This document shows, piece by piece, positions 1 through 64,000 of a DNA stretch of 64,000 bases. The notes under the pieces were generated by a model, which saw nothing but the letters and a program-made list of their open reading frames with translations, searched no databases and had not been told where the DNA came from. The position numbers and the translations under genes are program-made. Numbering within the stretch: position 1 is the first letter of the stretch; each line of letters begins with the position of its first letter. The stretch comes from Gammaproteobacteria bacterium (GTDB taxonomy: Bacteria > Pseudomonadota > Gammaproteobacteria > Enterobacterales > Psychrobiaceae). The stretch is from positions 1 to 64,000 of the forward strand of contig JABSRU010000021.1 in the NCBI GenBank assembly GCA_013214965.1, read 5' to 3'.

Positions 1-621
1 ATACTCAATCACGTTACCTTGAATTAATGGATAAGAGTCAGAACGAATATAGATGCCGGAGCTCTTATGCCGCACGATATGATTACGTGCTAACGTCGGA
101 CTTGCATCAGAAATATACAGCCCATTATTGTTACTATCCCGTATCACGGAATCGGTCACGCTAACATTGGCCCCTTGGAAATGAATCGATGCTTCACCAT
201 CGCCTGCAAAACGCTGTTCAATAAACACCAATTTGGTCAGGCTATCAGCCACGGTATCTTCAAAACGAATATTGACCCAATCGCCCGCTTGACCTTCACT
301 ATAATCATCGCCATTGGTGTCACCGCCGACACTGTCATCTCGGTATGAGGTGAAATAAATCTTTTCTTGTGCTGTACCTACCGCGTTTAAGGCACCATAA
401 ATGCGTAAGCGGGTACCTGAGTAAAATTTAACTACTGAACCAGGTTCAATTGTTAACTCAATACCCGTATTTACCGTAATATCTGAAGTTATCAGGTGTA
501 TTTTATCTTTAGTCCAAATAGTCCTTTCGGAAACGTCTCCGCTATGAAGTTCCACTTCTAATGCCAGGGTATTAAAAGTCAATAACAATAACGTAAAAAT
601 AAAGGCAATACTGTTCTTCAT
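1..621 (-). CDS. Exported right-handed beta-helix repeat protein (3' end outside window)
   Basis: The reading frame is open from an ATG at 621 to the window edge, giving the first 207 residues. The N-terminus is a signal peptide (MKNSIAFIFTLLLLTFNTLA). It is followed by a block of the type 'LTIEPGSVVKF...RLRIYGALNAVGT...IYFTSYRDDSVGGDTNGD', typical of large bacterial exported proteins that lead into parallel beta-helix repeats. The last 70 residues show such repeats (VTDSVIRDSNNNGLYISDASP, then HIVRHKSSGIYIRSDS). An in-frame ATG at 636 is an alternative start; neither has a clear ribosome-binding site. It lies just downstream of the gene at 660-1406 on the same strand, so the two probably form an operon. 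Function is unknown; adhesion or polysaccharide binding is possible but unsupported. Confidence 0.75.
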   Translation of the reverse strand, partial: MKNSIAFIFTLLLLTFNTLALEVELHSGDVSERTIWTKDKIHLITSDITVNTGIELTIEPGSVVKFYSGTRLRIYGALNAVGTAQEKIYFTSYRDDSVGGDTNGDDYSEGQAGDWVNIRFEDTVADSLTKLVFIEQRFAGDGEASIHFQGANVSVTDSVIRDSNNNGLYISDASPTLARNHIVRHKSSGIYIRSDSYPLIQGNVIEY

Positions 622-659
622 TAGCTGAAATTCCATTTTAGGACTAGTGGTAATATAAT

Positions 660-1406
660 TTATAAGGTTAACGTAATGGTTAAATCATCAACATCTAATG
701 CCCAGACATTTACTAATGACGTTCCACAGCTTTCTTCGGAAATATATTTATTGGATTTAATAATTTTGAAGGGGATAATTTTATCATCAGTCGCAGATAG
801 AGTCTGCCAATGGTTGTTTTTTAAAATTTGCAACCAGCATTGAGGGATTTGTTTAATACCACTTACTTTTTTTATACCTGAAACGATTCGAACAAACTGA
901 TTATCTGTTGAAAGTTTATGTGCTAAGAAAAATAATGACTCAATTCCTGGGTTAGCTCTAATAAAATCTACCGGGGAATTTGAATCCTCCCAAGCTCTCA
1001 CTAACCCTTCCATATTACTCTCTTGGACAGTATATGGGGGAAGATCAGTATCTTGAGCTAGCCTTCTATTAGATAAATCAACCAATCCGAGCGCAATTCG
1101 AATAGTGGATTCCACTGTCTCGCCTGCATCTATTTGATCTAATATAATAGAGGTGAATACTTGACCTTTTTCTTCATTCCTCATACCTTCAGAAGCTATT
1201 ACTCCATCTGGCTCAGAATTCAGTGGTAAATAGGAAATAACTTCTATGTTTTTTAATTTTCTACCTAAGTTATTTGTTAGTCGTGTATGGAACTCGACTG
1301 AAACTAATTCGACCTTTAACTCATTACCTCCATCCTCACTATTAAAGAAAAAAAGAAAAAACCCTAAGGAGAATGTAGCCGAAAAAAATATAATTAGTGC
1401 TTTCAT
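660..1406 (-). CDS. Hypothetical exported or membrane-anchored protein
   Basis: A 248-residue protein I do not recognise as a named family. The first ~21 residues are hydrophobic (MKALIIFFSATFSLGFFLFFF), consistent with a signal peptide or an N-terminal anchor, so the rest should be extracytoplasmic. Residues ~30-110 look like a beta-rich domain (VELVSVEFHTRLTNN...IEVISYLPLNSEP). The C-terminal half contains 'VRIVSGI...PQCWLQILKNNHWQTL', vaguely like the core of transglutaminase-like domains, but the catalytic Cys/His/Asp arrangement is not evident, so this is only a hint. The beta-helix gene starts 24-39 bases downstream on the same strand, suggesting co-expression. The gene is divergent from the deacetylase operon at 1661. 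Confidence 0.6.
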   Translation of the reverse strand: MKALIIFFSATFSLGFFLFFFNSEDGGNELKVELVSVEFHTRLTNNLGRKLKNIEVISYLPLNSEPDGVIASEGMRNEEKGQVFTSIILDQIDAGETVESTIRIALGLVDLSNRRLAQDTDLPPYTVQESNMEGLVRAWEDSNSPVDFIRANPGIESLFFLAHKLSTDNQFVRIVSGIKKVSGIKQIPQCWLQILKNNHWQTLSATDDKIIPFKIIKSNKYISEESCGTSLVNVWALDVDDLTITLTL

Positions 1407-1660
1407 AGCATCCTACTAACCAAGCAATGTAAATAAGTTAGTGGAATTATATGTAAGGGCAAAAAAAACACAACAGTACAAAAGTAGTATTTATTAACAC
1501 TGTAATCATCAAATATCATTACAGGTGAGTTCAGTTTTTAACTAGCCCAATTAGATTATCGAGATTGGATGTCAATAAGTTAGAATATTGTGAACATAAT
1601 TATCAATATCCAATCGTTTTTTGTTCTAAAATCATCTCTAGAGACTTAACCTAGGAATGT

Positions 1661-2662
1661 ATGATGACACAAAATGTTAAAGTTGTTATTTCAGTCGATG
1701 CTGAATTCACCATTAATTCAGCATTTAAAGATCCTGACAATTATGCGCCATGCGCTCAATCTTTATTTTCCCCAGATCAAGAAACAGATGTCGGTTTTAA
1801 CGATCTACTCAACTTACTGAATCGACACCAAGTTAAAGCTACTTTTTTTACTGAAGCATTAAATGCCCATTATTTTGGGATTGACGAAATGAAAAAACAC
1901 GTTAGCACAATGCTACGCTTTGATCATGACGTTCAGCTTCACACACATCCGGTATGGCAAGAGTTTAGAAATACCGATTGGAAGAATATTGTCGTCAATA
2001 AAAAGCTTAAAGACAATTTTTTAAATATGTCATCAACTGATATTCAGCAAGTGTTAGGCGACGCGATTGATATTTTCGAACAGTGGACCGGTAAAAAACC
2101 GCTCGCATTTCGAGCTGGAAATCTCCAAGCATCGCTAGAGTTATATGACGCTTTAGATAAAACGGGTTTTAAGTTAGCCAGTAATATTGGGCTTCCTATC
2201 TACAGGCCAACAGAAGATAGATTAAATATCGAAAATCAAGTTACTTATCTCAGTAATATCGTTGAATTCCCAGTAACAACATTCCAAAGCATGGGTATCC
2301 GACATAAGGCACTGACAATTCAAGGAACTTCAACTAACGAAATTAAACAAGTGCTGAAACAATGCAAAAAATTAGGCATAAAACATGTTATTGTTTTAAC
2401 CCATGTTCATGAATTTATAAAAACAAATCCACTGACTCAACAAAAAAAAGCCAATAAAGTCAATTTATCCCGCTTAAATAAGCTATGTTTATTTGTAAAG
2501 AATGAGAATGGATTTGAATTTTCAACCTTTGCTCATCTTGCTAATGAGCAACAACATGATTTAACGGCTAACGAACAACCAAAACCGATTCAAACATCGA
2601 TATTGGCGGGACTATGGACTGTCATACAGAACTCACTTAACAATAAAATTTGGCGCTATTAA
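1661..2662 (+). CDS. Polysaccharide deacetylase family protein
   Basis: A 333-residue NodB-fold carbohydrate esterase candidate, removing acetyl groups from a cell-surface or exported glycan. Visible motifs: Asp13 in SVDAEF (catalytic base position), VKATFFTEA at ~58-66, the metal-binding pair His94-Thr-His96 (LHTHP), FRAGNLQAS near 150, and LTHVHEF near 247 for the last active-site histidine. No signal peptide is present, so it acts in the cytoplasm or on a lipid-linked precursor. The start may be Met1 or Met2; an AGGA lies upstream. The next two genes follow at 4- and 5-base spacing and encode acyltransferase-like enzymes, so the three form an operon probably dedicated to decorating one glycan. 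The C-terminal ~50 residues are not typical of the fold. Confidence 0.8.
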   Translation: MMTQNVKVVISVDAEFTINSAFKDPDNYAPCAQSLFSPDQETDVGFNDLLNLLNRHQVKATFFTEALNAHYFGIDEMKKHVSTMLRFDHDVQLHTHPVWQEFRNTDWKNIVVNKKLKDNFLNMSSTDIQQVLGDAIDIFEQWTGKKPLAFRAGNLQASLELYDALDKTGFKLASNIGLPIYRPTEDRLNIENQVTYLSNIVEFPVTTFQSMGIRHKALTIQGTSTNEIKQVLKQCKKLGIKHVIVLTHVHEFIKTNPLTQQKKANKVNLSRLNKLCLFVKNENGFEFSTFAHLANEQQHDLTANEQPKPIQTSILAGLWTVIQNSLNNKIWRY

Positions 2663-2666
2663 GATT

Positions 2667-3578
2667 ATGACAACGTACAATTTAAACTATCAGATCGGGG
2701 ACGTTATACTTTTCAATAAAAAAATATCAATTAGCACATTAACTAAAAGTAATTTCCCCACATCAACGCCTTTAAAGCAGTTACCCAATAATAATGCCGA
2801 TTTACCGCAATATTTGCCACAACTGTGTATTTCCCCCCAGTTAATCAGCAATAAAATGACTGTCATTGCTGATAAGTTATATTATATCCGCTCAATTTAT
2901 AATAATTATTATATCAAACTGAATGACTTTGACTCGTTCGAACATTATTTAGAAAAGTTTTCATCAAAATCAAGAAAATCATTAAAACGTAAAGTCCGAA
3001 AAGCAGAGACTGCAGAGTTTAGCTATCAAATCTATCAAACGGTCGAAGAAGTTGATGAATTCCATACTTATGCTTGCCAAGTTGGTGAACAGACCTATCA
3101 AAAAAGATTATTTGACTCATCCATTCCGACAGATTTAAGCTATCGTGAACAAATAAAATCTCAGGCTGAACAAAATAATTTTTTAGGGCTCATTTTATTC
3201 AAAGATGGTCACGCTTGTGCTTACCTTTATTTGCCAATCGTTAATAATCAATATATCTATGCTTACCTTGGCTACGTTCAACAACATTCAGCCTACTCTC
3301 CCGGAACCGTGCTGCAATATTATGCATTCAATGAAATATTCAGCCAAAAATTAAAAGCCGATTACTTTAATTTCACCGAAGGTGATGGGCAGCATAAGAA
3401 GTTTTTTGCCACTGACAAGCAAACCTGTTGTAATTGCTTGGTGGTTAAGAATTCATTCAAAATGCGATGTTATCTAAAACTACAACTAATGTGTGATGGC
3501 TTTTCAGCGTGGCTGGGTCAAACTTTAGACAAATATAAATTACGTGAAAAAATCAAAAAAATAATCAGAAGAGGCTAG
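2667..3578 (+). CDS. FemAB/CelD-like GNAT acyltransferase (Acetyltransf_6 type)
   Basis: A 303-residue protein of the double-GNAT acyltransferase type found in surface-polysaccharide clusters. Diagnostic stretches are 'YLEKFSSKSRKSLKRKVRKAE' region (residues ~94-113), the basic segment preceding the first GNAT half, and a C-terminal half with ACAYLYLPIV, YAYLGYVQQH, SPGTVLQYYAFNEIF and FNFTEGDGQHKKFFAT, where the acyl donor and acceptor sites meet in this family. No signal peptide. It starts 4 bases after the deacetylase stop and is followed 5 bases later by a second GNAT gene, supporting a three-step modification (deacetylate, then acylate the exposed amine). The exact substrate is not readable from sequence. 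Confidence 0.75.
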   Translation: MTTYNLNYQIGDVILFNKKISISTLTKSNFPTSTPLKQLPNNNADLPQYLPQLCISPQLISNKMTVIADKLYYIRSIYNNYYIKLNDFDSFEHYLEKFSSKSRKSLKRKVRKAETAEFSYQIYQTVEEVDEFHTYACQVGEQTYQKRLFDSSIPTDLSYREQIKSQAEQNNFLGLILFKDGHACAYLYLPIVNNQYIYAYLGYVQQHSAYSPGTVLQYYAFNEIFSQKLKADYFNFTEGDGQHKKFFATDKQTCCNCLVVKNSFKMRCYLKLQLMCDGFSAWLGQTLDKYKLREKIKKIIRRG

Positions 3579-3583
3579 GAGTA

Positions 3584-4135
3584 ATGTTGAAAACATTGAT
3601 GAAATCGCTGCTCAATTTTGTTTTTTCTAGCTATGATATTTTTCAAATATTTAGCCTAAACAAAAAATCACCAAAGTTAACCCTGACGGATGGGTTTGAG
3701 TTTATTGAACTCAATGCCACAGCACTGGCTCAATACAGTGGTGCGTTGTTAGATAAAAACAAATCTTACTTAGGCACTGAATCGAAGGGATTTGCTTGTA
3801 TCCATGAGCAACAAATTGTCGGGCTATGTTTTTTTTGGTCTGGTCAACGTTATCAGAAACGTAATTTTATTAAGCTCGCTCCAGATCAAGCTAAATTGGT
3901 CCAAATAGAAACGCTAGAGTCGATGAGAGGCCAAGGCATTGCCCCGAATTTAATCAAATACGCTGCAGCAAATATGCTTAATCATAATTTTAATACTGTC
4001 TATGCCCGTATTTGGCATTCGAATACCTCGTCAATTAAGAGCTTTACCAAAGCTGGTTGGCAATATGAACGGACCATTATTGCCTTAAAGATGCGGCTAG
4101 GATTGCAATGTAAGTTTACTTGGCCTTTTAATTAA
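3584..4135 (+). CDS. GNAT family N-acetyltransferase
   Basis: A 183-residue single-domain GNAT enzyme. The acetyl-CoA binding motif A is visible as 'LVQIETLESMRGQGIAPNLIKYAAANML' region (about residues 105-132; the R/Q-x-x-G-x-G/A loop is RGQGIA), followed by the motif B part 'ARIWHSNTSSIKSFTKAGWQYERTI', where the conserved N-x-x-S-x-x-x-F-x-K-x-G-W signature sits. The N-terminal 40 residues are hydrophobic and aromatic and look like an added helix rather than a secretion signal. It is the last gene of the deacetylase/FemAB-like operon. Gene 4236 lies 100 bases downstream and probably has its own promoter. The acceptor is unknown; the context favours an amino sugar. Confidence 0.78.
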   Translation: MLKTLMKSLLNFVFSSYDIFQIFSLNKKSPKLTLTDGFEFIELNATALAQYSGALLDKNKSYLGTESKGFACIHEQQIVGLCFFWSGQRYQKRNFIKLAPDQAKLVQIETLESMRGQGIAPNLIKYAAANMLNHNFNTVYARIWHSNTSSIKSFTKAGWQYERTIIALKMRLGLQCKFTWPFN

Positions 4136-4235
4136 TCTTAAAAATTACACATTTAGTTACGTTTAAAACAGTATTTATCATCAAAGTTACCCTAAAATAC
4201 CTCGCTTTAATTTAGTCATTCTAGCGAGACATTTT

Positions 4236-6752
4236 ATGAAGCTTTCAAGCCTCACTTTGGCACTGATGATTGCCATTACTTCCCATGCAACCTTGGCTGC
4301 AGATCCTAAAAAAAGCGACAGCACTAAAAAACAAACCTTAAGCCAATTAATCAAAGGAAAAACAAAGTCTGAAGGCTTGTTAAATTTTTATCAGGACGAA
4401 AAAAGTGGTGAAACCCTGATGGTCTTAAATCAAGACCAACTGGATACCCCTTTCTTATATTTCGTTCACACGGTCGACGGTGCATCCGATGCAGGACATT
4501 TTAGAGGGGGCTATCGCGAAACCAAGATTATTGAATTTCGTCGTCATTTCAACCGTATCGACATTATCACCAAAACACCGCGCTTTGTTTTTGACCAAAA
4601 TAATCCCATCAGCAAAGCCAGTGAAGCCAATATTAGTGAAGCCGTATTAGCCAGCATTAAAATTGAAACGGAGGATAAAGGTAAAATAGCACTAAAAATT
4701 AATAAACTATTTTTAAGTGAAGCCTTGCACAAAGTGTCACCGTGGCAACGTGCTAATGACAAAGGGGCCAAAAAGCGCTTTAAACTCGGTAAGCTCGACA
4801 CTAAAAAGTCCCGTATTATTGACAAGCGTTCATTCGATAATAATGTTGATATCATTGTCGATTATGTTTTTACCAATCCCAATCCAAATGTTCAAGGCTC
4901 ATCAGCCATTACTGACCCTCGCGCGGTTTCAATTAAAGTGCAACATTCGTTTATTAAAATGCCAGAGAATAACTTTAAGCCTCGTTTAGATGATGCTCGC
5001 ATTGGTTATTTCACGCATCAGTTTAATAAAATGACCTCTGAAAGCTGGACTCCCTATCAAGATGTCATTAAACGTTGGGATTTAGAGAAAAAAGATCCAA
5101 GCGCTGTCCTATCCGATCCGGTTAAACCAATCACTTGGTGGATAGAAAACACCACGCCATTAGAATGGCGCGACACCATTAAAAAAGCGGTATTAAGCTG
5201 GAATATTGCCTTTGAAAAAGCTGGTTTTAAAAACGCAATGGTCGTTAAAATTCAACCGGATGATGCAACCTGGGATGCTGGCGACATTAATTACAATGTA
5301 TTGCGTTGGACTGCGTCACCTAAGCCACGTTTTGGTGGCTATGGCCCATCATTTGCTAACCCGTTAACGGGGCAAATTCTGGGTTCTGATATCATGTTAG
5401 AGTTTGTATTCATGAAAAACCGTTGGGTTTATGACACCTTATATTCTCAAGGTGCGGCTAGCTTAGTAGGCAATGACTCCTCATCACCGGACCTATATTG
5501 TAGCGCTGGACATCAGTTACAACACGGTATCATGTTAGGTCAAAACCTAACCAATAGTGATATTAGTAAAAAAGCGGTGATCGATGAAGGCCTAACCATG
5601 CTAATTTTGCATGAAGTAGGCCATACTCTCGGCTTAAATCATAATATGAAAGCCTCGGTATTATGGAATGAAAAAGAAGTGCATAGTAAAGCCTTAACCA
5701 AGGGAATTATCAGCGGTTCAGTGATGGACTATACCCCGGTCAATGTGGCACCCATTGGTACTGAGCAAGGTTATTATTTCCAGACAGGTCCAGGTCCTTA
5801 TGATTTATGGGCGATAGAATATGGTTATTCAACAGCGCTTAGTAATCCTCAAGCAGAACAAACACGATTAGAAACTATTTTAACCCGTTCGGCTGAGCAT
5901 GGATTGGCCTTTGGTAATGATGCCGATGACATGAGACGCCCAGGTAGCCATATCGATCCGCGCATTATGATTAGTGATATGTCTTCTAACCCTGTTGCTT
6001 ACGCACAAGATAGAATGGCGCTAATTAATCAGGCCTTTGAACAGTTAAAGACTAAAGCATTGATCGAGGGTGAATCCCATCAACAATTACTGACCTTAAG
6101 TAATACCTTATATGGGCAATATAAGAAGCAAGCAGAAATTATCTCTCGCCAGATTGGTGGTGTTTATATTGAACGTAACCACGTGACTAAAAACTCTCAA
6201 CTGGCACCTTACACGCCAGTGCCATTAGCGACGCAACAACAAGCGATGTCGGCGTTAGCGCAATTTGTCTTTGCACCAACAACGTTAGCGACCATGCAGC
6301 CATTGTATAGTCATATGCAACACCAGCGCCGAGGTTTCAGTCATTTTAGTCGCAATGAGGATCCTAAAGCTCACGCAATGATCCTAAATATTCAAAAATC
6401 AGTGCTTGATCAATTACTGCATAAGAATGTGCTGCAACGGATATCTGATACCGCGTTATATGGTAATCAATATCTTCTTAGCAACTTTATGAATGATTTG
6501 AGTGCCGCGATATTTATTGATGATAAAGCAGTGACATCTACCAGCATGAATGTGCAAATAGAATACGTTAAGCGACTGATTAAGATTGCGGGGCTAAACA
6601 ACAGTTCAAGCTATGATAATTTAGCTAAATCAGCGGCGGTTTATCAATTAAAGACCATTAGCAACCAAAGCACCTCGTGGGGAGCGAAAGAAGCAATGAA
6701 ATCTCATAAAGCTTATATTGATTTATTAATTGCACGAGCCTTTAGTGCATAG
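4236..6752 (+). CDS. Secreted zinc-dependent metalloprotease (DUF5117/DUF4953 type)
   Basis: An 838-residue exported protein with a classical signal peptide ending near 'SHATLAADP'. Residues ~45-90 (GLLNFYQDEKSGETLMVLNQ...FLYFVHTVDG) match the DUF5118-like N-terminal module of this family, the next ~200 residues the DUF5117-like part, and the catalytic centre is HEVGHTLGLNH with His459, Glu460, His463 and His469 (metzincin-style HExxHxxGxxH), followed by SGSVMDYTP, the Met-turn. Family members are periplasmic or outer-membrane-associated proteases of marine Bacteroidetes and Gammaproteobacteria; the substrate is unknown, with a nutrient-protein role likely. A terminator hairpin at 6762-6800 follows. 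It is monocistronic and convergent with wecB. Confidence 0.85.
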   Translation: MKLSSLTLALMIAITSHATLAADPKKSDSTKKQTLSQLIKGKTKSEGLLNFYQDEKSGETLMVLNQDQLDTPFLYFVHTVDGASDAGHFRGGYRETKIIEFRRHFNRIDIITKTPRFVFDQNNPISKASEANISEAVLASIKIETEDKGKIALKINKLFLSEALHKVSPWQRANDKGAKKRFKLGKLDTKKSRIIDKRSFDNNVDIIVDYVFTNPNPNVQGSSAITDPRAVSIKVQHSFIKMPENNFKPRLDDARIGYFTHQFNKMTSESWTPYQDVIKRWDLEKKDPSAVLSDPVKPITWWIENTTPLEWRDTIKKAVLSWNIAFEKAGFKNAMVVKIQPDDATWDAGDINYNVLRWTASPKPRFGGYGPSFANPLTGQILGSDIMLEFVFMKNRWVYDTLYSQGAASLVGNDSSSPDLYCSAGHQLQHGIMLGQNLTNSDISKKAVIDEGLTMLILHEVGHTLGLNHNMKASVLWNEKEVHSKALTKGIISGSVMDYTPVNVAPIGTEQGYYFQTGPGPYDLWAIEYGYSTALSNPQAEQTRLETILTRSAEHGLAFGNDADDMRRPGSHIDPRIMISDMSSNPVAYAQDRMALINQAFEQLKTKALIEGESHQQLLTLSNTLYGQYKKQAEIISRQIGGVYIERNHVTKNSQLAPYTPVPLATQQQAMSALAQFVFAPTTLATMQPLYSHMQHQRRGFSHFSRNEDPKAHAMILNIQKSVLDQLLHKNVLQRISDTALYGNQYLLSNFMNDLSAAIFIDDKAVTSTSMNVQIEYVKRLIKIAGLNNSSSYDNLAKSAAVYQLKTISNQSTSWGAKEAMKSHKAYIDLLIARAFSA

Positions 6753-6761
6753 AGCCTAAAA

Positions 6762-6800
6762 ATAAGGGTAAGCTTTGATTAAAGGCTTACCCTATTTAAC
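6762..6800. terminator. Bidirectional hairpin terminator between metalloprotease gene and wecB
   Basis: AGGGTAAGC (6765-6773) pairs with GCTTACCCT (6785-6793) around an 11-base loop, flanked by A-rich sequence on the left and ATTTAAC on the right. It lies between two convergent genes and can serve both. Confidence 0.6.
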
Positions 6801-6810
6801 TTTGGAAATG

Positions 6811-7935
6811 TTACTTAGCTTGCTCTAACAATGCTGCGACAATGCGCTGACAAGCTTGACCATCACCATAAGGATTATGAGCAACACTCATTGCTTGATA
6901 TGCCTTGTCATCATTAAGTAAGGTATTTATTTCCTTAACGATAACATCACCATCGGTGCCAACCAATTTAACCGTGCCAGCAGCCACTGCTTCTGGTCGC
7001 TCTGTGGTATCTCGCATCACTAATACGGGTTTACCTAACGATGGTGCTTCTTCTTGAATACCGCCAGAGTCAGTAATAATAATATGACAACGATTCATTA
7101 AATAAACAAACGGCAGATACTCCTGCGGCTCAATTAAAAATACATTATCGATATCACTCAAATGACGATTGACTGGCTCTTTAACTAGCGGGTTTAAATG
7201 GACAGGATAGAGAATTTCGCATTCAGGATGGGCTAATGCTATCGCTTTTAAAGCCTTACAAATACGCTCAAAACCATCACCAAAACTTTCACGGCGATGC
7301 CCAGTTACTAAAATTAATTTTTTGTCACGATCTAAAAATGAAAACTGTTTTTGATAAGCCTCTTGTAGTTCTGGAGTATTATCTAAACGGTCTCGAACCT
7401 GCAATAAGGCATCAATCACGGTATTACCTGTCACATGAATATACTCTGGTGATACTTGCTCTGCTAGTAGATTTTGCTCTGACATCACCGTTGGGCAAAA
7501 GTGAAAATTAGCTAATACGCCGGTTAACTTACGGTTAGCTTCTTCAGGCCAAGGCGACAATAAATTCCCCGTACGTAACCCAGCTTCAACATGACCAATT
7601 TTAATTTGCTGATAAAAAGCCGCTAAACTGGTTGAGAAAGTGGTGGTCGTATCGCCATGTACCAGCACAACATCAGGTTTGAACTCTTGAAGTACCTGTT
7701 GTAATCCAGACAAAATGCGATTAGTAATATCCGCTAACGACTGCCCTGCTTTCATAATGTCGAGATCATAATCTGGTGTTAATTCAAATAGGTTTAATAC
7801 TTGATCTAACATTTCACGATGTTGAGCAGTAACACATAGCTTATGCTCTATTTCTTGGGTTTGATTTAGTAATAAAGCCAGCGGTGCCATCTTTATTGCT
7901 TCAGGTCTGGTGCCAAAAACGGTTAATACTTTCAC
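6811..7935 (-). CDS. wecB: UDP-N-acetylglucosamine 2-epimerase (non-hydrolysing)
   Basis: Interconverts UDP-GlcNAc and UDP-ManNAc in the cytoplasm, feeding enterobacterial common antigen, capsule or O-antigen synthesis. The 374 residues match the usual family length. Hallmarks: [14 protein letters not shown] at the N-terminus, VHGDTTTT near residue 93, [22 protein letters not shown] near 211, and [19 protein letters not shown] plus RDTTERPEA near 285-315, which form the UDP-sugar site. No other sugar-nucleotide gene adjoins it, so its ManNAc product must be used by enzymes encoded elsewhere. It starts close to the remnant region at 7936-8494 and is transcribed away from it. Confidence 0.95.
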
Positions 7936-8214
7936 TTCACATCCTCATGTTTAATCTAATTATGTAATAAGGATATCTAATAAAAGCATTTTTTTCTCTT
8001 TATTTATCAAATAATATGGTTCAGCCACAAAAAACCTTCATCAGTCTAATTTTTCCATAGAAAACAATCACTGTAATCAAAAGCATACATTCACTAAAAA
8101 TTTTATATTAGACGAAAATTTGCTATGGTGTGCCCGACACTGGTATATACCTCTGTGTAATTGGTATATTGCTGGTATGGAACGTTTTTTCCGGAGCGGC
8201 CTGAGATTAATGAT
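7936..8214. other. Intergenic AT-rich stretch upstream of wecB
   Basis: Very AT-rich sequence that must hold the wecB promoter on the minus strand. No gene, repeat or hairpin is evident. Short open frames around 8120 have no family resemblance until the POT-like remnant begins near 8215. Confidence 0.5.
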
Positions 8215-8310
8215 AATGGTTTCTTCCAGCCATACATTTCAACCATGGTTGGTGATTTATATGAAGAAGGCAATGATCGTCATGATGCGGTTTTATTGTT
8301 ACCTTTGAGG
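8215..8310 (+). pseudogene. Remnant of a second POT-family peptide transporter gene
   Basis: The plus-strand frame reads EINDNGFFQPYISTMVGD then LYEEGNDRHDAV. This matches the segment of POT/PTR transporters following TM4, 'GNGxFKxNxSxxVGxLYxxGDxRRDxAF'. The intact neighbour downstream has the same segment as GNGLFKANVSSLVGELYEDG. After DAV the similarity stops abruptly (LLLPLRKCF...) and nothing upstream continues it, so only ~30 codons of a gene near 1.4 kb survive. The GFFQPYISTMVGDLYEEG version is closer to other POT subgroups than to the neighbour, so this looks like decay of a paralogue, not a recent partial duplication. Recognition is by eye. Confidence 0.6.
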
Positions 8311-8494
8311 AAATGTTTCTATACAAACAGCAATTCTAATAACGAAACATAAGCGAGTAAACTTGCCTTTCTAGTACTGCGCAGGTATAACACCCTCGAA
8401 ATGAAAATATTTTTTAAACTAACGTAAAATTTTTCTACACTAACGAAAATTAAACGCGTAATAAACGCGCAATTATAAAAATTAGGATAATTAT

Positions 8495-9940
8495 ATGAAT
8501 CCACCTAATGCGGGTACCTTATTTGGTCACCCTAAAGGACTATTCCTTTTATTTGGTACTGAAATGTGGGAGCGTTTCGGTTATTACGGTATGCGTGCCT
8601 TATTGGTACTTTATTTAATCGCTTCGGTTCAGGATGGCGGTTTTGGTTGGACTAACCAAGAGGCATTAAGCCTTTATGGTTTTTTTACGATGTCTGTTTA
8701 CCTAACACCTATGATTGGTGGTTGGCTAGCCGATAACTATATAGGCCAACGAAAAGCCATTATTTACGGTGGTATTATCTTTTCTGCGGGTTACTTTACC
8801 TTAGGTATTCCTAAGTCAATGCTTGTAGGCATGGAAGAAACCGTATTTTATATTGGTTTAGCCTTAATTATTATTGGTAATGGTTTATTTAAAGCTAACG
8901 TATCAAGTTTAGTGGGTGAGTTATATGAAGATGGCGATCAACGCCGTGACGCCGCTTTTACTATTTTCTACATGGGTATTAACTTAGGTGCATTTTTATC
9001 ACCGTTTATTGTTGGTACCTTAGGTGAGGAAGTTAACTGGCATTACGGCTTTATTGCTGCCGGTTGTGGTATGTTAATTGGTTTAGTATTACAACTTACT
9101 TTAGGCAATAAATATTTAGGCGACATTGGTGTTGTTCCTTCGGCTAAGAAAATCGCTGAAAGTCAAGACGATTTAAAAGCGCGCACTTTAACTACAGAAG
9201 AAAAAGACCGTATTAAAGTTATTCTTATTATGGGTCTTTTCACCATGATTTTCTGGGCTGGTTTCGAGCAAGCAGGTGGTTTATTTAATATTTACGCTTC
9301 TCAATTTACTGACCGTAACCTCTTTGGGTTTGAAATACCGGCAACTTGGTTTCAATCATTAAATGCCATGTTCATTATCTTACTTGCCCCTTTTGTTGCT
9401 TCAATGTGGGTTGGCATGGGAGATAAAGAGCCGACATCACCAAAGAAGTTTGCTTTGGCGATGGTGTTTTTAGCTCTGGGTTTCTTTGTTATGGTTGGCG
9501 CTACGGTAATGCAAGGCGGCGATGTTGCCATTAAAGTAAGTATGTTATTTTTAGTCTTTGCTTATCTTTTCCATACCTTAGGTGAATTGTGTTTATCACC
9601 AATAGGGTTATCCATGGTGACTAAATTAGCTCCCCTTAAATATACCTCGTTATTAATGGGTGTTTGGTTCTTCTATACTGGCCTTTCAAACTTTTTAGCC
9701 GCATTTATTGGTAAATTTGTTGGTGAAGGCAAAGAAATGGTTGATAACGCGGCTGTTATCTTTATGTCAATTGGTTGTGCTGCATTAATTTGTGCTGTTC
9801 TCATTTTATTAAGTGCTAACAAATTAGTGGAATGGATGCATGGCGCTGAAGGCGAAAAATCATCTGATTTAGAATCAAAATTACAAGAAGAGCTATCAGT
9901 GACTGATGCTCACGAAGGTGCTTCAACAACACGTAGCTAA
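8495..9940 (+). CDS. POT/PTR family proton-dependent oligopeptide transporter
   Basis: An inner-membrane symporter taking up di- and tripeptides with protons. The PTR2 signature is GTEMWERFGYYGMRALLVLYL (the ExxERFxYYG proton-coupling motif) at residues ~22-42; the second signature region follows TM4 (GNGLFKANVSSLVGELYEDG...FTIFYMGINLGAFLSP). About 14 membrane spans are visible in 481 residues, the usual size. The C-terminal ~25 residues are charged and cytoplasmic. An AGGA ribosome-binding site precedes the ATG. It is monocistronic, with a strong terminator at 9965-9997. A remnant of a related gene lies just upstream. Subgroup assignment (Dtp-like) is not certain. Confidence 0.93.
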   Translation: MNPPNAGTLFGHPKGLFLLFGTEMWERFGYYGMRALLVLYLIASVQDGGFGWTNQEALSLYGFFTMSVYLTPMIGGWLADNYIGQRKAIIYGGIIFSAGYFTLGIPKSMLVGMEETVFYIGLALIIIGNGLFKANVSSLVGELYEDGDQRRDAAFTIFYMGINLGAFLSPFIVGTLGEEVNWHYGFIAAGCGMLIGLVLQLTLGNKYLGDIGVVPSAKKIAESQDDLKARTLTTEEKDRIKVILIMGLFTMIFWAGFEQAGGLFNIYASQFTDRNLFGFEIPATWFQSLNAMFIILLAPFVASMWVGMGDKEPTSPKKFALAMVFLALGFFVMVGATVMQGGDVAIKVSMLFLVFAYLFHTLGELCLSPIGLSMVTKLAPLKYTSLLMGVWFFYTGLSNFLAAFIGKFVGEGKEMVDNAAVIFMSIGCAALICAVLILLSANKLVEWMHGAEGEKSSDLESKLQEELSVTDAHEGASTTRS

Positions 9941-9964
9941 CGCTACGATTTCGTTACAAAAACT

Positions 9965-9997
9965 AAAAAGCTGATAGAGTAATTTATCAGCTTTTTT
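9965..9997 (+). terminator. Rho-independent terminator of the POT transporter gene
   Basis: AAAAAGCTGATA (9965-9976) pairs with TATCAGCTTTTT (9985-9996) around an 8-base loop, with a T-run. It lies 25 bases after the stop codon. Confidence 0.8.
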
Positions 9998-10018
9998 GTT
10001 TAACATTATTTTATTTTT

Positions 10019-10199
10019 ATGCCGAGCCTTACTTCTCCTAGCCTATTAACGCAACGAACTCAATTAAGAAAACTCATTAGGTTACAGCGAAACACTCTCT
10101 CATCAAGCCAGCCAAAATTTGATGCATCAATTATGTTCATTAGCTTACCGACAACAAGTAAAAATTGAAGAAGAAGCATCGGTTTCAAACCGTAATTAA
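10019..10199 (+). pseudogene. Frameshifted fragment resembling the N-terminus of 5-formyltetrahydrofolate cyclo-ligase
   Basis: From ATG 10019 the frame reads ...TQRTQLRKLIRLQRNTLSSSQ, then shifts by one base near 10110 into NLMHQLCSLAYRQQVKIEEE and stops at 10199. The combined reading resembles the N-terminal helix of 5-FCL proteins (R-x-Q-L-R-K-x-I-R-x-x-R-x-x-L-S). The nucleotide-binding core is absent, so if the identification is right only ~60 codons remain. It is bounded by terminators on both sides. The resemblance is by eye and the region is short, so it could be a chance open frame. Confidence 0.3.
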
Positions 10200-10220
10200 T
10201 CGCTCTTTAATTTAGTTGTA

Positions 10221-10255
10221 AAAAAAACCAGCAAATTTGCTGGCTTTTTATTTTT
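10221..10255. terminator. Bidirectional terminator downstream of mlaA
   Basis: CCAGCAAATTTGCTGG (10228-10243) is a perfect palindrome flanked by an A-run on the left and TTTTTATTTTTT on the right. It ends mlaA transcription on the minus strand and can also stop plus-strand transcription. Confidence 0.75.
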
Positions 10256-10269
10256 TAGCAAATTATTTA

Positions 10270-11043
10270 TTAATCGTCGTCAAATTCATCACCAAAGTCT
10301 TCATCAGTATCTTCGACTTCAGGAACATTACCATCGTAAATATCAAACGTGCGATATTGATAGTATGCCTCTTTAACAAAAGTGTAAGGGTCTAATGAGC
10401 TTTCTAACAAGCCTTCTTGATCTATTAATTCAGCCCGCTGATGAATACCTTTGATGAAACTAATTCCTAATCCTGGTAAAAAACCAATGGCAGCCGCAGG
10501 GAAGTAGAGTTTATCGACTTGATCGCCAACTTCATTACGAATAGTCGTTGGTCCATAGCCTGGTAACATTAGATAAGGTCCAGCCTCCACCCCATATACC
10601 GCGAGTACTTCACCAAATTCATCATGTTTTGCTTTTAAACCAATGTGTGAAGCAACATCGAATAGCCCTAATAGCCCCAGAGTCGAGTTAATTAAAAAAC
10701 GTCCAAAGGCGTTGCCTGAATCAGCGACATTACCTTGTAATAGATTATTGACAATGGCCGGTGGCTCATCAAGATTGGAGGCGGCATTATAAATACGATT
10801 CTTAAGCGGTCGAGGAATATTCTCCCGATAAAACAAAGCCGTTGGCCGTAAAATATATTTATCAAAAATATTATAATTTAAATCCCATGACATTCTGTTA
10901 AGCGATTCAAAGGGATCACTGCGTTCCTGATCAATAATTTTGACCGCCGCAACTGGCTTATCACTCTCTTGAGCAGCAACAACGCCGTGAAGCGGCGCCA
11001 CTATTAGAGATAATGCGACAAATTTATTAGTGAGTTTATTCAA
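10270..11043 (-). CDS. mlaA: MlaA (VacJ) family phospholipid-transport protein
   Basis: The outer-membrane component of the Mla system, which extracts mislocalised phospholipids from the outer leaflet and hands them to MlaC. 257 residues, usual length. Family landmarks: RSDPFESLNRMSWDLNYNIFDKYILRP (residues ~41-67), NAASNLDEPPAIVNNLLQG, GRFLINSTLGLLGLFDVAS, GPYLMLPGYGPTTIRNEVG, and DPYTFVKEAYYQYR. The signal peptide ends in GVVAAQ with no lipobox cysteine, whereas MlaA is normally a lipoprotein. The C-terminus ends in a very acidic tail (EVEDTDEDFGDEFDDD). It stands alone; the mlaBCDEF genes are not in the window. Confidence 0.9.
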   Translation of the reverse strand: MNKLTNKFVALSLIVAPLHGVVAAQESDKPVAAVKIIDQERSDPFESLNRMSWDLNYNIFDKYILRPTALFYRENIPRPLKNRIYNAASNLDEPPAIVNNLLQGNVADSGNAFGRFLINSTLGLLGLFDVASHIGLKAKHDEFGEVLAVYGVEAGPYLMLPGYGPTTIRNEVGDQVDKLYFPAAAIGFLPGLGISFIKGIHQRAELIDQEGLLESSLDPYTFVKEAYYQYRTFDIYDGNVPEVEDTDEDFGDEFDDD

Positions 11044-11133
11044 TGCAAGATCCAGCTAAATAATATAATTTTATGTGGTGACAATTGTAGCATGTAAATT
11101 AATTGCCTTTATAGTCGAATTGGTTATGCTTAG

Positions 11134-13248
11134 TTGAACTCATCAATTAGTATGGTTATGCCAGAAATTCAAAGTACACCTCAAGTTGTCACTCTTAACG
11201 TTACGTCAAATACGGTAGCCGTTAGCCCTGCTAGTGTGAGCAATTTAGAGAAGATGGCTCATTTTAATTCTCAAGTCTTAGCGGTAACCCCGCAAACGAT
11301 GACCATTAGTGTACCTGGTCAATCGGCATTAACGATTGATATCAGCGATAATAAAGCCCTTCAACAGTATCAAAGTGGTCAAACTATCAAAGTTGCCATT
11401 GAGTATGTTGAAAACCGACAAATTAATGTAGCAATCACTAAGGTGATACCCGCTGAAAATACCACGATTGAAGTCCCCTTAAGTCGTGACTTAGCGACAA
11501 AGCTAGCTAATTATGCAATGTTACCAAATAACCAAAGCGAACAATTACAGTTTATCGTGAAAAATAGTCCACTAGCGATCGGTCAGGCACGCCGACTACC
11601 ACAGGAAATGATAAAATTAGTAACGACTGGCCATCAAAACATATCGGCCGCGTTGCCACAGTCTTCGACTGTTCCTTTAAACAAAACATTCCAATTACAT
11701 TTAATCGTCGATAAAAGTGGTCAAGCTATCATCTCCTTTAGTGAACTGATAAAACCGCAGTCAACTGTTATTGTTAGTAATTCACTCGTTCAATTAGCCA
11801 AACATGCGACATCGCTAGAGATTAAAACATTAATCACTTCAAACATCACCGGAAATAACTCGATTAGTAAGAACAGTTCTTTCGATATCACCACCGCTAA
11901 AATTGATATGTCACTTCCTCAAAATCAGCTATGGTTACGTCATCAACCACTCAGCCAACTGATGACACAATTAAATATCGCAATAAAAGATCTAACTCTT
12001 ATTAACACGCCAGCAACGCCGCAAACCGCGGCGCAAACAGTAGTACCTCAAACAGCAACGCAACAAACCGCAGCACCTCAAACACCGATGCCGCAAACAG
12101 CAGCGCCGCAAACAGCAGCGCCGCAAACAGCAGCGCCGCAAACAGCAGCGCCGCAAACAGCAGCGCCACAAACAGCGATGCCGCAAACAGCAGCAGCACC
12201 AGCCGCGACACCATCACCAACTAGTTCGCAGAACCCGACCCAATTAAACCTAGATCCGAAGCCCCAAGTTCAACAGGAAGGCGTTAGTCAGAGAAGCAGT
12301 CACAGTAATAACTTATCATCGCAAAAGCTGTCTATTTTGTTGTCACATTTAGCTCACTCAAAACAAACAACTCAGACCAGTAAAAAGCCTGAAGTAACAA
12401 TAGAGCCCGCAACAAAATCACCACCATCAGATGAGGCGATTCAAAAGATCCAAAGCTTAATGAAACAGTTGCAACACAGCCTACCAAATATGAAGCAATT
12501 AACCACAGCGCCCTCCTTGCCTAATTTAATTGAACAATTTGTCCGTTTTGACCCATTAGCACCATCCGCTATTAATACCAGTAGCCTAGGTTCTTTAGCC
12601 AGCGCAATCCAATTATTACTTGGGGGACGTATAGCCAACGCAACCATTGCTCAGCATTCAACAAATGGAAAAGACGACCCTAACATCAGCTCAGGATTAT
12701 CGAGTCAATTAATAAAAATAATGAAAAACAGCAAAGGAAAAGGACAATCGAGCGCTAATTTATTACAAATGTTAGCCCAATTAAATAACTTTAATGGCCT
12801 CAAGTTACTTGAAGAGTCATTGCTATCGCTCACTGGGCATTTAAAACTCTATCAATACCAAGGCCAAGAGCAACATAACAATAATCAGCAAATTTTCTAT
12901 TTCACGATCCCAACATCAGAGCCGACCTTACCGCAAGTTGAAGGAGAAATTGAACAAAGCCCAAATCCTGATAACCCACAACAAAAAATTTGGCGGCTTA
13001 CACTGTTATTACCCGTAGGAGCCACAGACAAAATCCAAGCAACGGCGATATTACAAGGGAAAAATGTTGAAATTAAACTCATTAGTAACAATGCTGAGCT
13101 CGTAAAAAAAGCGGAATATTTTAGTGGATTTCTTAGCCAACGATTAGAAACACTAGGCTTGTCAACTGGTGAGATCTGCTGTAAAAAAGAAGAACTACCA
13201 ACGTCTTTATTAAAGCGCCCAAATCAATTAGTAGAACTTATGATATGA
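11134..13248 (+). CDS. FliK-like flagellar hook-length control domain protein
   Basis: 704 residues if the TTG at 11134 is used; an in-frame ATG at 11152 (MVMPEIQ) is equally plausible and neither has a strong ribosome-binding site. The N-terminal ~290 residues resemble a secreted, Thr/Ser/Gln-rich FliK N-domain. A low-complexity QTAAP/QTAMP linker runs from ~residue 295 to 355. The C-terminal ~110 residues (IWRLTLLLPVGATDKIQATAILQGKNVEIKLIS...FLSQRLETLGLSTGEI) have the organisation of the Flg_hook domain that binds FlhB. The next gene overlaps it by four bases (ATGA) and encodes an FlhB C-terminal-like protein, which strengthens the call. No other flagellar genes are nearby. Confidence 0.7.
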   Translation: MNSSISMVMPEIQSTPQVVTLNVTSNTVAVSPASVSNLEKMAHFNSQVLAVTPQTMTISVPGQSALTIDISDNKALQQYQSGQTIKVAIEYVENRQINVAITKVIPAENTTIEVPLSRDLATKLANYAMLPNNQSEQLQFIVKNSPLAIGQARRLPQEMIKLVTTGHQNISAALPQSSTVPLNKTFQLHLIVDKSGQAIISFSELIKPQSTVIVSNSLVQLAKHATSLEIKTLITSNITGNNSISKNSSFDITTAKIDMSLPQNQLWLRHQPLSQLMTQLNIAIKDLTLINTPATPQTAAQTVVPQTATQQTAAPQTPMPQTAAPQTAAPQTAAPQTAAPQTAAPQTAMPQTAAAPAATPSPTSSQNPTQLNLDPKPQVQQEGVSQRSSHSNNLSSQKLSILLSHLAHSKQTTQTSKKPEVTIEPATKSPPSDEAIQKIQSLMKQLQHSLPNMKQLTTAPSLPNLIEQFVRFDPLAPSAINTSSLGSLASAIQLLLGGRIANATIAQHSTNGKDDPNISSGLSSQLIKIMKNSKGKGQSSANLLQMLAQLNNFNGLKLLEESLLSLTGHLKLYQYQGQEQHNNNQQIFYFTIPTSEPTLPQVEGEIEQSPNPDNPQQKIWRLTLLLPVGATDKIQATAILQGKNVEIKLISNNAELVKKAEYFSGFLSQRLETLGLSTGEICCKKEELPTSLLKRPNQLVELMI
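12091..12195 (+). repeat. 15-bp tandem repeat encoding QTAAP units
   Basis: Seven consecutive 15-bp units of the type CCGCAAACAGCAGCG, the first five identical and the last two diverged (one with GCGATG), preceded from about 12030 by degenerate copies. The unit is five codons, so copy-number changes keep the reading frame and only lengthen or shorten the FliK-like linker. The repeat also produces a long spurious antisense open frame. Confidence 0.9.
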
Positions 13249-13553
13249 TTGAAACGACAAAAAACAAACAAGTTATTGGCTTAAAATACGATCAAAAAAC
13301 AGCCCCAAAAGTCATCATAAAAGGATATGGTGATTTTGCTGATGAACTAATCGCCATAGCTAAAGAAAATAATGTTATGATTCATCAAGATCCTGAACTT
13401 AGTGAATTTTTAAATTGCTTAGAATTAGGACAAGAAATACCCCGTGAATTATATATCATTATTGCAGAGTTAATTGCATTTGCATTTGTTTTACAAGGTA
13501 AGTTCCCCGATCAATGGAAAAATATTCATCAACGAATTGATATCAAAAGTTGA
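13245..13553 (+). CDS. FlhB cytoplasmic-domain-like protein (orphan FlhB-C)
   Basis: A 102-residue soluble protein matching the part of FlhB/YscU that follows the autocleavage site: VIGLKYDQKTAPKVIIKGYGDFADELIAIAKENNVMIHQDPELSEFL, then LELGQEIPRELYIIIAELIAF. In full-length FlhB this segment sits after NPTH and controls export-substrate switching together with FliK. Here the membrane part and the NPTH motif are missing; the protein begins where NPTH would be. The start overlaps the stop of the FliK-like gene (ATGA), indicating translational coupling. A FliK partner plus an FlhB-C mimic suggests a role tuning the flagellar export switch, but that is inference. Confidence 0.75.
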   Translation: MIETTKNKQVIGLKYDQKTAPKVIIKGYGDFADELIAIAKENNVMIHQDPELSEFLNCLELGQEIPRELYIIIAELIAFAFVLQGKFPDQWKNIHQRIDIKS

Positions 13554-13569
13554 ATGTAGGAAATGAACA

Positions 13570-14796
13570 ATGACACCAGATTTAATTTCTTTAACCTTAG
13601 TTTTTACTGCTGCTTTTAGTGCTATTTTTTTCGCGACGCACTATCGAATATATCGACAAAATCAAGGAGCCTCGCTATGGATGGCCGCCTTAACACTTTT
13701 CCCCTTAGCTTTATACTTCATCTCATACCAGCACAAAGTCATTTTTGAACAGGCGAATTACGTCGGTGAAGTATTGATGAGTTTAGTATTACTGTTAGTG
13801 AGTGTTGGCATTAGGGCGTTCTTCGAGCAGCATAAAAAGATTTGGCTCCATTGTTTACTATTTTTCACCAACGTGACTGCAATTTTCTACTTTAGGTTTT
13901 TCGAACCCAATATTGATATACATTCAATCCTCATGAATCTATATATCATCATCATGTTTAGTATAATTCTGTTTTCGCTGTTACTTGCCCACCACAAGTT
14001 TAGTTTATTCAGTCGAACATTACTGTCGTCAGTCTCTATTGTTGTCATCTTATTAATGTCGTTGAGTATTTATGGTCACATCAACCCAGCTGCGATCTCG
14101 GCCAATACCGTTTTTGTGTTTTTTGCTGCCGTAGGGTTTTTATCCCACTATGGATTTTGCCTAGGATTTTGTCTGCTATACAGCGAACGCAACGTAGAAC
14201 AAATTTCAGAGCACCAGCAAATGATTTTTAAACTTGAAAAAATCATGGAATCTCTTTCTGCCCAACAAATTAACGTGCCAGAAAAAATGACTAAACCGGA
14301 ATTAATCACTGAACCGCCACACATAGAGACCCACAACGAATCAGAGACGGCAATAGATCCAACCATTGAAGCTGAGAGTAACCTGTTGATTAATAAATCT
14401 GAAGAAAAGATTGATGATCCAGTTCAATCACTCGATCTTGTTGAGCCACAGTTTCTTAATATTACTTCGCTACGTTGGCAGCAAAGCTCATTATCATCAG
14501 AAAAAATTGAACTTTTAATCGCACAATTACCTGAGTTATTAAACCAAGCAATTAACCATATTAATCAATTTAATCTCGATAAAAAGATCCCGCCAGCTAA
14601 AGAGAGCTTACGGAAATTAGCGATCAACGCCGACAAATTAGGACTAGAGCAATTGGCAGAATTAACATTCACTTATGAGTCGAATTTACCGGCAGAAATA
14701 AATAAGACGGCTCAAGAAAAATTATTTACTCTCGGTCAAAATAGCATTCAATGCCTAAAGAAAATCATTGGAAAAACGAGTGAACACGGAGTTTAA
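13570..14796 (+). CDS. Seven-TM-type membrane protein with C-terminal HPt-like helical domain
   Basis: 408 residues, not a named family to me. Residues 1-210 contain about seven hydrophobic spans (for example LISLTLVFTAAFSAIFFA and VLMSLVLLLVSVGIRAFF). A coiled segment (QISEHQQMIFKLEKIMESLSAQQ) and an acidic linker follow. The last ~100 residues form helices resembling a histidine phosphotransfer domain (AKESLRKLAINADKLGLEQL, AELTFTYESNL), but the phospho-accepting His position of 'AHxLKGxA' is a Glu here. It follows the FlhB-C-like gene by 16 bases with a GTAGGAAAT ribosome-binding site, so it is probably co-transcribed with the FliK/FlhB-like pair. Its 3' end overlaps the convergent gene by four bases. 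Confidence 0.65.
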   Translation: MTPDLISLTLVFTAAFSAIFFATHYRIYRQNQGASLWMAALTLFPLALYFISYQHKVIFEQANYVGEVLMSLVLLLVSVGIRAFFEQHKKIWLHCLLFFTNVTAIFYFRFFEPNIDIHSILMNLYIIIMFSIILFSLLLAHHKFSLFSRTLLSSVSIVVILLMSLSIYGHINPAAISANTVFVFFAAVGFLSHYGFCLGFCLLYSERNVEQISEHQQMIFKLEKIMESLSAQQINVPEKMTKPELITEPPHIETHNESETAIDPTIEAESNLLINKSEEKIDDPVQSLDLVEPQFLNITSLRWQQSSLSSEKIELLIAQLPELLNQAINHINQFNLDKKIPPAKESLRKLAINADKLGLEQLAELTFTYESNLPAEINKTAQEKLFTLGQNSIQCLKKIIGKTSEHGV

Positions 14797-15674
14797 GAAT
14801 TTAAAGCGCTTAAAGAAATTATTGCCCTAAATAGCAGCTTACTTTGATTGACGATGCCATAGCACTCATAATCAATCGCACTGGAATTTGGGTCATTAGC
14901 GGGGATTGTCTTCACTAAAATGTGCAGGCAATCATTACTTTTAAGTTCCCTTAAAAAAAACCGATCAACACTAATTTTATGGGAAGTGTACACCATAGGA
15001 TCTCGCTTAAAATCCAATTTTTCTAAGATAGCTTTTTCTAGCAATGCACTTGAAATCAATGAACAAGGAAAAAGTTCAGGGAAACAGATTTTATTTTCAA
15101 CTTCGTCAAAAAAATCAGATTGTTCTTGAAGTGAACTACACAAGAAGTTTTTGGCGTTACTGGTAGTCATGAATTTTCTTTTAACAAAAAATCCATCGTC
15201 AGCTAAAAATGTTCGATCCGTTAGCTGATTAAGCAGCTCGAAACTTGGTAAGTTAGGTTCGGATAAAAATAGCGGATGCTGTGATTCTTTTTTAAACCCC
15301 ATTAAGCTTAATTTACCATCGGTTTTGATACTAACCCGATTACCTAATGTGACATTTTCATTATCCCCCTTATAGATCGATTTTCTAATTTGAACATCAA
15401 CACTCTGGTTTGGGCTCACCGCATTAGCGAAAGAGAATTGGTAATTACTAAAACGAAGATTGTCACGTTGAATGATTTGTTCTTCATCGTGCGCTAATCG
15501 ATATTTTTTGGTCATTCCTTCAATCAACATTTCCAGTTGAAAACCTAAAACTATCGGTCCTTTAAAAGGATTATTATGTACTTGCTGCCACTTTTTTTTA
15601 TCATGGAATAAATTAAAATCGTCCGTTGAATTTCTCGCAATGTCAATATGGAGTTCATCAAAACTAACTAACAT
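14793..15674 (-). CDS. Hypothetical protein with possible hot-dog (MaoC-like) fold
   Basis: 293 residues, no signal peptide or membrane span. The N-terminal third (IDIARNSTDDFNLFHDKKKW...NPFKGPIVLGFQLEMLIEG) resembles the MaoC/hot-dog pattern 'ar.sgDfNplH.d...a....f.gpivhG', with FNLFHD at the place of the catalytic D-x-N-x-x-H. The C-terminal half (KISVDRFFLRELKSNDCLHILVK) could be a second hot-dog half, as in double-hot-dog acyl thioester enzymes. This is visual similarity only; the canonical Asp/His pair is only partly kept. Its last four bases overlap the convergent gene at 14796. No partner genes indicate a pathway. Confidence 0.55.
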   Translation of the reverse strand: MLVSFDELHIDIARNSTDDFNLFHDKKKWQQVHNNPFKGPIVLGFQLEMLIEGMTKKYRLAHDEEQIIQRDNLRFSNYQFSFANAVSPNQSVDVQIRKSIYKGDNENVTLGNRVSIKTDGKLSLMGFKKESQHPLFLSEPNLPSFELLNQLTDRTFLADDGFFVKRKFMTTSNAKNFLCSSLQEQSDFFDEVENKICFPELFPCSLISSALLEKAILEKLDFKRDPMVYTSHKISVDRFFLRELKSNDCLHILVKTIPANDPNSSAIDYECYGIVNQSKLLFRAIISLSALNS

Positions 15675-16019
15675 ACTATTTATCCTTAAAAAATGATTAA
15701 GCCTAAAATAACACAGAGTTAGTCACTATCCTATCTAGCCCTTTAATAATTCCAATTTAAAAACACTAACTTAGGGGCTGCATTTACGATATAACAAATG
15801 GGAATACCTACACCTTAATAAATCATTGAAATATATTAATTCATCACTAACTGCAATGAGCGAAAACGTTGAATTAATTTCTAGAAATGCCCTAACTAAT
15901 TACTTAAAAACTATCACTGCCTAATATCATAATTTTATTGGTTTATTTTAAAATTAGTTTAACATGATTAAAATCTCTTAAAGTCATTATCAAAAACATA
16001 AGATAAAGGAACTATCGTC
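15675..16019. other. Divergent intergenic region, no gene seen
   Basis: 345 bases of AT-rich sequence between the hot-dog-like gene (minus) and the chemoreceptor gene (plus). It must hold both promoters. I see no convincing hairpin, repeat or small gene; AAAGGA at 16005-16010 is the chemoreceptor ribosome-binding site. Confidence 0.5.
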
Positions 16020-17105
16020 ATGTTAATTTTAAAATCAAATCACAAAACACTGCAAGATAAGTATGATAATTTGTGGGCGGAATCTAATCATTTAAAAACT
16101 GAAAATCTCCAGTTAACACAAAAAAATGCCCTATTAAGCCAGCAGTTAATTAACAATGACCAAGCAGAATCAAAGTTTGATCAACAATTACTGAGTTGCG
16201 CAATTGATTGCATCAATAGTATTGAGGGCATTCGAGAAACGGTTTTATCTTCATATCAGGTGATTGAACAAGAAAGTCAATCAACCGATAAAATCCACGA
16301 GTTACTCGATGTTTCAAGTGCGTCATTAGTTCATATTGTTGATGAAATGCAACAACTAACCACAAAAATGGGTGGGATGAGTAACAATATTTCTGGCTTA
16401 TCTCAAAAAGCCGATAGCATTAATACCTTTGTTTCAACCATTTCTAAAATATCAGACCAAACTAATTTATTAGCCCTCAATGCCGCTATCGAAGCCGCAC
16501 GCGCAGGTGAAGCTGGACGAGGCTTTAGTGTGGTTGCCGATGAAGTGAGAGTATTAGCCAATAGCACTAATACCTCAGCGAATGAAGTGGCAGAATTAGT
16601 CAACGAAATCATTAGTTCAACCACCGAAACCGTCAATTCAGTAGAAGACATTCAGAATAGCAATTCTCTGCTGTCACAAAATGTTGAAAAGCTTAATGAC
16701 GATTACGAGAAAATAATCACTAGTTGTACCTCAATGAATCAAACAATTAACCATGCATCCTTACGCTCATTTATTCAAACAGTGAAATTAGATCATATCG
16801 TTTGGAAGGGAGAAGTCTATGCGGTGGCAAGTGGGGCAAGTAATAAATCCGTTGATAACTTTGCCGATCATTCCAGTTGTCGACTGGGCCAATGGTATCG
16901 TGACATCGGTTTGCAAAAATACGGTAGAAACTCAGTATTTAAACAACTCGAGAAACCGCATCGAGAAGTACACGCCCACGGTGTTGAAGCACTGGTAATG
17001 ATAAATAATGGTGAGAAAGAGCAAGCCCTAACCCACTTAATTTCGATGGAAAGAGCCAGTGAATCAGTGATGAAATGTCTCGATGAAATAGCCCAATTAC
17101 CATAA
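16020..17105 (+). CDS. Soluble methyl-accepting chemotaxis protein with C-terminal CZB zinc-binding domain
   Basis: A 361-residue cytoplasmic receptor without membrane segments. An N-terminal coiled coil (residues ~5-50) leads into a short MCP signalling helical bundle whose hairpin tip is [20 protein letters not shown] followed by [17 protein letters not shown]. The last ~120 residues form a CZB domain: [11 protein letters not shown], then SSCRLGQWY, then [10 protein letters not shown], supplying the His-Cys-His-His zinc ligands. CZB receptors sense zinc or oxidants such as hypochlorite and adjust CheA activity. The gene is shorter than transmembrane MCPs (~540 residues), as expected for this class. 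Start supported by AAAGGAACT upstream. PBP1B follows on the same strand after ~80 bases. Confidence 0.92.
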
Positions 17106-17186
17106 TTTATTGTTGTTAGGTTTATATTCATTGAATTTGGTAATACTATGTTCACTCTTAAAAGAATTACAAATTGATGACATTCA

Positions 17187-19502
17187 ATGGTTAAAACAAA
17201 ACCCAATAAATTTCGCACATTTTTCAAACATAAAGCATGGTCAATTTTTCTTAAAATTGGCTTCACATGCTTCGCTATCTTAGCCAGTTATGGCATTTAT
17301 CTTGATGGCAAGATTGAGCAAAAATTTTCTTATGACCACTGGAATATTCCCGCTAAAGTTTTTGCTCAATCGTTAAACCTTAAGCCAAATCAAAAAATTA
17401 GCCGTAACCAAGTCATTAACGAGTTAAAACAGCTTAATTATCGTCGAGTCAGTAATCCTAATTCTGCTGGCGAATATGCGATATCAAAAACAAAAATAGA
17501 TATCCATCGCCGAAACTTTAGTTATGTTGATGGCGATTATCCATCACAACGAGCGATGTTAACTTTTAAAGGTCAGCAGTTAAGATCTATTGTTAATCAC
17601 GGTGAAAAAAATATTGTTTCAAGTTTTAAAATTGAGCCTAAGTTATTAAAGCGTCTCAATAATGGCAACAACGAAGATCGAATATTTACCCCACGAGAAC
17701 AATTTCCAGAATTATTGATAGCCACGCTCATCTACACCGAAGATCGCCAGTTTTATTCCCACAAAGGCATTGCGCCACTCTCGATTGTCCGGGCTTTTAT
17801 CGCTAACATCAAAGCAGGACGCACCGTTCAAGGTGGTTCAACGTTAACCCAACAGTTAATTAAAAATGTCTTTTTAACCAATGAACGTAGCTTGTGGCGT
17901 AAAATCAAAGAAGCTTATTATTCTATTTTAATTGAATTTAAATATTCAAAAGATCAGTTACTCGAGATTTATCTCAATGAAGTGTTTCTCGGCCAAAATG
18001 GCGCGCTGAGTGTTAATGGCTTTGGCCTCGCCAGTGAATTCTATTTTGCCCGCCCAATTAACGAATTAACCCCAGAACAAATTGCCCTGTTAGTGGCGAT
18101 GATCAAAGGTCCAAGTTACTACAGTCCGAAACGTCACCCGGAACGTGCGTTAACGCGACGTGATTTTTTACTCCGTCAAATGCTAAATCAAAATTACATC
18201 AGTGTTGAGCAATATCAACTCGCAGCAAAATCACCATTAGGGTTAAAAAATGGTGTCGGTAAAAATGGTAAATTCCACGGGTTTATGTCGTTGGTAAAAC
18301 AAGAACTCAGTGAGCGATTTAGCCAAGATTTATCCCAAGCCTCTGGTATTTCCATCTTCACTACCCTCGACACCAGTGCACAGGAATTCGCTCAAAATAG
18401 CTTAAAGCAGCGAATAACAAAATTAGAGAAGTCAGCTAAAACCAATAACCTCCAAGGTGCAGTGGTCATCGTTAACCATCATAATGGTGAAATTAAAGCA
18501 CTAGTCGACGGTAAAAACCCTAACTATGCCGGATTTAATCGCGCCTTAAACGCGATAAGACCCATTGGTTCTTTAGTTAAGCCCTTTGTTTATGCCAGCG
18601 CGCTAGAAGACATATCACGCTTTAGCCTCGCCACCAAACTCAATGACCAGCCGCTAACCTTAAGTGATGGCGAAGGTCAACACTGGACCCCGCTCAACTA
18701 CGATAAAAAATACCGGGATAAAGTGTCGTTGCTCCAAGCCCTAACTCACTCATACAATATCCCAACGGTTAATCTCGGCATGGCGATTGGGCTTGATAAT
18801 ATTTCATTTACCTTAATGCGTTCAGGCTGGAAAAAAGAGATAGAATTACTACCTTCAATGTTACTTGGCGCCATCGAAGCTAGCCCATGGCAAGTCGCGC
18901 AAATCTATCAAAGCTTAGCTAATAACGGAGAAACCCAACAGTTACACACTGTCTCTGCAGTGTTAACCGAAAGCGGTGAAGCCTTTTACGGCTACAATCC
19001 ATTGCCTGTACAAGCCATGAGCCCAAGTGCTGCTTACCTAACCAAATACGCAATGCATCAGGTCACTAAAACAGGAACGGCAAAAGCATTAAGCTGGCAG
19101 CACAAAAACCTCAAGCTCGCTGGGAAAACTGGCACCACCGATGATTTACGTGACAGTTGGTATGCCGGATTTGATCGTAATGAAACAACCGTAGTTTGGC
19201 TCGGCCGAGATGATAATAAACCGACAGGATTAACCGGCTCTACGGGCGCATTAACCGTCTATAGTCAGTTGCTAAAACAACATCATGGCCGTTCAATTTC
19301 ATTAACGCCACCGGAAAATGTCATGCTCGGTTATTTCTCTAACAACACCGGAGAGCCGTCAGCCAAAGATTGCCAAAACACCGTCAAATTACCCGGCGTT
19401 AAAGCAGTTTTTCAACAAGCCACCACTTGTCAAATTGCGCAAAAGAAAAAGCAGCAGCAGAAATCAATATTTGATGGTTTTTTTAAGTTGTTTTCTAATT
19501 AA
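17187..19502 (+). CDS. mrcB: Penicillin-binding protein 1B (bifunctional peptidoglycan synthase)
   Basis: Polymerises lipid II and cross-links peptides in the periplasm, anchored by an N-terminal membrane helix (residues ~19-41). The following UB2H-like domain (~60-150) is the LpoB-activator site in enterobacteria. Glycosyltransferase motifs: EDRQFYSHKGI with catalytic Glu185, GGSTLTQQLIKN, and EIYLNEVFLGQ. Transpeptidase motifs: GSLVKPF with Ser ~462 and Lys ~465 (SxxK), HSYN (SxN), and GKTGTTDDLRDSWYAGF (KTG). The 771-residue length matches PBP1B (E. coli ~844) and the C-terminal UvrB-like extension is short (KKKQQQKSIFDGFFKLFSN). A weak hairpin at 19512-19541 follows. Confidence 0.95.
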   Translation: MVKTKPNKFRTFFKHKAWSIFLKIGFTCFAILASYGIYLDGKIEQKFSYDHWNIPAKVFAQSLNLKPNQKISRNQVINELKQLNYRRVSNPNSAGEYAISKTKIDIHRRNFSYVDGDYPSQRAMLTFKGQQLRSIVNHGEKNIVSSFKIEPKLLKRLNNGNNEDRIFTPREQFPELLIATLIYTEDRQFYSHKGIAPLSIVRAFIANIKAGRTVQGGSTLTQQLIKNVFLTNERSLWRKIKEAYYSILIEFKYSKDQLLEIYLNEVFLGQNGALSVNGFGLASEFYFARPINELTPEQIALLVAMIKGPSYYSPKRHPERALTRRDFLLRQMLNQNYISVEQYQLAAKSPLGLKNGVGKNGKFHGFMSLVKQELSERFSQDLSQASGISIFTTLDTSAQEFAQNSLKQRITKLEKSAKTNNLQGAVVIVNHHNGEIKALVDGKNPNYAGFNRALNAIRPIGSLVKPFVYASALEDISRFSLATKLNDQPLTLSDGEGQHWTPLNYDKKYRDKVSLLQALTHSYNIPTVNLGMAIGLDNISFTLMRSGWKKEIELLPSMLLGAIEASPWQVAQIYQSLANNGETQQLHTVSAVLTESGEAFYGYNPLPVQAMSPSAAYLTKYAMHQVTKTGTAKALSWQHKNLKLAGKTGTTDDLRDSWYAGFDRNETTVVWLGRDDNKPTGLTGSTGALTVYSQLLKQHHGRSISLTPPENVMLGYFSNNTGEPSAKDCQNTVKLPGVKAVFQQATTCQIAQKKKQQQKSIFDGFFKLFSN

Positions 19503-19510
19503 TAATCACT

Positions 19511-19545
19511 AAAGGCTGGGAACAGTTAATTTTACAGCCTTAATT
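19511..19545 (+). terminator. Weak hairpin after mrcB
   Basis: AAGGCTG (19512-19518) pairs with CAGCCTT (19535-19541) over a 16-base loop, followed by AATTT. The long loop and poor T-tract make termination uncertain. Confidence 0.35.
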
Positions 19546-19565
19546 TCTATCCATAGGAGTGTTGA

Positions 19566-19808
19566 ATGAGCATTTTACTTGAATTTATACCTAATTTTTT
19601 CATCGCTTTAGCTTTTGATTTTATACTCTATATTACTGGTGCTTGTATTTTACGACTTGCATCTTTTGGTTTCCTAAAATATCAATTACATAGCTATAGT
19701 AAATTTAAAGAGCAAAAAGGCAAATCTCATCAAGGCTATTTTTTGCCATATTTAGTAGGTGTTTTATTTTATATTTTAATTGTTATATCAATAGCTTGGT
19801 TCAATTAA
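19566..19808 (+). CDS. Small membrane protein of unknown function
   Basis: An 80-residue protein with an AGGAG ribosome-binding site (TAGGAGTGTTG before the ATG). Two hydrophobic spans are visible, FIALAFDFILYITGACILRLASFGF (N-terminal) and YLVGVLFYILIVISIAWF (C-terminal), joined by a basic loop of about 25 residues (HSYSKFKEQKGKSHQG). The good start signal and hydrophobic pattern argue for a real gene. I do not recognise the family. It sits between mrcB and the insertion-sequence scar. Confidence 0.6.
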   Translation: MSILLEFIPNFFIALAFDFILYITGACILRLASFGFLKYQLHSYSKFKEQKGKSHQGYFLPYLVGVLFYILIVISIAWFN

Positions 19809-19836
19809 ACGAATGACAACAAGTGACTATCAGAAA

Positions 19837-20424
19837 TTATGAATTATTCATGCGCCTGTTCACATCAGCTAACAATAATTCATAAAGTGCAGTGGCTGCT
19901 GGTCCAGTTCGCCCCATCTTTGGCACGACAAGGTGCATAGGCACCTGATAGCGTAATCCTCCTTGTAATGGTAATTGCACAATCTCAGTTGAATCGAATT
20001 TTTCTAGTATATGATCTGGCATCCGACAAAAACCCAAGCCTTGGTGTACGGCTTTCCAAGCATGATCAAAATTGTCGACGGTAAGTCGTTGTTGAGATTT
20101 CAGCCATCCTACATTCTGTTTTTCGATAATTTGATGACTTCCCAGATCACGTACAACAATCTGAGTAACCGTTAACAGATCTTCCATACCTATACTGCTT
20201 TTTTGAGCTAATGGATGATTGCGAGATATAACAGGGATCATAGTAACAATACCAAACGCTTCAGCTAGATGATTAGCAATTGGTAAATTTATTATAGCGA
20301 TATCAGATTGCAGCTCGATTACGGCGTCTTGTGTACTCGATAATGGCGTTTCCCGGACTTGTACTGTAGTTCCTTTGTTTTTGTTAATAAACTCTGATAA
20401 AGGGCCAATCGCGGTCACATATAC
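19837..20424 (-). pseudogene. LysR-family regulator, C-terminal effector-binding half only
   Basis: About 193 residues from the co-inducer binding domain of a LysR-type regulator: ELQSDIAIINLPI, MIPVISRNHPLAQKSSI, WKAVHQGLGFCRMPDHIL, and the PMHLVVPK...TALYELLL end. The N-terminal ~90 residues holding the helix-turn-helix and dimer helix are missing. The frame runs upstream only to a stop around 20431, inside sequence belonging to the IS630-type element. The break therefore coincides with the insertion, and the 5' part is not found on the far side of the insertion-sequence block. It cannot bind DNA as it stands. Confidence 0.8.
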
Positions 20425-20457
20425 CCGTGATCATTGAAGATGCTTGATTATACCCAA

Positions 20458-20489
20458 ATGATTTTCATGATATCCCTCATGAAAATCAT
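20458..20489 (+). repeat. 13-bp inverted repeat over the IS630 transposase start
   Basis: ATGATTTTCATGA (20458-20470) and TCATGAAAATCAT (20477-20489) are perfect complements with a 6-base loop. The likely transposase start codon (20479) lies in the right arm, so the hairpin in mRNA would occlude initiation. Confidence 0.7.
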
Positions 20490-21283
20490 CAAACTGACCA
20501 CCGACCAAAAAATAGACCTTGAAGCCCTACACGATGTTAGTCGTGATGGTCGTGTTCGAGATCGAATTAAAGCGGTTTTACTTCGCTCGGAGGGCTGGTC
20601 AACCCCGATGATTGCTCAAGCATTACGGTTGCACGAAACGAGTATTGTTAGGCATATTGATGATTACGTCAGTAAAAATAAATTAGCTCCACAAAATGGT
20701 GGTTCACAACCTTATTTGAGTAAAACTCAAACAGATGAAGTCATTGCTCATCTCATGTTGAAAACTTATCGTTGTTCTTATGAAATTATTGAATATATTT
20801 GGAAAACCCATGAGATTCGTTTTTCTATTTCAGGGTTAAACAAATGGCTTCATCAACATAATTTTAGCTATAAATATCCTAAGGGTGTACCTCATAAGTT
20901 TGATGAAGAAAAACAAGCTGATTTCATTGAGAAATATACCGAGTTAAAAGCGCAAGTTGTTGATGAACCGATCTTGTTTATGGATGCAATGCATCCGACT
21001 CAAGCAACAAAAACAAGTTGCGGCTGGATAAAGAAAGGTCATGATAAATCGATTGAAACCACCGGTAGTCGAATTCGATTAAACCTTGTTGGTGCGATTA
21101 ATTTGAACAATTTAGCGGCAGCTCAAGTGACGTGTTATGAAAAAGTAAACAGCGAAACAATCCAACATTTTTTTTACTGAGCTACGAGCGAATAACGGTA
21201 GTAATAAGCGCATACATTTGATTTAAGATGGTGCGGGTTATCACCGAGCGTACGCAGTTAAAGATAAAGCGAAAGAGCTAAAT
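20479..21283 (+). pseudogene. IS630-family transposase, frameshifted, with internal stop and truncated
   Basis: Begins MKIIKLTTDQKIDLEALH at 20479 and carries an N-terminal helix-turn-helix (DRIKAVLLRSEGWSTPMIAQALRL), a winged segment (SISGLNKWLHQHNFSYKYPKGVPH) and the start of the DDE domain (PILFMDAMHPTQATKTSCGWI). After ETIQHFF the frame is lost in a run of eight T (about 21167-21176). Shifting one base restores TELRANNGSNKRIHLI, then a stop at about 21222 interrupts before DGAGYHRAYAVKDKAKELN, the second catalytic Asp region. The element ends before the final Glu motif. At least three lesions, so it is inactive. Confidence 0.85.
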
Positions 21284-22156
21284 AACCTGAGATCGGTTTA
21301 AGCGACGACGATCTGATTCATCTCAACATCTGTTATATTTAGCTTTGGCTTATTTTCTTTCAAAGAATAAGCCACAAGTCCACCCATAATATTTAGCATT
21401 AAGCCATTGATATTTCTATGTCTAGAATGTTCAATTTGTGAAATGTTTTTCAATTGGTCATTGATTGTCTCAATGATAAACCTTCTAGATAACATCGCTC
21501 TATCCCAAATAGATAATACTTTGACTTTCATGTTTTTTCGCACATTCGTTACCAAAGTTACTCCTTTTTCTAGCAAGTTACTTTCTAATGCTTTACTTAT
21601 GTAGCCCTTATCGGCATAGAGTTTATCCGGCAAATCAAATGCCATACTTTCGACCGGTTGGGTATCGTGCACTTTCGCTGCGACAATTTCACCAAGATGA
21701 TTCACTATCAAATGGAGCTTAAAGCCAAAGAACCAACCCATTGTACCTTTACCTAGTTTAGCGATCCCTTCGAATGTTTTGTAGCGAGGGATTCGTAAAT
21801 TATGGCAAACTTTAATACTTGTAGAGTCAATGAACTCAAGACCTGAAGGCTTACCTTTAATTGTAGCAAAGTAACTGCATAACGGCACTAATGCCGTTGG
21901 CATTACCTCTAAAAATTTTGTGTAACTGAGTAAATTTGGAAATTGGTCTTTGTAAAAACGGCTAATGAATCCAGTGTAATAATTTTTGAAGTCTCGGTGA
22001 TGCGACATATGAATTTCACAAAAATCATCGACATCACAAAATATTTCAACTAACTTATCCATAGGCTCACCGTTTGTTGTGTTCAAATCGTTTCTTGGTC
22101 GAAAGATCTGATCACTAGGTGGGCTATTAGTTCAATTTTTATCCCGAGTTCAGGTT
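21284..22156 (-). mobile_element. IS982-family insertion sequence (internally deleted)
   Basis: Ends are set by imperfect inverted repeats: AACCTGAGATCGG at 21284-21296 and the complement of AACCTGAACTCGG at 22144-22156 (11 of 13 match). The element is ~873 bp; IS982 members are usually ~1 kb, consistent with the deletion inside its transposase. I see no target-site duplication next to the ends, which suggests a rearrangement after insertion. Confidence 0.75.
21298..22062 (-). pseudogene. IS982-family transposase with in-frame internal deletion
   Basis: Starts at MDKLVEIFCDVDDFC (ATG 22062, preceded by GGTGAG) and ends at 21298. The DDE core is recognisable: FIDSTSIKVCHNLRIPR, GTMGWFFGFKLHLIVNHLGE, LYADKGYISKAL, and RRFIIETINDQLKNISQIEHSRHR. 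Family members have ~35-40 residues between DDFC and the H-x-S-x-x-R-x-F-K-x-Y-Y motif; here DDFC runs almost directly into HMSHHRDFKNYY. A second small gap lies at AAKVHDTQPVE, where relatives have a longer loop. The frame is intact but the N-terminal region is incomplete, so activity is doubtful. The size of the missing part is from memory of the family. Confidence 0.75.
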
Positions 22157-22407
22157 AACTTATATACTATTATAAATCATTAAGTTAAACGGTTTAAATA
22201 AGTTCGCGTCAAGTATTGACAAGTTAGATAAAATATCGATGTGAATAATCTTAACCATTACTAAATAACCCGATATAATCAATTGAAAAATCAACAACCA
22301 CAAAAACAACTGTACATTAATACAGTTACTTAAACCAGCTCTTTAATCAGGGATTCAGTTAGCCGCAGTCATAATAGCGCTGACTTTTTTAGGACGTTTA
22401 GGCTTCA

Positions 22408-24183
22408 ATGAAACTTTTTTTATTTATCCTTTGCTTACTATCATCAATAATGGTGATGGCGAAAGAGCAATTACCCAGCACGAATTTTGATATATCAGCC
22501 CTCAATGAGCAACTTAACGATGATGCCAAAAATAATATCAAGCTGTATATTAAAGGTATTATACCGGGTTCTCCCAGTGCACTTAAAAGCTGGAAGATTC
22601 AGCTTGTCACCAAAACAAAACAAGCACTGCAAGCACTGGGCTATTACCAACCAACCATAATTATTACCACTGAATACGTCGATCATGATTATCAGGCAAT
22701 TGTTAAAGTCGCCCAAGGGCCTAGTACCGTAATCTCTCAATTAGTGATTGAAATACTCGGTGAAGCGAATCAAGATCCAGAGTTTTTAGCGCTAATTCAA
22801 CAATCAAGTGTTCAGCTTAATCAACAGTTTAATCATGGTGAATATGATAGTCTGAAAAGTTCATTTTCCGAACTTTCTCTAACCCGTGGTTATTTTAAGG
22901 CACAATGGCAAACGGCTAAAGTCAATATTGACGCACAACTAAACCAAGCTCAGATCCGATTGATATTTAATAGTGGTCAACGTTATCGATTTGGTCAATT
23001 AATGTTTAATCAACCGTCCGAGGCTCAACCCTTAATAGATTCAATGAAAACTTTCACCACGGATCAGCCTTATCACAGTGATTTATTAGCACAATACAAT
23101 CTTGCCTTGGCGCAAAGCCAATATTTTTCCGGCATTGCGGTATTTCCAAACTTACAACATTTGAATAAAAACATTGTGCCCATTCAGGTCAATATTACTG
23201 AAAAATCAGCAAATTCAGTCGAGGTAGGTGGTGGGATATCTTCAAACTACGGACTACGTAGCCGAATAAAATGGACTAAACCATGGCTTAATCAATACGG
23301 TCATAGCTTAACCAGTGAAATAAAACTAGCAAAAATCGAACGTTCATTCTCTGCCAGTTATAAAATTCCGATTGAAGACCCAATCAATAATTATGCAACC
23401 ATCGCATTGGGTTGGATTAATACCGACAACAATGACACCCTAACCAATAAATATTCATTACAACTGCAACGTCATACGCTATTAAACAGTAAATGGAAAC
23501 GCGGGGTATTTTTACGGATTGAGCGAGAGAGTTCACGCCAAGGTAATAATCGATTACTAACCACTAACATAATCCCTGGTGTGAGTTTTGCTCGCACTCA
23601 ACTCAAAGGTGGAGTTAATCCCTATTGGGGCGATCGGCAAGCACTAACTCTTGAATTTGGTCATCAAGGATGGGGATCAGACAGTAATTTAGCAAAAATC
23701 AAATTTCGCTCTAAATGGCTGCGCAGTGTAGAAATCAAACATCAATTTATTGCCAATGCTGACTTTGGTGCGATTTGGGCTAAATCGATAGATAACGTTC
23801 CAGTTTCAATGCGTTTATTTGGGGGTGGCGATGAAAACTTACGTGCCTATGGTTACAATGCCATTGCTCCCTATGATGCAGAGGACAACTTAATTGGTGG
23901 ACTTTATCAGACTAATTTATCGCTAGAATATAGCTATATGTTCATTGATAACTGGCGTATCGCGACCTTTATTGATACGGGTTCAACCGCTAATCACTTT
24001 GCCAAATCATTTAAAACCGATCTCGGATTTGGCATTCGCTGGACGACACCCGTCGGTCCGGTCAGAATAGACTTTGCTTTTGGGTTAAATAAAGAGCTAG
24101 TGAGAGACCCTAAGCGTGATCCAAATAACTTACAATACAAGCGACCTTTTCGCGTTAGCTTTTCCATCGGACCACAATTATGA
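22408..24183 (+). CDS. tamA: Translocation and assembly module outer-membrane protein TamA
   Basis: An Omp85-superfamily barrel that, with TamB, assists insertion of some outer-membrane proteins and lipid movement across the periplasm. 591 residues (E. coli 577). A signal peptide (MKLFLFILCLLSSIMVMA) is followed by three POTRA-type segments (~25-260) and a 16-strand barrel. The family signature LRAYGYNAIAPYD (residues ~477-490) and the C-terminal barrel strands (DLGFGIRWTTPVGPVRIDFAFGL...RPFRVSFSIGPQL) are clear. Its stop overlaps the tamB start (ATGA at 24180), so the two are translationally coupled. It lies just downstream of the insertion-sequence scar, which does not disrupt it. Confidence 0.93.
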   Translation: MKLFLFILCLLSSIMVMAKEQLPSTNFDISALNEQLNDDAKNNIKLYIKGIIPGSPSALKSWKIQLVTKTKQALQALGYYQPTIIITTEYVDHDYQAIVKVAQGPSTVISQLVIEILGEANQDPEFLALIQQSSVQLNQQFNHGEYDSLKSSFSELSLTRGYFKAQWQTAKVNIDAQLNQAQIRLIFNSGQRYRFGQLMFNQPSEAQPLIDSMKTFTTDQPYHSDLLAQYNLALAQSQYFSGIAVFPNLQHLNKNIVPIQVNITEKSANSVEVGGGISSNYGLRSRIKWTKPWLNQYGHSLTSEIKLAKIERSFSASYKIPIEDPINNYATIALGWINTDNNDTLTNKYSLQLQRHTLLNSKWKRGVFLRIERESSRQGNNRLLTTNIIPGVSFARTQLKGGVNPYWGDRQALTLEFGHQGWGSDSNLAKIKFRSKWLRSVEIKHQFIANADFGAIWAKSIDNVPVSMRLFGGGDENLRAYGYNAIAPYDAEDNLIGGLYQTNLSLEYSYMFIDNWRIATFIDTGSTANHFAKSFKTDLGFGIRWTTPVGPVRIDFAFGLNKELVRDPKRDPNNLQYKRPFRVSFSIGPQL

Positions 24184-27100
24184 GTCAGTTTCAGTTAGGG
24201 CGGCGTTTTTTCCGCTATCTCGCCATATCATTAATTCTAGTCATTCTTTGCTGTATCGCCTTAATCGCTAGCCATTGGGGGAATAGACTGCTCATTAGCA
24301 CAATATCTAAAATTGCCCCTAATATTAGTCTTAATTTAGACCAAGGCTCCTTAGTTAATGACCCAACAATCACCAATTTATCAGTTAAATTAGCAGGGCT
24401 CTCATTATCGATTAGACATATTGAACTAAATTGGAATTGGCGCTGCATAATTGATTCAGGCGTGTGTATCGAAAAAATGGTTATCGAGGGTGTTAACGTT
24501 GATATTACCAAGACTAATCAACCTCAAGAAACGACGGCTAATAGTCATCAACCGATTGAACTGCCAATTTGGCTACAAGTCAGTGCGATAACAATTAATA
24601 ATTTTTCGTTATCCATCGACGGTCATCAGATTCAATGGCAAGATTTAGCGTTAGCAATAACGTTAAAAGGTTCACGGTTCACCATTGATGATTTAACCTT
24701 AAAGCAATTAATAGTCACACTCGCTAACGCAGAAAAAACTGAACAACAAACACAAAAAAGAAACAGCCAACCAATAACTTTACCTGAAATTACCTTACCG
24801 ATAGCGGTAGTGATCAATCGCTTACATTTAATCGATAGCACTATTATAAGTAACGATCAACCACAAAAAATAAAAGATATTACTCTGGACCTAACAGCTC
24901 AAGAAAGTCATATCGCGATAAAAAACTTTCAAATGGATCATCAACTAGCCAATGTAGCACTACAGGGAAACATTCGTTTACACCAACAATATCCGCTTAA
25001 TTTCACCACAACAATCACCACTAAAGAGCCTGCAAAGCTGGGAATTAATACCCTGTCATTATTAGTAAATGGTCAACTAAATAACCTCAATATTGATGCA
25101 AGTAGCCTCGGTCAGTTAAACACCAAACTTGCTGGTTCACTGAACCTACTAGAGCCAACTTTACCTTTTGACCTAACAGCCAATTGGCAAGATCTTACTT
25201 TGCCTGACCAACCACTCAACATACAGTCAGGAGATCTCCAATTTAAAGGTTCATTAGCGAAATTTAACTATCAGATTAATGGCGGGGTCGCCAGCAGTGA
25301 CATCCCAATGAGTACATTTAAGATGATAGGTTATGGCAGTCGTGATGATTTAATCATTGAGCAGCTAGTCGTTAAAACTCTTAATGGAGAAATAAGCACC
25401 ACAGCTAACATTAACTGGCAACAAAATTTAAGTTGGCAAGCACAGTTATCATTAGACAACATTCAGCCTCAAACTCATTGGCCGCAACTCGATGGTTTGA
25501 TCAATGGTCAGCTAGCAAGTCAAGGCAGCCTCGATAACAAACAGTGGCAAGTTGAATTAAACAAAATTAATTTAACCGGACAATGGCTAAAGCAAGCACT
25601 GAAAGTAACGGGGAAAATAAAAGGTCAATCAAATAATCAAGCTTATGGTCAATGGGTTTTTAATCAAGTAACTGCTGTTAACGGTCAAAACTCGGTGATT
25701 TTCAATGGTAAAATTGATCAAAATTTTGATCTCAATGCGCAAGTAGACATCAAAGATTTGGCACAATCGTTACCGGAGGTAGCAGCCAATATCCAAGCAA
25801 AATTAATGGTAACAGGATCGGTAAAATCACCAGTCATCACATTTAATATGACGGCTCGCGATATTGATGTGCCATCACTCAATATAGCCGCGAATATTAT
25901 TTCAGCCCAAGGGAAACTTCATCGTAACGAAATAGCCAATAACAGCGTTGCCATTAATATTGAGCAATTGTCATTAGAGCAACAAAAAATTCAGCGAGCC
26001 AACATTAATTTTAGCGGCAGTTGGCAACAACATGTCGCGAGTTTAGTCATTAATGGCTCGCCAATATCAGCTCAACTGTCGCTGGATGGCAAGTATCATA
26101 ATAATCGCTGGCAAGGTGCTATTTCACCGTCAGTTATTGATACGCCAATTGGTGTATTTGGCAATAGCCATACCATTGAATTAGCTTATAACAACTTGCA
26201 ACAACAACTTTTAATTGCTGCCCATTGTTGGAGCCAGCAAACAACAACGGCCACATTATGTTTACCAAAAGCAAGTAAAGTCGGCGTAAAAGGCTCATTA
26301 CATTTAGCCGTCAACAACTTTAATCTTGATTCTCTAGACTCTTTGTTAAGCGAGCAAAAAATAAAATTATTGGGCTTAACCAATATTCAAATCGACGCCC
26401 AGTGGCAACCCAATGAAAAACCGAGTTTAGCCGCTAAGTTTAGCAGCGAACAAGGTCGTCTAAGCATGGAGACTTTACAAGGTGAGTTCCTCAATCATTA
26501 TCAAAACCTCGATGCGACTCTTGTTATCACCAGCCAGAATTCCAGTTTAAATTTTACAATTAGTTCACCCGAAATAGGAGAGATATCATTAACAGCTCAA
26601 AATGATATTTTCACCCCTCTAGCTCCTTTAACTGGCGAAATAAAGCTTTCGGCCATCAAACTCGGTGCCTTCGATAAATTATTTAGTGAAATAGACACCT
26701 TAAATGGTTTAATCGATGGTCGTTCTAATATCGGAGGTTCTTTAAAAGATCCTTTGTTCTTCGGTGAGTTCAAGCTAAGCGATGCCAATGTTACCGGCTT
26801 ATTATTACCAACTCAATTAGAGCAACTAACAGCAAATATCTCCCTTAAAGGTCACCGAGCGCAGCTAACCAGTCAACTGATGTTAGGTCAGGGAAAAACA
26901 AAAATCATTGGTAGCGTTGATTGGGGATCGCAATTAATTGCTCAATTGAACATTGTCGGCGATCACATCAGCATTATTCCTAGTCAAGATATTGCTATCG
27001 TCTTAAGTCCTAATTTATATATTAATTACCTTGGTGCTACCGAAGGAATTAACGAACAATTGGTTATCGCCGGACAACTGTCAATAGATCAAGGAAAAAT

Positions 27101-27911
27101 AAAAATCAAAGAGTTACCAGAATCAGCGGTCTCCTTATCTGACGATGTTCAAATAACGCGTTCAGGTGTAGTCGAAAAGCCAAATAAGATGGCACTTTCA
27201 ATGGCATTAGATTTATCGATTAAAGATAAAGTCTTTATTGATGCCTTTGGCTTAACCTCATACCTGTCAGGTAATTTAGCATTAGCACAAGGGCCAAATA
27301 CTCCTCTTAGTGGTCACGGTGAACTCAACCTCGTGAAAGCAAAATATATCGCAATGGGCCAAAACCTCAATATAAGACAAGGAAAGTTACTTTTTAACGG
27401 CTCATTGGCGCAGCCTTTCCTCAACGTTGAAGCGATTAGAGATCCTAAACTAACCCAAGACAATGTCATAGCCGGAATTAATGTCACAGGCTCCATCAAA
27501 CAGCCTAAACTGGTCATTTTTTCGGAGCCGGTGATGTCTCAGCAGGAGGCTCTTTTCTATTTACTACGTGGCAGAGGCATTGACAGTGAAGACACCTCAT
27601 CTCGAGAAAGTATGATCATTGGCATGTTATTAAGTACTGGCTTTGAGCGTTCGGGGAACTTAATCAATAACTTAGGTAAGCAAATAGGTATTACTGACAT
27701 GAGTTTAAATACGACCGGCACGGGTGATAATACGGCAGTTGAAGTGAGTGGTTACTTATCGCCAAATGTTGAAGTACGTTATTCCGTTGGGGTATTTGAT
27801 TCACAACCACAATTAACCATTCGTTATCAAATTATTCCTCGATTATTTGTTGATATTATTAAAGGCACTGACGAAGCATTGGACTTACTCTACCAATTTG
27901 ATTTTGATTGA
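24180..27911 (+). CDS. tamB: Translocation and assembly module inner-membrane protein TamB
   Basis: 1243 residues, close to E. coli TamB (1259). A single N-terminal membrane helix (ISLILVILCCIALIASHW) anchors it to the inner membrane; the remainder is a long AsmA-like beta-taco spanning the periplasm. The conserved C-terminal DUF490/TamB domain occupies the last ~300 residues, with landmarks LPESAVSLSDDVQI, SGHGELNLVKAKYIAMGQNL, EPVMSQQEALFYLLRGRGID and PQLTIRYQIIPRLFVDI. Overlaps tamA by four bases and ends 8 bases before the convergent topB gene. Compared with bulk genes it is rich in Gln/Asn, as typical for TamB. Confidence 0.93.
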   Translation: MSQFQLGRRFFRYLAISLILVILCCIALIASHWGNRLLISTISKIAPNISLNLDQGSLVNDPTITNLSVKLAGLSLSIRHIELNWNWRCIIDSGVCIEKMVIEGVNVDITKTNQPQETTANSHQPIELPIWLQVSAITINNFSLSIDGHQIQWQDLALAITLKGSRFTIDDLTLKQLIVTLANAEKTEQQTQKRNSQPITLPEITLPIAVVINRLHLIDSTIISNDQPQKIKDITLDLTAQESHIAIKNFQMDHQLANVALQGNIRLHQQYPLNFTTTITTKEPAKLGINTLSLLVNGQLNNLNIDASSLGQLNTKLAGSLNLLEPTLPFDLTANWQDLTLPDQPLNIQSGDLQFKGSLAKFNYQINGGVASSDIPMSTFKMIGYGSRDDLIIEQLVVKTLNGEISTTANINWQQNLSWQAQLSLDNIQPQTHWPQLDGLINGQLASQGSLDNKQWQVELNKINLTGQWLKQALKVTGKIKGQSNNQAYGQWVFNQVTAVNGQNSVIFNGKIDQNFDLNAQVDIKDLAQSLPEVAANIQAKLMVTGSVKSPVITFNMTARDIDVPSLNIAANIISAQGKLHRNEIANNSVAINIEQLSLEQQKIQRANINFSGSWQQHVASLVINGSPISAQLSLDGKYHNNRWQGAISPSVIDTPIGVFGNSHTIELAYNNLQQQLLIAAHCWSQQTTTATLCLPKASKVGVKGSLHLAVNNFNLDSLDSLLSEQKIKLLGLTNIQIDAQWQPNEKPSLAAKFSSEQGRLSMETLQGEFLNHYQNLDATLVITSQNSSLNFTISSPEIGEISLTAQNDIFTPLAPLTGEIKLSAIKLGAFDKLFSEIDTLNGLIDGRSNIGGSLKDPLFFGEFKLSDANVTGLLLPTQLEQLTANISLKGHRAQLTSQLMLGQGKTKIIGSVDWGSQLIAQLNIVGDHISIIPSQDIAIVLSPNLYINYLGATEGINEQLVIAGQLSIDQGKIKIKELPESAVSLSDDVQITRSGVVEKPNKMALSMALDLSIKDKVFIDAFGLTSYLSGNLALAQGPNTPLSGHGELNLVKAKYIAMGQNLNIRQGKLLFNGSLAQPFLNVEAIRDPKLTQDNVIAGINVTGSIKQPKLVIFSEPVMSQQEALFYLLRGRGIDSEDTSSRESMIIGMLLSTGFERSGNLINNLGKQIGITDMSLNTTGTGDNTAVEVSGYLSPNVEVRYSVGVFDSQPQLTIRYQIIPRLFVDIIKGTDEALDLLYQFDFD

Positions 27912-27919
27912 TTTTTTGC

Positions 27920-29821
27920 TTAAGTCTTTTTAACCGCACGTTTCTTGCGCCTAAACTTTGGCTTAGCACTGGATTTCAATCCAGCAAAGCGTGTGGGGTC
28001 AAGCTCCTTTGCTTCACTAATTAATTGCTCCAAATTACTGAGCAGCGGCGTCATAAATTGTTGATAACTTAATTGCTTTTCAGAAATTTTATTAAGATTA
28101 GCTTCCCATAACGCGGTCATATCTGGCGTTGTTGCTTCGGTGGGTAATGCATCAATTAAAGCAAATCCGGTCGCGGTCGCTTTAATATCTTTACCCTGAC
28201 GCACTAAAAATTGACGCTTAAATAGCAACTCAATAATCGATGCCCTGGTGGCTTCAGTTCCTAAACCGTCGGTGTCTTTTAGTACTTTTTTAATCGCTTT
28301 ATCAGTGACAAAACGTGCAATCCCGGTCATCGCACCGAGCAATGTCGCATCGGTAAAGGATTTAGGTGGAGATGTTTCCTTTTCGATCACTTGAGAATCA
28401 CTGCATTGTAAAATATCACCAACCTTCAGCTTAGGCAGCGTTTGATTTTGTTCACTATTTTTATTTAGTAACGTTTTCCAACCCATATCAGTGGTCTTTT
28501 TAGCCGTTGCAGTAAATAAGCCACCAGCAATATTGAGCTCAACATGCTGTTCTTGATAACGATAAGCTGGATAAAATTGGATTAAATATTGGGTAGATAT
28601 CAGCAGATAAATGTTTAATTCGGTGGCCGAAAGTTTAGCGCCTACCCCAGATTTAGTGGTCGGTATAATCGCGTGGTGAGCATCGACTTTACTGTCGTTC
28701 CAAGCGCGAGATTTTAAACTTAGATCGGCATTGGCTATCGCCGTCGCTAATTGATTAGCGTTGCTGTTAACGGCCTTAACCACTGAGTTTGCTTGCTTTA
28801 AATGACCCAGGGGTAAATAACGACAATCGGAACGAGGATAAGTGATCAGTTGGTATTTTTCATACAGCCCCTGACACACATCGAGCACCACTTTTGCTGA
28901 CAAGCCAAAACGTTTGGCGGCATCTATTTGCAAACTCGACAAATTATAAGGCAATGGCACCGCACTTTGCTTGCTGCTGGCATTAAACTTTTCGACCTTA
29001 GCCGGTTGACCTATCGTTCGACTGGCCACATTATCGGCCAAGCGACGATAAATCACTCGCCCTTCTTCATCTTGATAAGCGGCACATGCTTCACTAGGCT
29101 GCCATTTAGCTTGGAACGATTCGCCATTGTCGCAGATCACCGTCGCCATTACTTCATAAAAAGGTTTGGTGACAAAATTTTCAATCTCACGATCACGCCT
29201 TGCTACTAAGCCTAAAATAGGCGTTTGCACTCGACCAACCGAAAGTACCCCTTGATAGCCGCCCCGCTGCCCTTGAATAGTATAAGCGCGTGTCATATTC
29301 AAACCATACAACCAATCAGCACGTGAACGCGCTAATGCCGAAGTAGACAACCCAATAAACTCTTTATTATTACGCATCACCGACAAAGATTTTTTAATCG
29401 CACTGGGATTTAAATCATTAACTAATAATCGGGTCACCTGATTTAGCTTATTACCTTTAACCCCACAATATGAAATCACTTCATCAACCAGTAACTGCCC
29501 TTCACGATCAGGATCACCCGCATTAACCAGTTGGTCTGCTTGCTTAATCAACTTTTTTAATACTGATAATTGTTTTTTTGTTTTTGGTTTAGCGGTTAAT
29601 TTCCAGACTTCAGGCGTAATAGGTAAATGTTCCAATTGCCATTTTTGATAGATTGGATCATAGGCATCGGGCTGAGCTTGTTCTAACAAATGACCAATAC
29701 ACCAACTGACACAATCACCATTGGCGAAACTAATAAAGCCATCACCCTTTTGACCCGTTCCAGGCAAAGCTAACGCAATCGCCCGTCCTAAGCTTGGTTT
29801 TTCAGCAATATATAAAATCAT
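27920..29821 (-). CDS. topB: DNA topoisomerase III (type IA)
   Basis: Relaxes and decatenates single-stranded-containing DNA. The 633 residues compare with 653 in E. coli TopB. N-terminal Toprim domain: MILYIAEKPSLGRAIA (catalytic Glu7) and DPDREGQLL. The catalytic tyrosine is in ITYPRSDCRYLP and counts to Tyr328, the same number as in E. coli. Other conserved stretches are TRAYTIQGQRGGYQGVLSVGRVQTP and DGLGTEATRASIIELLF. The C-terminus is short and basic (KPKFRRKKRAVKKT). It is convergent with tamB and divergent from the S9 peptidase, with only ~130 bases between the two start codons. Confidence 0.95.
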   Translation of the reverse strand: MILYIAEKPSLGRAIALALPGTGQKGDGFISFANGDCVSWCIGHLLEQAQPDAYDPIYQKWQLEHLPITPEVWKLTAKPKTKKQLSVLKKLIKQADQLVNAGDPDREGQLLVDEVISYCGVKGNKLNQVTRLLVNDLNPSAIKKSLSVMRNNKEFIGLSTSALARSRADWLYGLNMTRAYTIQGQRGGYQGVLSVGRVQTPILGLVARRDREIENFVTKPFYEVMATVICDNGESFQAKWQPSEACAAYQDEEGRVIYRRLADNVASRTIGQPAKVEKFNASSKQSAVPLPYNLSSLQIDAAKRFGLSAKVVLDVCQGLYEKYQLITYPRSDCRYLPLGHLKQANSVVKAVNSNANQLATAIANADLSLKSRAWNDSKVDAHHAIIPTTKSGVGAKLSATELNIYLLISTQYLIQFYPAYRYQEQHVELNIAGGLFTATAKKTTDMGWKTLLNKNSEQNQTLPKLKVGDILQCSDSQVIEKETSPPKSFTDATLLGAMTGIARFVTDKAIKKVLKDTDGLGTEATRASIIELLFKRQFLVRQGKDIKATATGFALIDALPTEATTPDMTALWEANLNKISEKQLSYQQFMTPLLSNLEQLISEAKELDPTRFAGLKSSAKPKFRRKKRAVKKT

Positions 29822-29829
29822 AGTTAAAC

Positions 29830-29850
29830 ACTGTATACAAAAACAGTATC
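29830..29850 (+). promoter_or_regulatory. Putative operator upstream of the S9 peptidase gene
   Basis: Contains ACTGTATACAA (29830-29840) followed by an ACAGT that makes an inverted repeat with ACTGT. The 11-mer ACTGTATACAA also occurs (reverse strand) at the TonB-receptor promoter, and its GTATACAA core at the ornithine cyclodeaminase-like gene. Confidence 0.45.
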
Positions 29851-29948
29851 ATAACAGGTAATTAAAAATGGGCAAACTACGTTTAACTGGTATTACTATT
29901 AATTTTTTGTTAAATTCGCGGTTAATAGTAGGAATAAAGGAATATAAA

Positions 29949-31904
29949 ATGTTAATAAAACTACTGCTAACCCTGATGGTTAGCTCATTACCTTTCATCA
30001 ATTACAGTGCTATCGCCGCCATTAATCCAGACAAATTATTTGAACACTCCAAATATCAAAATGCCAAAATATCCCCTGATGGTCAACATTTAGCGGTCGC
30101 AATGCAGTACCAAGGAAAAATCACTTTAGTTGTTTTAGGATTAGAAAAAATGAAACTGATCGGTTCATTACGCTTTCCCGGTAATGAAGAAGTTGGAAGT
30201 TATCATTGGGTCAATAATGAACGATTGGTTGTTTCGATTGTTGAAAAAAGACCATGGCTTGAAGAGCCTCAATTTTACGGTGAGTTGTATGCAGTTAATT
30301 TCGACGGTAGCAAGGGAAAAATGATTTATGGTTACCGAGCTGGCGAAATGCAAACGGGCTCTCGGATTAAAAAGAAAGAATCGACGCGAGGTTGGGGCGA
30401 AATTATTGATATTTTACCCGAAGATAAAAAACATATTTTAATTAGCTCAACATTAATGAGCAGCACAGGTGAAAGCACACCTTCGGTTCACAAGCTTAAT
30501 GTTTACACCGGTGTTATTAAAAAGAAAATAGCTCGTTCGCCATTACCGTTTGCTCATTTTTTAACGGATCAACAAGGTCAACTACGAGCAGTTGTCGGCA
30601 CTGACAAAGATGATAAACGTCAACTTTATCTGAGAAAAGACCATCAATGGCAGCATGTGAACAATAATACTGTCAGTAACGATGTAATCCCCTTTGCCAT
30701 TGATGCGTCAGGTAAGTATTTGTTTACTATCGACAATTATCAACAAGATTTAACCGGGATATTTAAATTAAACCTGAATGATTTGTCATACAGCGAAGTA
30801 TTTACTGACCAAAACGTTGATGTTACCGATATTGAAATGACTACTAACGACCGCTCAGCCTATGCGATTAGAGTCGACGAGGGCTACCCGACTTACCTAA
30901 TGATTAACGGGAAAGCTGAAGAGGCTAAGGTATTTAAGGATCTCTTAAAGTCTTTTCCCTACAATAAAGTCACCATCACCAGTAAAACCGCAGATGGCAA
31001 CATCTATATTGTCTTGGTGTCATCTGACATTTCTGCCGGTCAATTATATTTATTCGACAAGAAGAAAAACCAACTCAAATTTCTATTTAAATTTAAAGCA
31101 GATATTGAAAGCGCTGAACTAGCACAGGTTGAACCGATAAAATTTACAGCAAGCGATGGTCAAAATATTCATGGCTATTTCACCCCAGCTAAAGGTAGTA
31201 GCTCAGAAAAAATAGCACCGTTGGTCGTGTTAGTTCATGGGGGTCCTCATGGAGTAAGAGATTTTTGGAGTTTTTCGGCTCAAGTGCAATATTTAGCCCT
31301 TAACGGTTATTCAGTGTTACAAGTTAACTATAGAGGTTCTGGTGGCTATGGCGAAAAGTTTGAATTAGCTGGACACCGGGCTTGGGGCAATGTTATCCAG
31401 CAAGATATTTTAGATGGCTATTCATGGCTAATTAGCCAAAAGAAAGCAACCTCTAACAACGCTTGTATTATGGGCGCAAGCTTTGGCGCATACTCGGCGA
31501 TTCAAAGCGCCGCTATTTTTCCTGATAGCTATCAATGTGCGATCGCCAATGCTGGTATTTACGATTTGGAATTGATGTTTGACGATGGTGATATCCGTCT
31601 TCGTCGTTCAGGGTTAAGTTATCTCAAGCAGGTACTAGGCACCGATCAAACGCTATTAAAGCAGATGTCACCGGTTAATTATGCACAAAAAATTAAGATC
31701 CCATTATTTTTAGCCCACGGTAAAGAAGATGAGCGAGCGCCCTATGAGCATGCCAAACGTTTGAGAAAAGCCCTCGACAAAGCCAATAAGTCGTATCAAT
31801 GGTTTGTCTTAGATAAAGAGGGGCACGGTTTTTATAATCCTGAAAATCAAAAAAATTACATGAAGAAAGTCATTCAATTTTTAGATCAGCATTTAACAAA
31901 ATAA
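29949..31904 (+). CDS. Secreted S9-family prolyl oligopeptidase-type peptidase
   Basis: Exported serine peptidase of the alpha/beta-hydrolase fold, cleaving short, often proline-containing peptides. The start at 29949 is chosen because it yields a signal peptide (MLIKLLLTLMVSSLPFIN) and is preceded by AAAGGAAT; an earlier in-frame ATG at 29868 would put 27 unlike residues first. The N-terminal ~400 residues form a beta-propeller (PDGQHLAVAMQYQGK repeats). The catalytic domain has LVVLVHGGPHG, the nucleophile elbow MGASFGAYS (Ser ~511), AHGKEDERAP for the Asp and KEGHGFYNP for the His. Fits with the downstream Xaa-Pro aminopeptidase and receptor as a peptide-utilisation set. Confidence 0.92.
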   Translation: MLIKLLLTLMVSSLPFINYSAIAAINPDKLFEHSKYQNAKISPDGQHLAVAMQYQGKITLVVLGLEKMKLIGSLRFPGNEEVGSYHWVNNERLVVSIVEKRPWLEEPQFYGELYAVNFDGSKGKMIYGYRAGEMQTGSRIKKKESTRGWGEIIDILPEDKKHILISSTLMSSTGESTPSVHKLNVYTGVIKKKIARSPLPFAHFLTDQQGQLRAVVGTDKDDKRQLYLRKDHQWQHVNNNTVSNDVIPFAIDASGKYLFTIDNYQQDLTGIFKLNLNDLSYSEVFTDQNVDVTDIEMTTNDRSAYAIRVDEGYPTYLMINGKAEEAKVFKDLLKSFPYNKVTITSKTADGNIYIVLVSSDISAGQLYLFDKKKNQLKFLFKFKADIESAELAQVEPIKFTASDGQNIHGYFTPAKGSSSEKIAPLVVLVHGGPHGVRDFWSFSAQVQYLALNGYSVLQVNYRGSGGYGEKFELAGHRAWGNVIQQDILDGYSWLISQKKATSNNACIMGASFGAYSAIQSAAIFPDSYQCAIANAGIYDLELMFDDGDIRLRRSGLSYLKQVLGTDQTLLKQMSPVNYAQKIKIPLFLAHGKEDERAPYEHAKRLRKALDKANKSYQWFVLDKEGHGFYNPENQKNYMKKVIQFLDQHLTK

Positions 31905-31925
31905 CAATTAATTAAATTTCTCCCC

Positions 31926-31956
31926 AACACCAAGTGATGTGCGATTGCTTGGTGTT
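31926..31956 (+). terminator. Hairpin after the S9 peptidase gene
   Basis: AACACCAAG (31926-31934) pairs with CTTGGTGTT (31948-31956), 13-base loop. It lies 22 bases past the stop but has no good T-run, so it may be a weak terminator. Confidence 0.45.
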
Positions 31957-31995
31957 ATCAAACCCGTAATTTAACAGACATCCCAATAACTCAGT

Positions 31996-32012
31996 GGTAT
32001 ATTGTATACAAA
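31996..32012 (+). promoter_or_regulatory. Putative operator upstream of the ornithine cyclodeaminase-like gene
   Basis: Contains the 10-bp palindrome TTGTATACAA (32002-32011) extended leftward as GGTATATTGTATAC. Read on the opposite strand it gives GTATACAATATACC, sharing ATACAATATAC with the TonB-receptor site and ATACAATAT with the MFS site. Located 21 bases upstream of the start codon. Confidence 0.5.
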
Positions 32013-32032
32013 CAACCACTATTGGACAGATC

Positions 32033-32983
32033 ATGAAACAATTAAATGCTTCCCAGGTGCAATCCGCTTTGCGCTTTCCCGAACTTATTGCCGCGTTAAA
32101 ACAAGCTTTTTGTAGCGACATCACCGTGCCGATGCGTCATCACCATGATATGGAGAACCCTAGTGCATCGCGTGAAACAACGCTGTTACTAATGCCAGCA
32201 TGGCAAGCGGGTGAAAAGGCCGGTGTTAAGATGGTGACGGTAGCGCCAGATAATAGCGCGCTTAATTTGCCCTCGATTCAAGGTATTTATCTATTATTGG
32301 ATTTACGCACCGGCACGCCTGAAATTATGATGGATGCTCCCACGTTAACCACTAATAGAACAGCGGCGGCATCGGCACTAGCGGCAAGCTTTTTAGCCCG
32401 TAAAGATGCTTCTCACTTGTTTGTTGTAGGTACTGGCGCATTATCGAGTCAATTAATCCGTGCCCATCATGCTGTTTCGCCATTAACTCATGTCACAGTA
32501 TGGGGTCGTAATGAAGACAAAGCTGCTCAAGTATTAACCCAAGTGGCTGATCTTAATTTAATCGCTGCAACCACCACTTCAATTGAAGCAGGTATCAACC
32601 AAGCAGATATTATCTCGGTGGCAACGTTAAGCCAAACCGCCTTAATTGAAGGTAAATGGTTAAAGCCAGGTCAACATCTCGATTTAGTTGGTGCTTATCG
32701 CCCAGATATGCGTGAAGCCGATGACGAAGTGATGCGCCGTGCCACCATTTTTGTCGATTCTCGTCCCGGTGCAACCAAAGAAACTGGCGATATCAAAATC
32801 CCGCTAGCTGAAGGTGTCATTACCCTTGACGATATCAAAGCTGATTTATTTCAATTAAGTGCTGGCGAACATCAAGGTCGTACTGATGATCAACAAATTA
32901 CCGTATTTAAATCGGTCGGTCACGCGCTCGAAGATCTCGCGGCGGCTAAATTAGTAGCGCAATATTATGAGGATCAAGTATGA
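32033..32983 (+). CDS. Ornithine cyclodeaminase/mu-crystallin family protein
   Basis: A ~316-residue NAD(P)-dependent enzyme family; characterised members include ornithine cyclodeaminase and delta1-pyrroline-2-carboxylate or ketimine reductases. Visible: PMRHHHDMENP...TTLLLMPAW, GVKMVTVAPDN, the substrate/dinucleotide region DAPTLTTNRTAAASALAASFLAR, the Rossmann glycine motif FVVGTGALSSQLI, and DLVGAYRPDMREADD. The start MKQLNASQVQ at 32033 is favoured; an upstream GTG would read through the putative operator. The stop overlaps the start of the Xaa-Pro aminopeptidase gene (ATGA), so the two are coupled. With a prolidase-type partner, a role in proline or hydroxyproline (Pyr2C) metabolism is more likely than ornithine deamination, but this is inference. 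Confidence 0.88.
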   Translation: MKQLNASQVQSALRFPELIAALKQAFCSDITVPMRHHHDMENPSASRETTLLLMPAWQAGEKAGVKMVTVAPDNSALNLPSIQGIYLLLDLRTGTPEIMMDAPTLTTNRTAAASALAASFLARKDASHLFVVGTGALSSQLIRAHHAVSPLTHVTVWGRNEDKAAQVLTQVADLNLIAATTTSIEAGINQADIISVATLSQTALIEGKWLKPGQHLDLVGAYRPDMREADDEVMRRATIFVDSRPGATKETGDIKIPLAEGVITLDDIKADLFQLSAGEHQGRTDDQQITVFKSVGHALEDLAAAKLVAQYYEDQV

Positions 32984-34281
32984 ACCCTTATCAACAACGT
33001 CGCCAACTATTAAGCCAACAGTTAGATCAGAACAGTGTCGCCATTATTGTCGGTAACAAAGAACAGATCCGAAATCTCAATATTAAGTTTCCGTTTAAAC
33101 AAGATAATGATTTCTATTATTTAACCGGCTTTAATGAACCTGACTGTGTTGCAGTGATCCGCCCAGGGCATGTACAGCCTTACGTGATTTTTGCCCGTGA
33201 CTTAGATCAGGAAATGGAAGTGAGATTTGGCTTTCGCGCCGGACTCAAGGGACTCAAAACTAATCATCAAGTTGACGAAAGTTATCCGATTGAGCAATTT
33301 GAGTCATTAATTGTCGAATTATTTGAGCAACGCACCAACATATTCATTAGCGATAATCATGGCGTTTATCAAGCTAATTTATACCACTGGCTTAGTGCGT
33401 CAGCGCGCGACGCTAAGTTTGATAGTATTAAAGCTCATCGTAGTATTCATCAATTAAGTCCGTTACTCGCACAAATGCGTGTCATCAAAGACCACCATGA
33501 AATTGCCCTCATTAAACATGCGGTTGATGCTTCAGTCGCTGGTCACATTGCGACAATGCAAGCATCTCGCGTTGGGATTAATGAAGGGCAATTAAGCGCG
33601 ACCTTTAACCGTACTATTAGTGATTTTGGCTGTAATGAAGTGGGCTATCCCAATATTGTCGCTTGTGGTGATAATGCGATTTGTCTCCACTACGAAGATA
33701 ACAACAGCGATTGTGACGATAACAAATTATTGTTAGCGGACATGGGCGGTGAATATCAACATTACACCGCAGATATCACGCGGACTTTTCCAATTAATGG
33801 TAAATTCACCCCGCCGCAGGCGACTATTTATAACCTCGTACTTAAATCATTAGATGCTGCCATCGCGCAAGTTAAACCCGGTGCTCATTGGAACAGTTTG
33901 TACGAAACCGCAATGGCGGTGTTAGCACAAGGTTTATTGGATTTAGGGATTTTACGCGGCAGTTTCGAACAAGTGATGGCTGACGAAAGTTACCTTGCCT
34001 TTACCGTTCATAAAACTGGTCATTGGATGGGATTACATGTCCATGATGTCGGTGCTTATCATGATCAAGACGGCGCATGGGTTAAGCTAACCCCGAAGAT
34101 GGTCTTTACCATTGAACCAGGTATTTATATTCCGAGCGATTGCTTAGCGGTAGAGCCACAATGGCGCGGTATTGCGGTGCGGATTGAAGATGACATTTTA
34201 GTGACGGATACTGGCTATCAAAACTTATCGATTAAAGCACCCCGTACTATCAATGATATTGAACAAATAATGCAAGATTAA
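32980..34281 (+). CDS. pepP: Xaa-Pro aminopeptidase (M24B)
   Basis: Removes N-terminal residues preceding proline; a cytoplasmic dimetal pita-bread enzyme. The 433 residues fit PepP (E. coli 441). N-terminal AMP_N domain (QQRRQLLSQQLDQNSVAIIVGN...NDFYYLTGFNEPD). The catalytic domain carries the metal ligands in order: LLADMGGEYQHYTADITRTFP (two Asp), HKTGHWMGLHVHDVG (His), FTIEPGIYIP (Glu) and GIAVRIEDDILVT (Glu). Overlaps the cyclodeaminase-like gene by four bases and is followed by a terminator shared with the convergent TonB receptor. The context (S9 peptidase, receptor, transporter) indicates use of proline-containing peptides. Confidence 0.93.
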   Translation: MNPYQQRRQLLSQQLDQNSVAIIVGNKEQIRNLNIKFPFKQDNDFYYLTGFNEPDCVAVIRPGHVQPYVIFARDLDQEMEVRFGFRAGLKGLKTNHQVDESYPIEQFESLIVELFEQRTNIFISDNHGVYQANLYHWLSASARDAKFDSIKAHRSIHQLSPLLAQMRVIKDHHEIALIKHAVDASVAGHIATMQASRVGINEGQLSATFNRTISDFGCNEVGYPNIVACGDNAICLHYEDNNSDCDDNKLLLADMGGEYQHYTADITRTFPINGKFTPPQATIYNLVLKSLDAAIAQVKPGAHWNSLYETAMAVLAQGLLDLGILRGSFEQVMADESYLAFTVHKTGHWMGLHVHDVGAYHDQDGAWVKLTPKMVFTIEPGIYIPSDCLAVEPQWRGIAVRIEDDILVTDTGYQNLSIKAPRTINDIEQIMQD

Positions 34282-34290
34282 AAAAGCATA

Positions 34291-34335
34291 AAAAAACCCA
34301 ACCACGAGAGAGAGTATGGTTGGGCTTCTTTATAA
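34291..34335. terminator. Bidirectional terminator between pepP and the TonB receptor gene
   Basis: CCCAACCA (34297-34304) pairs with TGGTTGGG (34317-34324), with A-rich sequence left and CTTCTTTAT right. Convergent genes end on both sides. Confidence 0.7.
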
Positions 34336-34349
34336 ACTTATGTTATTAG

Positions 34350-37322
34350 TTAGAACTCATAACGAGCGGTTAAGCTAACATAACGAGCACCGATACGTGC
34401 TTTGGTACGGCTCCATTCGGGGTTAACGACTGAGTCACCATCACCATTACGAATCGCATGACGCTCTTGCAAAGAAACAGGAGTATCTGAGTTTAGTACG
34501 TTATAAACAGTAGCTTTAAAGCTTAAGTTACCATCGAATAAGTTGGTGGTATAAAGTAACGACATATCAACTTCTTTGGTCCAAGGTGTTTTACCAGCAC
34601 CACCACGCGGCGCAGCGTTACCATCAGCATCATAAAATGATGTTGCACCATACCATTGACTCACACAAGAATCCCACACAGAACCTTTAGCACAAGTATC
34701 AACGTTCACCGGGTGATAGCCCAACTTGCTTAATGGACGTCCTGAATTAATTCGACTCGCAAAACCAAGTACTAAATCTTCAGTTAGCTTATATGAACCG
34801 CTGAATTTAATCGCATGACGACGATCGTTCGGTAAATTACCGGTCGCGTGATCCATTAAATCAGCGTAATCGTATGATGTTGTCCAACCTGGATCGGCTT
34901 GACCATTATCGGTTTTAACCAAACCTTCAGTGTTACCCCAACCATGAGACCAAGTATAAGAGGCGTTAATATTTAACTTGTCAGTGGCTTTACCAGCAAG
35001 GGTAAACTCTAATGCTGCATATTTACGCGTTGGCTTTGGCATCGCCATATCTTCTGCACTGATATTAATCGTATCAATTTGACCATCACCGTCAAAGTCA
35101 TAGCTCATTTGTAAATCAGTACCAGGATTTAGCAATACGTAGTAACTACCTTGACCAACATTATCAGTAATATTATTGGCTTTAAAATACTTAGCTAGTA
35201 CCGGTGCAACATCGGTATCTTCTACTGAACGTTTTAAATCACGGTAAACAAAGCGTACGCCAGCAGTCATGTCTCCTTCAAAGACTTCTTGCTGATAGCC
35301 TAATGTGAATTCATCAGAGTACATACTATCTAGGTTAGCCGAAGCAATTAAACCAGGTTCATCGATGCCTTTTTGACGGACATACATATCACGAAGCTCA
35401 GCGCCGCGTACTGGAGAGCCATCACTTTTTAACACTGGTGCGCCATTACTATCCACATCACTTAACTCAAAGTAGTTAAAAGTTTCACGTTGAGTTGAGC
35501 CTTGAGTAATATTCATGTTCGCTGATACAGGTTGGAAATAACGACCGTAAGTAGCAAATAACTTAGATGAACCATCACCGGATAAATCATAGATAGCTTG
35601 TAAACGTGGGGCAAATTGACCTTTAATGTCAACATATTTGCGACCATCGGACACACTATTTGACTGTTCTGAATAACGCAAACCGATATTTAATACTAAG
35701 TTATCAGTGGTCTGCCATGAATCTTGAACATAAATAGCGGTTGACTTAGCGTCGGAATCAGTAAATGTGGTACGAATGCGCTTTTCAATATAATCGTTAC
35801 CAGCCACTTGACCAGAACGATCACCAGCACCAGCAGTTTTAACGGTCCACCAAGCTTGCGCATCACCGATACCATTTTGTGATTTAGCATAATCAACACT
35901 AATCTTGTAGCTGTCGATACCAAATTTAAGCGCGTGATCATCAAGATCCCAAGACAAATCAACTCGGAACTGGTCGCGAATAAACGTTGCGTCAGTAATT
36001 TGTGATGCAGAATGCTTACTTAACGTAACAGTGGTGCCAGACCGTTCATCCCAGACACCGGGTAAGCTACTCGTGGCACTGTTAAATTCTTGCTCTTTGG
36101 TACGTCCGGCAATAACATCAATTGAAACGCTATCTGATAGTTGGCCAGTGTATTTAACCCCAAAGACTTCGCCACCCGCTTTAGACTTATAGATACTTGA
36201 TTTATCACCGACTTGATTGGTGGCAACATCATAAGCAAAGGTTGTTCCTGAGCCATTCTCTTTAAAGCTCATGCCGGTAAATTCTAAAACATGCTCATCG
36301 GTAATAAACCAATCAATTTTAGCAAACCAACGATCTGAGGTATCCTCACCGTCATTATCAGTAGTTACTTTGCGATTATCATAATTCGTTTTACGGGGTG
36401 AGAATAATCCATAAGCAAACAACTTATCTTCAATCAGTGCACCGCTAGCCCAGATCCGTGCTTCGGTATAAGTTTTAGTATCGTACTGTGAGCTAGAAGT
36501 AACATCACCTGAAAGTGTTTGTAAATTAACGTGATGACTTCTTAGGCTTTCAGGATCAACGCGTAATTGCGCGCCAAATGTAAAGTCATTACTCCCTGAT
36601 TTAGACACTGCATTAACGATACCGCCCATTGCGCCGCCAAATTCAGGATCAACACCACCGGTTTTAATATCACTTTGCGCGATAGCTTCCCATGGCAAGC
36701 TAATTGAGCCAATACCTTTACGAATAGAAGTAACGTTAAGACCGTTTAAGTAGTAACCATTTTCAGCCGATGAACTACCGCCAATACTGGCTGCATCAAA
36801 TTCCGAATTAGAACTAGCACCAGGCGCTAATAACACCATGCTTTCAAAACCGTTATCAACGGGTAACATCGCTAATTCGTCAGCATCCAATGACATACCG
36901 CCCGATGAAGAAGCAGTATCAACGCGTCTAAACACATTGCCCGTTACAGCGATGCGCTCTATATCACTACCGATTGAATACAATGATAAATCGATAATGG
37001 CCGCGTTACCAACAACAACGTTAATCTCATCTTCAGAGTGAGAGATGTAACCATCTTTAAGAATCGTTAATGAATACTTACCAATCGGTAGTTTTCGCAG
37101 CAGATAATGACCATTACTGTCAGTTTTGATAGTACGAGTGAAGCCTTTACCTTTATGCTTTAGAACGATGGTTGCATCTGATAAATCAGAGTTGTCGCCC
37201 GCGGTAATATGCCCTTTAACTAAACCACCAAATGATTCTGCCGACACCATTGGCGCCGCTGTAAAAAGCAATGCGATAATTGACGATGCGACTGCAGTCT
37301 TTTTAAAACTAAAGTTTGTCAT
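34350..37322 (-). CDS. TonB-dependent receptor with N-terminal carboxypeptidase-regulatory-like domain (Oar type)
   Basis: A 990-residue outer-membrane transporter. The start at 37322 (MTNFSFKKTAVASSIIALLF) is chosen for its signal peptide and AGGAAAT ribosome-binding site; 20 further residues upstream in frame are unlikely. After cleavage near SAESF comes an Ig-like carboxypeptidase-regulatory domain (~30-115: LSDATIVLKHKGKGFTRTIK...YSLTILKDGYI), a plug domain (~125-250: AVTGNVFRRVD...GGVDPEFGGAMGGIVNAVSKSG) and a ~700-residue barrel. The last residue is Phe, as usual for outer-membrane barrels. It is divergent from the MFS gene and shares an operator-like sequence with it. Substrate is not readable; the neighbours suggest peptides. 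Confidence 0.92.
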   Translation of the reverse strand: MTNFSFKKTAVASSIIALLFTAAPMVSAESFGGLVKGHITAGDNSDLSDATIVLKHKGKGFTRTIKTDSNGHYLLRKLPIGKYSLTILKDGYISHSEDEINVVVGNAAIIDLSLYSIGSDIERIAVTGNVFRRVDTASSSGGMSLDADELAMLPVDNGFESMVLLAPGASSNSEFDAASIGGSSSAENGYYLNGLNVTSIRKGIGSISLPWEAIAQSDIKTGGVDPEFGGAMGGIVNAVSKSGSNDFTFGAQLRVDPESLRSHHVNLQTLSGDVTSSSQYDTKTYTEARIWASGALIEDKLFAYGLFSPRKTNYDNRKVTTDNDGEDTSDRWFAKIDWFITDEHVLEFTGMSFKENGSGTTFAYDVATNQVGDKSSIYKSKAGGEVFGVKYTGQLSDSVSIDVIAGRTKEQEFNSATSSLPGVWDERSGTTVTLSKHSASQITDATFIRDQFRVDLSWDLDDHALKFGIDSYKISVDYAKSQNGIGDAQAWWTVKTAGAGDRSGQVAGNDYIEKRIRTTFTDSDAKSTAIYVQDSWQTTDNLVLNIGLRYSEQSNSVSDGRKYVDIKGQFAPRLQAIYDLSGDGSSKLFATYGRYFQPVSANMNITQGSTQRETFNYFELSDVDSNGAPVLKSDGSPVRGAELRDMYVRQKGIDEPGLIASANLDSMYSDEFTLGYQQEVFEGDMTAGVRFVYRDLKRSVEDTDVAPVLAKYFKANNITDNVGQGSYYVLLNPGTDLQMSYDFDGDGQIDTINISAEDMAMPKPTRKYAALEFTLAGKATDKLNINASYTWSHGWGNTEGLVKTDNGQADPGWTTSYDYADLMDHATGNLPNDRRHAIKFSGSYKLTEDLVLGFASRINSGRPLSKLGYHPVNVDTCAKGSVWDSCVSQWYGATSFYDADGNAAPRGGAGKTPWTKEVDMSLLYTTNLFDGNLSFKATVYNVLNSDTPVSLQERHAIRNGDGDSVVNPEWSRTKARIGARYVSLTARYEF

Positions 37323-37385
37323 GCTATTTCCTATTGTAATTATTGTTAACGAATAATGCGGGGATGTTAAAACAATTAACATTAA

Positions 37386-37405
37386 TTGTATACAGTATAT
37401 TGTAT
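37386..37405 (-). promoter_or_regulatory. Putative operator upstream of the TonB receptor gene
   Basis: Contains overlapping palindromic elements: TGTATACA (37388-37395) and ATACAGTATATTGTAT (37390-37405). On the minus strand it reads ATACAATATACTGTATAC, containing ATACAATATAC (shared with the cyclodeaminase-like gene) and ACTGTATACAA (shared with the S9 peptidase gene). Confidence 0.5.
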
Positions 37406-37492
37406 TTTAATTTCGTAAGATGTTGAAATTATTACTAGCATAACTAAAAATCTAAATTTTCATTAACTAATCAATGACCGCCAAACTTGAAA

Positions 37493-37508
37493 TTGGATAC
37501 AATATCCA
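37493..37508 (+). promoter_or_regulatory. Putative operator upstream of the MFS transporter gene
   Basis: GGATACAATATCC (37495-37507) is an inverted repeat (GGATA, 3-base centre, TATCC) sharing the ATACAATAT core with the operators at 31996 and 37386. It lies 43 bases before the start codon. Confidence 0.45.
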
Positions 37509-37550
37509 CTAGTGTGGCGGTATCAATAATAATAAAACACAGAGCGAATA

Positions 37551-39107
37551 ATGACTGAGACCACCTTGAATGACAATTTAGCCCAGGCTAAACGCCTTGG
37601 CTTTTTCGCCTCCATCACCTCCCTTAGTTATGTCTTTTGGGTTGTTGGCGGCATGGAAATGGTTGAACGCTTGGCTTTTTATGGCGTTAAAACTATTGCG
37701 GGTCTTTATGCGACGGATCCGCAATCGAAAGGTGGATTAGGGATCACCATGACCGAATTTGGCACCATATTAATGGCTTGGGCCTTATTTCAGTCTTTTG
37801 TACCAGTATTTATTGGTGGCTTAGCTGATCGCATTGGCTATAAAGAAACCATAGCCCTAGCAACAGTGACTAAAATATTGGCCTATTTAGTGATGGCAAT
37901 GTTCCCAAGCTATTGGGGCTTCTTTGCTGGGGCAAGCTTATTAGCCTTAGGGACAGGACTGTTTAAACCGGGGATTCAAGGCACGCTCGTCAAATCCACC
38001 ACTAAAGAAAACTCCACCATGGCTTGGGGGGTTTTTTATCAAACGGTTAATATCGGCGGTTGGCTTGGCCCATTAATGGCCGCGCAATTACGAATACTCG
38101 ATTGGCAAAATGTGTTTTATGCCTGCGCTGTGATTATCAGCTTGAATTTTTTCTTATTATTAATTTATAAAGAGCCAGGAAAAGCACAACGATTAGCCCA
38201 TCAAGCCAAAGTCGCCAGCGGAGAAATCAGCCAAAAATCATTATGGCGTACCTCTCTAAAAGAAATCGCACAACCTCATTTACTGTGGTACACCATCATA
38301 TTTTCCGGATTTTGGTTTATGTTTATGGCGTTATTTGATGTGTTACCGGTTCATATCCGTGACTGGATTGACACCTCAACCATCGTCACCTCATTATTTG
38401 GTGATACCGGTACTGACTCTGGTGTTTGGCACACTCTACTGGCTATTTCCCCCGATGGTCAATACATTCAGCCCGAAGGGATCATGAACATTAACTTTGG
38501 TTTGATCATGCTAACGTGTTTTTTAATTGCGGGATTAGCTGCGCGCTTAGGCACCCTTAATAGTCTAATTATTGGCACACTGTTATGTAGTGGCGGCTTA
38601 TTTATTATTGGTGGTGTCAATGCCGCATGGTTTATTGTGCTAGCTATTGTTACCTTTAGTATCGGTGAAATGCTCGCCAGTCCAACCTCAAGTAAACTGA
38701 TTGGTAATATCGCCCCTGATGACAAAAAAGCAATGTACTTAGGCTTTAAAGATTTGCCCCTTGGTATCGGCTGGGTCGCTGAAAGTTTTGTCGGACCGAC
38801 GCTTTATGACAAGTATGCCGCAAAAGAAACACTGGCCCGTGAATTACTACAGCAAGAGTATGCATTTTCCGCACAACAAATTGCTAATATTGCCCAAGGT
38901 GAATATTTTAGTGCCTTAGTTAAAGTGAGTGACAAAAGCGCTAGCGTGTTAACCCAACAACTATACGACGCCAACAATATTGGCTTGGTCTGGTTTGTGA
39001 TGGCGTTAGTGGGAGTGGCTTCGGCGATTGGGCTAGTATCTTATGCCAAATGGTTAATCAGCGCACGCAGCAGTTTGACTAAAGCACAGATAGCGGCAAT
39101 TGATTAA
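37551..39107 (+). CDS. MFS transporter of POT/PTR-like type
   Basis: A 518-residue polytopic inner-membrane protein with about 12-14 spans. The N-terminal segment GGMEMVERLAFYGVKTIAGLYA resembles the POT signature (E-x-x-E-R-x-x-F/Y-Y-G), and LALGTGLFKPGIQGTLVKST corresponds to the GxGxFKPxxxxxV region. It is longer than the POT gene at 8495 and diverges from it in the C-terminal half (GIGWVAESFVGPTLYDKYAAKE). It is transcribed divergently from the TonB receptor, with a shared operator-like element, so it probably carries across the inner membrane what the receptor brings through the outer one. A hairpin at 39152-39185 follows. Confidence 0.85.
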   Translation: MTETTLNDNLAQAKRLGFFASITSLSYVFWVVGGMEMVERLAFYGVKTIAGLYATDPQSKGGLGITMTEFGTILMAWALFQSFVPVFIGGLADRIGYKETIALATVTKILAYLVMAMFPSYWGFFAGASLLALGTGLFKPGIQGTLVKSTTKENSTMAWGVFYQTVNIGGWLGPLMAAQLRILDWQNVFYACAVIISLNFFLLLIYKEPGKAQRLAHQAKVASGEISQKSLWRTSLKEIAQPHLLWYTIIFSGFWFMFMALFDVLPVHIRDWIDTSTIVTSLFGDTGTDSGVWHTLLAISPDGQYIQPEGIMNINFGLIMLTCFLIAGLAARLGTLNSLIIGTLLCSGGLFIIGGVNAAWFIVLAIVTFSIGEMLASPTSSKLIGNIAPDDKKAMYLGFKDLPLGIGWVAESFVGPTLYDKYAAKETLARELLQQEYAFSAQQIANIAQGEYFSALVKVSDKSASVLTQQLYDANNIGLVWFVMALVGVASAIGLVSYAKWLISARSSLTKAQIAAID

Positions 39108-39151
39108 ATACATAAATACTTACATTTCCAACTCACTTTGACATTTAGTTT

Positions 39152-39185
39152 TGAGGTTAAATAGTGAATACTGCATTTAACCTCA
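39152..39185 (+). terminator. Perfect hairpin between the MFS gene and the methyltransferase-like gene
   Basis: TGAGGTTAAA (39152-39161) pairs perfectly with TTTAACCTCA (39176-39185), 14-base loop. It lacks a T-tract and sits only 19 bases before the next start codon, so it may act as a weak terminator or as a leader element of the downstream gene. Confidence 0.45.
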
Positions 39186-39204
39186 ACTATATTTAAGGCA
39201 TAAA

Positions 39205-39957
39205 ATGAAGAAGTTACTTATTCCATTATTGATTTCTAGTACATTTTTATCTGGCACAACCTTAGCTAACGACTTTTCAAAAAACATCAAGCAGGCGATG
39301 CAGTCAGAACAACGTTCCGACGCTGAAAAGTTACGAGACCATAATAGAAAGCCAGTAAAAACATTAGAGTTTTTTGGCATAAAAGGTGATATGAAAGTAC
39401 TAGAACTGATCCCTGGCGGCGGCTGGTATACCAAGCTACTCGCCCCTGCATTACGTGAAAAGGGTCAATTCTACGTTAGTTTAGGCACCAGTCGGGTCGA
39501 GAAATCATTATTAAGTGAACAACCTTTTAATAAAACCAAAGTGCTAAGTTCGGCAACATCGATGAGCTACAACCGAGACAAAGGAGCTTATGAACTAGGA
39601 AAAATTAATTTTGACATCAAAAACATTGATGCAGTATTAACCTTTAGAAATTACCACAACTTTAGTGAAGATAGCCGTATTGCCATGAATGAAGCGGCTT
39701 TTAAAGCATTAAAGCCAGGCGGAATTTATGGGGTAGTCGACCATACTCGTCGTCATATGCAACAAGACAATGATGAAAACGGTCGTCGTGTTGACCCAGT
39801 ATTAGCGATTAAAGAAGTTCAAGCGGCTGGTTTTGAATTAGTCGACTATTCAGCACTTCACTATCGTGCTGATGATGAGTTGCGTTATGAAGTGGGTCGT
39901 AAATCAGTCACTGGTAACACTGATCGTTTCACCTTATTGTTTAAAAAACCGTTATAA
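39205..39957 (+). CDS. Methyltransferase-like protein with signal peptide
   Basis: 250 residues with a signal peptide (MKKLLIPLLISSTFLSGTTLA, cleavage before NDF). The remainder has a class I SAM-methyltransferase layout: VLELIPGGGWYTKLLAPALRE (motif I, residues ~62-82), IKNIDAVLTFRNYHNF (motif IV region), and ALKPGGIYGVVDHTRRH (motif VI region). This group of predicted methyltransferases is widespread in Proteobacteria and consistently carries export signals, although SAM is a cytoplasmic cofactor, so the real activity is unresolved. It follows the MFS gene by ~95 bases including a hairpin. A palindromic hairpin at 39971-39991 lies after its stop. Confidence 0.8.
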   Translation: MKKLLIPLLISSTFLSGTTLANDFSKNIKQAMQSEQRSDAEKLRDHNRKPVKTLEFFGIKGDMKVLELIPGGGWYTKLLAPALREKGQFYVSLGTSRVEKSLLSEQPFNKTKVLSSATSMSYNRDKGAYELGKINFDIKNIDAVLTFRNYHNFSEDSRIAMNEAAFKALKPGGIYGVVDHTRRHMQQDNDENGRRVDPVLAIKEVQAAGFELVDYSALHYRADDELRYEVGRKSVTGNTDRFTLLFKKPL

Positions 39958-39966
39958 CACTCTCGA

Positions 39967-39994
39967 ATGTACGGCATTGATAAGATGCCGTGCA
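39967..39994. terminator. Hairpin between convergent methyltransferase-like and GNAT genes
   Basis: ACGGCAT (39971-39977) pairs with ATGCCGT (39985-39991), extended by flanking near-complementary bases. No clear T-run. Position between convergent genes supports a terminator role. Confidence 0.45.
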
Positions 39995-40018
39995 TACTAT
40001 TACCTCAAACCATTATGA

Positions 40019-40489
40019 CTATTTTTTAATCACTAATTTCATTGGGGTATAACGAATGCCATAGGAGCGCTGCGCTTCACTGGTTTGCTCAAAGCCCCAG
40101 CGTTGGTAAATAGGTAAAGCATAGGTAGTCGAATTGAGCGTGAAATACCCTTTATTACCTTTCTTAAGGCTATAACCTCGAATAACATCCCATAGCTTTT
40201 TAGCAATTCCCCGTTGATGATGATTTTTGTCGACAAATAAATGGAACATATGGCTATAATCCTTAATCGCAATCACCCCGATCACGTCATCATTCTCGCT
40301 AGCCACGAAATAACTAAAACCCTGTTCCATGTACTCACGGATTGATTTAGCCTCAACGCTGCGCAAGAAAAACTCTAAGCCACCGTCATCAAAATCATCC
40401 ACCAACAATAATTTTGAGTTACGACTGATTAAGTCACTGATTTGTGCAACGTCATTAACAGTCCCTTTTCTAATCTGAAGCGATTTCAC
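40019..40489 (-). CDS. GNAT family N-acetyltransferase
   Basis: A 156-residue single-domain acetyltransferase. The N-terminus (LQIRKGTVNDVAQISDLIS) is the typical first strand and helix, DVIGVIAIKDYSHMFHLFVD the central strands, and HHQRGIAKKLWDVI the acetyl-CoA pyrophosphate loop (R-G-I-A variant of Q/R-x-x-G-x-A). YALPIYQRWGFEQTSE is the C-terminal motif B. It is monocistronic and close in pattern to uncharacterised GNAT proteins that act on small molecules. The substrate cannot be told. Confidence 0.85.
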   Translation of the reverse strand: MKSLQIRKGTVNDVAQISDLISRNSKLLLVDDFDDGGLEFFLRSVEAKSIREYMEQGFSYFVASENDDVIGVIAIKDYSHMFHLFVDKNHHQRGIAKKLWDVIRGYSLKKGNKGYFTLNSTTYALPIYQRWGFEQTSEAQRSYGIRYTPMKLVIKK

Positions 40490-40556
40490 TATGTACCTCC
40501 ATTTATCCTAATAGCCCTAAAGACTATACTATCGTCTAGTTATATTCAAATAACAG

Positions 40557-40593
40557 CACAAAAAAGCCCACGAATATGATTATCCGTGGGCTC
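40557..40593 (-). terminator. Rho-independent terminator of the dapA-bamC operon
   Basis: On the minus strand AGCCCACG (40592-40585) pairs with CGTGGGCT (40572-40565), followed by TTTTTTG. It lies ~40 bases after the bamC stop. Confidence 0.8.
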
Positions 40594-40631
40594 TCTATTG
40601 ACGCTTTAAATTCACTTCAATTCTTGGTTAT

Positions 40632-41711
40632 TTAAAGCTGTTTTTTTGCAAACACGGCTTTAAATGTATTGCTCATTGATAACATTTTTTCAGCGGATAA
40701 TTTATCGCCGGTCTTATCAATAATGGTTAAAATGCTACGAACACCGGATTTTTCGAGTTTAACTTGGTAGCTTTCTTGCTCTAACGCTAGCGGTTCAACA
40801 TCATTACTACTAAATAAAGATGACCAAAAACCACTGTCTGCCTCATCAAATTCAACAAAATAAGTGCCTAAAGTTTTATCACGATCTTCAACTCTAAAGC
40901 CGAGTGTTGGTAAAACCCGTGCTAATTTCTCCCACGCTGATTCAAATGCAGCATTCACGATATAAGCAGAGTTTTGCTCATGATCAAAACCAAGTTCCAT
41001 CACCATACCTTGAGTAGATAACTCACGACTCGCCAACTTAGCTAATTGTGCTTGCTGGTAGACATGAGACAACAACAAATTAAGCATCCGGGTTTCATAA
41101 CGACGTTTAGCAAACTGATTAAGCTCAACGTCATTACCTGACTCTTGATGCTTTAACAAGTCAACCGCGAGGATCGCTTTATGTCCTTGTGCTTCAACAT
41201 TCAATGAAAAAACATATTGCTGAGTCAATGATTGGTCGTCTTCTAAACCAAATACCAATTTAAAGTAAGGATCAGACTCGATCGCTCTCGTTGTCAGGCT
41301 ACTTCCCTGACGAGATAAGCTAGTCCCGTAACCTTTATCACTAATAAAAGTTGTTAACTTCTTCCATAAGTCCGCTTGAAATTCTGCTGAGTTCTTAAAT
41401 GATTCAAACACAACTTCCACCGACTTATTCTCTTCAGACACCAACGAATCAGCAGCGACAGGCATCACCAACGATGGCGCTCTAATGTCAAGCTTATCAC
41501 CCATTAACGCACTGTTTGCCAAAGAGCCAACCACTGGGATCTGATATTGATGATTAACCTCAACAGACGTTAATCGTGATGGTATTTTCAATGGAGTCTG
41601 TTGCTTTTGCGCTAAATAATCAAAACTACCACTGGCTTGATGACGCTCGGCAAAACTACTACAACCACTTAAAAATAAACCACAACAAATGGCAATTGTT
41701 ACATTTCTCAT
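40632..41711 (-). CDS. bamC: Outer-membrane protein assembly lipoprotein BamC
   Basis: A lipoprotein subunit of the BAM complex that inserts beta-barrel proteins. 359 residues (E. coli 344). The signal peptide ends in the lipobox LSGC (Cys16), followed by SSFAERHQASGSFDYL and a stretch with PLKIPSRL that corresponds to the N-terminal segment binding BamD. The two helix-grip domains occupy the rest (VEVVFESFKNSAEFQADLWKKLTTFI...; SAWEKLARVLPTLGFRVEDRDKTLGTYFVEF is the start of the second). It lies 12 bases downstream of dapA in the conserved gammaproteobacterial dapA-bamC order and is followed by a terminator, so the purC gene often found next is not linked here. Confidence 0.92.
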   Translation of the reverse strand: MRNVTIAICCGLFLSGCSSFAERHQASGSFDYLAQKQQTPLKIPSRLTSVEVNHQYQIPVVGSLANSALMGDKLDIRAPSLVMPVAADSLVSEENKSVEVVFESFKNSAEFQADLWKKLTTFISDKGYGTSLSRQGSSLTTRAIESDPYFKLVFGLEDDQSLTQQYVFSLNVEAQGHKAILAVDLLKHQESGNDVELNQFAKRRYETRMLNLLLSHVYQQAQLAKLASRELSTQGMVMELGFDHEQNSAYIVNAAFESAWEKLARVLPTLGFRVEDRDKTLGTYFVEFDEADSGFWSSLFSSNDVEPLALEQESYQVKLEKSGVRSILTIIDKTGDKLSAEKMLSMSNTFKAVFAKKQL

Positions 41712-41723
41712 TATTTCTCCAAT

Positions 41724-42608
41724 TTATAATACGTCGGCTTTTCTCAATGCGGCCGTTAGTAAAGCATGATGTTCTTGAGATAATTGCGTTAATGGTAATC
41801 GTAAATGACCATGTTCAATCAGCTTCATCGCTGTTACACACCATTTCACCGGAATTGGATTCGCTTCGACAAATAAATGCTGGTGCAAATCAATTAATTT
41901 TTCATTGATAATCTGAGCTTGACGCTTATCGCCAGCCAAGGCATGACGACACATTTCACTCATTAGCTTAGGCGCCACATTGTTGGTCACCGAAATAACG
42001 CCATCACCGCCTAGCAACATAAACTCAAGACCAGTACTATCATCACCACTAAACGTTAAAAAATCATCATTAACGAGAGCTTTGATGTCTTTAAGCCGTG
42101 ATAAGTTCCCTGTTGCTTCTTTAATCCCAACAATATTTTCAACTCGTGCTAACGTAGCCACTGTTTCAGGCAACAAATCGCAACAAGTTCGCCCAGGTAC
42201 ATTATATAAAATTTGAGGAATAGTGGTTGAATTAGCGATAGCCGTATAATGAGCAATCAAACCTTTTTGAGTCGGTTTGTTATAGTAAGGGGTTACCCCT
42301 AACATCGCTACAATGCCGGTATCGGCTAAGCCTTTGGTTAATTCAATCGCCTCTAAGGTCGAGTTAGAGCCATTACCACCAATCACGGGAATACGACCCT
42401 TAGCGAATGCGACAACCTGCTTTACCACATTGATATGTTCAGCCATCGTCAACGTGGTCGACTCACCGGTGGTGCCAACAGCAACAATCCCATTGGTTCC
42501 TTGGGCAATGTGCATTTCAACTAAACGTTCTAAACTTTTATAATCAACATCACCATTTGAAAATAATGGTGTAACAAGCGCTACAATACTGCCAGATAAC
42601 ATCTGCAA
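41724..42608 (-). CDS. dapA: 4-hydroxy-tetrahydrodipicolinate synthase
   Basis: Condenses pyruvate with aspartate semialdehyde, first committed step of lysine and meso-diaminopimelate synthesis in the cytoplasm. 294 residues, standard length (E. coli 292). Motifs: [24 protein letters not shown] (pyruvate carboxylate binding), the catalytic tyrosine in [15 protein letters not shown] (Tyr ~133) and the Schiff-base lysine in [12 protein letters not shown] (Lys ~161), [24 protein letters not shown]. Upstream of bamC in the same operon and divergent from gcvR/bcp, the classic gammaproteobacterial arrangement. Confidence 0.96.
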
Positions 42609-42747
42609 TTCCTCTGATAATTCCGGAAAGGTATGGTACGGTTCAACACTAATAAACTCAAGGAATAATCGCTGAAAACTATGTTAAAATGTTTATTTGA
42701 TTCAAACTATTTCTCTTCATTCTAAGATATCAAGGATTCGGTCAACG

Positions 42748-43266
42748 ATGACAAGTTTTTTAGTAGTAACCGCAATGGGGTCCAACCGCCCCGGTATCGT
42801 TAACGAATTAACCAAACTAGTGACCGAAGCAGATTGTAATATTGTTGATAGCCGGATGGCTGTTTTTGGTGATGAGTGCACTTTAATTCTCCTGTTAAGT
42901 GGCTCATGGAATGCTATCACTCGCTTTGAAATAGCACTGTCACAACAAAGTGCCCAACTTGAATTGATAACATTAATCAAGCGTACCAGCGAGCATATTT
43001 CAATCAATTATCCGACTCGTATTCTAATTAAGCTCCAGGGCGTTGATGCGCCACATTGCATGGGCCGATTCACCCAATATTTAGCCGAGCGTGGCATTGA
43101 TTTATCGAGTTTGAGCACTAAGGCCAAAGGTGGCCACCAACAAATAACAATGCAGATTTGTCTGCCAGAATCGATTGTTTACCCCCAATTGCAAACTGAT
43201 TTTACTGAGTTTGCCGATAGTTTAAATTTAACCATTTCTTTTGAAAACATTCAGGTAACCCAATGA
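42748..43266 (+). CDS. gcvR: GcvR-type double ACT-domain regulator
   Basis: About 172 residues made of two ACT domains. In E. coli GcvR antagonises GcvA at the glycine-cleavage operon by protein-protein contact. The start MTSFLVVTAMGSNRPGIV at 42748 is preferred (AAGGA upstream); a TTG start at 42697 would add 17 residues. ACT pattern: VVTAMGSNRPGIVNELTKLVTEADCNIVDSRMAVFGDECTLILLL, then LIKLQGVDAPHCMGRFTQYLAERGIDLSSL. Overlaps the bcp start by four bases (ATGA), the conserved gcvR-bcp pair divergent from dapA. The glycine-cleavage genes themselves are not here. Confidence 0.88.
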   Translation: MTSFLVVTAMGSNRPGIVNELTKLVTEADCNIVDSRMAVFGDECTLILLLSGSWNAITRFEIALSQQSAQLELITLIKRTSEHISINYPTRILIKLQGVDAPHCMGRFTQYLAERGIDLSSLSTKAKGGHQQITMQICLPESIVYPQLQTDFTEFADSLNLTISFENIQVTQ

Positions 43267-43727
43267 ATACATTACAAGCCGGTGACAAAGCACCACAATT
43301 CACTTTATTAAACAAAGATGATCAAACCATTTCCCTTAACCAATTTAATGGCAAAAAAGTCTTGATCTACTTTTACCCAAAAGCAATGACCCCTGGTTGC
43401 AACATTCAAGCACAAGGATTACGCGACAGCATTGATACTCTGAATAAACTCAATGTCGTGGTCTTAGGCATTAGCCCGGATGCCACTAAACGTTTGGTGA
43501 AATTCACTGAAAAATTTGAACTAAATTTTGATTTATTATCCGATGAGGATCATCAAGTCGCTGATGACTTTGGCGTGTGGGGATTAAAAAAATTCATGGG
43601 TAAAGAATACGATGGTATTCATCGTTTAAGTTTCTTGATTGACGAAAACGGCACAATTGAGCATGTTTTTAATAAATTTAAAACCAAAGAGCATCACCAA
43701 GTGGTGCTCGATTATTTAAAGGCATAA
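43263..43727 (+). CDS. bcp: Thioredoxin-dependent thiol peroxidase (Bcp/PrxQ)
   Basis: A cytoplasmic peroxiredoxin reducing hydroperoxides. 154 residues (E. coli 156). The peroxidatic centre is KAMTPGCNIQAQGLRD, with Cys46 in P-x-x-T/M-P-G-C. In E. coli Bcp the resolving cysteine follows five residues later (TPGCTVQACGLRD); here that position is Gln, so this member must use a 1-Cys mechanism or another thiol. Other family features are present: QFTLLNKDDQTISLNQF, VVLGISPDATKRLVKFTEKFELNFDLLSDEDHQVADDFGVWG and HRLSFLIDENGTIEHVF. It is the distal gene of the gcvR-bcp pair and ends at a strong terminator. Confidence 0.94.
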   Translation: MNTLQAGDKAPQFTLLNKDDQTISLNQFNGKKVLIYFYPKAMTPGCNIQAQGLRDSIDTLNKLNVVVLGISPDATKRLVKFTEKFELNFDLLSDEDHQVADDFGVWGLKKFMGKEYDGIHRLSFLIDENGTIEHVFNKFKTKEHHQVVLDYLKA

Positions 43728-43734
43728 TCTTAGG

Positions 43735-43773
43735 AAAAATAGAGAAAGGAATATATTCCTTTCTCTTTTTTTA
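43735..43773. terminator. Strong bidirectional terminator between bcp and the OmpA-family gene
   Basis: AGAGAAAGGAATA (43741-43753) pairs with TATTCCTTTCTCT (43754-43766) with almost no loop, followed by TTTTTTT and preceded by AAAAAT. It separates two convergent genes. Confidence 0.8.
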
Positions 43774-44889
43774 ATGATATTTTATATATAATTCAACACG
43801 ACGGTTAACACTTGCCGCCGCCGCCGTACCGCGGTGATCTCGTAGTTTGTCTTCACCGTATGCATTTACTTTTATGGAGTTTGGTTTAATGGAAAATTTA
43901 CGTAAAAAATAGTTAACGGTTGCATCAACTCGTCGCTCTGATAACGCTTGATTATAGTGATGACTAGCAATTTTTGACGTATGTCCTGTAATCGTAAATA
44001 ACTCAATAGAATGACCCCTAATTTTTTTCCCTATCGCATCAAGCTGAGCAAGAAAATTAGCAGAGATAATGGATTTGTCATTACCAAATAAAATAATCAA
44101 ACGCAATTCTTTCGAGGCGGCAGTAATCACAGGGGGGGTCGATTCAATTGGTTTGATTGGTGCTATCGAAGTAGCCTGATGCACCTTGCTATGACCAAAA
44201 TAATATTTAACACCAAAGGTAAGCATGTTTGAGCCACCTTGATCGAATTGATAACGCTCCAATTCGAGCACTAAACGAGTTCGTTTGGACCATAAATATT
44301 CCCCATACGCCCCGTAATATAAATCAGTACCTTTAGTGTCATGGTTGCCAACATGTTCATTTATGCCCACATTCATGGTATTAAAATCGCCTTGCCATTC
44401 AAATATTCCAATCCGGCCATTAACAGTCAATGATTGTGTTAGCGGCCATGTCGCGACACCACTAATTGTTAAACCACGGGCAGATGTAGGATGTAAATTT
44501 TCCACAGCACGATAGAAAGCATCGCGGTTAGCAACTAGCGCTGACATAGCGACATCGACTTCACCAAGATCGGTATATCCAATCTCAAGTGCTAAATGCT
44601 CAGTAAAAGAATAACCAAGATTGAATTTTAATCCCAAACGCTGGTCATTAATAACAATATCACTAACGTCATAACCTTGCGCTGTCAATGGATCATAAAA
44701 ATCGGCAACCGATGAGCTGCCATTAACCAAGCCAAGTGCACCGTGTACATACCAACCCGGTTTAGCACAGTATAATTGACTCTGTTGTTTTCTCAATTCA
44801 CAATCGTAAGGTAATTGTGTGGCTTCATTAGCAAGAGAATTAACACTGGCTAGACATAGTAATAATAAGAAAATAGTAAAATGATGCAT
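43771..44889 (-). CDS. OmpA-family outer-membrane protein
   Basis: 372 residues: a signal peptide (MHHFTIFLLLLCLASVNSLA), an eight-strand-type barrel (~40-235; GWYVHGALGLVNGSSSV, LGLKFNLGYSFTEHLALEIGYTDLGEVD, TLTFGVKYYFG-like end NMLTFGVKYYFG), a proline-rich linker and a C-terminal OmpA peptidoglycan-binding domain (TITGHTSKIASHHYNQALSERRVDATVNYFL...NRRVELYIKYH). The usual GHTD is GHTS, so the diaminopimelate-contact Asp is changed, while the Arg in NRRVE is kept. Its start codon overlaps the stop of the 1660-residue surface-protein gene (TAATG), so the two are coupled. Confidence 0.88.
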   Translation of the reverse strand: MHHFTIFLLLLCLASVNSLANEATQLPYDCELRKQQSQLYCAKPGWYVHGALGLVNGSSSVADFYDPLTAQGYDVSDIVINDQRLGLKFNLGYSFTEHLALEIGYTDLGEVDVAMSALVANRDAFYRAVENLHPTSARGLTISGVATWPLTQSLTVNGRIGIFEWQGDFNTMNVGINEHVGNHDTKGTDLYYGAYGEYLWSKRTRLVLELERYQFDQGGSNMLTFGVKYYFGHSKVHQATSIAPIKPIESTPPVITAASKELRLIILFGNDKSIISANFLAQLDAIGKKIRGHSIELFTITGHTSKIASHHYNQALSERRVDATVNYFLRKFSIKPNSIKVNAYGEDKLRDHRGTAAAASVNRRVELYIKYH

Positions 44890-47800
44890 TATACTTCCTT
44901 AAATAATTGACGATGAATCGTAAATATAGACAGTAAAGTAAGAAGAATCCAGTTCATCGAACCTGAATTCTTCACTCGTAATGGAATAGCAGTAACGGTG
45001 ACCTTAACGGTCGCGGTGGCCGTAGCATTAAAGGAATCTTCAATATAATAATTGATGGTGTCAGTACCAATAAATGCATTGTTAGGGGTGTAGGTTATGC
45101 TGCTATCATTATTAATGGTAACTGTACCGTGCTCAGCAGTTGCGTTCAGTACCCTCAATGAATCATTGTCGGCATCATTATCGTTATTGAGCACAGGAAT
45201 GAGTAAAGATGTTCCTGCTTCCGTCATGCCCAGATCATCATTTGCCTGTGGTGGTGTATTAGCATACACCACCACGTTAACCATGGCAGAGTCAGTGCCA
45301 CCAGCTAAATCAGAAATTCCGTAGATAATAGTGTCAGTACCAATAAAATTTTCATTAGGTGTATAAACCAGTTTGCCATCAATGATCACCACATCACCAA
45401 ACAATACGCTGGCTGATGTGTTTTCTAATGCCGTATTGTCTGAATCTGTATCGTTAATTAAAGTATCAATTGTGATTGGTGTGTTACGACGAGTCGCGAC
45501 CTCATCGTCAACCGCAATCGGTTGATGGTTGTTGTTCAGCATAACGCCAACGCCCCCAGCGCCAGCAACAATGGTACTATTAGCGAGAGCATCAACGTCA
45601 TTAATACCACCATCTGCAATAATTAATTGTACGCACCAATTGCCTTCAATCAATCCTGACTGCCAGCTATCTCCTCCCGGTGGAGGGCAGTGTCCTGGTT
45701 CACCTAGCGTTGAAAGCACTTGATCCTCACTCGTTTCGCTAAACGTTACCCAGCCAGTATTTAGTATCAATTGACGATAAACTGCATTGGTTGGAATTGG
45801 TTTTATTTGTGGTATCACTATCTGATAGTTTTTTCCAGGATCAGGTAAGCCATAAGCAACGAAATCAAAAAGCCCCCCGACATTTTCCGCAATGGGATCG
45901 TTAATCAATAAATCTTCAGGATCAGATGCGATATCGCCGGTAGTGATCTGCGCCCCCCCCTTTTCACCACCAAGGGTGAAGTCGCCACGACGTAAACAAA
46001 CCCCAGGATCACCTTCGATAAAATAACCTTCAAGATAATTAGCTTGCTCTGGCAACACATTACATTCAGGCACTGCATCTAAATAATCGGCAATGCCATC
46101 ACCGTCTAAATCAGCATGCCCTTCTGTTTCATCAGGTATACCATCAAGATCACTATCTGCTTGACTAAGCCCAGTTAATTGGTCAACAACTTCAATGTAA
46201 ACAGTCTCTTTATCATGGTAATTACTGTCTTTTTGGTCGTTAACATTTAGCGTTACATGATAAATTCCAACCGACAAATCTGAGGTATCAAAGGTGAATG
46301 TCGCAGGGTTGTCATCAATATCAAGCAAAGAATCTTGTGTAGATGACCATTGGTAATCAAACTCTTTATTAGTCATTGGGTGATTTATCTCGCTATGAAT
46401 CACTACAGGAGTACCTTTTACCACGGTCAGCCGTTCTTGATTTTGTTGCGTGACGGTAAGCTTTAAATCTGGAGCCACATTGTGTTCATTAATCGTTATC
46501 GTGTGAGAATACTTGTTACCGCGATTAAGAGTATCGCTCAATTCAATAATAATGGTTTCGCTATCATCTAATTCAATATCTTCGAATATATTGAAGTTGA
46601 TACTCCCTTCTGTACCAGATTTGATGGTGATAGTGCCATCAATCAAATCATGATCATCCCCCGCTAACGCTGTTCCACTCACTGTATAAGGAATTTCCAA
46701 TGGATATGCTGGAGATGCACCATTTAAATGAACACCAACACTAACGCGATAACCTTCAAGTGCTGTCTGGTCAATATCGAGAGAAACCAATGGTCGTAAG
46801 TTGACAGATTGGGTCGTGATAGCAACGTTGCCATCGGCATCTGTTGCTTGCCAATAAGCCGTATTTACACCAGGTTCAAAGAAAGGTACACCATCAACTA
46901 ATAATACAGGTAAAGGGTTTCCAAAACGATCAGTTGCCGTAGCAGTGCCTAAATCCATCTTGGTATATAGTGCATCAGCATCAACAAAAATAGCATCAGG
47001 TACGGTAATAACAGGCCGCTGAGAATCATCGTCAATGACAACGTCTATATAAACGACAGCTTCGTCTGTTACACCTTGAGTATCTTTAATTTGATATTTT
47101 ACTGTCGCTGTGCCGTCAAAACCTGCAACTGGCGTATAAGTTAAGTACTCATGATCCCAACTTACCGTGCCAACTTGGGATATTGCCCCAACAATTGTTA
47201 ATTTTTCAAGGGGGTTTGTCGTCATATCTGTATCAACGTCATTGTCTAATACCGCAACCGTTACAGCTTTATTGTTGCTTGTACTTGCATGGTCATTATT
47301 AGCGATTGGCGCATTATTATTTTCAATCACCGTGATGCTTACATTCTTGATAACGACTTCTCCCGTCAAAGGATCGGTCACACGATAACTAAAGCTATCA
47401 CTACCAAAATAATCTGAATTTGGCCTATAATGATAACTACCATCATCGTTGAAAGTTAACGTGCCATGTTGGGCATCATTATCATCAACTAACTGATAAA
47501 ACAATGACGCACCTGATGTCGTGTGATCATTATCGGTGACTGTCGCCGCATTATCGACACTATTTTCTGTGACGGTTAGCTCATCATGATCGGCAAATAA
47601 ATCAGTGGTATCAGTGACCGTAATGATAGTTTTTGCGATCGCGCTATTAGCCTGACCATCATTAACTTGTGCTTCAATTATTCGTGGCGTGGTATTGGGG
47701 GCCTGGCTGGTGTTGTAAAAATTAATAGCGCGAATAGCGTCTTGATAATCACTCAATGAAGCACTACCGGTTAATCTGATGACGATTTGACCGGTCACAC

Positions 47801-49871
47801 TTTCGTCGACGATTGACGCAATACCAATTGGGAGCGTACTTATCGTCAATTGATCATCAAGCTGGCTATTAAGTAACGTAATAGTCGCAGAGGCCATGTT
47901 GATGTCCTGATCATCACTAATAGCTATATCAATAGCTGCAATGTTGATCGCCTCATCACCTTCATTAAACGCATTACTAAAGTTATTATCCGCAGTATAA
48001 CTTGCGTTTAAATCAAGTTCTGGTGGCGTATTGGGTGGTGGTGTCGAATCTTTATTTGCTGTTTTTATGATGGCTTGTTGTGAATTTTGAGTGGCATTAA
48101 TAATAACGGTGTTTAAACCATCGGCGACATTTGTCACGTCGAATTGTTTATTCCATTGACCACTCCATTCTGAGCCTGAGTCAGTATTAATGTCACAGGA
48201 AATAAGACCGCTTGCTGATATTGCATCATTAATAGTAATAATGATATCACCCGCACCATAAACACAGACTCCGTTGGTAGGATAATTTTTTTGATTAGTT
48301 ATTGTTGCATCAACGGGGTTATTAATTTGAACGTTAGCAATTTTCAAAGCGATGGTAAATATTACACCTTCCGCTAAAGTGATATGATTAAATTGCGCTT
48401 TATTATTTGCCCACTCATCAACTTCGTAATAGCTAATATCACCCGTTTCATAATCCCCGTCACCATCATTATCAACCATCAATAATAATGATTTTTTTTC
48501 AACCGTGCCGACTCTGACCATTTCATTAAGATCAAATTCGAGGTTTATATTTTCAATATTACTGCCATCCTCATTAGTCAATTGCACCTGCCAATTACGA
48601 TCCGCTCTAGATTTTATACCCTGAGGATTGTTCGCTAGCGAAGGTTGAATCGCTAAAAGCTGTCCTGTTATTGAATCAACGCTACTTTTATCGGTAGCCC
48701 AAAGGATATAATCACGATCGCCATTAAAGGCTGGACGAGAATTCGCTAAGTTAAGATTAGTAAAATCAGTGTCGGTAGATACGGTTAAAACAGCACCGTA
48801 ATTCACACTGTGAGATATACGCTGGTCTAATCCACGCGCATCGTCTCGACCAAGCCCTGCAACATTATATTTAAAGGTATCAGTATTTTCAGACTGCCAA
48901 ATAACATGACCAGCCGAGTTTAAATAATCATAACCATTGTTACCCATAGATGAGCCAAGCGTGTCTTGTACTGGGTTTAGTGTAATCCCATATTTGACAG
49001 CCAAATATGATTCAATGATATGACGTTCGGTATCATTTAATACCTCATCAAAAACAATCAGTTCGGCGAACAAACCATTTAATTTACCGCTCCCCGAATA
49101 ATGGCGGCCAATACGAACGCGTTCAGATAAAGGAAAACCAGCACCGTAACCGGTATTCGCATTAGTGATGAGTTGATTGACTTCATCGGCTGCGCCATTG
49201 GCGTAAATACTGAAGTCAACATCATTATCGGAAATAACATCACGTTTTAAAACGCCAACGCTAGGCAAACCAAACAGCTTAAAATCACCTTCGATGAAAT
49301 AATCACCCGCGTGACCACCACCAAAAGACAACCGTGATTCATCGCCAATTCCAAATGACATATCTGAACGACTTTGGGGCTGATAACCGCTACCACTAGG
49401 TGTTGAGACATCACCACCATAGAGCAGCCCAACTTGGTATTGTGAACGACCCGTACCCGCTGATTGAAATACAACAAAAATAGTTTGGTCAAGCCCTGTG
49501 GGGGTATCAAAGCCAATGGCATCACCATTGCCACTAGCATCAAATTCAATCACCGGATTGAAATTCATGTGAGCCGTTGCGTCATATCGATAAACGGGCA
49601 TCTCTGGTAAAACAGCATTTAGTGCGTCATAGCTCTCCCCGGAATGATGCTGAGCAGGTAAGCCATGATACTGATCACTGCTCCGGTTAAACCACTGTGT
49701 TAATCGTGTATTATCAGCAGTAGGGATAGAGTTTTGTGCATTGACTCCTGAATCAGCCTTTAACCACAACACTTCTGCCGCAAAGGTAATAGGAGATAAA
49801 CATATAGCCCCTAGTAACAAAAAAAACATCACATTTTGATTTTTTTTGAGATTAAATACCTTAATCATCAT
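44889..49871 (-). CDS. Giant multidomain surface/adhesin-like protein
   Basis: 1660 residues with a signal peptide (to ~residue 32, SPITFAAE). Visible modules in order: a concanavalin/LamG-like N-terminal domain (~33-300; QTIFVVFQSAGTG...LNDTERHIIESYLAVKYGITL); Ig-like and cadherin-like repeats (DYFGSDSFSYRVTDPLTG and later FIGTDTINYYIED); a HYR-like domain (VDADALYTKMDLGTATATDRFGNPLP); a Calx-beta-like segment (YTVSGTALAGDDHDLIDGTI); calcium-type Asp-rich repeats (DSDLDGIPDETEGHADLDGDGI); and two terminal tandem-95 units. The C-terminus, VKNSGSMNWILLTLLSIFTIHRQ, resembles a GlyGly-CTERM sorting tail (rhombosortase substrate). Extracellular adhesion or matrix role is inferred. Downstream gene ompA-like is coupled. 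Confidence 0.82.
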   Translation of the reverse strand: MMIKVFNLKKNQNVMFFLLLGAICLSPITFAAEVLWLKADSGVNAQNSIPTADNTRLTQWFNRSSDQYHGLPAQHHSGESYDALNAVLPEMPVYRYDATAHMNFNPVIEFDASGNGDAIGFDTPTGLDQTIFVVFQSAGTGRSQYQVGLLYGGDVSTPSGSGYQPQSRSDMSFGIGDESRLSFGGGHAGDYFIEGDFKLFGLPSVGVLKRDVISDNDVDFSIYANGAADEVNQLITNANTGYGAGFPLSERVRIGRHYSGSGKLNGLFAELIVFDEVLNDTERHIIESYLAVKYGITLNPVQDTLGSSMGNNGYDYLNSAGHVIWQSENTDTFKYNVAGLGRDDARGLDQRISHSVNYGAVLTVSTDTDFTNLNLANSRPAFNGDRDYILWATDKSSVDSITGQLLAIQPSLANNPQGIKSRADRNWQVQLTNEDGSNIENINLEFDLNEMVRVGTVEKKSLLLMVDNDGDGDYETGDISYYEVDEWANNKAQFNHITLAEGVIFTIALKIANVQINNPVDATITNQKNYPTNGVCVYGAGDIIITINDAISASGLISCDINTDSGSEWSGQWNKQFDVTNVADGLNTVIINATQNSQQAIIKTANKDSTPPPNTPPELDLNASYTADNNFSNAFNEGDEAINIAAIDIAISDDQDINMASATITLLNSQLDDQLTISTLPIGIASIVDESVTGQIVIRLTGSASLSDYQDAIRAINFYNTSQAPNTTPRIIEAQVNDGQANSAIAKTIITVTDTTDLFADHDELTVTENSVDNAATVTDNDHTTSGASLFYQLVDDNDAQHGTLTFNDDGSYHYRPNSDYFGSDSFSYRVTDPLTGEVVIKNVSITVIENNNAPIANNDHASTSNNKAVTVAVLDNDVDTDMTTNPLEKLTIVGAISQVGTVSWDHEYLTYTPVAGFDGTATVKYQIKDTQGVTDEAVVYIDVVIDDDSQRPVITVPDAIFVDADALYTKMDLGTATATDRFGNPLPVLLVDGVPFFEPGVNTAYWQATDADGNVAITTQSVNLRPLVSLDIDQTALEGYRVSVGVHLNGASPAYPLEIPYTVSGTALAGDDHDLIDGTITIKSGTEGSINFNIFEDIELDDSETIIIELSDTLNRGNKYSHTITINEHNVAPDLKLTVTQQNQERLTVVKGTPVVIHSEINHPMTNKEFDYQWSSTQDSLLDIDDNPATFTFDTSDLSVGIYHVTLNVNDQKDSNYHDKETVYIEVVDQLTGLSQADSDLDGIPDETEGHADLDGDGIADYLDAVPECNVLPEQANYLEGYFIEGDPGVCLRRGDFTLGGEKGGAQITTGDIASDPEDLLINDPIAENVGGLFDFVAYGLPDPGKNYQIVIPQIKPIPTNAVYRQLILNTGWVTFSETSEDQVLSTLGEPGHCPPPGGDSWQSGLIEGNWCVQLIIADGGINDVDALANSTIVAGAGGVGVMLNNNHQPIAVDDEVATRRNTPITIDTLINDTDSDNTALENTSASVLFGDVVIIDGKLVYTPNENFIGTDTIIYGISDLAGGTDSAMVNVVVYANTPPQANDDLGMTEAGTSLLIPVLNNDNDADNDSLRVLNATAEHGTVTINNDSSITYTPNNAFIGTDTINYYIEDSFNATATATVKVTVTAIPLRVKNSGSMNWILLTLLSIFTIHRQLFKEV

Positions 49872-50202
49872 TCACAACTCCGCTAGAAAGTAATTATCGA
49901 TAGAAACGGCTGTCCAATATCGATTTTCGGCGCGGAGTCTATCAAAGCGTTTTTTAGTTGCCCATAAATTTAACAACGATAGCGTTTTAGGATTTTATAT
50001 TTGTATTGTGCGTCACATTTTGTGCTTATTTTTTGATCGATTCATCACAAGTAGCTTGATTGGATTATGGCTCAATTGAGCCGATCTTAGTTGATAGTGG
50101 TTGCTCTCTAAGCCCCAGTATGAAGGGATATGATCGGAGTGGGGGCAATAATTTGTAAGGTATTGAAATTTAATAACACTGAAACTATTAGCTAGTAATA
50201 GA
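49872..50202. other. Intergenic region upstream of the giant surface-protein gene
   Basis: About 330 bases without a gene. It must contain the promoter of the 1660-residue protein (minus strand). One perfect 14-bp palindrome, GGCTCAATTGAGCC, sits at 50069-50082 and is a possible operator. Nothing else is recognisable. Confidence 0.5.
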
Positions 50203-50235
50203 AGGCCACAATCACCAGTGATTGTGGCCTCTTTT
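50203..50235. terminator. Hairpin at the end of the psp operon
   Basis: AGGCCACAATCAC (50203-50215) pairs with GTGATTGTGGCCT (50218-50230), a nearly loop-free stem, immediately after the pspC stop region. The T-run (CTTTTAT) is on the plus-strand side; the minus-strand side has only TTCTATTA. Confidence 0.6.
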
Positions 50236-50632
50236 ATAATTTATCGATTTCCCGAGATAAATTAAATTCGGTAGACGTAACAAAAGTTTCAACCCCTCTT
50301 AAGCGTAGCTCTAGTTGCCTAAATTGGGTCTTTAACTCTTTTAACGCTTCTTGCGGTGGCTGACCTGGCTGCCAAATTTTGGATTTTACCGCCACGGTGT
50401 GGTCCAACCCACTACGAGGTGTTGTTTTATCTTGCGGTTTTTTGTCCAACAATAACCAAGCGGCCACATAGAGCACCGGTACAAAAGGAACTCCGAGGAA
50501 AAAAGCTGATACCGCGCCTATTCTGATTAACCACACTTCAATCCCAAACCGTTCGCCGAGGCCAGCACAGACCCCTGCTAATTTTCCTAGTTCCGGGATC
50601 CGATATAACTCGGTACTTTTTGGCAAACTCAT
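50234..50632 (-). CDS. pspC: Phage-shock protein C
   Basis: A 132-residue inner-membrane protein; with PspB it senses envelope stress and draws PspA from PspF. The PspC domain is ELYRIPELGKLAGVCAGLGERFGIEVWLIRIGAVSAFFLGVPFVPVLYVAAWLLL region (residues ~7-62), with the membrane span at its end. The C-terminal ~60 residues include a helix (EALKELKTQFRQLELRLRGVETFV), corresponding to the coiled-coil part. It overlaps pspB by four bases and is the last gene of pspABC; pspD/pspE/ycjXF are not adjacent. Confidence 0.93.
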   Translation of the reverse strand: MSLPKSTELYRIPELGKLAGVCAGLGERFGIEVWLIRIGAVSAFFLGVPFVPVLYVAAWLLLDKKPQDKTTPRSGLDHTVAVKSKIWQPGQPPQEALKELKTQFRQLELRLRGVETFVTSTEFNLSREIDKL

Positions 50633-50877
50633 GACCTAGTCCTCCATTGCGGTGCTTCTTGGTCAAGAATCGATTCTAATACCGCAATCCGTTGTCCCAT
50701 CGATTCAGCCTGTTGACTCATGGCCGTTAACTCCTGATATTCTTCATCGGTTAAGCCTTGGCTGACTTGTTTTTTACTACGATAATGTAAGAACAGCCAT
50801 AATGGCGCTACAAAAATGGTAAATAGTATCGGCAATACGGTTAAATCTTCAAGAATACTGGCTATGTTAGCGTCCAT
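50629..50877 (-). CDS. pspB: Phage-shock protein B
   Basis: An 82-residue inner-membrane protein, close to the ~74 residues of E. coli PspB. One membrane helix (VLPILFTIFVAPLWLFLHY) is followed by the cytoplasmic part with the leucine-zipper-like helix (LTDEEYQELTAMSQQAESMGQRIAVLESILDQEAPQWR); LDxExPxWR is a PspB signature. It acts with PspC as the membrane sensor. Lies 27 bases after pspA and overlaps pspC. Confidence 0.93.
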   Translation of the reverse strand: MDANIASILEDLTVLPILFTIFVAPLWLFLHYRSKKQVSQGLTDEEYQELTAMSQQAESMGQRIAVLESILDQEAPQWRTRS

Positions 50878-50904
50878 AAATGATTCCTTTTATTTATTAT
50901 TTTA

Positions 50905-51567
50905 TTATTTTTTTGCTTTTAATTGTTTTTTAAGTAGTTCTAGTTCATCGCTAATCGCATCTTGCGCTTCAAGTTCAGCAAATTCATCTTGCAGTGTTTT
51001 GTTGCCAAGATCCTGCGCCTCTACCTGCGCTTCAATATCTTCAATTCGGCGTTCGTATTGGTCAAATTTATCGAGACTCGATTGAACATTAGCATGATCC
51101 AAATGCTTTTTAACCTGCAAACGAGAAGTCGCCGTATCTTTGCGGATCACCATGCTTTTCTTACGAGCTCTCGCTTCATCAAGCTTGGCTTGTAATTGGG
51201 TGATTTCACTTTTAAGTAACTCAAGTTGTTCTTGGATTTGAGTCATGTCTTGGGTAAGCATTTCACTTTGTTCACTAACTTTCTGTTTTTCAATTAAAGC
51301 ACCACGGGCTAAATCTTCACGATCTTTACTTAATGCTAACTCCGCTTTACTTTGCCAATCAATCACCTGATTATTGATCCGAGTCATCCGACGTTGTAGA
51401 TCTTTCTTCTCCGCAAGAATTCGCGCTGAATTAGACCGTACTTCCACCAAGGTATCTTCCATTTCTTGAATGATTAAACGCACCATCTTGGTTGGGTCTT
51501 CAGCTTTATCGAGTAAAGTCGTGATATTTGAGTTAACAATATCTGCAAAGCGACTAAAAATTCCCAT
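50905..51567 (-). CDS. pspA: Phage-shock protein A
   Basis: About 220 residues (E. coli 222). PspA oligomerises on stressed inner membranes to stop proton leakage and, when free, inhibits the activator PspF. The start MGIFSRFADIVNSNIT at 51567 has a GAGGAA ribosome-binding site; an upstream in-frame start would add 17 unlike residues. The N-terminal amphipathic helix (GIFSRFADIVNSNITTLLDKAEDP) is followed by coiled coils (IQEMEDTLVEVRSNSARILAEKKDL). ESCRT-III-like fold as known for the family. A sigma-54-like promoter at 51612-51627 precedes it and the activator gene pspF is divergent. Confidence 0.96.
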   Translation of the reverse strand: MGIFSRFADIVNSNITTLLDKAEDPTKMVRLIIQEMEDTLVEVRSNSARILAEKKDLQRRMTRINNQVIDWQSKAELALSKDREDLARGALIEKQKVSEQSEMLTQDMTQIQEQLELLKSEITQLQAKLDEARARKKSMVIRKDTATSRLQVKKHLDHANVQSSLDKFDQYERRIEDIEAQVEAQDLGNKTLQDEFAELEAQDAISDELELLKKQLKAKK

Positions 51568-51611
51568 AATATATTCCTCATGTAAAAAATTAAGATTGTT
51601 ACGGTTATACA

Positions 51612-51627
51612 TACACAAACAGTGCCA
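51612..51627 (-). promoter_or_regulatory. Sigma-54-type promoter of pspABC
   Basis: On the minus strand the sequence TTGGCACTGTTTGTGTAT has a consensus -24 box (TGGCAC) and a near-consensus -12 box (GTGTA against TTGCA) with the correct ten-base spacing between GG and G(C/T). It lies ~45 bases before the pspA start. psp operons are known sigma-54/PspF targets. The divergent 125 bases to pspF are AT-rich and could hold PspF and IHF sites. Confidence 0.7.
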
Positions 51628-51751
51628 ACTTTTAATAAATATAACTAATTGTTTTTTATGTGTTAATTTTAAAAATTAAAACTCACATAAAGTATTTTAA
51701 TTTGTTAGACTAACTTTTAGTGAATTAAACCAATAAGAAAACAATGACGCC

Positions 51752-52804
51752 ATGAGCCGATATAATAAAAAAGATAACTTAATTGGGCAAGCAGGTAGCT
51801 TCCTTGAAGTACTCGACCATGTCTCTTTAATCGCTGCAATTAGTAAGCCAGTGTTAATTATTGGTGAGCGAGGCACGGGTAAAGAGTTAATTGCCGAGCG
51901 AATTCACTTCCTATCAAAACGCTGGGAGCAAGTTTACATCAAGCTAAACTGTGCAACTCTCAATGAGAATGTCTTAGAAAGCGAGTTGTTTGGTCATGAG
52001 TCTGGTGCATTTACAGGAGCCGGAAAGCGCCATGAAGGTCGTTTTGAACGAGCTCATCAAGGGACGTTATTTTTAGATGAATTAGCAAACACTTCAATGT
52101 TGGTGCAAGAAAAACTATTAAATGTCATTGAGTATGGTGAATTTGAACGTGTTGGTGGCAGTCGCCCAGTTAAAACTGATGTTCGTTTAATTTGTGCCAC
52201 CAATGAAGATTTACCAACATTGGTTGAACAAGGAAGATTTCGTGCGGACTTACTCGATAGATTAGCCTTCGATGTTATTACCCTGCCACCATTACGGGAG
52301 CGTCAAGACGACATCTTATTATTAGCGGAAACGTTTGCGATTAAAATGGCTCGGCAACTAGAACTCGAATATTTTGGCGGTTTTGGCGCTAAGGCTAAGC
52401 AGCTACTCTTAGATTATGACTGGCCAGGGAACGTTCGCGAGCTTAAGAATGTAATTGAGCGATCATTGTATCGCCATAACAATGCATCATTGCCATTACA
52501 AAAAATAATTTTAGATCCATTCAAGTCTCAATTTAGACCCAATGCAACTAAATCTAGAACACCTCCACCTGTAACAGCTAGTCAAACCAGTAATGAATCA
52601 ATCACTACTGCGGCGCCTGCCAATTTCGTTTTCCCACTTGATTTTAAAGAAGCTAGCACTAACCATGAAATCAGTTTGATCAAGCAAGCGTTAATCGAGG
52701 GTCAATATAGTCAGAAAAAAGCAGCAGATTTACTGTCAATTACCTATCATCAGCTCCGTGGTCTACTAAAAAAATATCAATTATTAGATGTAGCTGACAA
52801 ATAA
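51752..52804 (+). CDS. pspF: Sigma-54-dependent transcriptional activator PspF
   Basis: An AAA+ enhancer-binding protein that turns on pspA; 350 residues (E. coli 325). It lacks a receiver or sensor domain, as PspF does, starting almost directly with the AAA+ domain. Walker A GERGTGKEL (residues ~36-45), the sigma-54 contact loop ESGAFTGAG, Walker B GTLFLDELA, and the arginine-finger region RFRADLLDRLAF are present. The C-terminus has a Fis-type helix-turn-helix (SQKKAADLLSITYHQLRGLLKKYQL). Regulated by direct binding of PspA. Divergent from pspABC; sapA follows 49 bases later on the same strand. Confidence 0.95.
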   Translation: MSRYNKKDNLIGQAGSFLEVLDHVSLIAAISKPVLIIGERGTGKELIAERIHFLSKRWEQVYIKLNCATLNENVLESELFGHESGAFTGAGKRHEGRFERAHQGTLFLDELANTSMLVQEKLLNVIEYGEFERVGGSRPVKTDVRLICATNEDLPTLVEQGRFRADLLDRLAFDVITLPPLRERQDDILLLAETFAIKMARQLELEYFGGFGAKAKQLLLDYDWPGNVRELKNVIERSLYRHNNASLPLQKIILDPFKSQFRPNATKSRTPPPVTASQTSNESITTAAPANFVFPLDFKEASTNHEISLIKQALIEGQYSQKKAADLLSITYHQLRGLLKKYQLLDVADK

Positions 52805-52853
52805 CGCTAAAACGGTTGATGTTATTAACGCTGGGCGTTACATTATCAAGATA

Positions 52854-54506
52854 ATGATAGTCGCGACCAACACCATGAAATATTTACGCAATTTTTTACT
52901 CTATTTTTCTGTCTTCAGCATGATAACGGGCTGTTCTCCGGCGCCTGACGACTTAAATTTTAGAGAACACGGCATTGTTTTTTGCTCAGAAGGTGACCCT
53001 TCGACCTTTAATCCACAGCTATCGGCCAGTGGCACAACCGTTGATGCGACATCTTATCAACTCTATAACCGCTTAGTTGAATATAATCCTGCGCTGGGTA
53101 AATTAGAACCAGCGCTAGCTCATCGTTGGGAAGTATCCAACGATGGTCATACTTATACCTTCTTTTTACGTAATAACGTACCCTTTCATCACAACAAAAT
53201 TTTTACCCCAACTCGCCATTTAAATGCCGATGATGTGCTATTTTCTTTTAGTCGTATCATCAATGCTAGCCATCCTTTTCATCAGGTATCTGGATCGAGT
53301 TATCCTTTTTTTAGCAGTATTAATTTAGCCGGGATTATCGAAACCATCGATGTTATCAATCCCACCACCATTGCCTTTCATTTAGTCAATCCCGACAGTT
53401 CTTTTCTGGCCAATTTAGCCACCGATTTTGCGGTCATTTTATCCCAAGAGTATGGTCAATATTTACAGTCGATTAATAGTCTCGATTTTATTGATTCAAA
53501 ACCTATCGGCACAGGACCCTTTTATTTAGCCGCTTACTATAAAGATAACTACATTCGCTATAAGTCACATCAAGAGTATTGGGCGGGAAAACCAAGAATA
53601 GAACAACTTGTTTACGATATAACCTCGAAAAGCACCAACCGAATTGCCAAGTTAATGACTGGCGATTGCGATGTTTCAGCACTACCGCAATCAAGCGAAC
53701 TTGATATCATTCGCCATAACGTCAATTTAGAATTACAAATTCAAACGGGCCTCAATGTCTCCTATTTGGCTTTTAACACCGAAAAACCACCTTTTAACCG
53801 TTTAATTATTAGGCAAGCAATTGCACATGCTATTAACAAAAAAGCCATTATTGACGCGGTTTATTATGGCAGCGCAACCAGTGCAAAAACCGTGTTACCA
53901 CCACTGTCTTGGGCCTATGACAATACATTGAAAGAATATGAGTACAATCCAACCAAAGCGAGAAAAATGTTAGCTGAAGCGGGTTATCCTGATGGTTTTA
54001 AGATGACGTTGTGGGCAGCTCCTGTCCAGCGAATTTATAACCCTAACGCGGTAAAAACAGCAGAATTAATACAAGGACAATTAGCCGAAATTGGCATTAA
54101 GATTAAGATTATCAGCTATGGTTGGTCGGTGTTTCTCAATAAACTCAACGACTATCAATATGATTCGGTGTTATTAGGCTGGACTGCAGATAATGCCGAC
54201 CCTGATAATTTTTTCAGACCTATTTTGAGCTGTTCATCGCTCATTTCAGGCAATAACCGCGCTAATTGGTGTGAACCTAAGTTTGACCAGCTGTTAAACT
54301 CCGCGATCGCTCATAACGCTCAAGTAGATCGAATTCCATACTATCATCAAGCACAGCAAATGTTGTTTGAGCATTTGCCGGTGGTTCCTCTAGGGCATGC
54401 CCTTAGATTCCAAGTACGAAGGCGCACCGTTCATGGTTTATCTTTAAACCCTTATGGCGGCATTTCATTTAGAAAGGTTTATCTTAAACCGCTACAGGAG
54501 AAATAA
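52854..54506 (+). CDS. sapA: SapA-type peptide ABC transporter substrate-binding lipoprotein
   Basis: 550 residues of the SBP_bac_5 family, binding peptides in the periplasm for SapBCDF. A lipobox TGC sits at SMITGCSPAPDD; if translation starts at the in-frame ATG 52875 (MKYLRNFLLYF) the signal is a typical 19 residues, so this start is a good alternative to 52854. Family landmarks: EGDPSTFNPQLSASGTTVDATSYQLYNRLVEYNP, LAHRWEVSNDGHTYTFFLRNNVPFHHN, GTGPFYLAAYYKDNYIRYK and LLGWTADNADPDNFFRPILSC. E. coli SapA is a plain periplasmic protein, so lipid anchoring would be a difference. First gene of sapABCDF, two bases before sapB. Confidence 0.9.
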   Translation: MIVATNTMKYLRNFLLYFSVFSMITGCSPAPDDLNFREHGIVFCSEGDPSTFNPQLSASGTTVDATSYQLYNRLVEYNPALGKLEPALAHRWEVSNDGHTYTFFLRNNVPFHHNKIFTPTRHLNADDVLFSFSRIINASHPFHQVSGSSYPFFSSINLAGIIETIDVINPTTIAFHLVNPDSSFLANLATDFAVILSQEYGQYLQSINSLDFIDSKPIGTGPFYLAAYYKDNYIRYKSHQEYWAGKPRIEQLVYDITSKSTNRIAKLMTGDCDVSALPQSSELDIIRHNVNLELQIQTGLNVSYLAFNTEKPPFNRLIIRQAIAHAINKKAIIDAVYYGSATSAKTVLPPLSWAYDNTLKEYEYNPTKARKMLAEAGYPDGFKMTLWAAPVQRIYNPNAVKTAELIQGQLAEIGIKIKIISYGWSVFLNKLNDYQYDSVLLGWTADNADPDNFFRPILSCSSLISGNNRANWCEPKFDQLLNSAIAHNAQVDRIPYYHQAQQMLFEHLPVVPLGHALRFQVRRRTVHGLSLNPYGGISFRKVYLKPLQEK

Positions 54507-54508
54507 CG

Positions 54509-55540
54509 ATGTGGTTATATATTGCTCGCCGTTTTAATTTATTTTTCCTCACGTTAGGGGTATTGTTTGCTTTAGTCCTAATGATGAATAAAGCGATGCC
54601 TGGCGATTCGTTAGTTAAACTGAGCGGGGTAAATACTCCAAGTAAAGAGCAAGTGGTTGAACTGACCTCAAGGTATCAGCTAGACGATTCAATAATTAAT
54701 CAATATATTGCATTTATCAATCAACGATTAAGTGGTGACTTTGGCATATCGTTAAGTTCTAAACAACCGATCATCAATGAAATCATCCAACACCTCCCTG
54801 CCACCATTGAATTATGCTTTTATGCGATGATTTTAGCATTGTCGATTGGTATTCCTTTGGGGGTTATTGCCTCATTTAAGTACAAGAAAATAACCGATCA
54901 TGCCATTATTACGGTGACTTTAGTCGGATATTCGATCCCGATATTTTGCCTCGGCGTGATTGGGATTATGTTATTCGGGCTTGAGCTACAATGGCTGCCG
55001 GTCGCTGGTAGAATTAATTTACTATACCAAGTTGATATGGTAACAGGCTTCACAATTATCGATATTTTGTTATCGGACATCTCTTACAAGTCCTTAGCAC
55101 TAAGAGATGCTTTTGCCCATTTAACCATGCCAGCGCTGACCTTGGCATTATTCCCAATTACCGTGGTTATTAGAATCACTCGACATGCGATGCTCGACGA
55201 ATTAAATACCAATTATATAAAAGCCGCTGAGGCTCGGGGCATTTCGCCAACCAATATCATTCTTCATCATGCACTACCCAATGCGATGCACCCGGTATTG
55301 GCACAAGTCAGCTTACAGCTCAGTACATTATTAACCAGCGCCATGGTCACTGAAGTTATTTTTTCATGGCCAGGCATTGGTACGTGGTTAATGTCAGCTA
55401 TTTATCAACGAGATTATCCAGTGATCACTGCGGGGATTTTAGTCTGTGCAATATTTCTAATTGTGATCTCATTAGTCAGCGACTTATTGTCTATTGTCTC
55501 AACCCCAAAACGCCGGAGTGTTCGACATGGCAAAAACTAA
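54509..55540 (+). CDS. sapB: Sap peptide ABC transporter permease SapB
   Basis: 343 residues, six membrane spans, BPD_transp_1 permease of the oligopeptide class. The N-terminal span (FNLFFLTLGVLFALVLMM) with the small periplasmic domain (SGVNTPSKEQVVELTSRYQLDDSIINQY) is typical of DppB-like subunits. The EAA loop that docks the ATPases is EARGISPTNIILHHALPNAMHPV. In enterobacteria Sap proteins affect antimicrobial-peptide resistance and putrescine export, so the transport direction is unsettled. It overlaps sapC by 14 bases if sapC starts at 55527. Confidence 0.92.
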   Translation: MWLYIARRFNLFFLTLGVLFALVLMMNKAMPGDSLVKLSGVNTPSKEQVVELTSRYQLDDSIINQYIAFINQRLSGDFGISLSSKQPIINEIIQHLPATIELCFYAMILALSIGIPLGVIASFKYKKITDHAIITVTLVGYSIPIFCLGVIGIMLFGLELQWLPVAGRINLLYQVDMVTGFTIIDILLSDISYKSLALRDAFAHLTMPALTLALFPITVVIRITRHAMLDELNTNYIKAAEARGISPTNIILHHALPNAMHPVLAQVSLQLSTLLTSAMVTEVIFSWPGIGTWLMSAIYQRDYPVITAGILVCAIFLIVISLVSDLLSIVSTPKRRSVRHGKN

Positions 55541-56420
55541 TAGTATTTATCAAGATGAGATAATTCCGTCGCCACTAAAACAAATTTGGAATAACTTTTC
55601 AAATTCACCGTTACCCATGCTAGGCCTATGGGTCTTTATTGGCTTTATGTTGATAAGTATTTTTGCACCGTTAATTGCCCCTTATCCACCAGGGCAACAG
55701 CATCTCGATGCCCTATTAACGCCGCCATCTTGGCATCCCAATGGTAATGTTGCCTTCTTTTTTGGCACCGATGACTTAGGAAGAGACATTCTATCCAACT
55801 TGATTTACGGGACCCGAATTACCTTTGGTGCCAGCTTACTAGTCACGTTAATTGCGCTGATTTCTGGCTGTCTTATTGGCATTTTTTCAGGCATGAGCCA
55901 TGGTTTAAAGTCCAGTGTACTCAATCATATTCTAGATGCCACCCTCGCTATACCTTCTTTATTATTAGCGATTATTTTGGTCGCTATTAGTGGACCAGGA
56001 ATTTTTAATGTGATGTTAGCTGTCGGTTTTTCGCTGACCCCGCAATTTATGCGCGCCACTCATAATGCTGTTCATCAAGAATTGTCTAAGGAATATGTCA
56101 CCGCGACCAAACTCGATGGTGCCAATAAATTTCAAATTTTTGTATTCTGTATTCTGCCTAACATTCTTGATGCTTTAGTGATTCAAATAACTTTAGCTAT
56201 TTCTGTTGCTATCATTGATATCGCGACCTTAGGTTTTTTAAAAATTGGCGCCCAATCACCAACATCAGAATGGGGTGCTATGCTTTCCGATGGTCTTGAC
56301 TTGATCTTTATTGCACCTTGGAATGTTATTTTTCCCGGTCTAGCCCTATTTTTTGCGGTTTTATCGATTAATGTGATTGGCTATGGGCTGCAACAAGCAC
56401 TCAAAGAAGGGATCGGATAA
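55527..56420 (+). CDS. sapC: Sap peptide ABC transporter permease SapC
   Basis: About 297 residues, matching E. coli SapC (296). The start at 55527 (MAKTNSIYQDE) has a GGAG upstream; an earlier TTG at 55494 is less likely. DppC-like layout: N-terminal span MLGLWVFIGFMLISIFAPLIAPYPP, LTPPSWHPNGNVAFFFGTDDLGRDILSNLIYGTRI, and the EAA loop TKLDGANKFQIFVFCILPNIL. The stop overlaps the sapD start (TAATG). Forms the membrane channel with SapB. Confidence 0.92.
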   Translation: MAKTNSIYQDEIIPSPLKQIWNNFSNSPLPMLGLWVFIGFMLISIFAPLIAPYPPGQQHLDALLTPPSWHPNGNVAFFFGTDDLGRDILSNLIYGTRITFGASLLVTLIALISGCLIGIFSGMSHGLKSSVLNHILDATLAIPSLLLAIILVAISGPGIFNVMLAVGFSLTPQFMRATHNAVHQELSKEYVTATKLDGANKFQIFVFCILPNILDALVIQITLAISVAIIDIATLGFLKIGAQSPTSEWGAMLSDGLDLIFIAPWNVIFPGLALFFAVLSINVIGYGLQQALKEGIG

Positions 56421-57427
56421 TGCCTTTATTAGATATCAGAAATTTAACCATAGAACTAGACACCCCTCAAGGAAAAATAAAAGCGGTCGATCGGGTTAAT
56501 TTATCAATCAACCCAGGTGAAATCAGAGGATTAGTTGGTGAGTCAGGTTCCGGTAAAAGTTTAGTGGCCAAAGCGATTATGGGGATACTGAGTGACCGCT
56601 GGCACGTGTCGGCTGATCGCCTTCGTTATAATGGTATCGATCTTTTATCTTTATCAGCCAAAGAGCGTCGCAAAATTATGGGGCGAGAAATCGCGATGGT
56701 TTTTCAGGAACCTTCTTCTTGCCTAGATCCTAACGACACCGTTGGTCATCAACTGCATGAATCATTATCAACTGTTGACTCTGGCGTACCATTTTTTCAA
56801 CGGAAGCAATGGCGTGAAGTGAGAATAAGGCAGCTACTGCATAAAGTTGGGATCAGAGATCACCAAAGAGTGGTGACAAGCTATCCCCATGAGCTATCTG
56901 AAGGTATGTGCCAAAAAGTGTTGATTGCGATGGCCATTGCCTATAAACCACGCTTATTAATTGCTGATGAGCCAACCGCTGTGATTGAAAGTGGTGCGCA
57001 AATTCAAATTTTTAAGTTATTTAAAAAATTAAACCAAATTAATGATGTGTCTATTCTATTGATCGATCATGATTTAGAGCATATCAAAAATTGGACCCAA
57101 ACAATCACCGTGATGTACAGTGGTCAATCGGTTGAATCTGGGCAAACAAAACAAATTTTCAAGCAGCCTTTTCACCCATACACCCGAGCCCTGTTACAAA
57201 GTATGCCGCATTTCGATGATAAGCTAGGACATAAATCACAATTAAATGCGTTATCAGGTTGTATTCCAACCATTCAACATTTGCCTATTGGTTGTCGACT
57301 CGGCCCTCGCTGTCCGAATGCCCAACGGCTGTGTGTTGAAATGCCAAAAATGCAAAAATCAAAAGGACATTATTTTTCTTGTCATTTTCCTGTTTCCTAT
57401 GACAATAATGAAAAAAACCATGAATAA
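56420..57427 (+). CDS. sapD: Sap peptide ABC transporter ATP-binding protein SapD
   Basis: 335 residues (E. coli 330). Walker A GESGSGKSLVAKAIM (~residues 40-54), Q-loop AMVFQEPSSCLDP, signature ELSEGMCQKVLIAMAIA, Walker B LLIADEPTA. The signature reads LSEGM rather than LSGGQ, and the residue after the Walker B Asp-Glu-Pro is normal. The C-terminal oligopeptide-transporter extension has the Cys motif GCRLGPRCPNAQRLC...HYFSCHFP, which in this group can bind an iron-sulphur cluster. Overlaps sapC by one base and sapF by eight. Confidence 0.93.
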   Translation: MPLLDIRNLTIELDTPQGKIKAVDRVNLSINPGEIRGLVGESGSGKSLVAKAIMGILSDRWHVSADRLRYNGIDLLSLSAKERRKIMGREIAMVFQEPSSCLDPNDTVGHQLHESLSTVDSGVPFFQRKQWREVRIRQLLHKVGIRDHQRVVTSYPHELSEGMCQKVLIAMAIAYKPRLLIADEPTAVIESGAQIQIFKLFKKLNQINDVSILLIDHDLEHIKNWTQTITVMYSGQSVESGQTKQIFKQPFHPYTRALLQSMPHFDDKLGHKSQLNALSGCIPTIQHLPIGCRLGPRCPNAQRLCVEMPKMQKSKGHYFSCHFPVSYDNNEKNHE

Positions 57428-58193
57428 TTTATTAGAAGTTAATGAATTAACTAAGTCGTTTCATAGCGGTTATCGCTGGTTAATCCCGCAGTATCAACAA
57501 GCATTAGGACCCATTTCATTTAATTTAGCCCAACAACAAACCTTATCAATTGTCGGTGATGCAGGTTCAGGTAAAACAACCCTAGCACGAATTTTAGTCG
57601 GTGCAGAAGTTCGTTCAAGCGGTACTATCATTCTTGATGGAGAACAACTCGAATCGAAAAATCATCAACAGCGCTGTCGCTATATTCGAATGATTTTTCA
57701 AGATTCAGACACCTCATTAAACCCTAGGTTACGGATTGGGAATTTATTAGAAGAGCCACTGAGGTTTGCCACTAACTTAACCCGTAAAGACCGTGAAAAA
57801 GAGGTTTACAATAAGCTTCGCATGGTAGGCTTATTACCGGAGCACGCCCATTTTTATCCCCATATGATTTCTGGTGGTCAAAAGCAGCGGATAGGCGTCG
57901 CCAGAGCGTTGATGCTCGACCCGCATATCATTGTGGCCGATGAGGCTTTGTCAGCCTTAGACATGTCGGTACGTTCACAGATTATTAATTTACTGTTAAA
58001 GCTTCAAAAAGAAATGGGATTGTCTTATATTTTTGTATCACACAATATTAATATTGTGCGACACATCAGTGATCAGGTGATGGTGTTAGACCAAGGTAAA
58101 ATGGTCGAGTTTGGCGACGCGAAGCAAATTTTTGAGGCACCAACAAACGACTACACCCGAAAATTGCTTTATAATCTCGATTATCAATCATGA
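57420..58193 (+). CDS. sapF: Sap peptide ABC transporter ATP-binding protein SapF
   Basis: About 257 residues (E. coli 268). The start at 57420 (MNNLLEVNELTKSF) gives the normal ABC N-terminus; a longer frame upstream lies entirely within sapD. Walker A GDAGSGKTTLARIL, Q-loop RMIFQDSDTSLNP, signature MISGGQKQRIGVARALM, Walker B HIIVADEALSALD, H-loop FVSHNINIV. Canonical LSGGQ-like signature, so it complements SapD with its degenerate one. Overlaps sapD by eight bases and is followed 15 bases later by a parvulin gene. Confidence 0.93.
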   Translation: MNNLLEVNELTKSFHSGYRWLIPQYQQALGPISFNLAQQQTLSIVGDAGSGKTTLARILVGAEVRSSGTIILDGEQLESKNHQQRCRYIRMIFQDSDTSLNPRLRIGNLLEEPLRFATNLTRKDREKEVYNKLRMVGLLPEHAHFYPHMISGGQKQRIGVARALMLDPHIIVADEALSALDMSVRSQIINLLLKLQKEMGLSYIFVSHNINIVRHISDQVMVLDQGKMVEFGDAKQIFEAPTNDYTRKLLYNLDYQS

Positions 58194-58208
58194 CAACGAG
58201 CTAACATC

Positions 58209-58487
58209 ATGGCAAAAGCCTGTGCAGTACATATTTTAGTAAAAACCAAAGCCGAAGCAGATAAAATCAAAGCAAAACTAGCTAAGGGTGAAGACTTTGC
58301 TAAATTAGCTAAAAAATTCTCAACCTGTCCGTCCGGTAAAAAAGGCGGTAGTTTAGGAGAATTCCAACCGGGTCAAATGGTTAAAGCCTTTGATAATGTT
58401 GTGTTTAAAAAAGCGATTTTAGAAGTACATGGTCCAATTAAAACTCAATTCGGTTATCACTTAATCAAGACGTTGTACCGTAATTAA
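58209..58487 (+). CDS. ppiC: Parvulin-type peptidyl-prolyl cis-trans isomerase (PpiC)
   Basis: A 92-residue stand-alone parvulin without signal peptide, so cytoplasmic; E. coli PpiC is 93 residues. Sequence landmarks: [50 protein letters not shown] (His8 and Cys39 at the active-site dyad) and [12 protein letters not shown]...[14 protein letters not shown] with the second His. It follows sapF by 15 bases on the same strand and is likely co-transcribed; no functional link to Sap is obvious. Confidence 0.93.
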
Positions 58488-58787
58488 GCTGAGCTCCCGA
58501 TAATAGTTTTGTAATACGTTAAAATTAAATATAGGGTTAAGCTCTAATGACGGGATTTCAAGCTTAAGCCGATTGAACGAGTAATAGCTTACTATTGGAA
58601 TTTAAGGTAACACAGTATTCGTTCATTTTAACCAGCACAAGCGGGTAATAATTTAACCGGATTGGTATTATTTGTCATCAAAGAAAACGCCTAGATGTAT
58701 TTTATCAGTATAGTGATTCGGTATTTTAACAAAATCACTATACTGTTTAGAAGAGTCAAATCAAAAGGTAAATGCACCTGGCATTGG
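58488..58787. other. Intergenic region between ppiC and the PEP-CTERM gene
   Basis: 300 bases without a gene. The only structure seen is a long perfect inverted repeat at 58706-58745, listed separately. The two flanking genes converge here. Confidence 0.5.
58706..58745. repeat. 13-bp perfect inverted repeat downstream of the PEP-CTERM gene
   Basis: CAGTATAGTGATT (58706-58718) pairs with AATCACTATACTG (58733-58745) over a 14-base loop. It lies between convergent genes ~40 bases past the PEP-CTERM stop, so it could act as a terminator, though neither side has a good T-run. Confidence 0.65.
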
Positions 58788-59495
58788 TTAAGATTTTTTA
58801 CTCAATCGACGTGATGCTAATCCGAGCAATCCTAGAGCAAAAATAACAAATGTTGAAGGTTCAGGTATAGCATTGATATTGGTCGTTATATTATAACTAT
58901 AATCACGAGCTAGACCATTCACAAAAATACTGTTACCGAATGTCGGTGCAAACCCAACGCCTTGGCTCAAACTACCTGAACCCGAATTATTCCACGATCC
59001 TGAAAGACTCAATATATCACCATTTATATATGGAATGACACTACCAAAACTATTTCCATCAGCATCGGCATCCAGAAAACCAGAAGCGATTGTCTCACCA
59101 GCACCTAAGGTAAACTGACTCAGTGTTGTTGAAAAGTCCAAACTCACATCACCGGTACTAAAATAATCAGTGCCTGAATATCGTGTATCTCCAATAGCCA
59201 TTAACGTGAAATCATTAGCCATCGTTTGATTAATTTTTACTACAAAAGGTGTTACTCGACCACGATAATTACCAACGGTAAAATTGAAGTCATTGAGTGT
59301 CACTATTTGATCAGCACCAGACGTATTGGTGTATTCGTCATTATGATTGATCACCATTATAGACTGCCATCCATCCATAATTCCGCCATTAAGTGTATCA
59401 CCCAATGTAAAAAGTCCCGCATGAGCAACATTAACGATACTAGTTGCGGCTAACATCATTCCAATTATACCTGTATTTATAAATTTTAATTTCAT
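58788..59495 (-). CDS. PEP-CTERM sorting-domain protein
   Basis: A 235-residue secreted protein. Signal peptide MKLKFINTGIIGMMLAATSIVNVAHA, then ~180 residues of beta-rich, Gly/Ser/Asn-rich sequence with one domain (LFTLGDTLNGGIMDGWQSI...LDADADGNSFGSVIPYI), then the sorting tail: IPEPSTFVIFALGLLGLASRRLSKKS, i.e. PEP box, membrane helix and basic end recognised by an exosortase. No exosortase gene is in the window; the substrate depends on one elsewhere. Function of the mature protein is unknown; such proteins often end in the exopolysaccharide matrix. The 3' side carries an inverted repeat. Confidence 0.85.
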   Translation of the reverse strand: MKLKFINTGIIGMMLAATSIVNVAHAGLFTLGDTLNGGIMDGWQSIMVINHNDEYTNTSGADQIVTLNDFNFTVGNYRGRVTPFVVKINQTMANDFTLMAIGDTRYSGTDYFSTGDVSLDFSTTLSQFTLGAGETIASGFLDADADGNSFGSVIPYINGDILSLSGSWNNSGSGSLSQGVGFAPTFGNSIFVNGLARDYSYNITTNINAIPEPSTFVIFALGLLGLASRRLSKKS

Positions 59496-59857
59496 GTGAT
59501 ATACCTTTTTTAGTTAATTAATTAATTATTACATAGCAGAGACTGTGCCAACATTTAAATATTATTACTTTTCAAACAGATACTCAAAGTAAAAATAAAC
59601 GAACACTTGACATGTAAAAAAAACTGACACGACCACATTCGTAAACCATTGAATAAAAAACAAAAAAAATTAAACGTTTACACTCTCACCAACCATTGAT
59701 ATAGACATTATTCAGCACTGAGCAAAATTAAATAGTTAAAGCGTGATGGCATTGCCGCTCGTGCCATTAAAAACTTGAGAATAGTCCCATTATTCGACCA
59801 ATACTTAGCTCAGAACGAAAAATCAGAAATTATATCAGGGCAGCGGTTCAAGGCATA
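59496..59857. other. Intergenic region upstream of the PEP-CTERM gene
   Basis: About 360 bases. The part next to 59495 (TAATTAATTAATTA at ~59512-59526) is the promoter side of the PEP-CTERM gene. From ~59740 the composition becomes less AT-rich and leads into the RND-pump remnant, so some unrecognised decayed coding sequence may be included. Nothing else identified. Confidence 0.45.
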
Positions 59858-60058
59858 ATGATGAATGGAGTTGTTTTTTCTAACCGTCCTTTACCTCTCA
59901 GCCCTCAATGGTTAAACATCAGAACAGATGCGGAAGTTCAACCGCCGTTAGCAACTGTTGTTATTGGTGGAATTATTTCATCCATACTTTTGACACTATT
60001 TATCTTGCCAATATTGTATCGCATTGCGCATCAACGTTCTTTTCAAAATAAAAAATAA
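59858..60058 (+). pseudogene. C-terminal remnant of a CusA/CzcA-type heavy-metal RND efflux pump
   Basis: The frame carries TDAEVQPPLATVVIGGIISSILLTLFILPILYRIAHQ, the last two membrane helices of HME-RND pumps (family pattern 'GaEvQrPLAtVviGGliSStlLTLlvLPvlY'). Upstream, the residues before TDAEV (VVFSNRPLPLSPQWLNI) do not fit the pump and no other part of the ~1040-residue protein is present. Only about 40 codons remain. It is followed directly by the hemerythrin-like pseudogene, so this block appears to be decaying. Confidence 0.75.
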
Positions 60059-60080
60059 ACTAGATAAATATCAATCTAGC

Positions 60081-60599
60081 CTAACCATTCCTAATTATAT
60101 GTCTGCTCGTCATCACCATTGTGATGATTCTTTCATTGGGGCAGAATCAGCGGTTGCACAAACAGATTGGCTTAAAGCCGTCGATTATGACAGACTTTTG
60201 TTGATGATCTACTCCATCATTTCTTGCAGGAAGAACACATTTTATTTCCTGCCTTTGAGGAAACAACAAGGATCACGATAGGTCCAGCGCAAGTGATGCG
60301 CAAGGAGCACCTTATAAATGCGGCAACACAATATGAAAGAAGAACAAATACTATACCCGATGACGCAAAATAACTTGCCTGCTCCCGCGGCGGTACTTAA
60401 TCAATTATCAATGAAACTGAGCGCGGCTCAGCTCGATGTTAGTGAACTAGAAGCACCGGAACCCATGCGCCAAATGTTAATCGCCCTTACGAAGCTCAAC
60501 TGTGGCAATTTCTTGCTGGTGAGCCATCGCATGGAGCCCTTCCCGCTCTATCCAAAACTAAACCAACGGGGCTTTATTACGACATTGCTCAAAAAATAG
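60081..60599 (+). pseudogene. Frameshifted hemerythrin-like (HHE) and DUF2249 fusion gene
   Basis: Three frames in succession spell one protein. Frame one (ATG 60099): YMSARHHHCDDSFIGAESAV...DYDRLL. After a shift near 60195: DDLLHHFLQEEHILFPAFEE and VMRKEH. After a second shift near 60305-60335: QHNMKEEQILYPM. These are the iron-ligand helices of a hemerythrin HHE domain. The last part, LDVSELEAPEPMRQMLIAL and EPFPLYPKLNQRGF, is a DUF2249 domain. Such hemerythrin-DUF2249 proteins occur near nitrogen-oxide and respiration genes. Either a recent pseudogene or sequencing errors; two separate shifts favour true decay. Confidence 0.8.
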
Positions 60600-60852
60600 A
60601 TAACGTGTCGGTACTTTACTTTTGGTGACGGTTTTTTCACCTCAAGTACCACGATATTCTCATTAGCCAGTTTTGTGCTCAACAATTACCTAAACATCAC
60701 TGCGATTCGTATCTCTAAATCTCTCACAGACAATCATGGGCTTTGGGGACGGAGTTAGCTACTTGCACTGGCTTTGCTGCTGCAATTTAGCTACTTATTG
60801 ACATTATTAATCAGTGTGTGTCTAAAGTATGCAGCGATAAAAAGTCAAATAG

Positions 60853-61500
60853 CTAAATTAACGCGACACAAGGTAAATCATTGCCACTATTGGCTGGATG
60901 AATCACATATTCGCCATGATATTTCACCTGAGATTTATAGTCGGTGACTTTATGCAATAACATCTGATGTTGATGGCAAAAATTAATCACGGCTTGACTA
61001 TCACCCCGTAAATAAATTGATAACGGTTTAACCAAATCCAACGATTGGTTAAAACACTGCTTAAATTTTTGTGGACAAATCACTAAGGACGCTGCACCAC
61101 CCGACTTAATATTTACTTTTTTCCCCACGGGCACATCAGTTGTCACCAACCACTGCTCATCACTTAATGAAGTAAGCACCTGGTTAATGGCCGATTGATT
61201 AACTCCTAAATTAGCGCCCTCAGCATCAAATATTGGCCGCAATGTATACACCAAATCGACAAATTGTTGCTTTAGCAAAGCGTGCCGCCCCAATGTACGA
61301 GCTTGTTGCTGCCAATGCTTTAACGACACCACTGCACAAATGTCGAAACGATGGTTTTTTAATGCCTTGGTCACCCAAGCACTAAAAAAATGGGTTTCGC
61401 TTAAAGGGTTTATCGGTGTTTTTCCTGCTTGCTGTGATGTAGCCAAATCGGCTAAGCCAGCATTAACCACGCGGTATATTTCGGCTGAAAAAGAATTCAT
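60853..61500 (-). CDS. DUF2913 family protein
   Basis: A 215-residue cytoplasmic protein. The pattern EIYRVVNAGLADLATSQQAGKTPINPLSETHFFSAWVTKALKNHRF at the N-terminus and the ending VTDYKSQVKYHGEYVIHPAN are what I associate with the DUF2913 family of Vibrio, Shewanella and relatives; function is unknown. No signal peptide, membrane span or known catalytic motif is visible. It stands alone, with ~250 bases of unassigned sequence on its 3' side (60600-60852), in which I see no gene. Confidence 0.7.
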   Translation of the reverse strand: MNSFSAEIYRVVNAGLADLATSQQAGKTPINPLSETHFFSAWVTKALKNHRFDICAVVSLKHWQQQARTLGRHALLKQQFVDLVYTLRPIFDAEGANLGVNQSAINQVLTSLSDEQWLVTTDVPVGKKVNIKSGGAASLVICPQKFKQCFNQSLDLVKPLSIYLRGDSQAVINFCHQHQMLLHKVTDYKSQVKYHGEYVIHPANSGNDLPCVALI

Positions 61501-61703
61501 CTTTCATTCCTATGTCTTGTTTGGGCGGCAATTTATCATAAAAACCAAATTTTAGCGCGTTAGATCTAAAAAGCATCAATTTATTGAGCAAACTTGCGCC
61601 CATTGCTGTAAAATCCTTTTTCGTAATGTCGCGCTTGAATTAATAAGCACTAAATTAATAAGCACTAAGTTACGCTACTTTAATTCTCGCAGGAAAAAAC
61701 ACC

Positions 61704-61910
61704 ATGGCTACCAGTAAAAAATTTACTTCAAAAATCACTCAAGACAATGACACGTGGACGGCACAAATCCTTCGTCGAAAAACAGCCCGTGAAACCTTAG
61801 TATCAAAAAGCCAAGACGGTTTCACCACTGAAGCTGCTGCCAACGAATGGGCAGAAACCGAGTTAAAATCATATTTACAAAGCTTAAACGAACGTAATAA
61901 ACGTCGTTAA
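61704..61910 (+). CDS. DUF3622 family small protein
   Basis: A 68-residue basic protein: SKKFTSKITQDNDTWTAQILRRKTARETLVSKSQDGFTTEAAANEWAETELKSYLQSLNERNKRR. The pattern of a short beta-hairpin (W-x-A-x-I-x-R-R) and a terminal helix ending NERNKRR matches the DUF3622 family of marine gammaproteobacteria. A 'GCAGG' ribosome-binding site precedes the ATG and a terminator follows immediately, so it is a stand-alone gene. Function unknown. Confidence 0.78.
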   Translation: MATSKKFTSKITQDNDTWTAQILRRKTARETLVSKSQDGFTTEAAANEWAETELKSYLQSLNERNKRR

Positions 61911-61917
61911 AAAACCT

Positions 61918-61947
61918 CTAAGGTAGGGTTATTCCCCCTACCTTTTG
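61918..61947 (+). terminator. Rho-independent terminator after the DUF3622 gene
   Basis: AAGGTAGGG (61920-61928) pairs with CCCTACCTT (61936-61944), 7-base loop, then TT. It begins ~10 bases after the stop codon. Confidence 0.7.
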
Positions 61948-62031
61948 CAGCCTCACCTAAAACATTCATCTCTGTTTGATTATATTTCACAGCCTGTTAA
62001 GCTGAGTGGATAATCATTAAGGATATCGAAT

Positions 62032-62427
62032 ATGAATTTTGAAAAACTGCTTAATAACTTTGATATGGGGATCTGTGTCGATCAATTACAGCGTGAAGCA
62101 TTAGTGGATTTAGTACTGCTTTTCGTCGAGATTGATGGTGTAGTTGATGACAAAGAGATAGAATATACACTCAATTGGGTAAGTTCATTAGTTTGGCATA
62201 ATGACATTTCGCCACTCGATTATATTCAAGCAAACTTATCACAAGCTAGAGTTGCCATTGAAGCAAAGACTGTCGAAGACTATATTCGCCACCGTTGTAA
62301 GCATATTGTTGATTCACCAGCTAAGTCGCTGGCGATTGAGTTAGCAAAAGGCGTATCAATGGCCGACGGTCACCTTGATCAGTCTGAAGAAAAAGCAATT
62401 TCATTTTTACAACGCTGTTTAGCCTAA
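62032..62427 (+). CDS. TerB-like helical protein
   Basis: A 131-residue all-helical acidic protein. The layout resembles the TerB/DjlA-N fold: an N-terminal helix followed by ALVDLVLLFVEIDGVVDDKEIEYTLNWV (the D-G-x-x-x-x-x-E metal-binding segment of TerB) and a second similar element SMADGHLDQSEEKAISFLQRCLA. The two acidic DG-E motifs are the reason for the call. No other tellurite-resistance gene is near, so a role in tellurite resistance should not be assumed. Start preceded by AAGGATATCGA. It is convergent with the gene at 62431-62940. Confidence 0.7.
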   Translation: MNFEKLLNNFDMGICVDQLQREALVDLVLLFVEIDGVVDDKEIEYTLNWVSSLVWHNDISPLDYIQANLSQARVAIEAKTVEDYIRHRCKHIVDSPAKSLAIELAKGVSMADGHLDQSEEKAISFLQRCLA

Positions 62428-62430
62428 CGC

Positions 62431-62940
62431 TTACTCTGAGTGAACTAACGAGCGACTGTCTTTATTCACTCCAAAAACATCCGTTTTATTAAAGCCTAGG
62501 GTAATATGAAAATCCTTGGCTTTTAATCCGTAGTTAGCTCTTACTTGTTGCGCTTTAATAGATGTTACCACGACAAAATAAGTCTGATTATCCCCTTTCA
62601 ATGCTTGCCCTAAGCCAATTAATTCAAAAGACAATGTCGGAATGTCGTTTAAGTTAATAGTAGCAACATCAGGGTATTCGTAGGGATTAATTAGGGTGAT
62701 GTGAAATTGCTGATGATCTCGACGTCGCTGAGCTTGACGATACAGCTTAAAGCGCTGCAGCCCCAATAAAGACTGTAGCTGCTTTAAGTAATCACCCACG
62801 CTATTTTCTGCAACCCCATAACCAATATAAACCAAGCCACTATTATCGGTTAAGCGTTGTGGTTCTAGTGTCACTGGTTTTGCCCATGAGTTTGTCCCTA
62901 GCAACATCGCCATTAAACACCCCGTTAGCCATTTAATCAA
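62431..62940 (-). CDS. Exported protein with two HxT motifs (possible 2H phosphoesterase fold)
   Basis: 169 residues from a TTG start at 62940 (an ATG at 62913 is possible). The signal peptide is WLTGCLMAMLLGTNSWAKP. The mature part has two H-x-T motifs in similar hydrophobic strands, FHITLINPYEYP (~80-91) and DFHITLGFNKTDV (~144-156), separated by ~64 residues, the signature arrangement of 2H phosphoesterases/RNA-ligase-like proteins. The TTG lies 8 bases inside the end of the DUF2986 gene, so the two are probably co-translated. Most 2H enzymes are cytoplasmic and act on cyclic phosphates of RNA; an exported one is unusual. Identification is by eye. Confidence 0.6.
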   Translation of the reverse strand: MIKWLTGCLMAMLLGTNSWAKPVTLEPQRLTDNSGLVYIGYGVAENSVGDYLKQLQSLLGLQRFKLYRQAQRRRDHQQFHITLINPYEYPDVATINLNDIPTLSFELIGLGQALKGDNQTYFVVVTSIKAQQVRANYGLKAKDFHITLGFNKTDVFGVNKDSRSLVHSE

Positions 62941-63106
62941 CGTTAACGGTCTCTTGAACTGTTGATGTCGACTCTTGCTCTACCAGTTCCAGCTGTGCGC
63001 GATCAGCTTTGCTAATATATTTAGGCTTATTATGATGATGCTTTTTAGCATTCATCTTTTTTATTTTTTTGTTTAAAATTGCGTTTATTTTACGTTTTCT
63101 GTTCAT
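62933..63106 (-). CDS. DUF2986 family small basic protein
   Basis: A 57-residue protein read on the minus strand from ATG 63106 to TAA at 62933, beginning MNRKRKINAILNKKIKKMNA, with a central HHHNKPKYISKADRAQLEL and an acidic tail ETVNVD. The N-terminal Lys/Arg-rich block and the PKYISKADRA motif are those of DUF2986 proteins of Vibrio and Alteromonadales. Function unknown; the basic N-terminus suggests nucleic-acid or ribosome binding, which is inference. Overlaps the start of the downstream exported-protein gene by 8 bases. Confidence 0.75.
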   Translation of the reverse strand: MNRKRKINAILNKKIKKMNAKKHHHNKPKYISKADRAQLELVEQESTSTVQETVNVD

Positions 63107-63165
63107 AATAGTTTAACCCGATTGAAATTAACGGCAATTGTAGCGATTAAGATAATAAACGCAAA

Positions 63166-64000
63166 TTAATCCCTTAATTTTTGTGATTCAAATTGGCGCA
63201 TCGCTTGGTCAAACTGTAGCCAATTGAACTCGCGTTCAACACTGTCGGCCAAACAATCAATACTTTGTTCCCGTAATTGTTGGTAATTAACCTGAGTAAG
63301 CACTTGCTCACCACTGGCCCAAGTCAATATAGCATTAAGGGCATCGGGCGTATCGAGTAAACCATGCCAGTAAGTAGCCATGATTTGCTCATCAGGCGAT
63401 AAATAGCCGGCATGATTGCCTTCATCATCCATTAACACCGCGGTTAACTCTGAGTTTTCTAACTCAGTAAGCCCAGCATGGATCTCATATCCTGTAATGA
63501 GCACGGTGTCTTGATTGAGTAAGCTAAGTTGACCCTTTTTCAGCTTAAGGGTTTTATCCGTTGAGAATGTGGTCTTTATGGGTAAATAGCCTAACCCCTT
63601 GGCCGATCTCGGTGTTAATGATTCGACACAATCAGGATCATTAATCAACAAGCCTAGCATTTGTAAGCCACCACAAATCCCTAACACCTTACCGCCATAA
63701 CGTAAGTGCCGTTCAATGTAACGATCCCAGCCCTGCTCTTTTAGCCAAATCAAATCCGCTAAGGTATTTTTTGAACCCGCTAAAATCAGTAAATCAGCGG
63801 CGGGTTTAACACCAATACATTGCCCTTTTGAGTCCAGTAACTGCGGGCCGACTAATTGGACATTAACCTGGGGATGCGCTCGTAAGGCATCAAGATCATT
63901 ATGATTACTCATTCGAGGATAAACAGGCACCACAACATTAAGCTTCACAACATCACTGCAATCCTGCTCAGTAGCCACCGCATCTTCGCTGTCAAGATAT
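63166..64000 (-). CDS. cobQ: Cobyric acid synthase, C-terminal part (5' end outside window)
   Basis: ATP- and glutamine-dependent amidation of adenosyl-cobyrinic diamide at four positions in cobalamin synthesis. The frame is open to the window edge, reading YLDSEDAVATEQ at its first visible residues, the conserved end of the synthetase domain. The rest is the triad-type glutamine amidotransferase domain: VVVPVYPRMSNHNDLDAL, LLILAGSKNTLADLIWLKEQGWDRYIERHLRYGGKVLGICGGLQMLG (the nucleophile Cys in GICGG), ITGYEIHAGLTE, and MATYWHGLLDTPDAL with the catalytic His. Roughly the last 278 of an expected ~480-500 residues are present. No other cobalamin genes are within the window; 59 bases separate it from the DUF2986 gene. 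Confidence 0.93.
   Translation of the reverse strand, partial: YLDSEDAVATEQDCSDVVKLNVVVPVYPRMSNHNDLDALRAHPQVNVQLVGPQLLDSKGQCIGVKPAADLLILAGSKNTLADLIWLKEQGWDRYIERHLRYGGKVLGICGGLQMLGLLINDPDCVESLTPRSAKGLGYLPIKTTFSTDKTLKLKKGQLSLLNQDTVLITGYEIHAGLTELENSELTAVLMDDEGNHAGYLSPDEQIMATYWHGLLDTPDALNAILTWASGEQVLTQVNYQQLREQSIDCLADSVEREFNWLQFDQAMRQFESQKLRD

Follow-up and report, generated by a model that had tools for sequence, protein, structure and literature searches.

The closest described systems are the HypR regulons of proteobacteria, reconstructed by comparative genomics (PMC5343134, PMC3223726). For Alteromonadales and their relatives, PMC5343134 lists collagenases, genes of the ornithine-cyclodeaminase (OCD) family, a TonB receptor, a permease for proline di/tripeptides and proline (di)peptidases; the OCD genes are published as ornithine cyclodeaminase, with HypR probably extended onto ornithine degradation. 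The binding sites of the FadR subfamily comprise TKGT/ACMA boxes, with HypR displaying a 2-nt spacing between GT and AC (PMC4494728). As to the mode of action, the Sinorhizobium HypR exerts negative control (cited in PMC5343134), and the Streptomyces coelicolor HypR, studied by gel shift and reporter assays, is a GntR/FadR-subfamily repressor of hydroxyproline and M9 collagenase genes (PMC6608401). Two further systems bear on the locus, including (i) the t3HypD pathway, in which a dehydratase of the proline-racemase superfamily is paired with a Delta1-pyrroline-2-carboxylate (Pyr2C) reductase of the OCD superfamily (PMC4113996), and (ii) the LexA regulon with topB, in which a LexA box lies at the topB promoter and LexA binding was observed by gel shift in Vibrio parahaemolyticus (PMC3323433).

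The locus described here is part of a 64-kb stretch of DNA, hereafter the window, and very probably displays three HypR operators, at 32002, 37386 and 37493, where HypR would repress transcription until an imino acid releases it, together with a site at 29830 that would be the LexA box of topB. The initial annotation had proposed a shared operator at all four positions, governing the uptake and breakdown of proline-type peptides; the proposal stands for the three former sites, which rank first to third in the window and are conserved, and is abandoned for 29830.

The genes concerned comprise, in order, topB, encoding DNA topoisomerase III (27920..29821, minus strand; TIGR01056, 747.6 bits, cut-off 515.75); an exported peptidase of the S9 prolyl-oligopeptidase family (29949..31904, plus strand; PF00326, 2.5e-46), whose open reading frame opens at 29868 and whose start, with a signal-peptide-like N-terminus, was placed by eye at 29949; a Pyr2C reductase of the OCD superfamily (32033..32983, plus strand; NF004793, PF02423); a Xaa-Pro aminopeptidase-like M24 peptidase, PepP/AmpP-like (32980..34281, plus strand; PF00557, PF05195), whose reading frame shares a 4 bp overlap with that of the reductase and which scores 332.7 bits against NF008131, under the cut-off of 465; a TonB-dependent receptor with a carboxypeptidase-regulatory-like N-terminal domain (34350..37322, minus strand; PF13620, PF25183, PF00593); and an MFS transporter (37551..39107, plus strand; PF07690). 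The latter is weakly like H+/oligopeptide symporters, and its assignment as a POT fails at the best NCBIfam match, TIGR00924 (66.5 bits, cut-off 130.2), with Pfam giving MFS_1 only. The OCD-family gene is predicted to encode the Pyr2C reductase of the trans-3-hydroxyproline branch rather than an ornithine enzyme. It scores 407.5 bits (cut-off 322) against NF004793, the model for bifunctional Delta1-pyrroline-2-carboxylate/Delta1-piperideine-2-carboxylate reductase, its second-best PDB match is the Delta1-pyrroline-2-carboxylate reductase 6t3e, and a trans-3-hydroxyproline dehydratase homologue (at least 49%) lies in the same stretch as the reductase in 17 of the 41 loci listed.

The three sites most likely represent operators of one kind with the core TTGTATACAA, a palindrome of the TKGT-NN-ACMA type that is found both before the targets, at 32002, and before the hyp operon, at position 38168 of contig C66 in the same genome. 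The reductase-pepP operon is preceded by the exact core (32002..32011), with the reductase ATG 21 bp downstream. The receptor displays a one-mismatch form, TTGTATACAG (37386..37395), 63 bp ahead of its likely ATG at 37322 and with an extra half site, TTGTAT, beyond it at 37400. Before the MFS transporter, TTGGATACAA (37493..37502) also carries one mismatch and lies 48 bp from the ATG at 37551. All strings quoted in the initial annotation are present, ACTGTATACAA at 29830, TTGTATACAGTATATTGTAT at 37386 (minus strand, ATACAATATACTGTATACAA) and GGATACAATATCC at 37495-37507; the last of these had been taken for the operator itself and is a by-product, the conserved MFS operator, ATTGGA followed by TACAAT at 37492-37503, being centred 3.5 bases to the left of this palindrome. 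Four orthologous promoters read ATTGTATACAAT or TTTGTATACAAT here, one base off the window operator, in which a single substitution also generates the GGATACAATATCC palindrome. The operators adjoin -10-like hexamers or overlap with them (31975-32003, plus strand; 37426-37399, minus strand; 37474-37503, plus strand), an arrangement that fits repression, with promoter hexamers overlapped by operators showing no clear enrichment over shuffles (32 vs 23.2, sd 4.7).

The orthologous promoters retain both core and spacing. In congeners, all four MFS orthologues (73-82% identity) display TTGTATACAA upstream of the ATG at the aligned position, and the exact core precedes each of three reductase orthologues (76-78%), one of which is a 34-aa fragment cut by the end of its contig. 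The receptor scan took in nine full-length homologues (33-38%), partial matches being left out, and gave an exact core before three, a one-mismatch core before two and none before four. No site was observed before the four distant MFS homologues (27-32%) or the two reductase paralogues (37-39%) scanned. Outside the genus, where 80 reductase loci were found and 33 scanned, the core lies no more than 50 bp away, exact or with a single mismatch, in 15, and three more, from Thalassotalea algicola, T. loyana and Alteromonadaceae M269, carry the site before a run of MFS gene, reductase and pepP, the MFS gene being 26-30% identical to that of the window; the 15 loci without the core comprise 12 Bacteroidota titles, two Kiloniellaceae MAGs and one gammaproteobacterial MAG (two mismatches). 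Linkage of the reductase-pepP pair to hyp genes was seen in loci of Marinobacter, Ferrimonas balearica and Thalassotalea loyana, where the hyp intergenic region carries the operator as well. Conservation upstream of orthologues, the test set for the shared operator, was found for the MFS transporter and the reductase, in part for the receptor (5/9), and not for the S9 peptidase (0/9). The reductase, pepP, receptor and MFS genes keep their place in the regulon.

Plain string counts make a weak case for the three operators, with TTGTATACAA at one mismatch occurring 6 times in the window against 5.07 expected, and TGTATACA 4 times against 1.23 (a number reached by 3 of 100 shuffles), one of these four copies, at 61243, lying outside the operator region. 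The conclusion draws on trained matrices and orthologous promoters. Matrix 1 comprises 20 exact-core training sites, all outside the own genome and including orthologue promoters of the window genes, and ranks the four sites first to fourth in the window, in the order 32002, 37493, 37386 and 29830. Matrix 2 comprises 12 training sites before other genes, including hyp operons, collagenase, receptor-2 type and trans-3-hydroxyproline dehydratase, one of the 12 coming from the own genome and four having been found via matrix 1. Both matrices were trained solely on exact cores, which are thereby favoured. With matrix 2, the first three ranks in the window are held by 32002 (20.5 bits), 37493 (17.7 bits) and 37386 (17.5 bits); matches as strong arose in 1, 7 and 7 of 200 shuffles, respectively, and three sites of this strength together in none of the 200.

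The fourth site, ACTGTATACAAAAACAGT (29830..29847), is an exact CTGT-N8-ACAG placed 8 bp from the start of topB, its nearest gene, and on present evidence it is to be read as the LexA (SOS) box of topB and not as a HypR operator. Of 12 other genomes searched, 11 hold a topB orthologue (55-82%); across the 12 topB promoters thus compared, the own one included, CTGT-N8-ACAG is exact in eight, carries one mismatch in two and is not clear in two. The nearest relative (82% topB) displays ACTGTTTTTTCATACAGT, in which the LexA positions are kept and the HypR-like centre is lost, and the ACTGTAT-N6-ACAGT pattern is also found in the genus before recA, lexA, imuA and dinB (gene names over model cut-offs). 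A dual site, serving as LexA box for topB and as HypR operator for the S9 peptidase, is unlikely. In its favour, the site retains CTGTATACAA, the core that Pseudoteredinibacter-type loci display upstream of the reductase, and lies 108 bp ahead of the likely S9 start; the S9 peptidase is plausible as a collagen-peptide enzyme, and the congener G002 has a DPP-IV-type S9 gene with an exact core 312 bp upstream. Against it, the matrix 2 score at 29831 (10.7 bits) is expected 2.96 times per shuffled window, so that the site is not above chance as a member of the HypR-operator family, the level reached at 29830 with matrix 1 being expected 0.8 times. Moreover, the HypR-like core at topB is confined to the own genome and missing from 11 other promoters (matrix 1, 13.0 bits vs at most 7.0), it precedes none of the nine S9 homologues scanned (28-39% identity, no close orthologue among them), and S9 adjoins topB in the own genome only, among the 12 topB loci and within the flanks compared. 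With its chance-level score, its absence before S9 homologues and its coincidence with the LexA box of the divergent topB, the S9 site leaves the set of members.

The regulator of the window operators is likely the GntR + FCD protein encoded by hypR (41965-42636) on contig C66 of the own genome (G000). The genes run hypD-hypE-hypH-hypR, with a 198-aa gene directly after hypR, and hypO is divergent from hypD, the TTGTATACAA at C66:38168 lying between the two. HypE scores 596 bits against the 4-hydroxyproline-epimerase model NF010578 (cut-off 376), and hypO, hypD and hypH, below model cut-offs, are named by homology and position. The protein is identified as a probable HypR by its family, operon position and operator type. 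A GntR-like regulator encoded elsewhere had been anticipated, and this gene, within a 4-hydroxyproline operon bearing the same operator, is probably that regulator. It adjoins hypH in six of the seven genus genomes that have hypR, the contig ending in the seventh; in other families, no hyp gene was observed within 1.5-kb flanks of the HypR homologue (48-63%) in 9 of 10 genomes. A close HypR homologue was not found in G004 and G008, the absence from G008 being tentative, as its assembly is 93% complete in about 450 contigs, and G008 nevertheless displays a fitting site before its trans-3-hydroxyproline dehydratase homologue. That a GntR/FCD paralogue other than the C66 protein binds these operators, themselves genuine, is quite improbable; the genome holds five FCD-domain matches, four of them over the cut-off, and binding sites within the FadR subfamily are alike (PMC4494728), but it is the C66 gene that sits in an operator-bearing operon, surroundings having been compared for this gene alone, and that keeps hypH as its neighbour across the genus.

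The assignment to HypR extends to sites outside the window. The own genome contains 8 exact copies of TTGTATACAA, mildly enriched over the reversed control (4 copies); these include the ones before (i) a second TonB receptor (C44), (ii) a PKD-domain M43 protease (C91), (iii) gcvTHP (C123), and (iv) a small protein with an M9 collagenase domain, behind which a chemoreceptor is encoded (C121). The shorter TGTATACA precedes the gene of an M9 collagenase (C68:25725) and that of a protein of the proline-racemase family (C112:17822), closest to trans-3-hydroxyproline dehydratases, which scores 375.8 bits against the dehydratase model, below the cut-off of 540. The exact core at sdhC/gltA (C90, 16.8 bits) could be an operator of HypR or of PdhR, sdh and gltA being placed in the expanded PdhR regulon (PMC5343134). 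The C95 site was dismissed, having no fitting gene, and the reading of the C121 site as a chance match was dropped after a Pfam collagenase domain appeared in the gene behind it.

Across five genus genomes, 28 of 39 exact cores (G000 6/8, G002 3/4, G003 5/5, G005 7/12, G007 7/10) lie before hydroxyproline, proline-peptide, protease, TonB-receptor or glycine-cleavage genes, as assigned by reading neighbours, with no control pattern counted alike and with G001 and G006 (4 and 7 exact sites) left out. In three of the five genomes the operator precedes glycine-cleavage genes, and their order takes two forms; the site of G005 and G007 has gcvH-gcvP on one side and, on the other, a gene of the sodium:alanine-symporter type (checked against Pfam in G005 alone). 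The loosest of the 28 are the DPP-IV-type S9 gene of G002 at 312 bp, an M4 protease at 271 bp from the site, a gene of the dihydrodipicolinate-synthase family, 31% identical to HypD, and two cases in which predicted open reading frames run across the site, those of an M1 peptidase and of the C121 gene. No fitting gene was seen at the other 11 of the 39. Congener sites set aside in this way lie near glycosyltransferase-like, dehydrogenase-like and LysR-like genes, several named by eye, and at beta-propeller/response-regulator and ABC-ATPase/acyltransferase-like pairs; such dismissals may be incomplete, as that of C121 had been. The pattern outnumbers its reversed control 50 to 15 in the seven genus genomes with HypR, and stands at 36 vs 27 in ten other-family genomes with HypR homologues (48-63%). 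Over 58 genomes, the counts are 86 vs 42 in the 17 that hold a close homologue of HypR, compared with 112 vs 101 in the 41 others (Fisher p 0.009), a comparison of little weight, the genomes not being independent and most of the excess coming from the window's own genus.

The initial annotation had favoured an undescribed proline-peptide regulon with a repressor of its own and with the S9 peptidase included. The genes do make functional sense together, all the named strings were found and none of the five FCD-domain matches lies in the window, but the same operator in the 4-hydroxyproline operon that encodes the GntR/FCD regulator, the same kinds of genes in published HypR regulons (PMC5343134) and the LexA box at the S9 site make this reading very improbable. 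The word undescribed has to be given up, published HypR regulons having the same type of regulator, the same operator architecture and most of the same targets; as a literature string, TTGTATACAA returned no title on this topic among the matches listed. Chance matches in AT-rich intergenic DNA, to which the one-mismatch counts at expectation would point, are scarcely credible, being contradicted by the shuffles, none of which held three sites this strong, and by the core and spacing kept in orthologous promoters.

Under the preferred reading, with HypR at the three operators and LexA at topB, a HypR dimer would occupy ATTGTATACAAT, at the -10 region or immediately after it, and block transcription. 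Hydroxyproline or a related imino acid, accumulating from collagen-like peptides, would make HypR let go; binding, repression and inducer are here deduced, the inducer being probably hydroxyproline. Release would switch on the receptor, the permease, the Xaa-Pro aminopeptidase and the Pyr2C reductase along with the 4-hydroxyproline operon, and would also induce two M9 collagenase genes, the M43 protease, the second receptor and the gene of the probable trans-3-hydroxyproline dehydratase, with glycine cleavage a likely addition. Collagenases and metalloproteases would then yield peptides for import by the receptor and the MFS transporter, the Xaa-Pro aminopeptidase would remove residues ahead of proline or hydroxyproline, 4-hydroxyproline would be degraded via hypE/O/D/H, trans-3-hydroxyproline would be converted by the dehydratase to Pyr2C and by the window reductase to proline, and glycine would enter the cleavage system. 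Whether HypR in this genus is a regulator of whole-collagen use, spanning collagenases and metalloproteases, uptake, proline peptidases, both hydroxyproline branches and glycine cleavage, is evenly balanced; if true, such control would match the Gly-Pro-Hyp make-up of collagen, and, provided that the sites at glycine-cleavage genes are genuine, a single regulator would adjust the bacterium to the amino-acid composition of that protein.

Set beside the described systems, the site at topB shares with the LexA regulon (PMC3323433) the box at the topB promoter, known here from sequence alone. The Streptomyces coelicolor HypR is alike by description, not by protein sequence, and its motif, CTNTGC(A/C)ATGTCAC, differs (PMC6608401). 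The enzyme pair of the t3HypD pathway (PMC4113996) recurs here; in contrast to that pathway, the reductase and the dehydratase of the own genome are unlinked, on different contigs, and apparently joined only by the operator that both carry, which points to a trans-3-hydroxyproline branch. The OCD-family genes of HypR regulons, published as ornithine cyclodeaminase, may be better read as Pyr2C reductases, as tested for the relatives found here. Three features were not found in the published text consulted, namely this trans-3-hydroxyproline reading, the M43/M6 proteases and glycine cleavage, for which no report under HypR was found in the literature searched and which PMC5343134 ties to HexR; the operator before glycine-cleavage and M43/M6 protease genes, and the Pyr2C reading of the OCD gene, are where this system departs from the published regulon. 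In the remaining respects it resembles the HypR regulon of proteobacteria (PMC5343134, PMC3223726, PMC4494728), sharing the GntR regulator, the 2-nt-spaced TKGT/ACMA operator, the hypE/O/D/H core and, among targets, the TonB receptor, proline peptidases, permease, OCD-family gene and collagenases. It is an ordinary system with a well-supported assignment and a modest extension, in which four window genes are assigned to a known regulon, the regulator gene is pointed out and one false member is removed.

In the window's own genome (G000), a small gene encoding an M9-collagenase domain is associated with a strong predicted HypR-type site, the putative operator of the GntR/FCD regulator HypR, and is followed on the same strand by a chemoreceptor gene (contig C121; both within positions 7983-10903 of locus L029). 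The N-terminus of the collagenase-domain protein appears lipoprotein-like by eye, and chemotaxis toward collagen peptides may be co-regulated with this gene, as judged from gene arrangement and site. Predicted HypR-type sites also precede glycine-cleavage genes in G000 (L030) and in the congeners G005 (L239) and G007 (L257), comprising two kinds of gene order, (i) symporter | gcvH-gcvP and (ii) gcvTHP. In the Pseudoteredinibacter-type loci L059, L064, L072, and L106, the Delta1-pyrroline-2-carboxylate reductase gene is preceded by two overlapping cores, TTGTATACTGTATACAA (ca. 7960-7978), a possible tandem operator.

The window contains a second perfect SOS box, ACTGTACATTAATACAGT (22309-22326), flanked by an IS982-family transposase gene (21298-22086) and a TamA-like gene (22408). 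A comparable box in the congener G002 separates a tamA-like gene, named by eye, from dinB. A dinB gene of G000 is located on contig C67 with an SOS box of its own, and therefore the window box may be a leftover.

Among other exact cores, TTGTATACAA is kept between genes encoding a beta-propeller-like protein and a response-regulator-like protein in G005 (L243) and G007 (L253). Separately, an exact core lies between sdhC and gltA, the latter name having been tested, in G000 (L026, position 9965; contig C90, position 11964); this core could belong to HypR or to a different member of the GntR family, for example PdhR.
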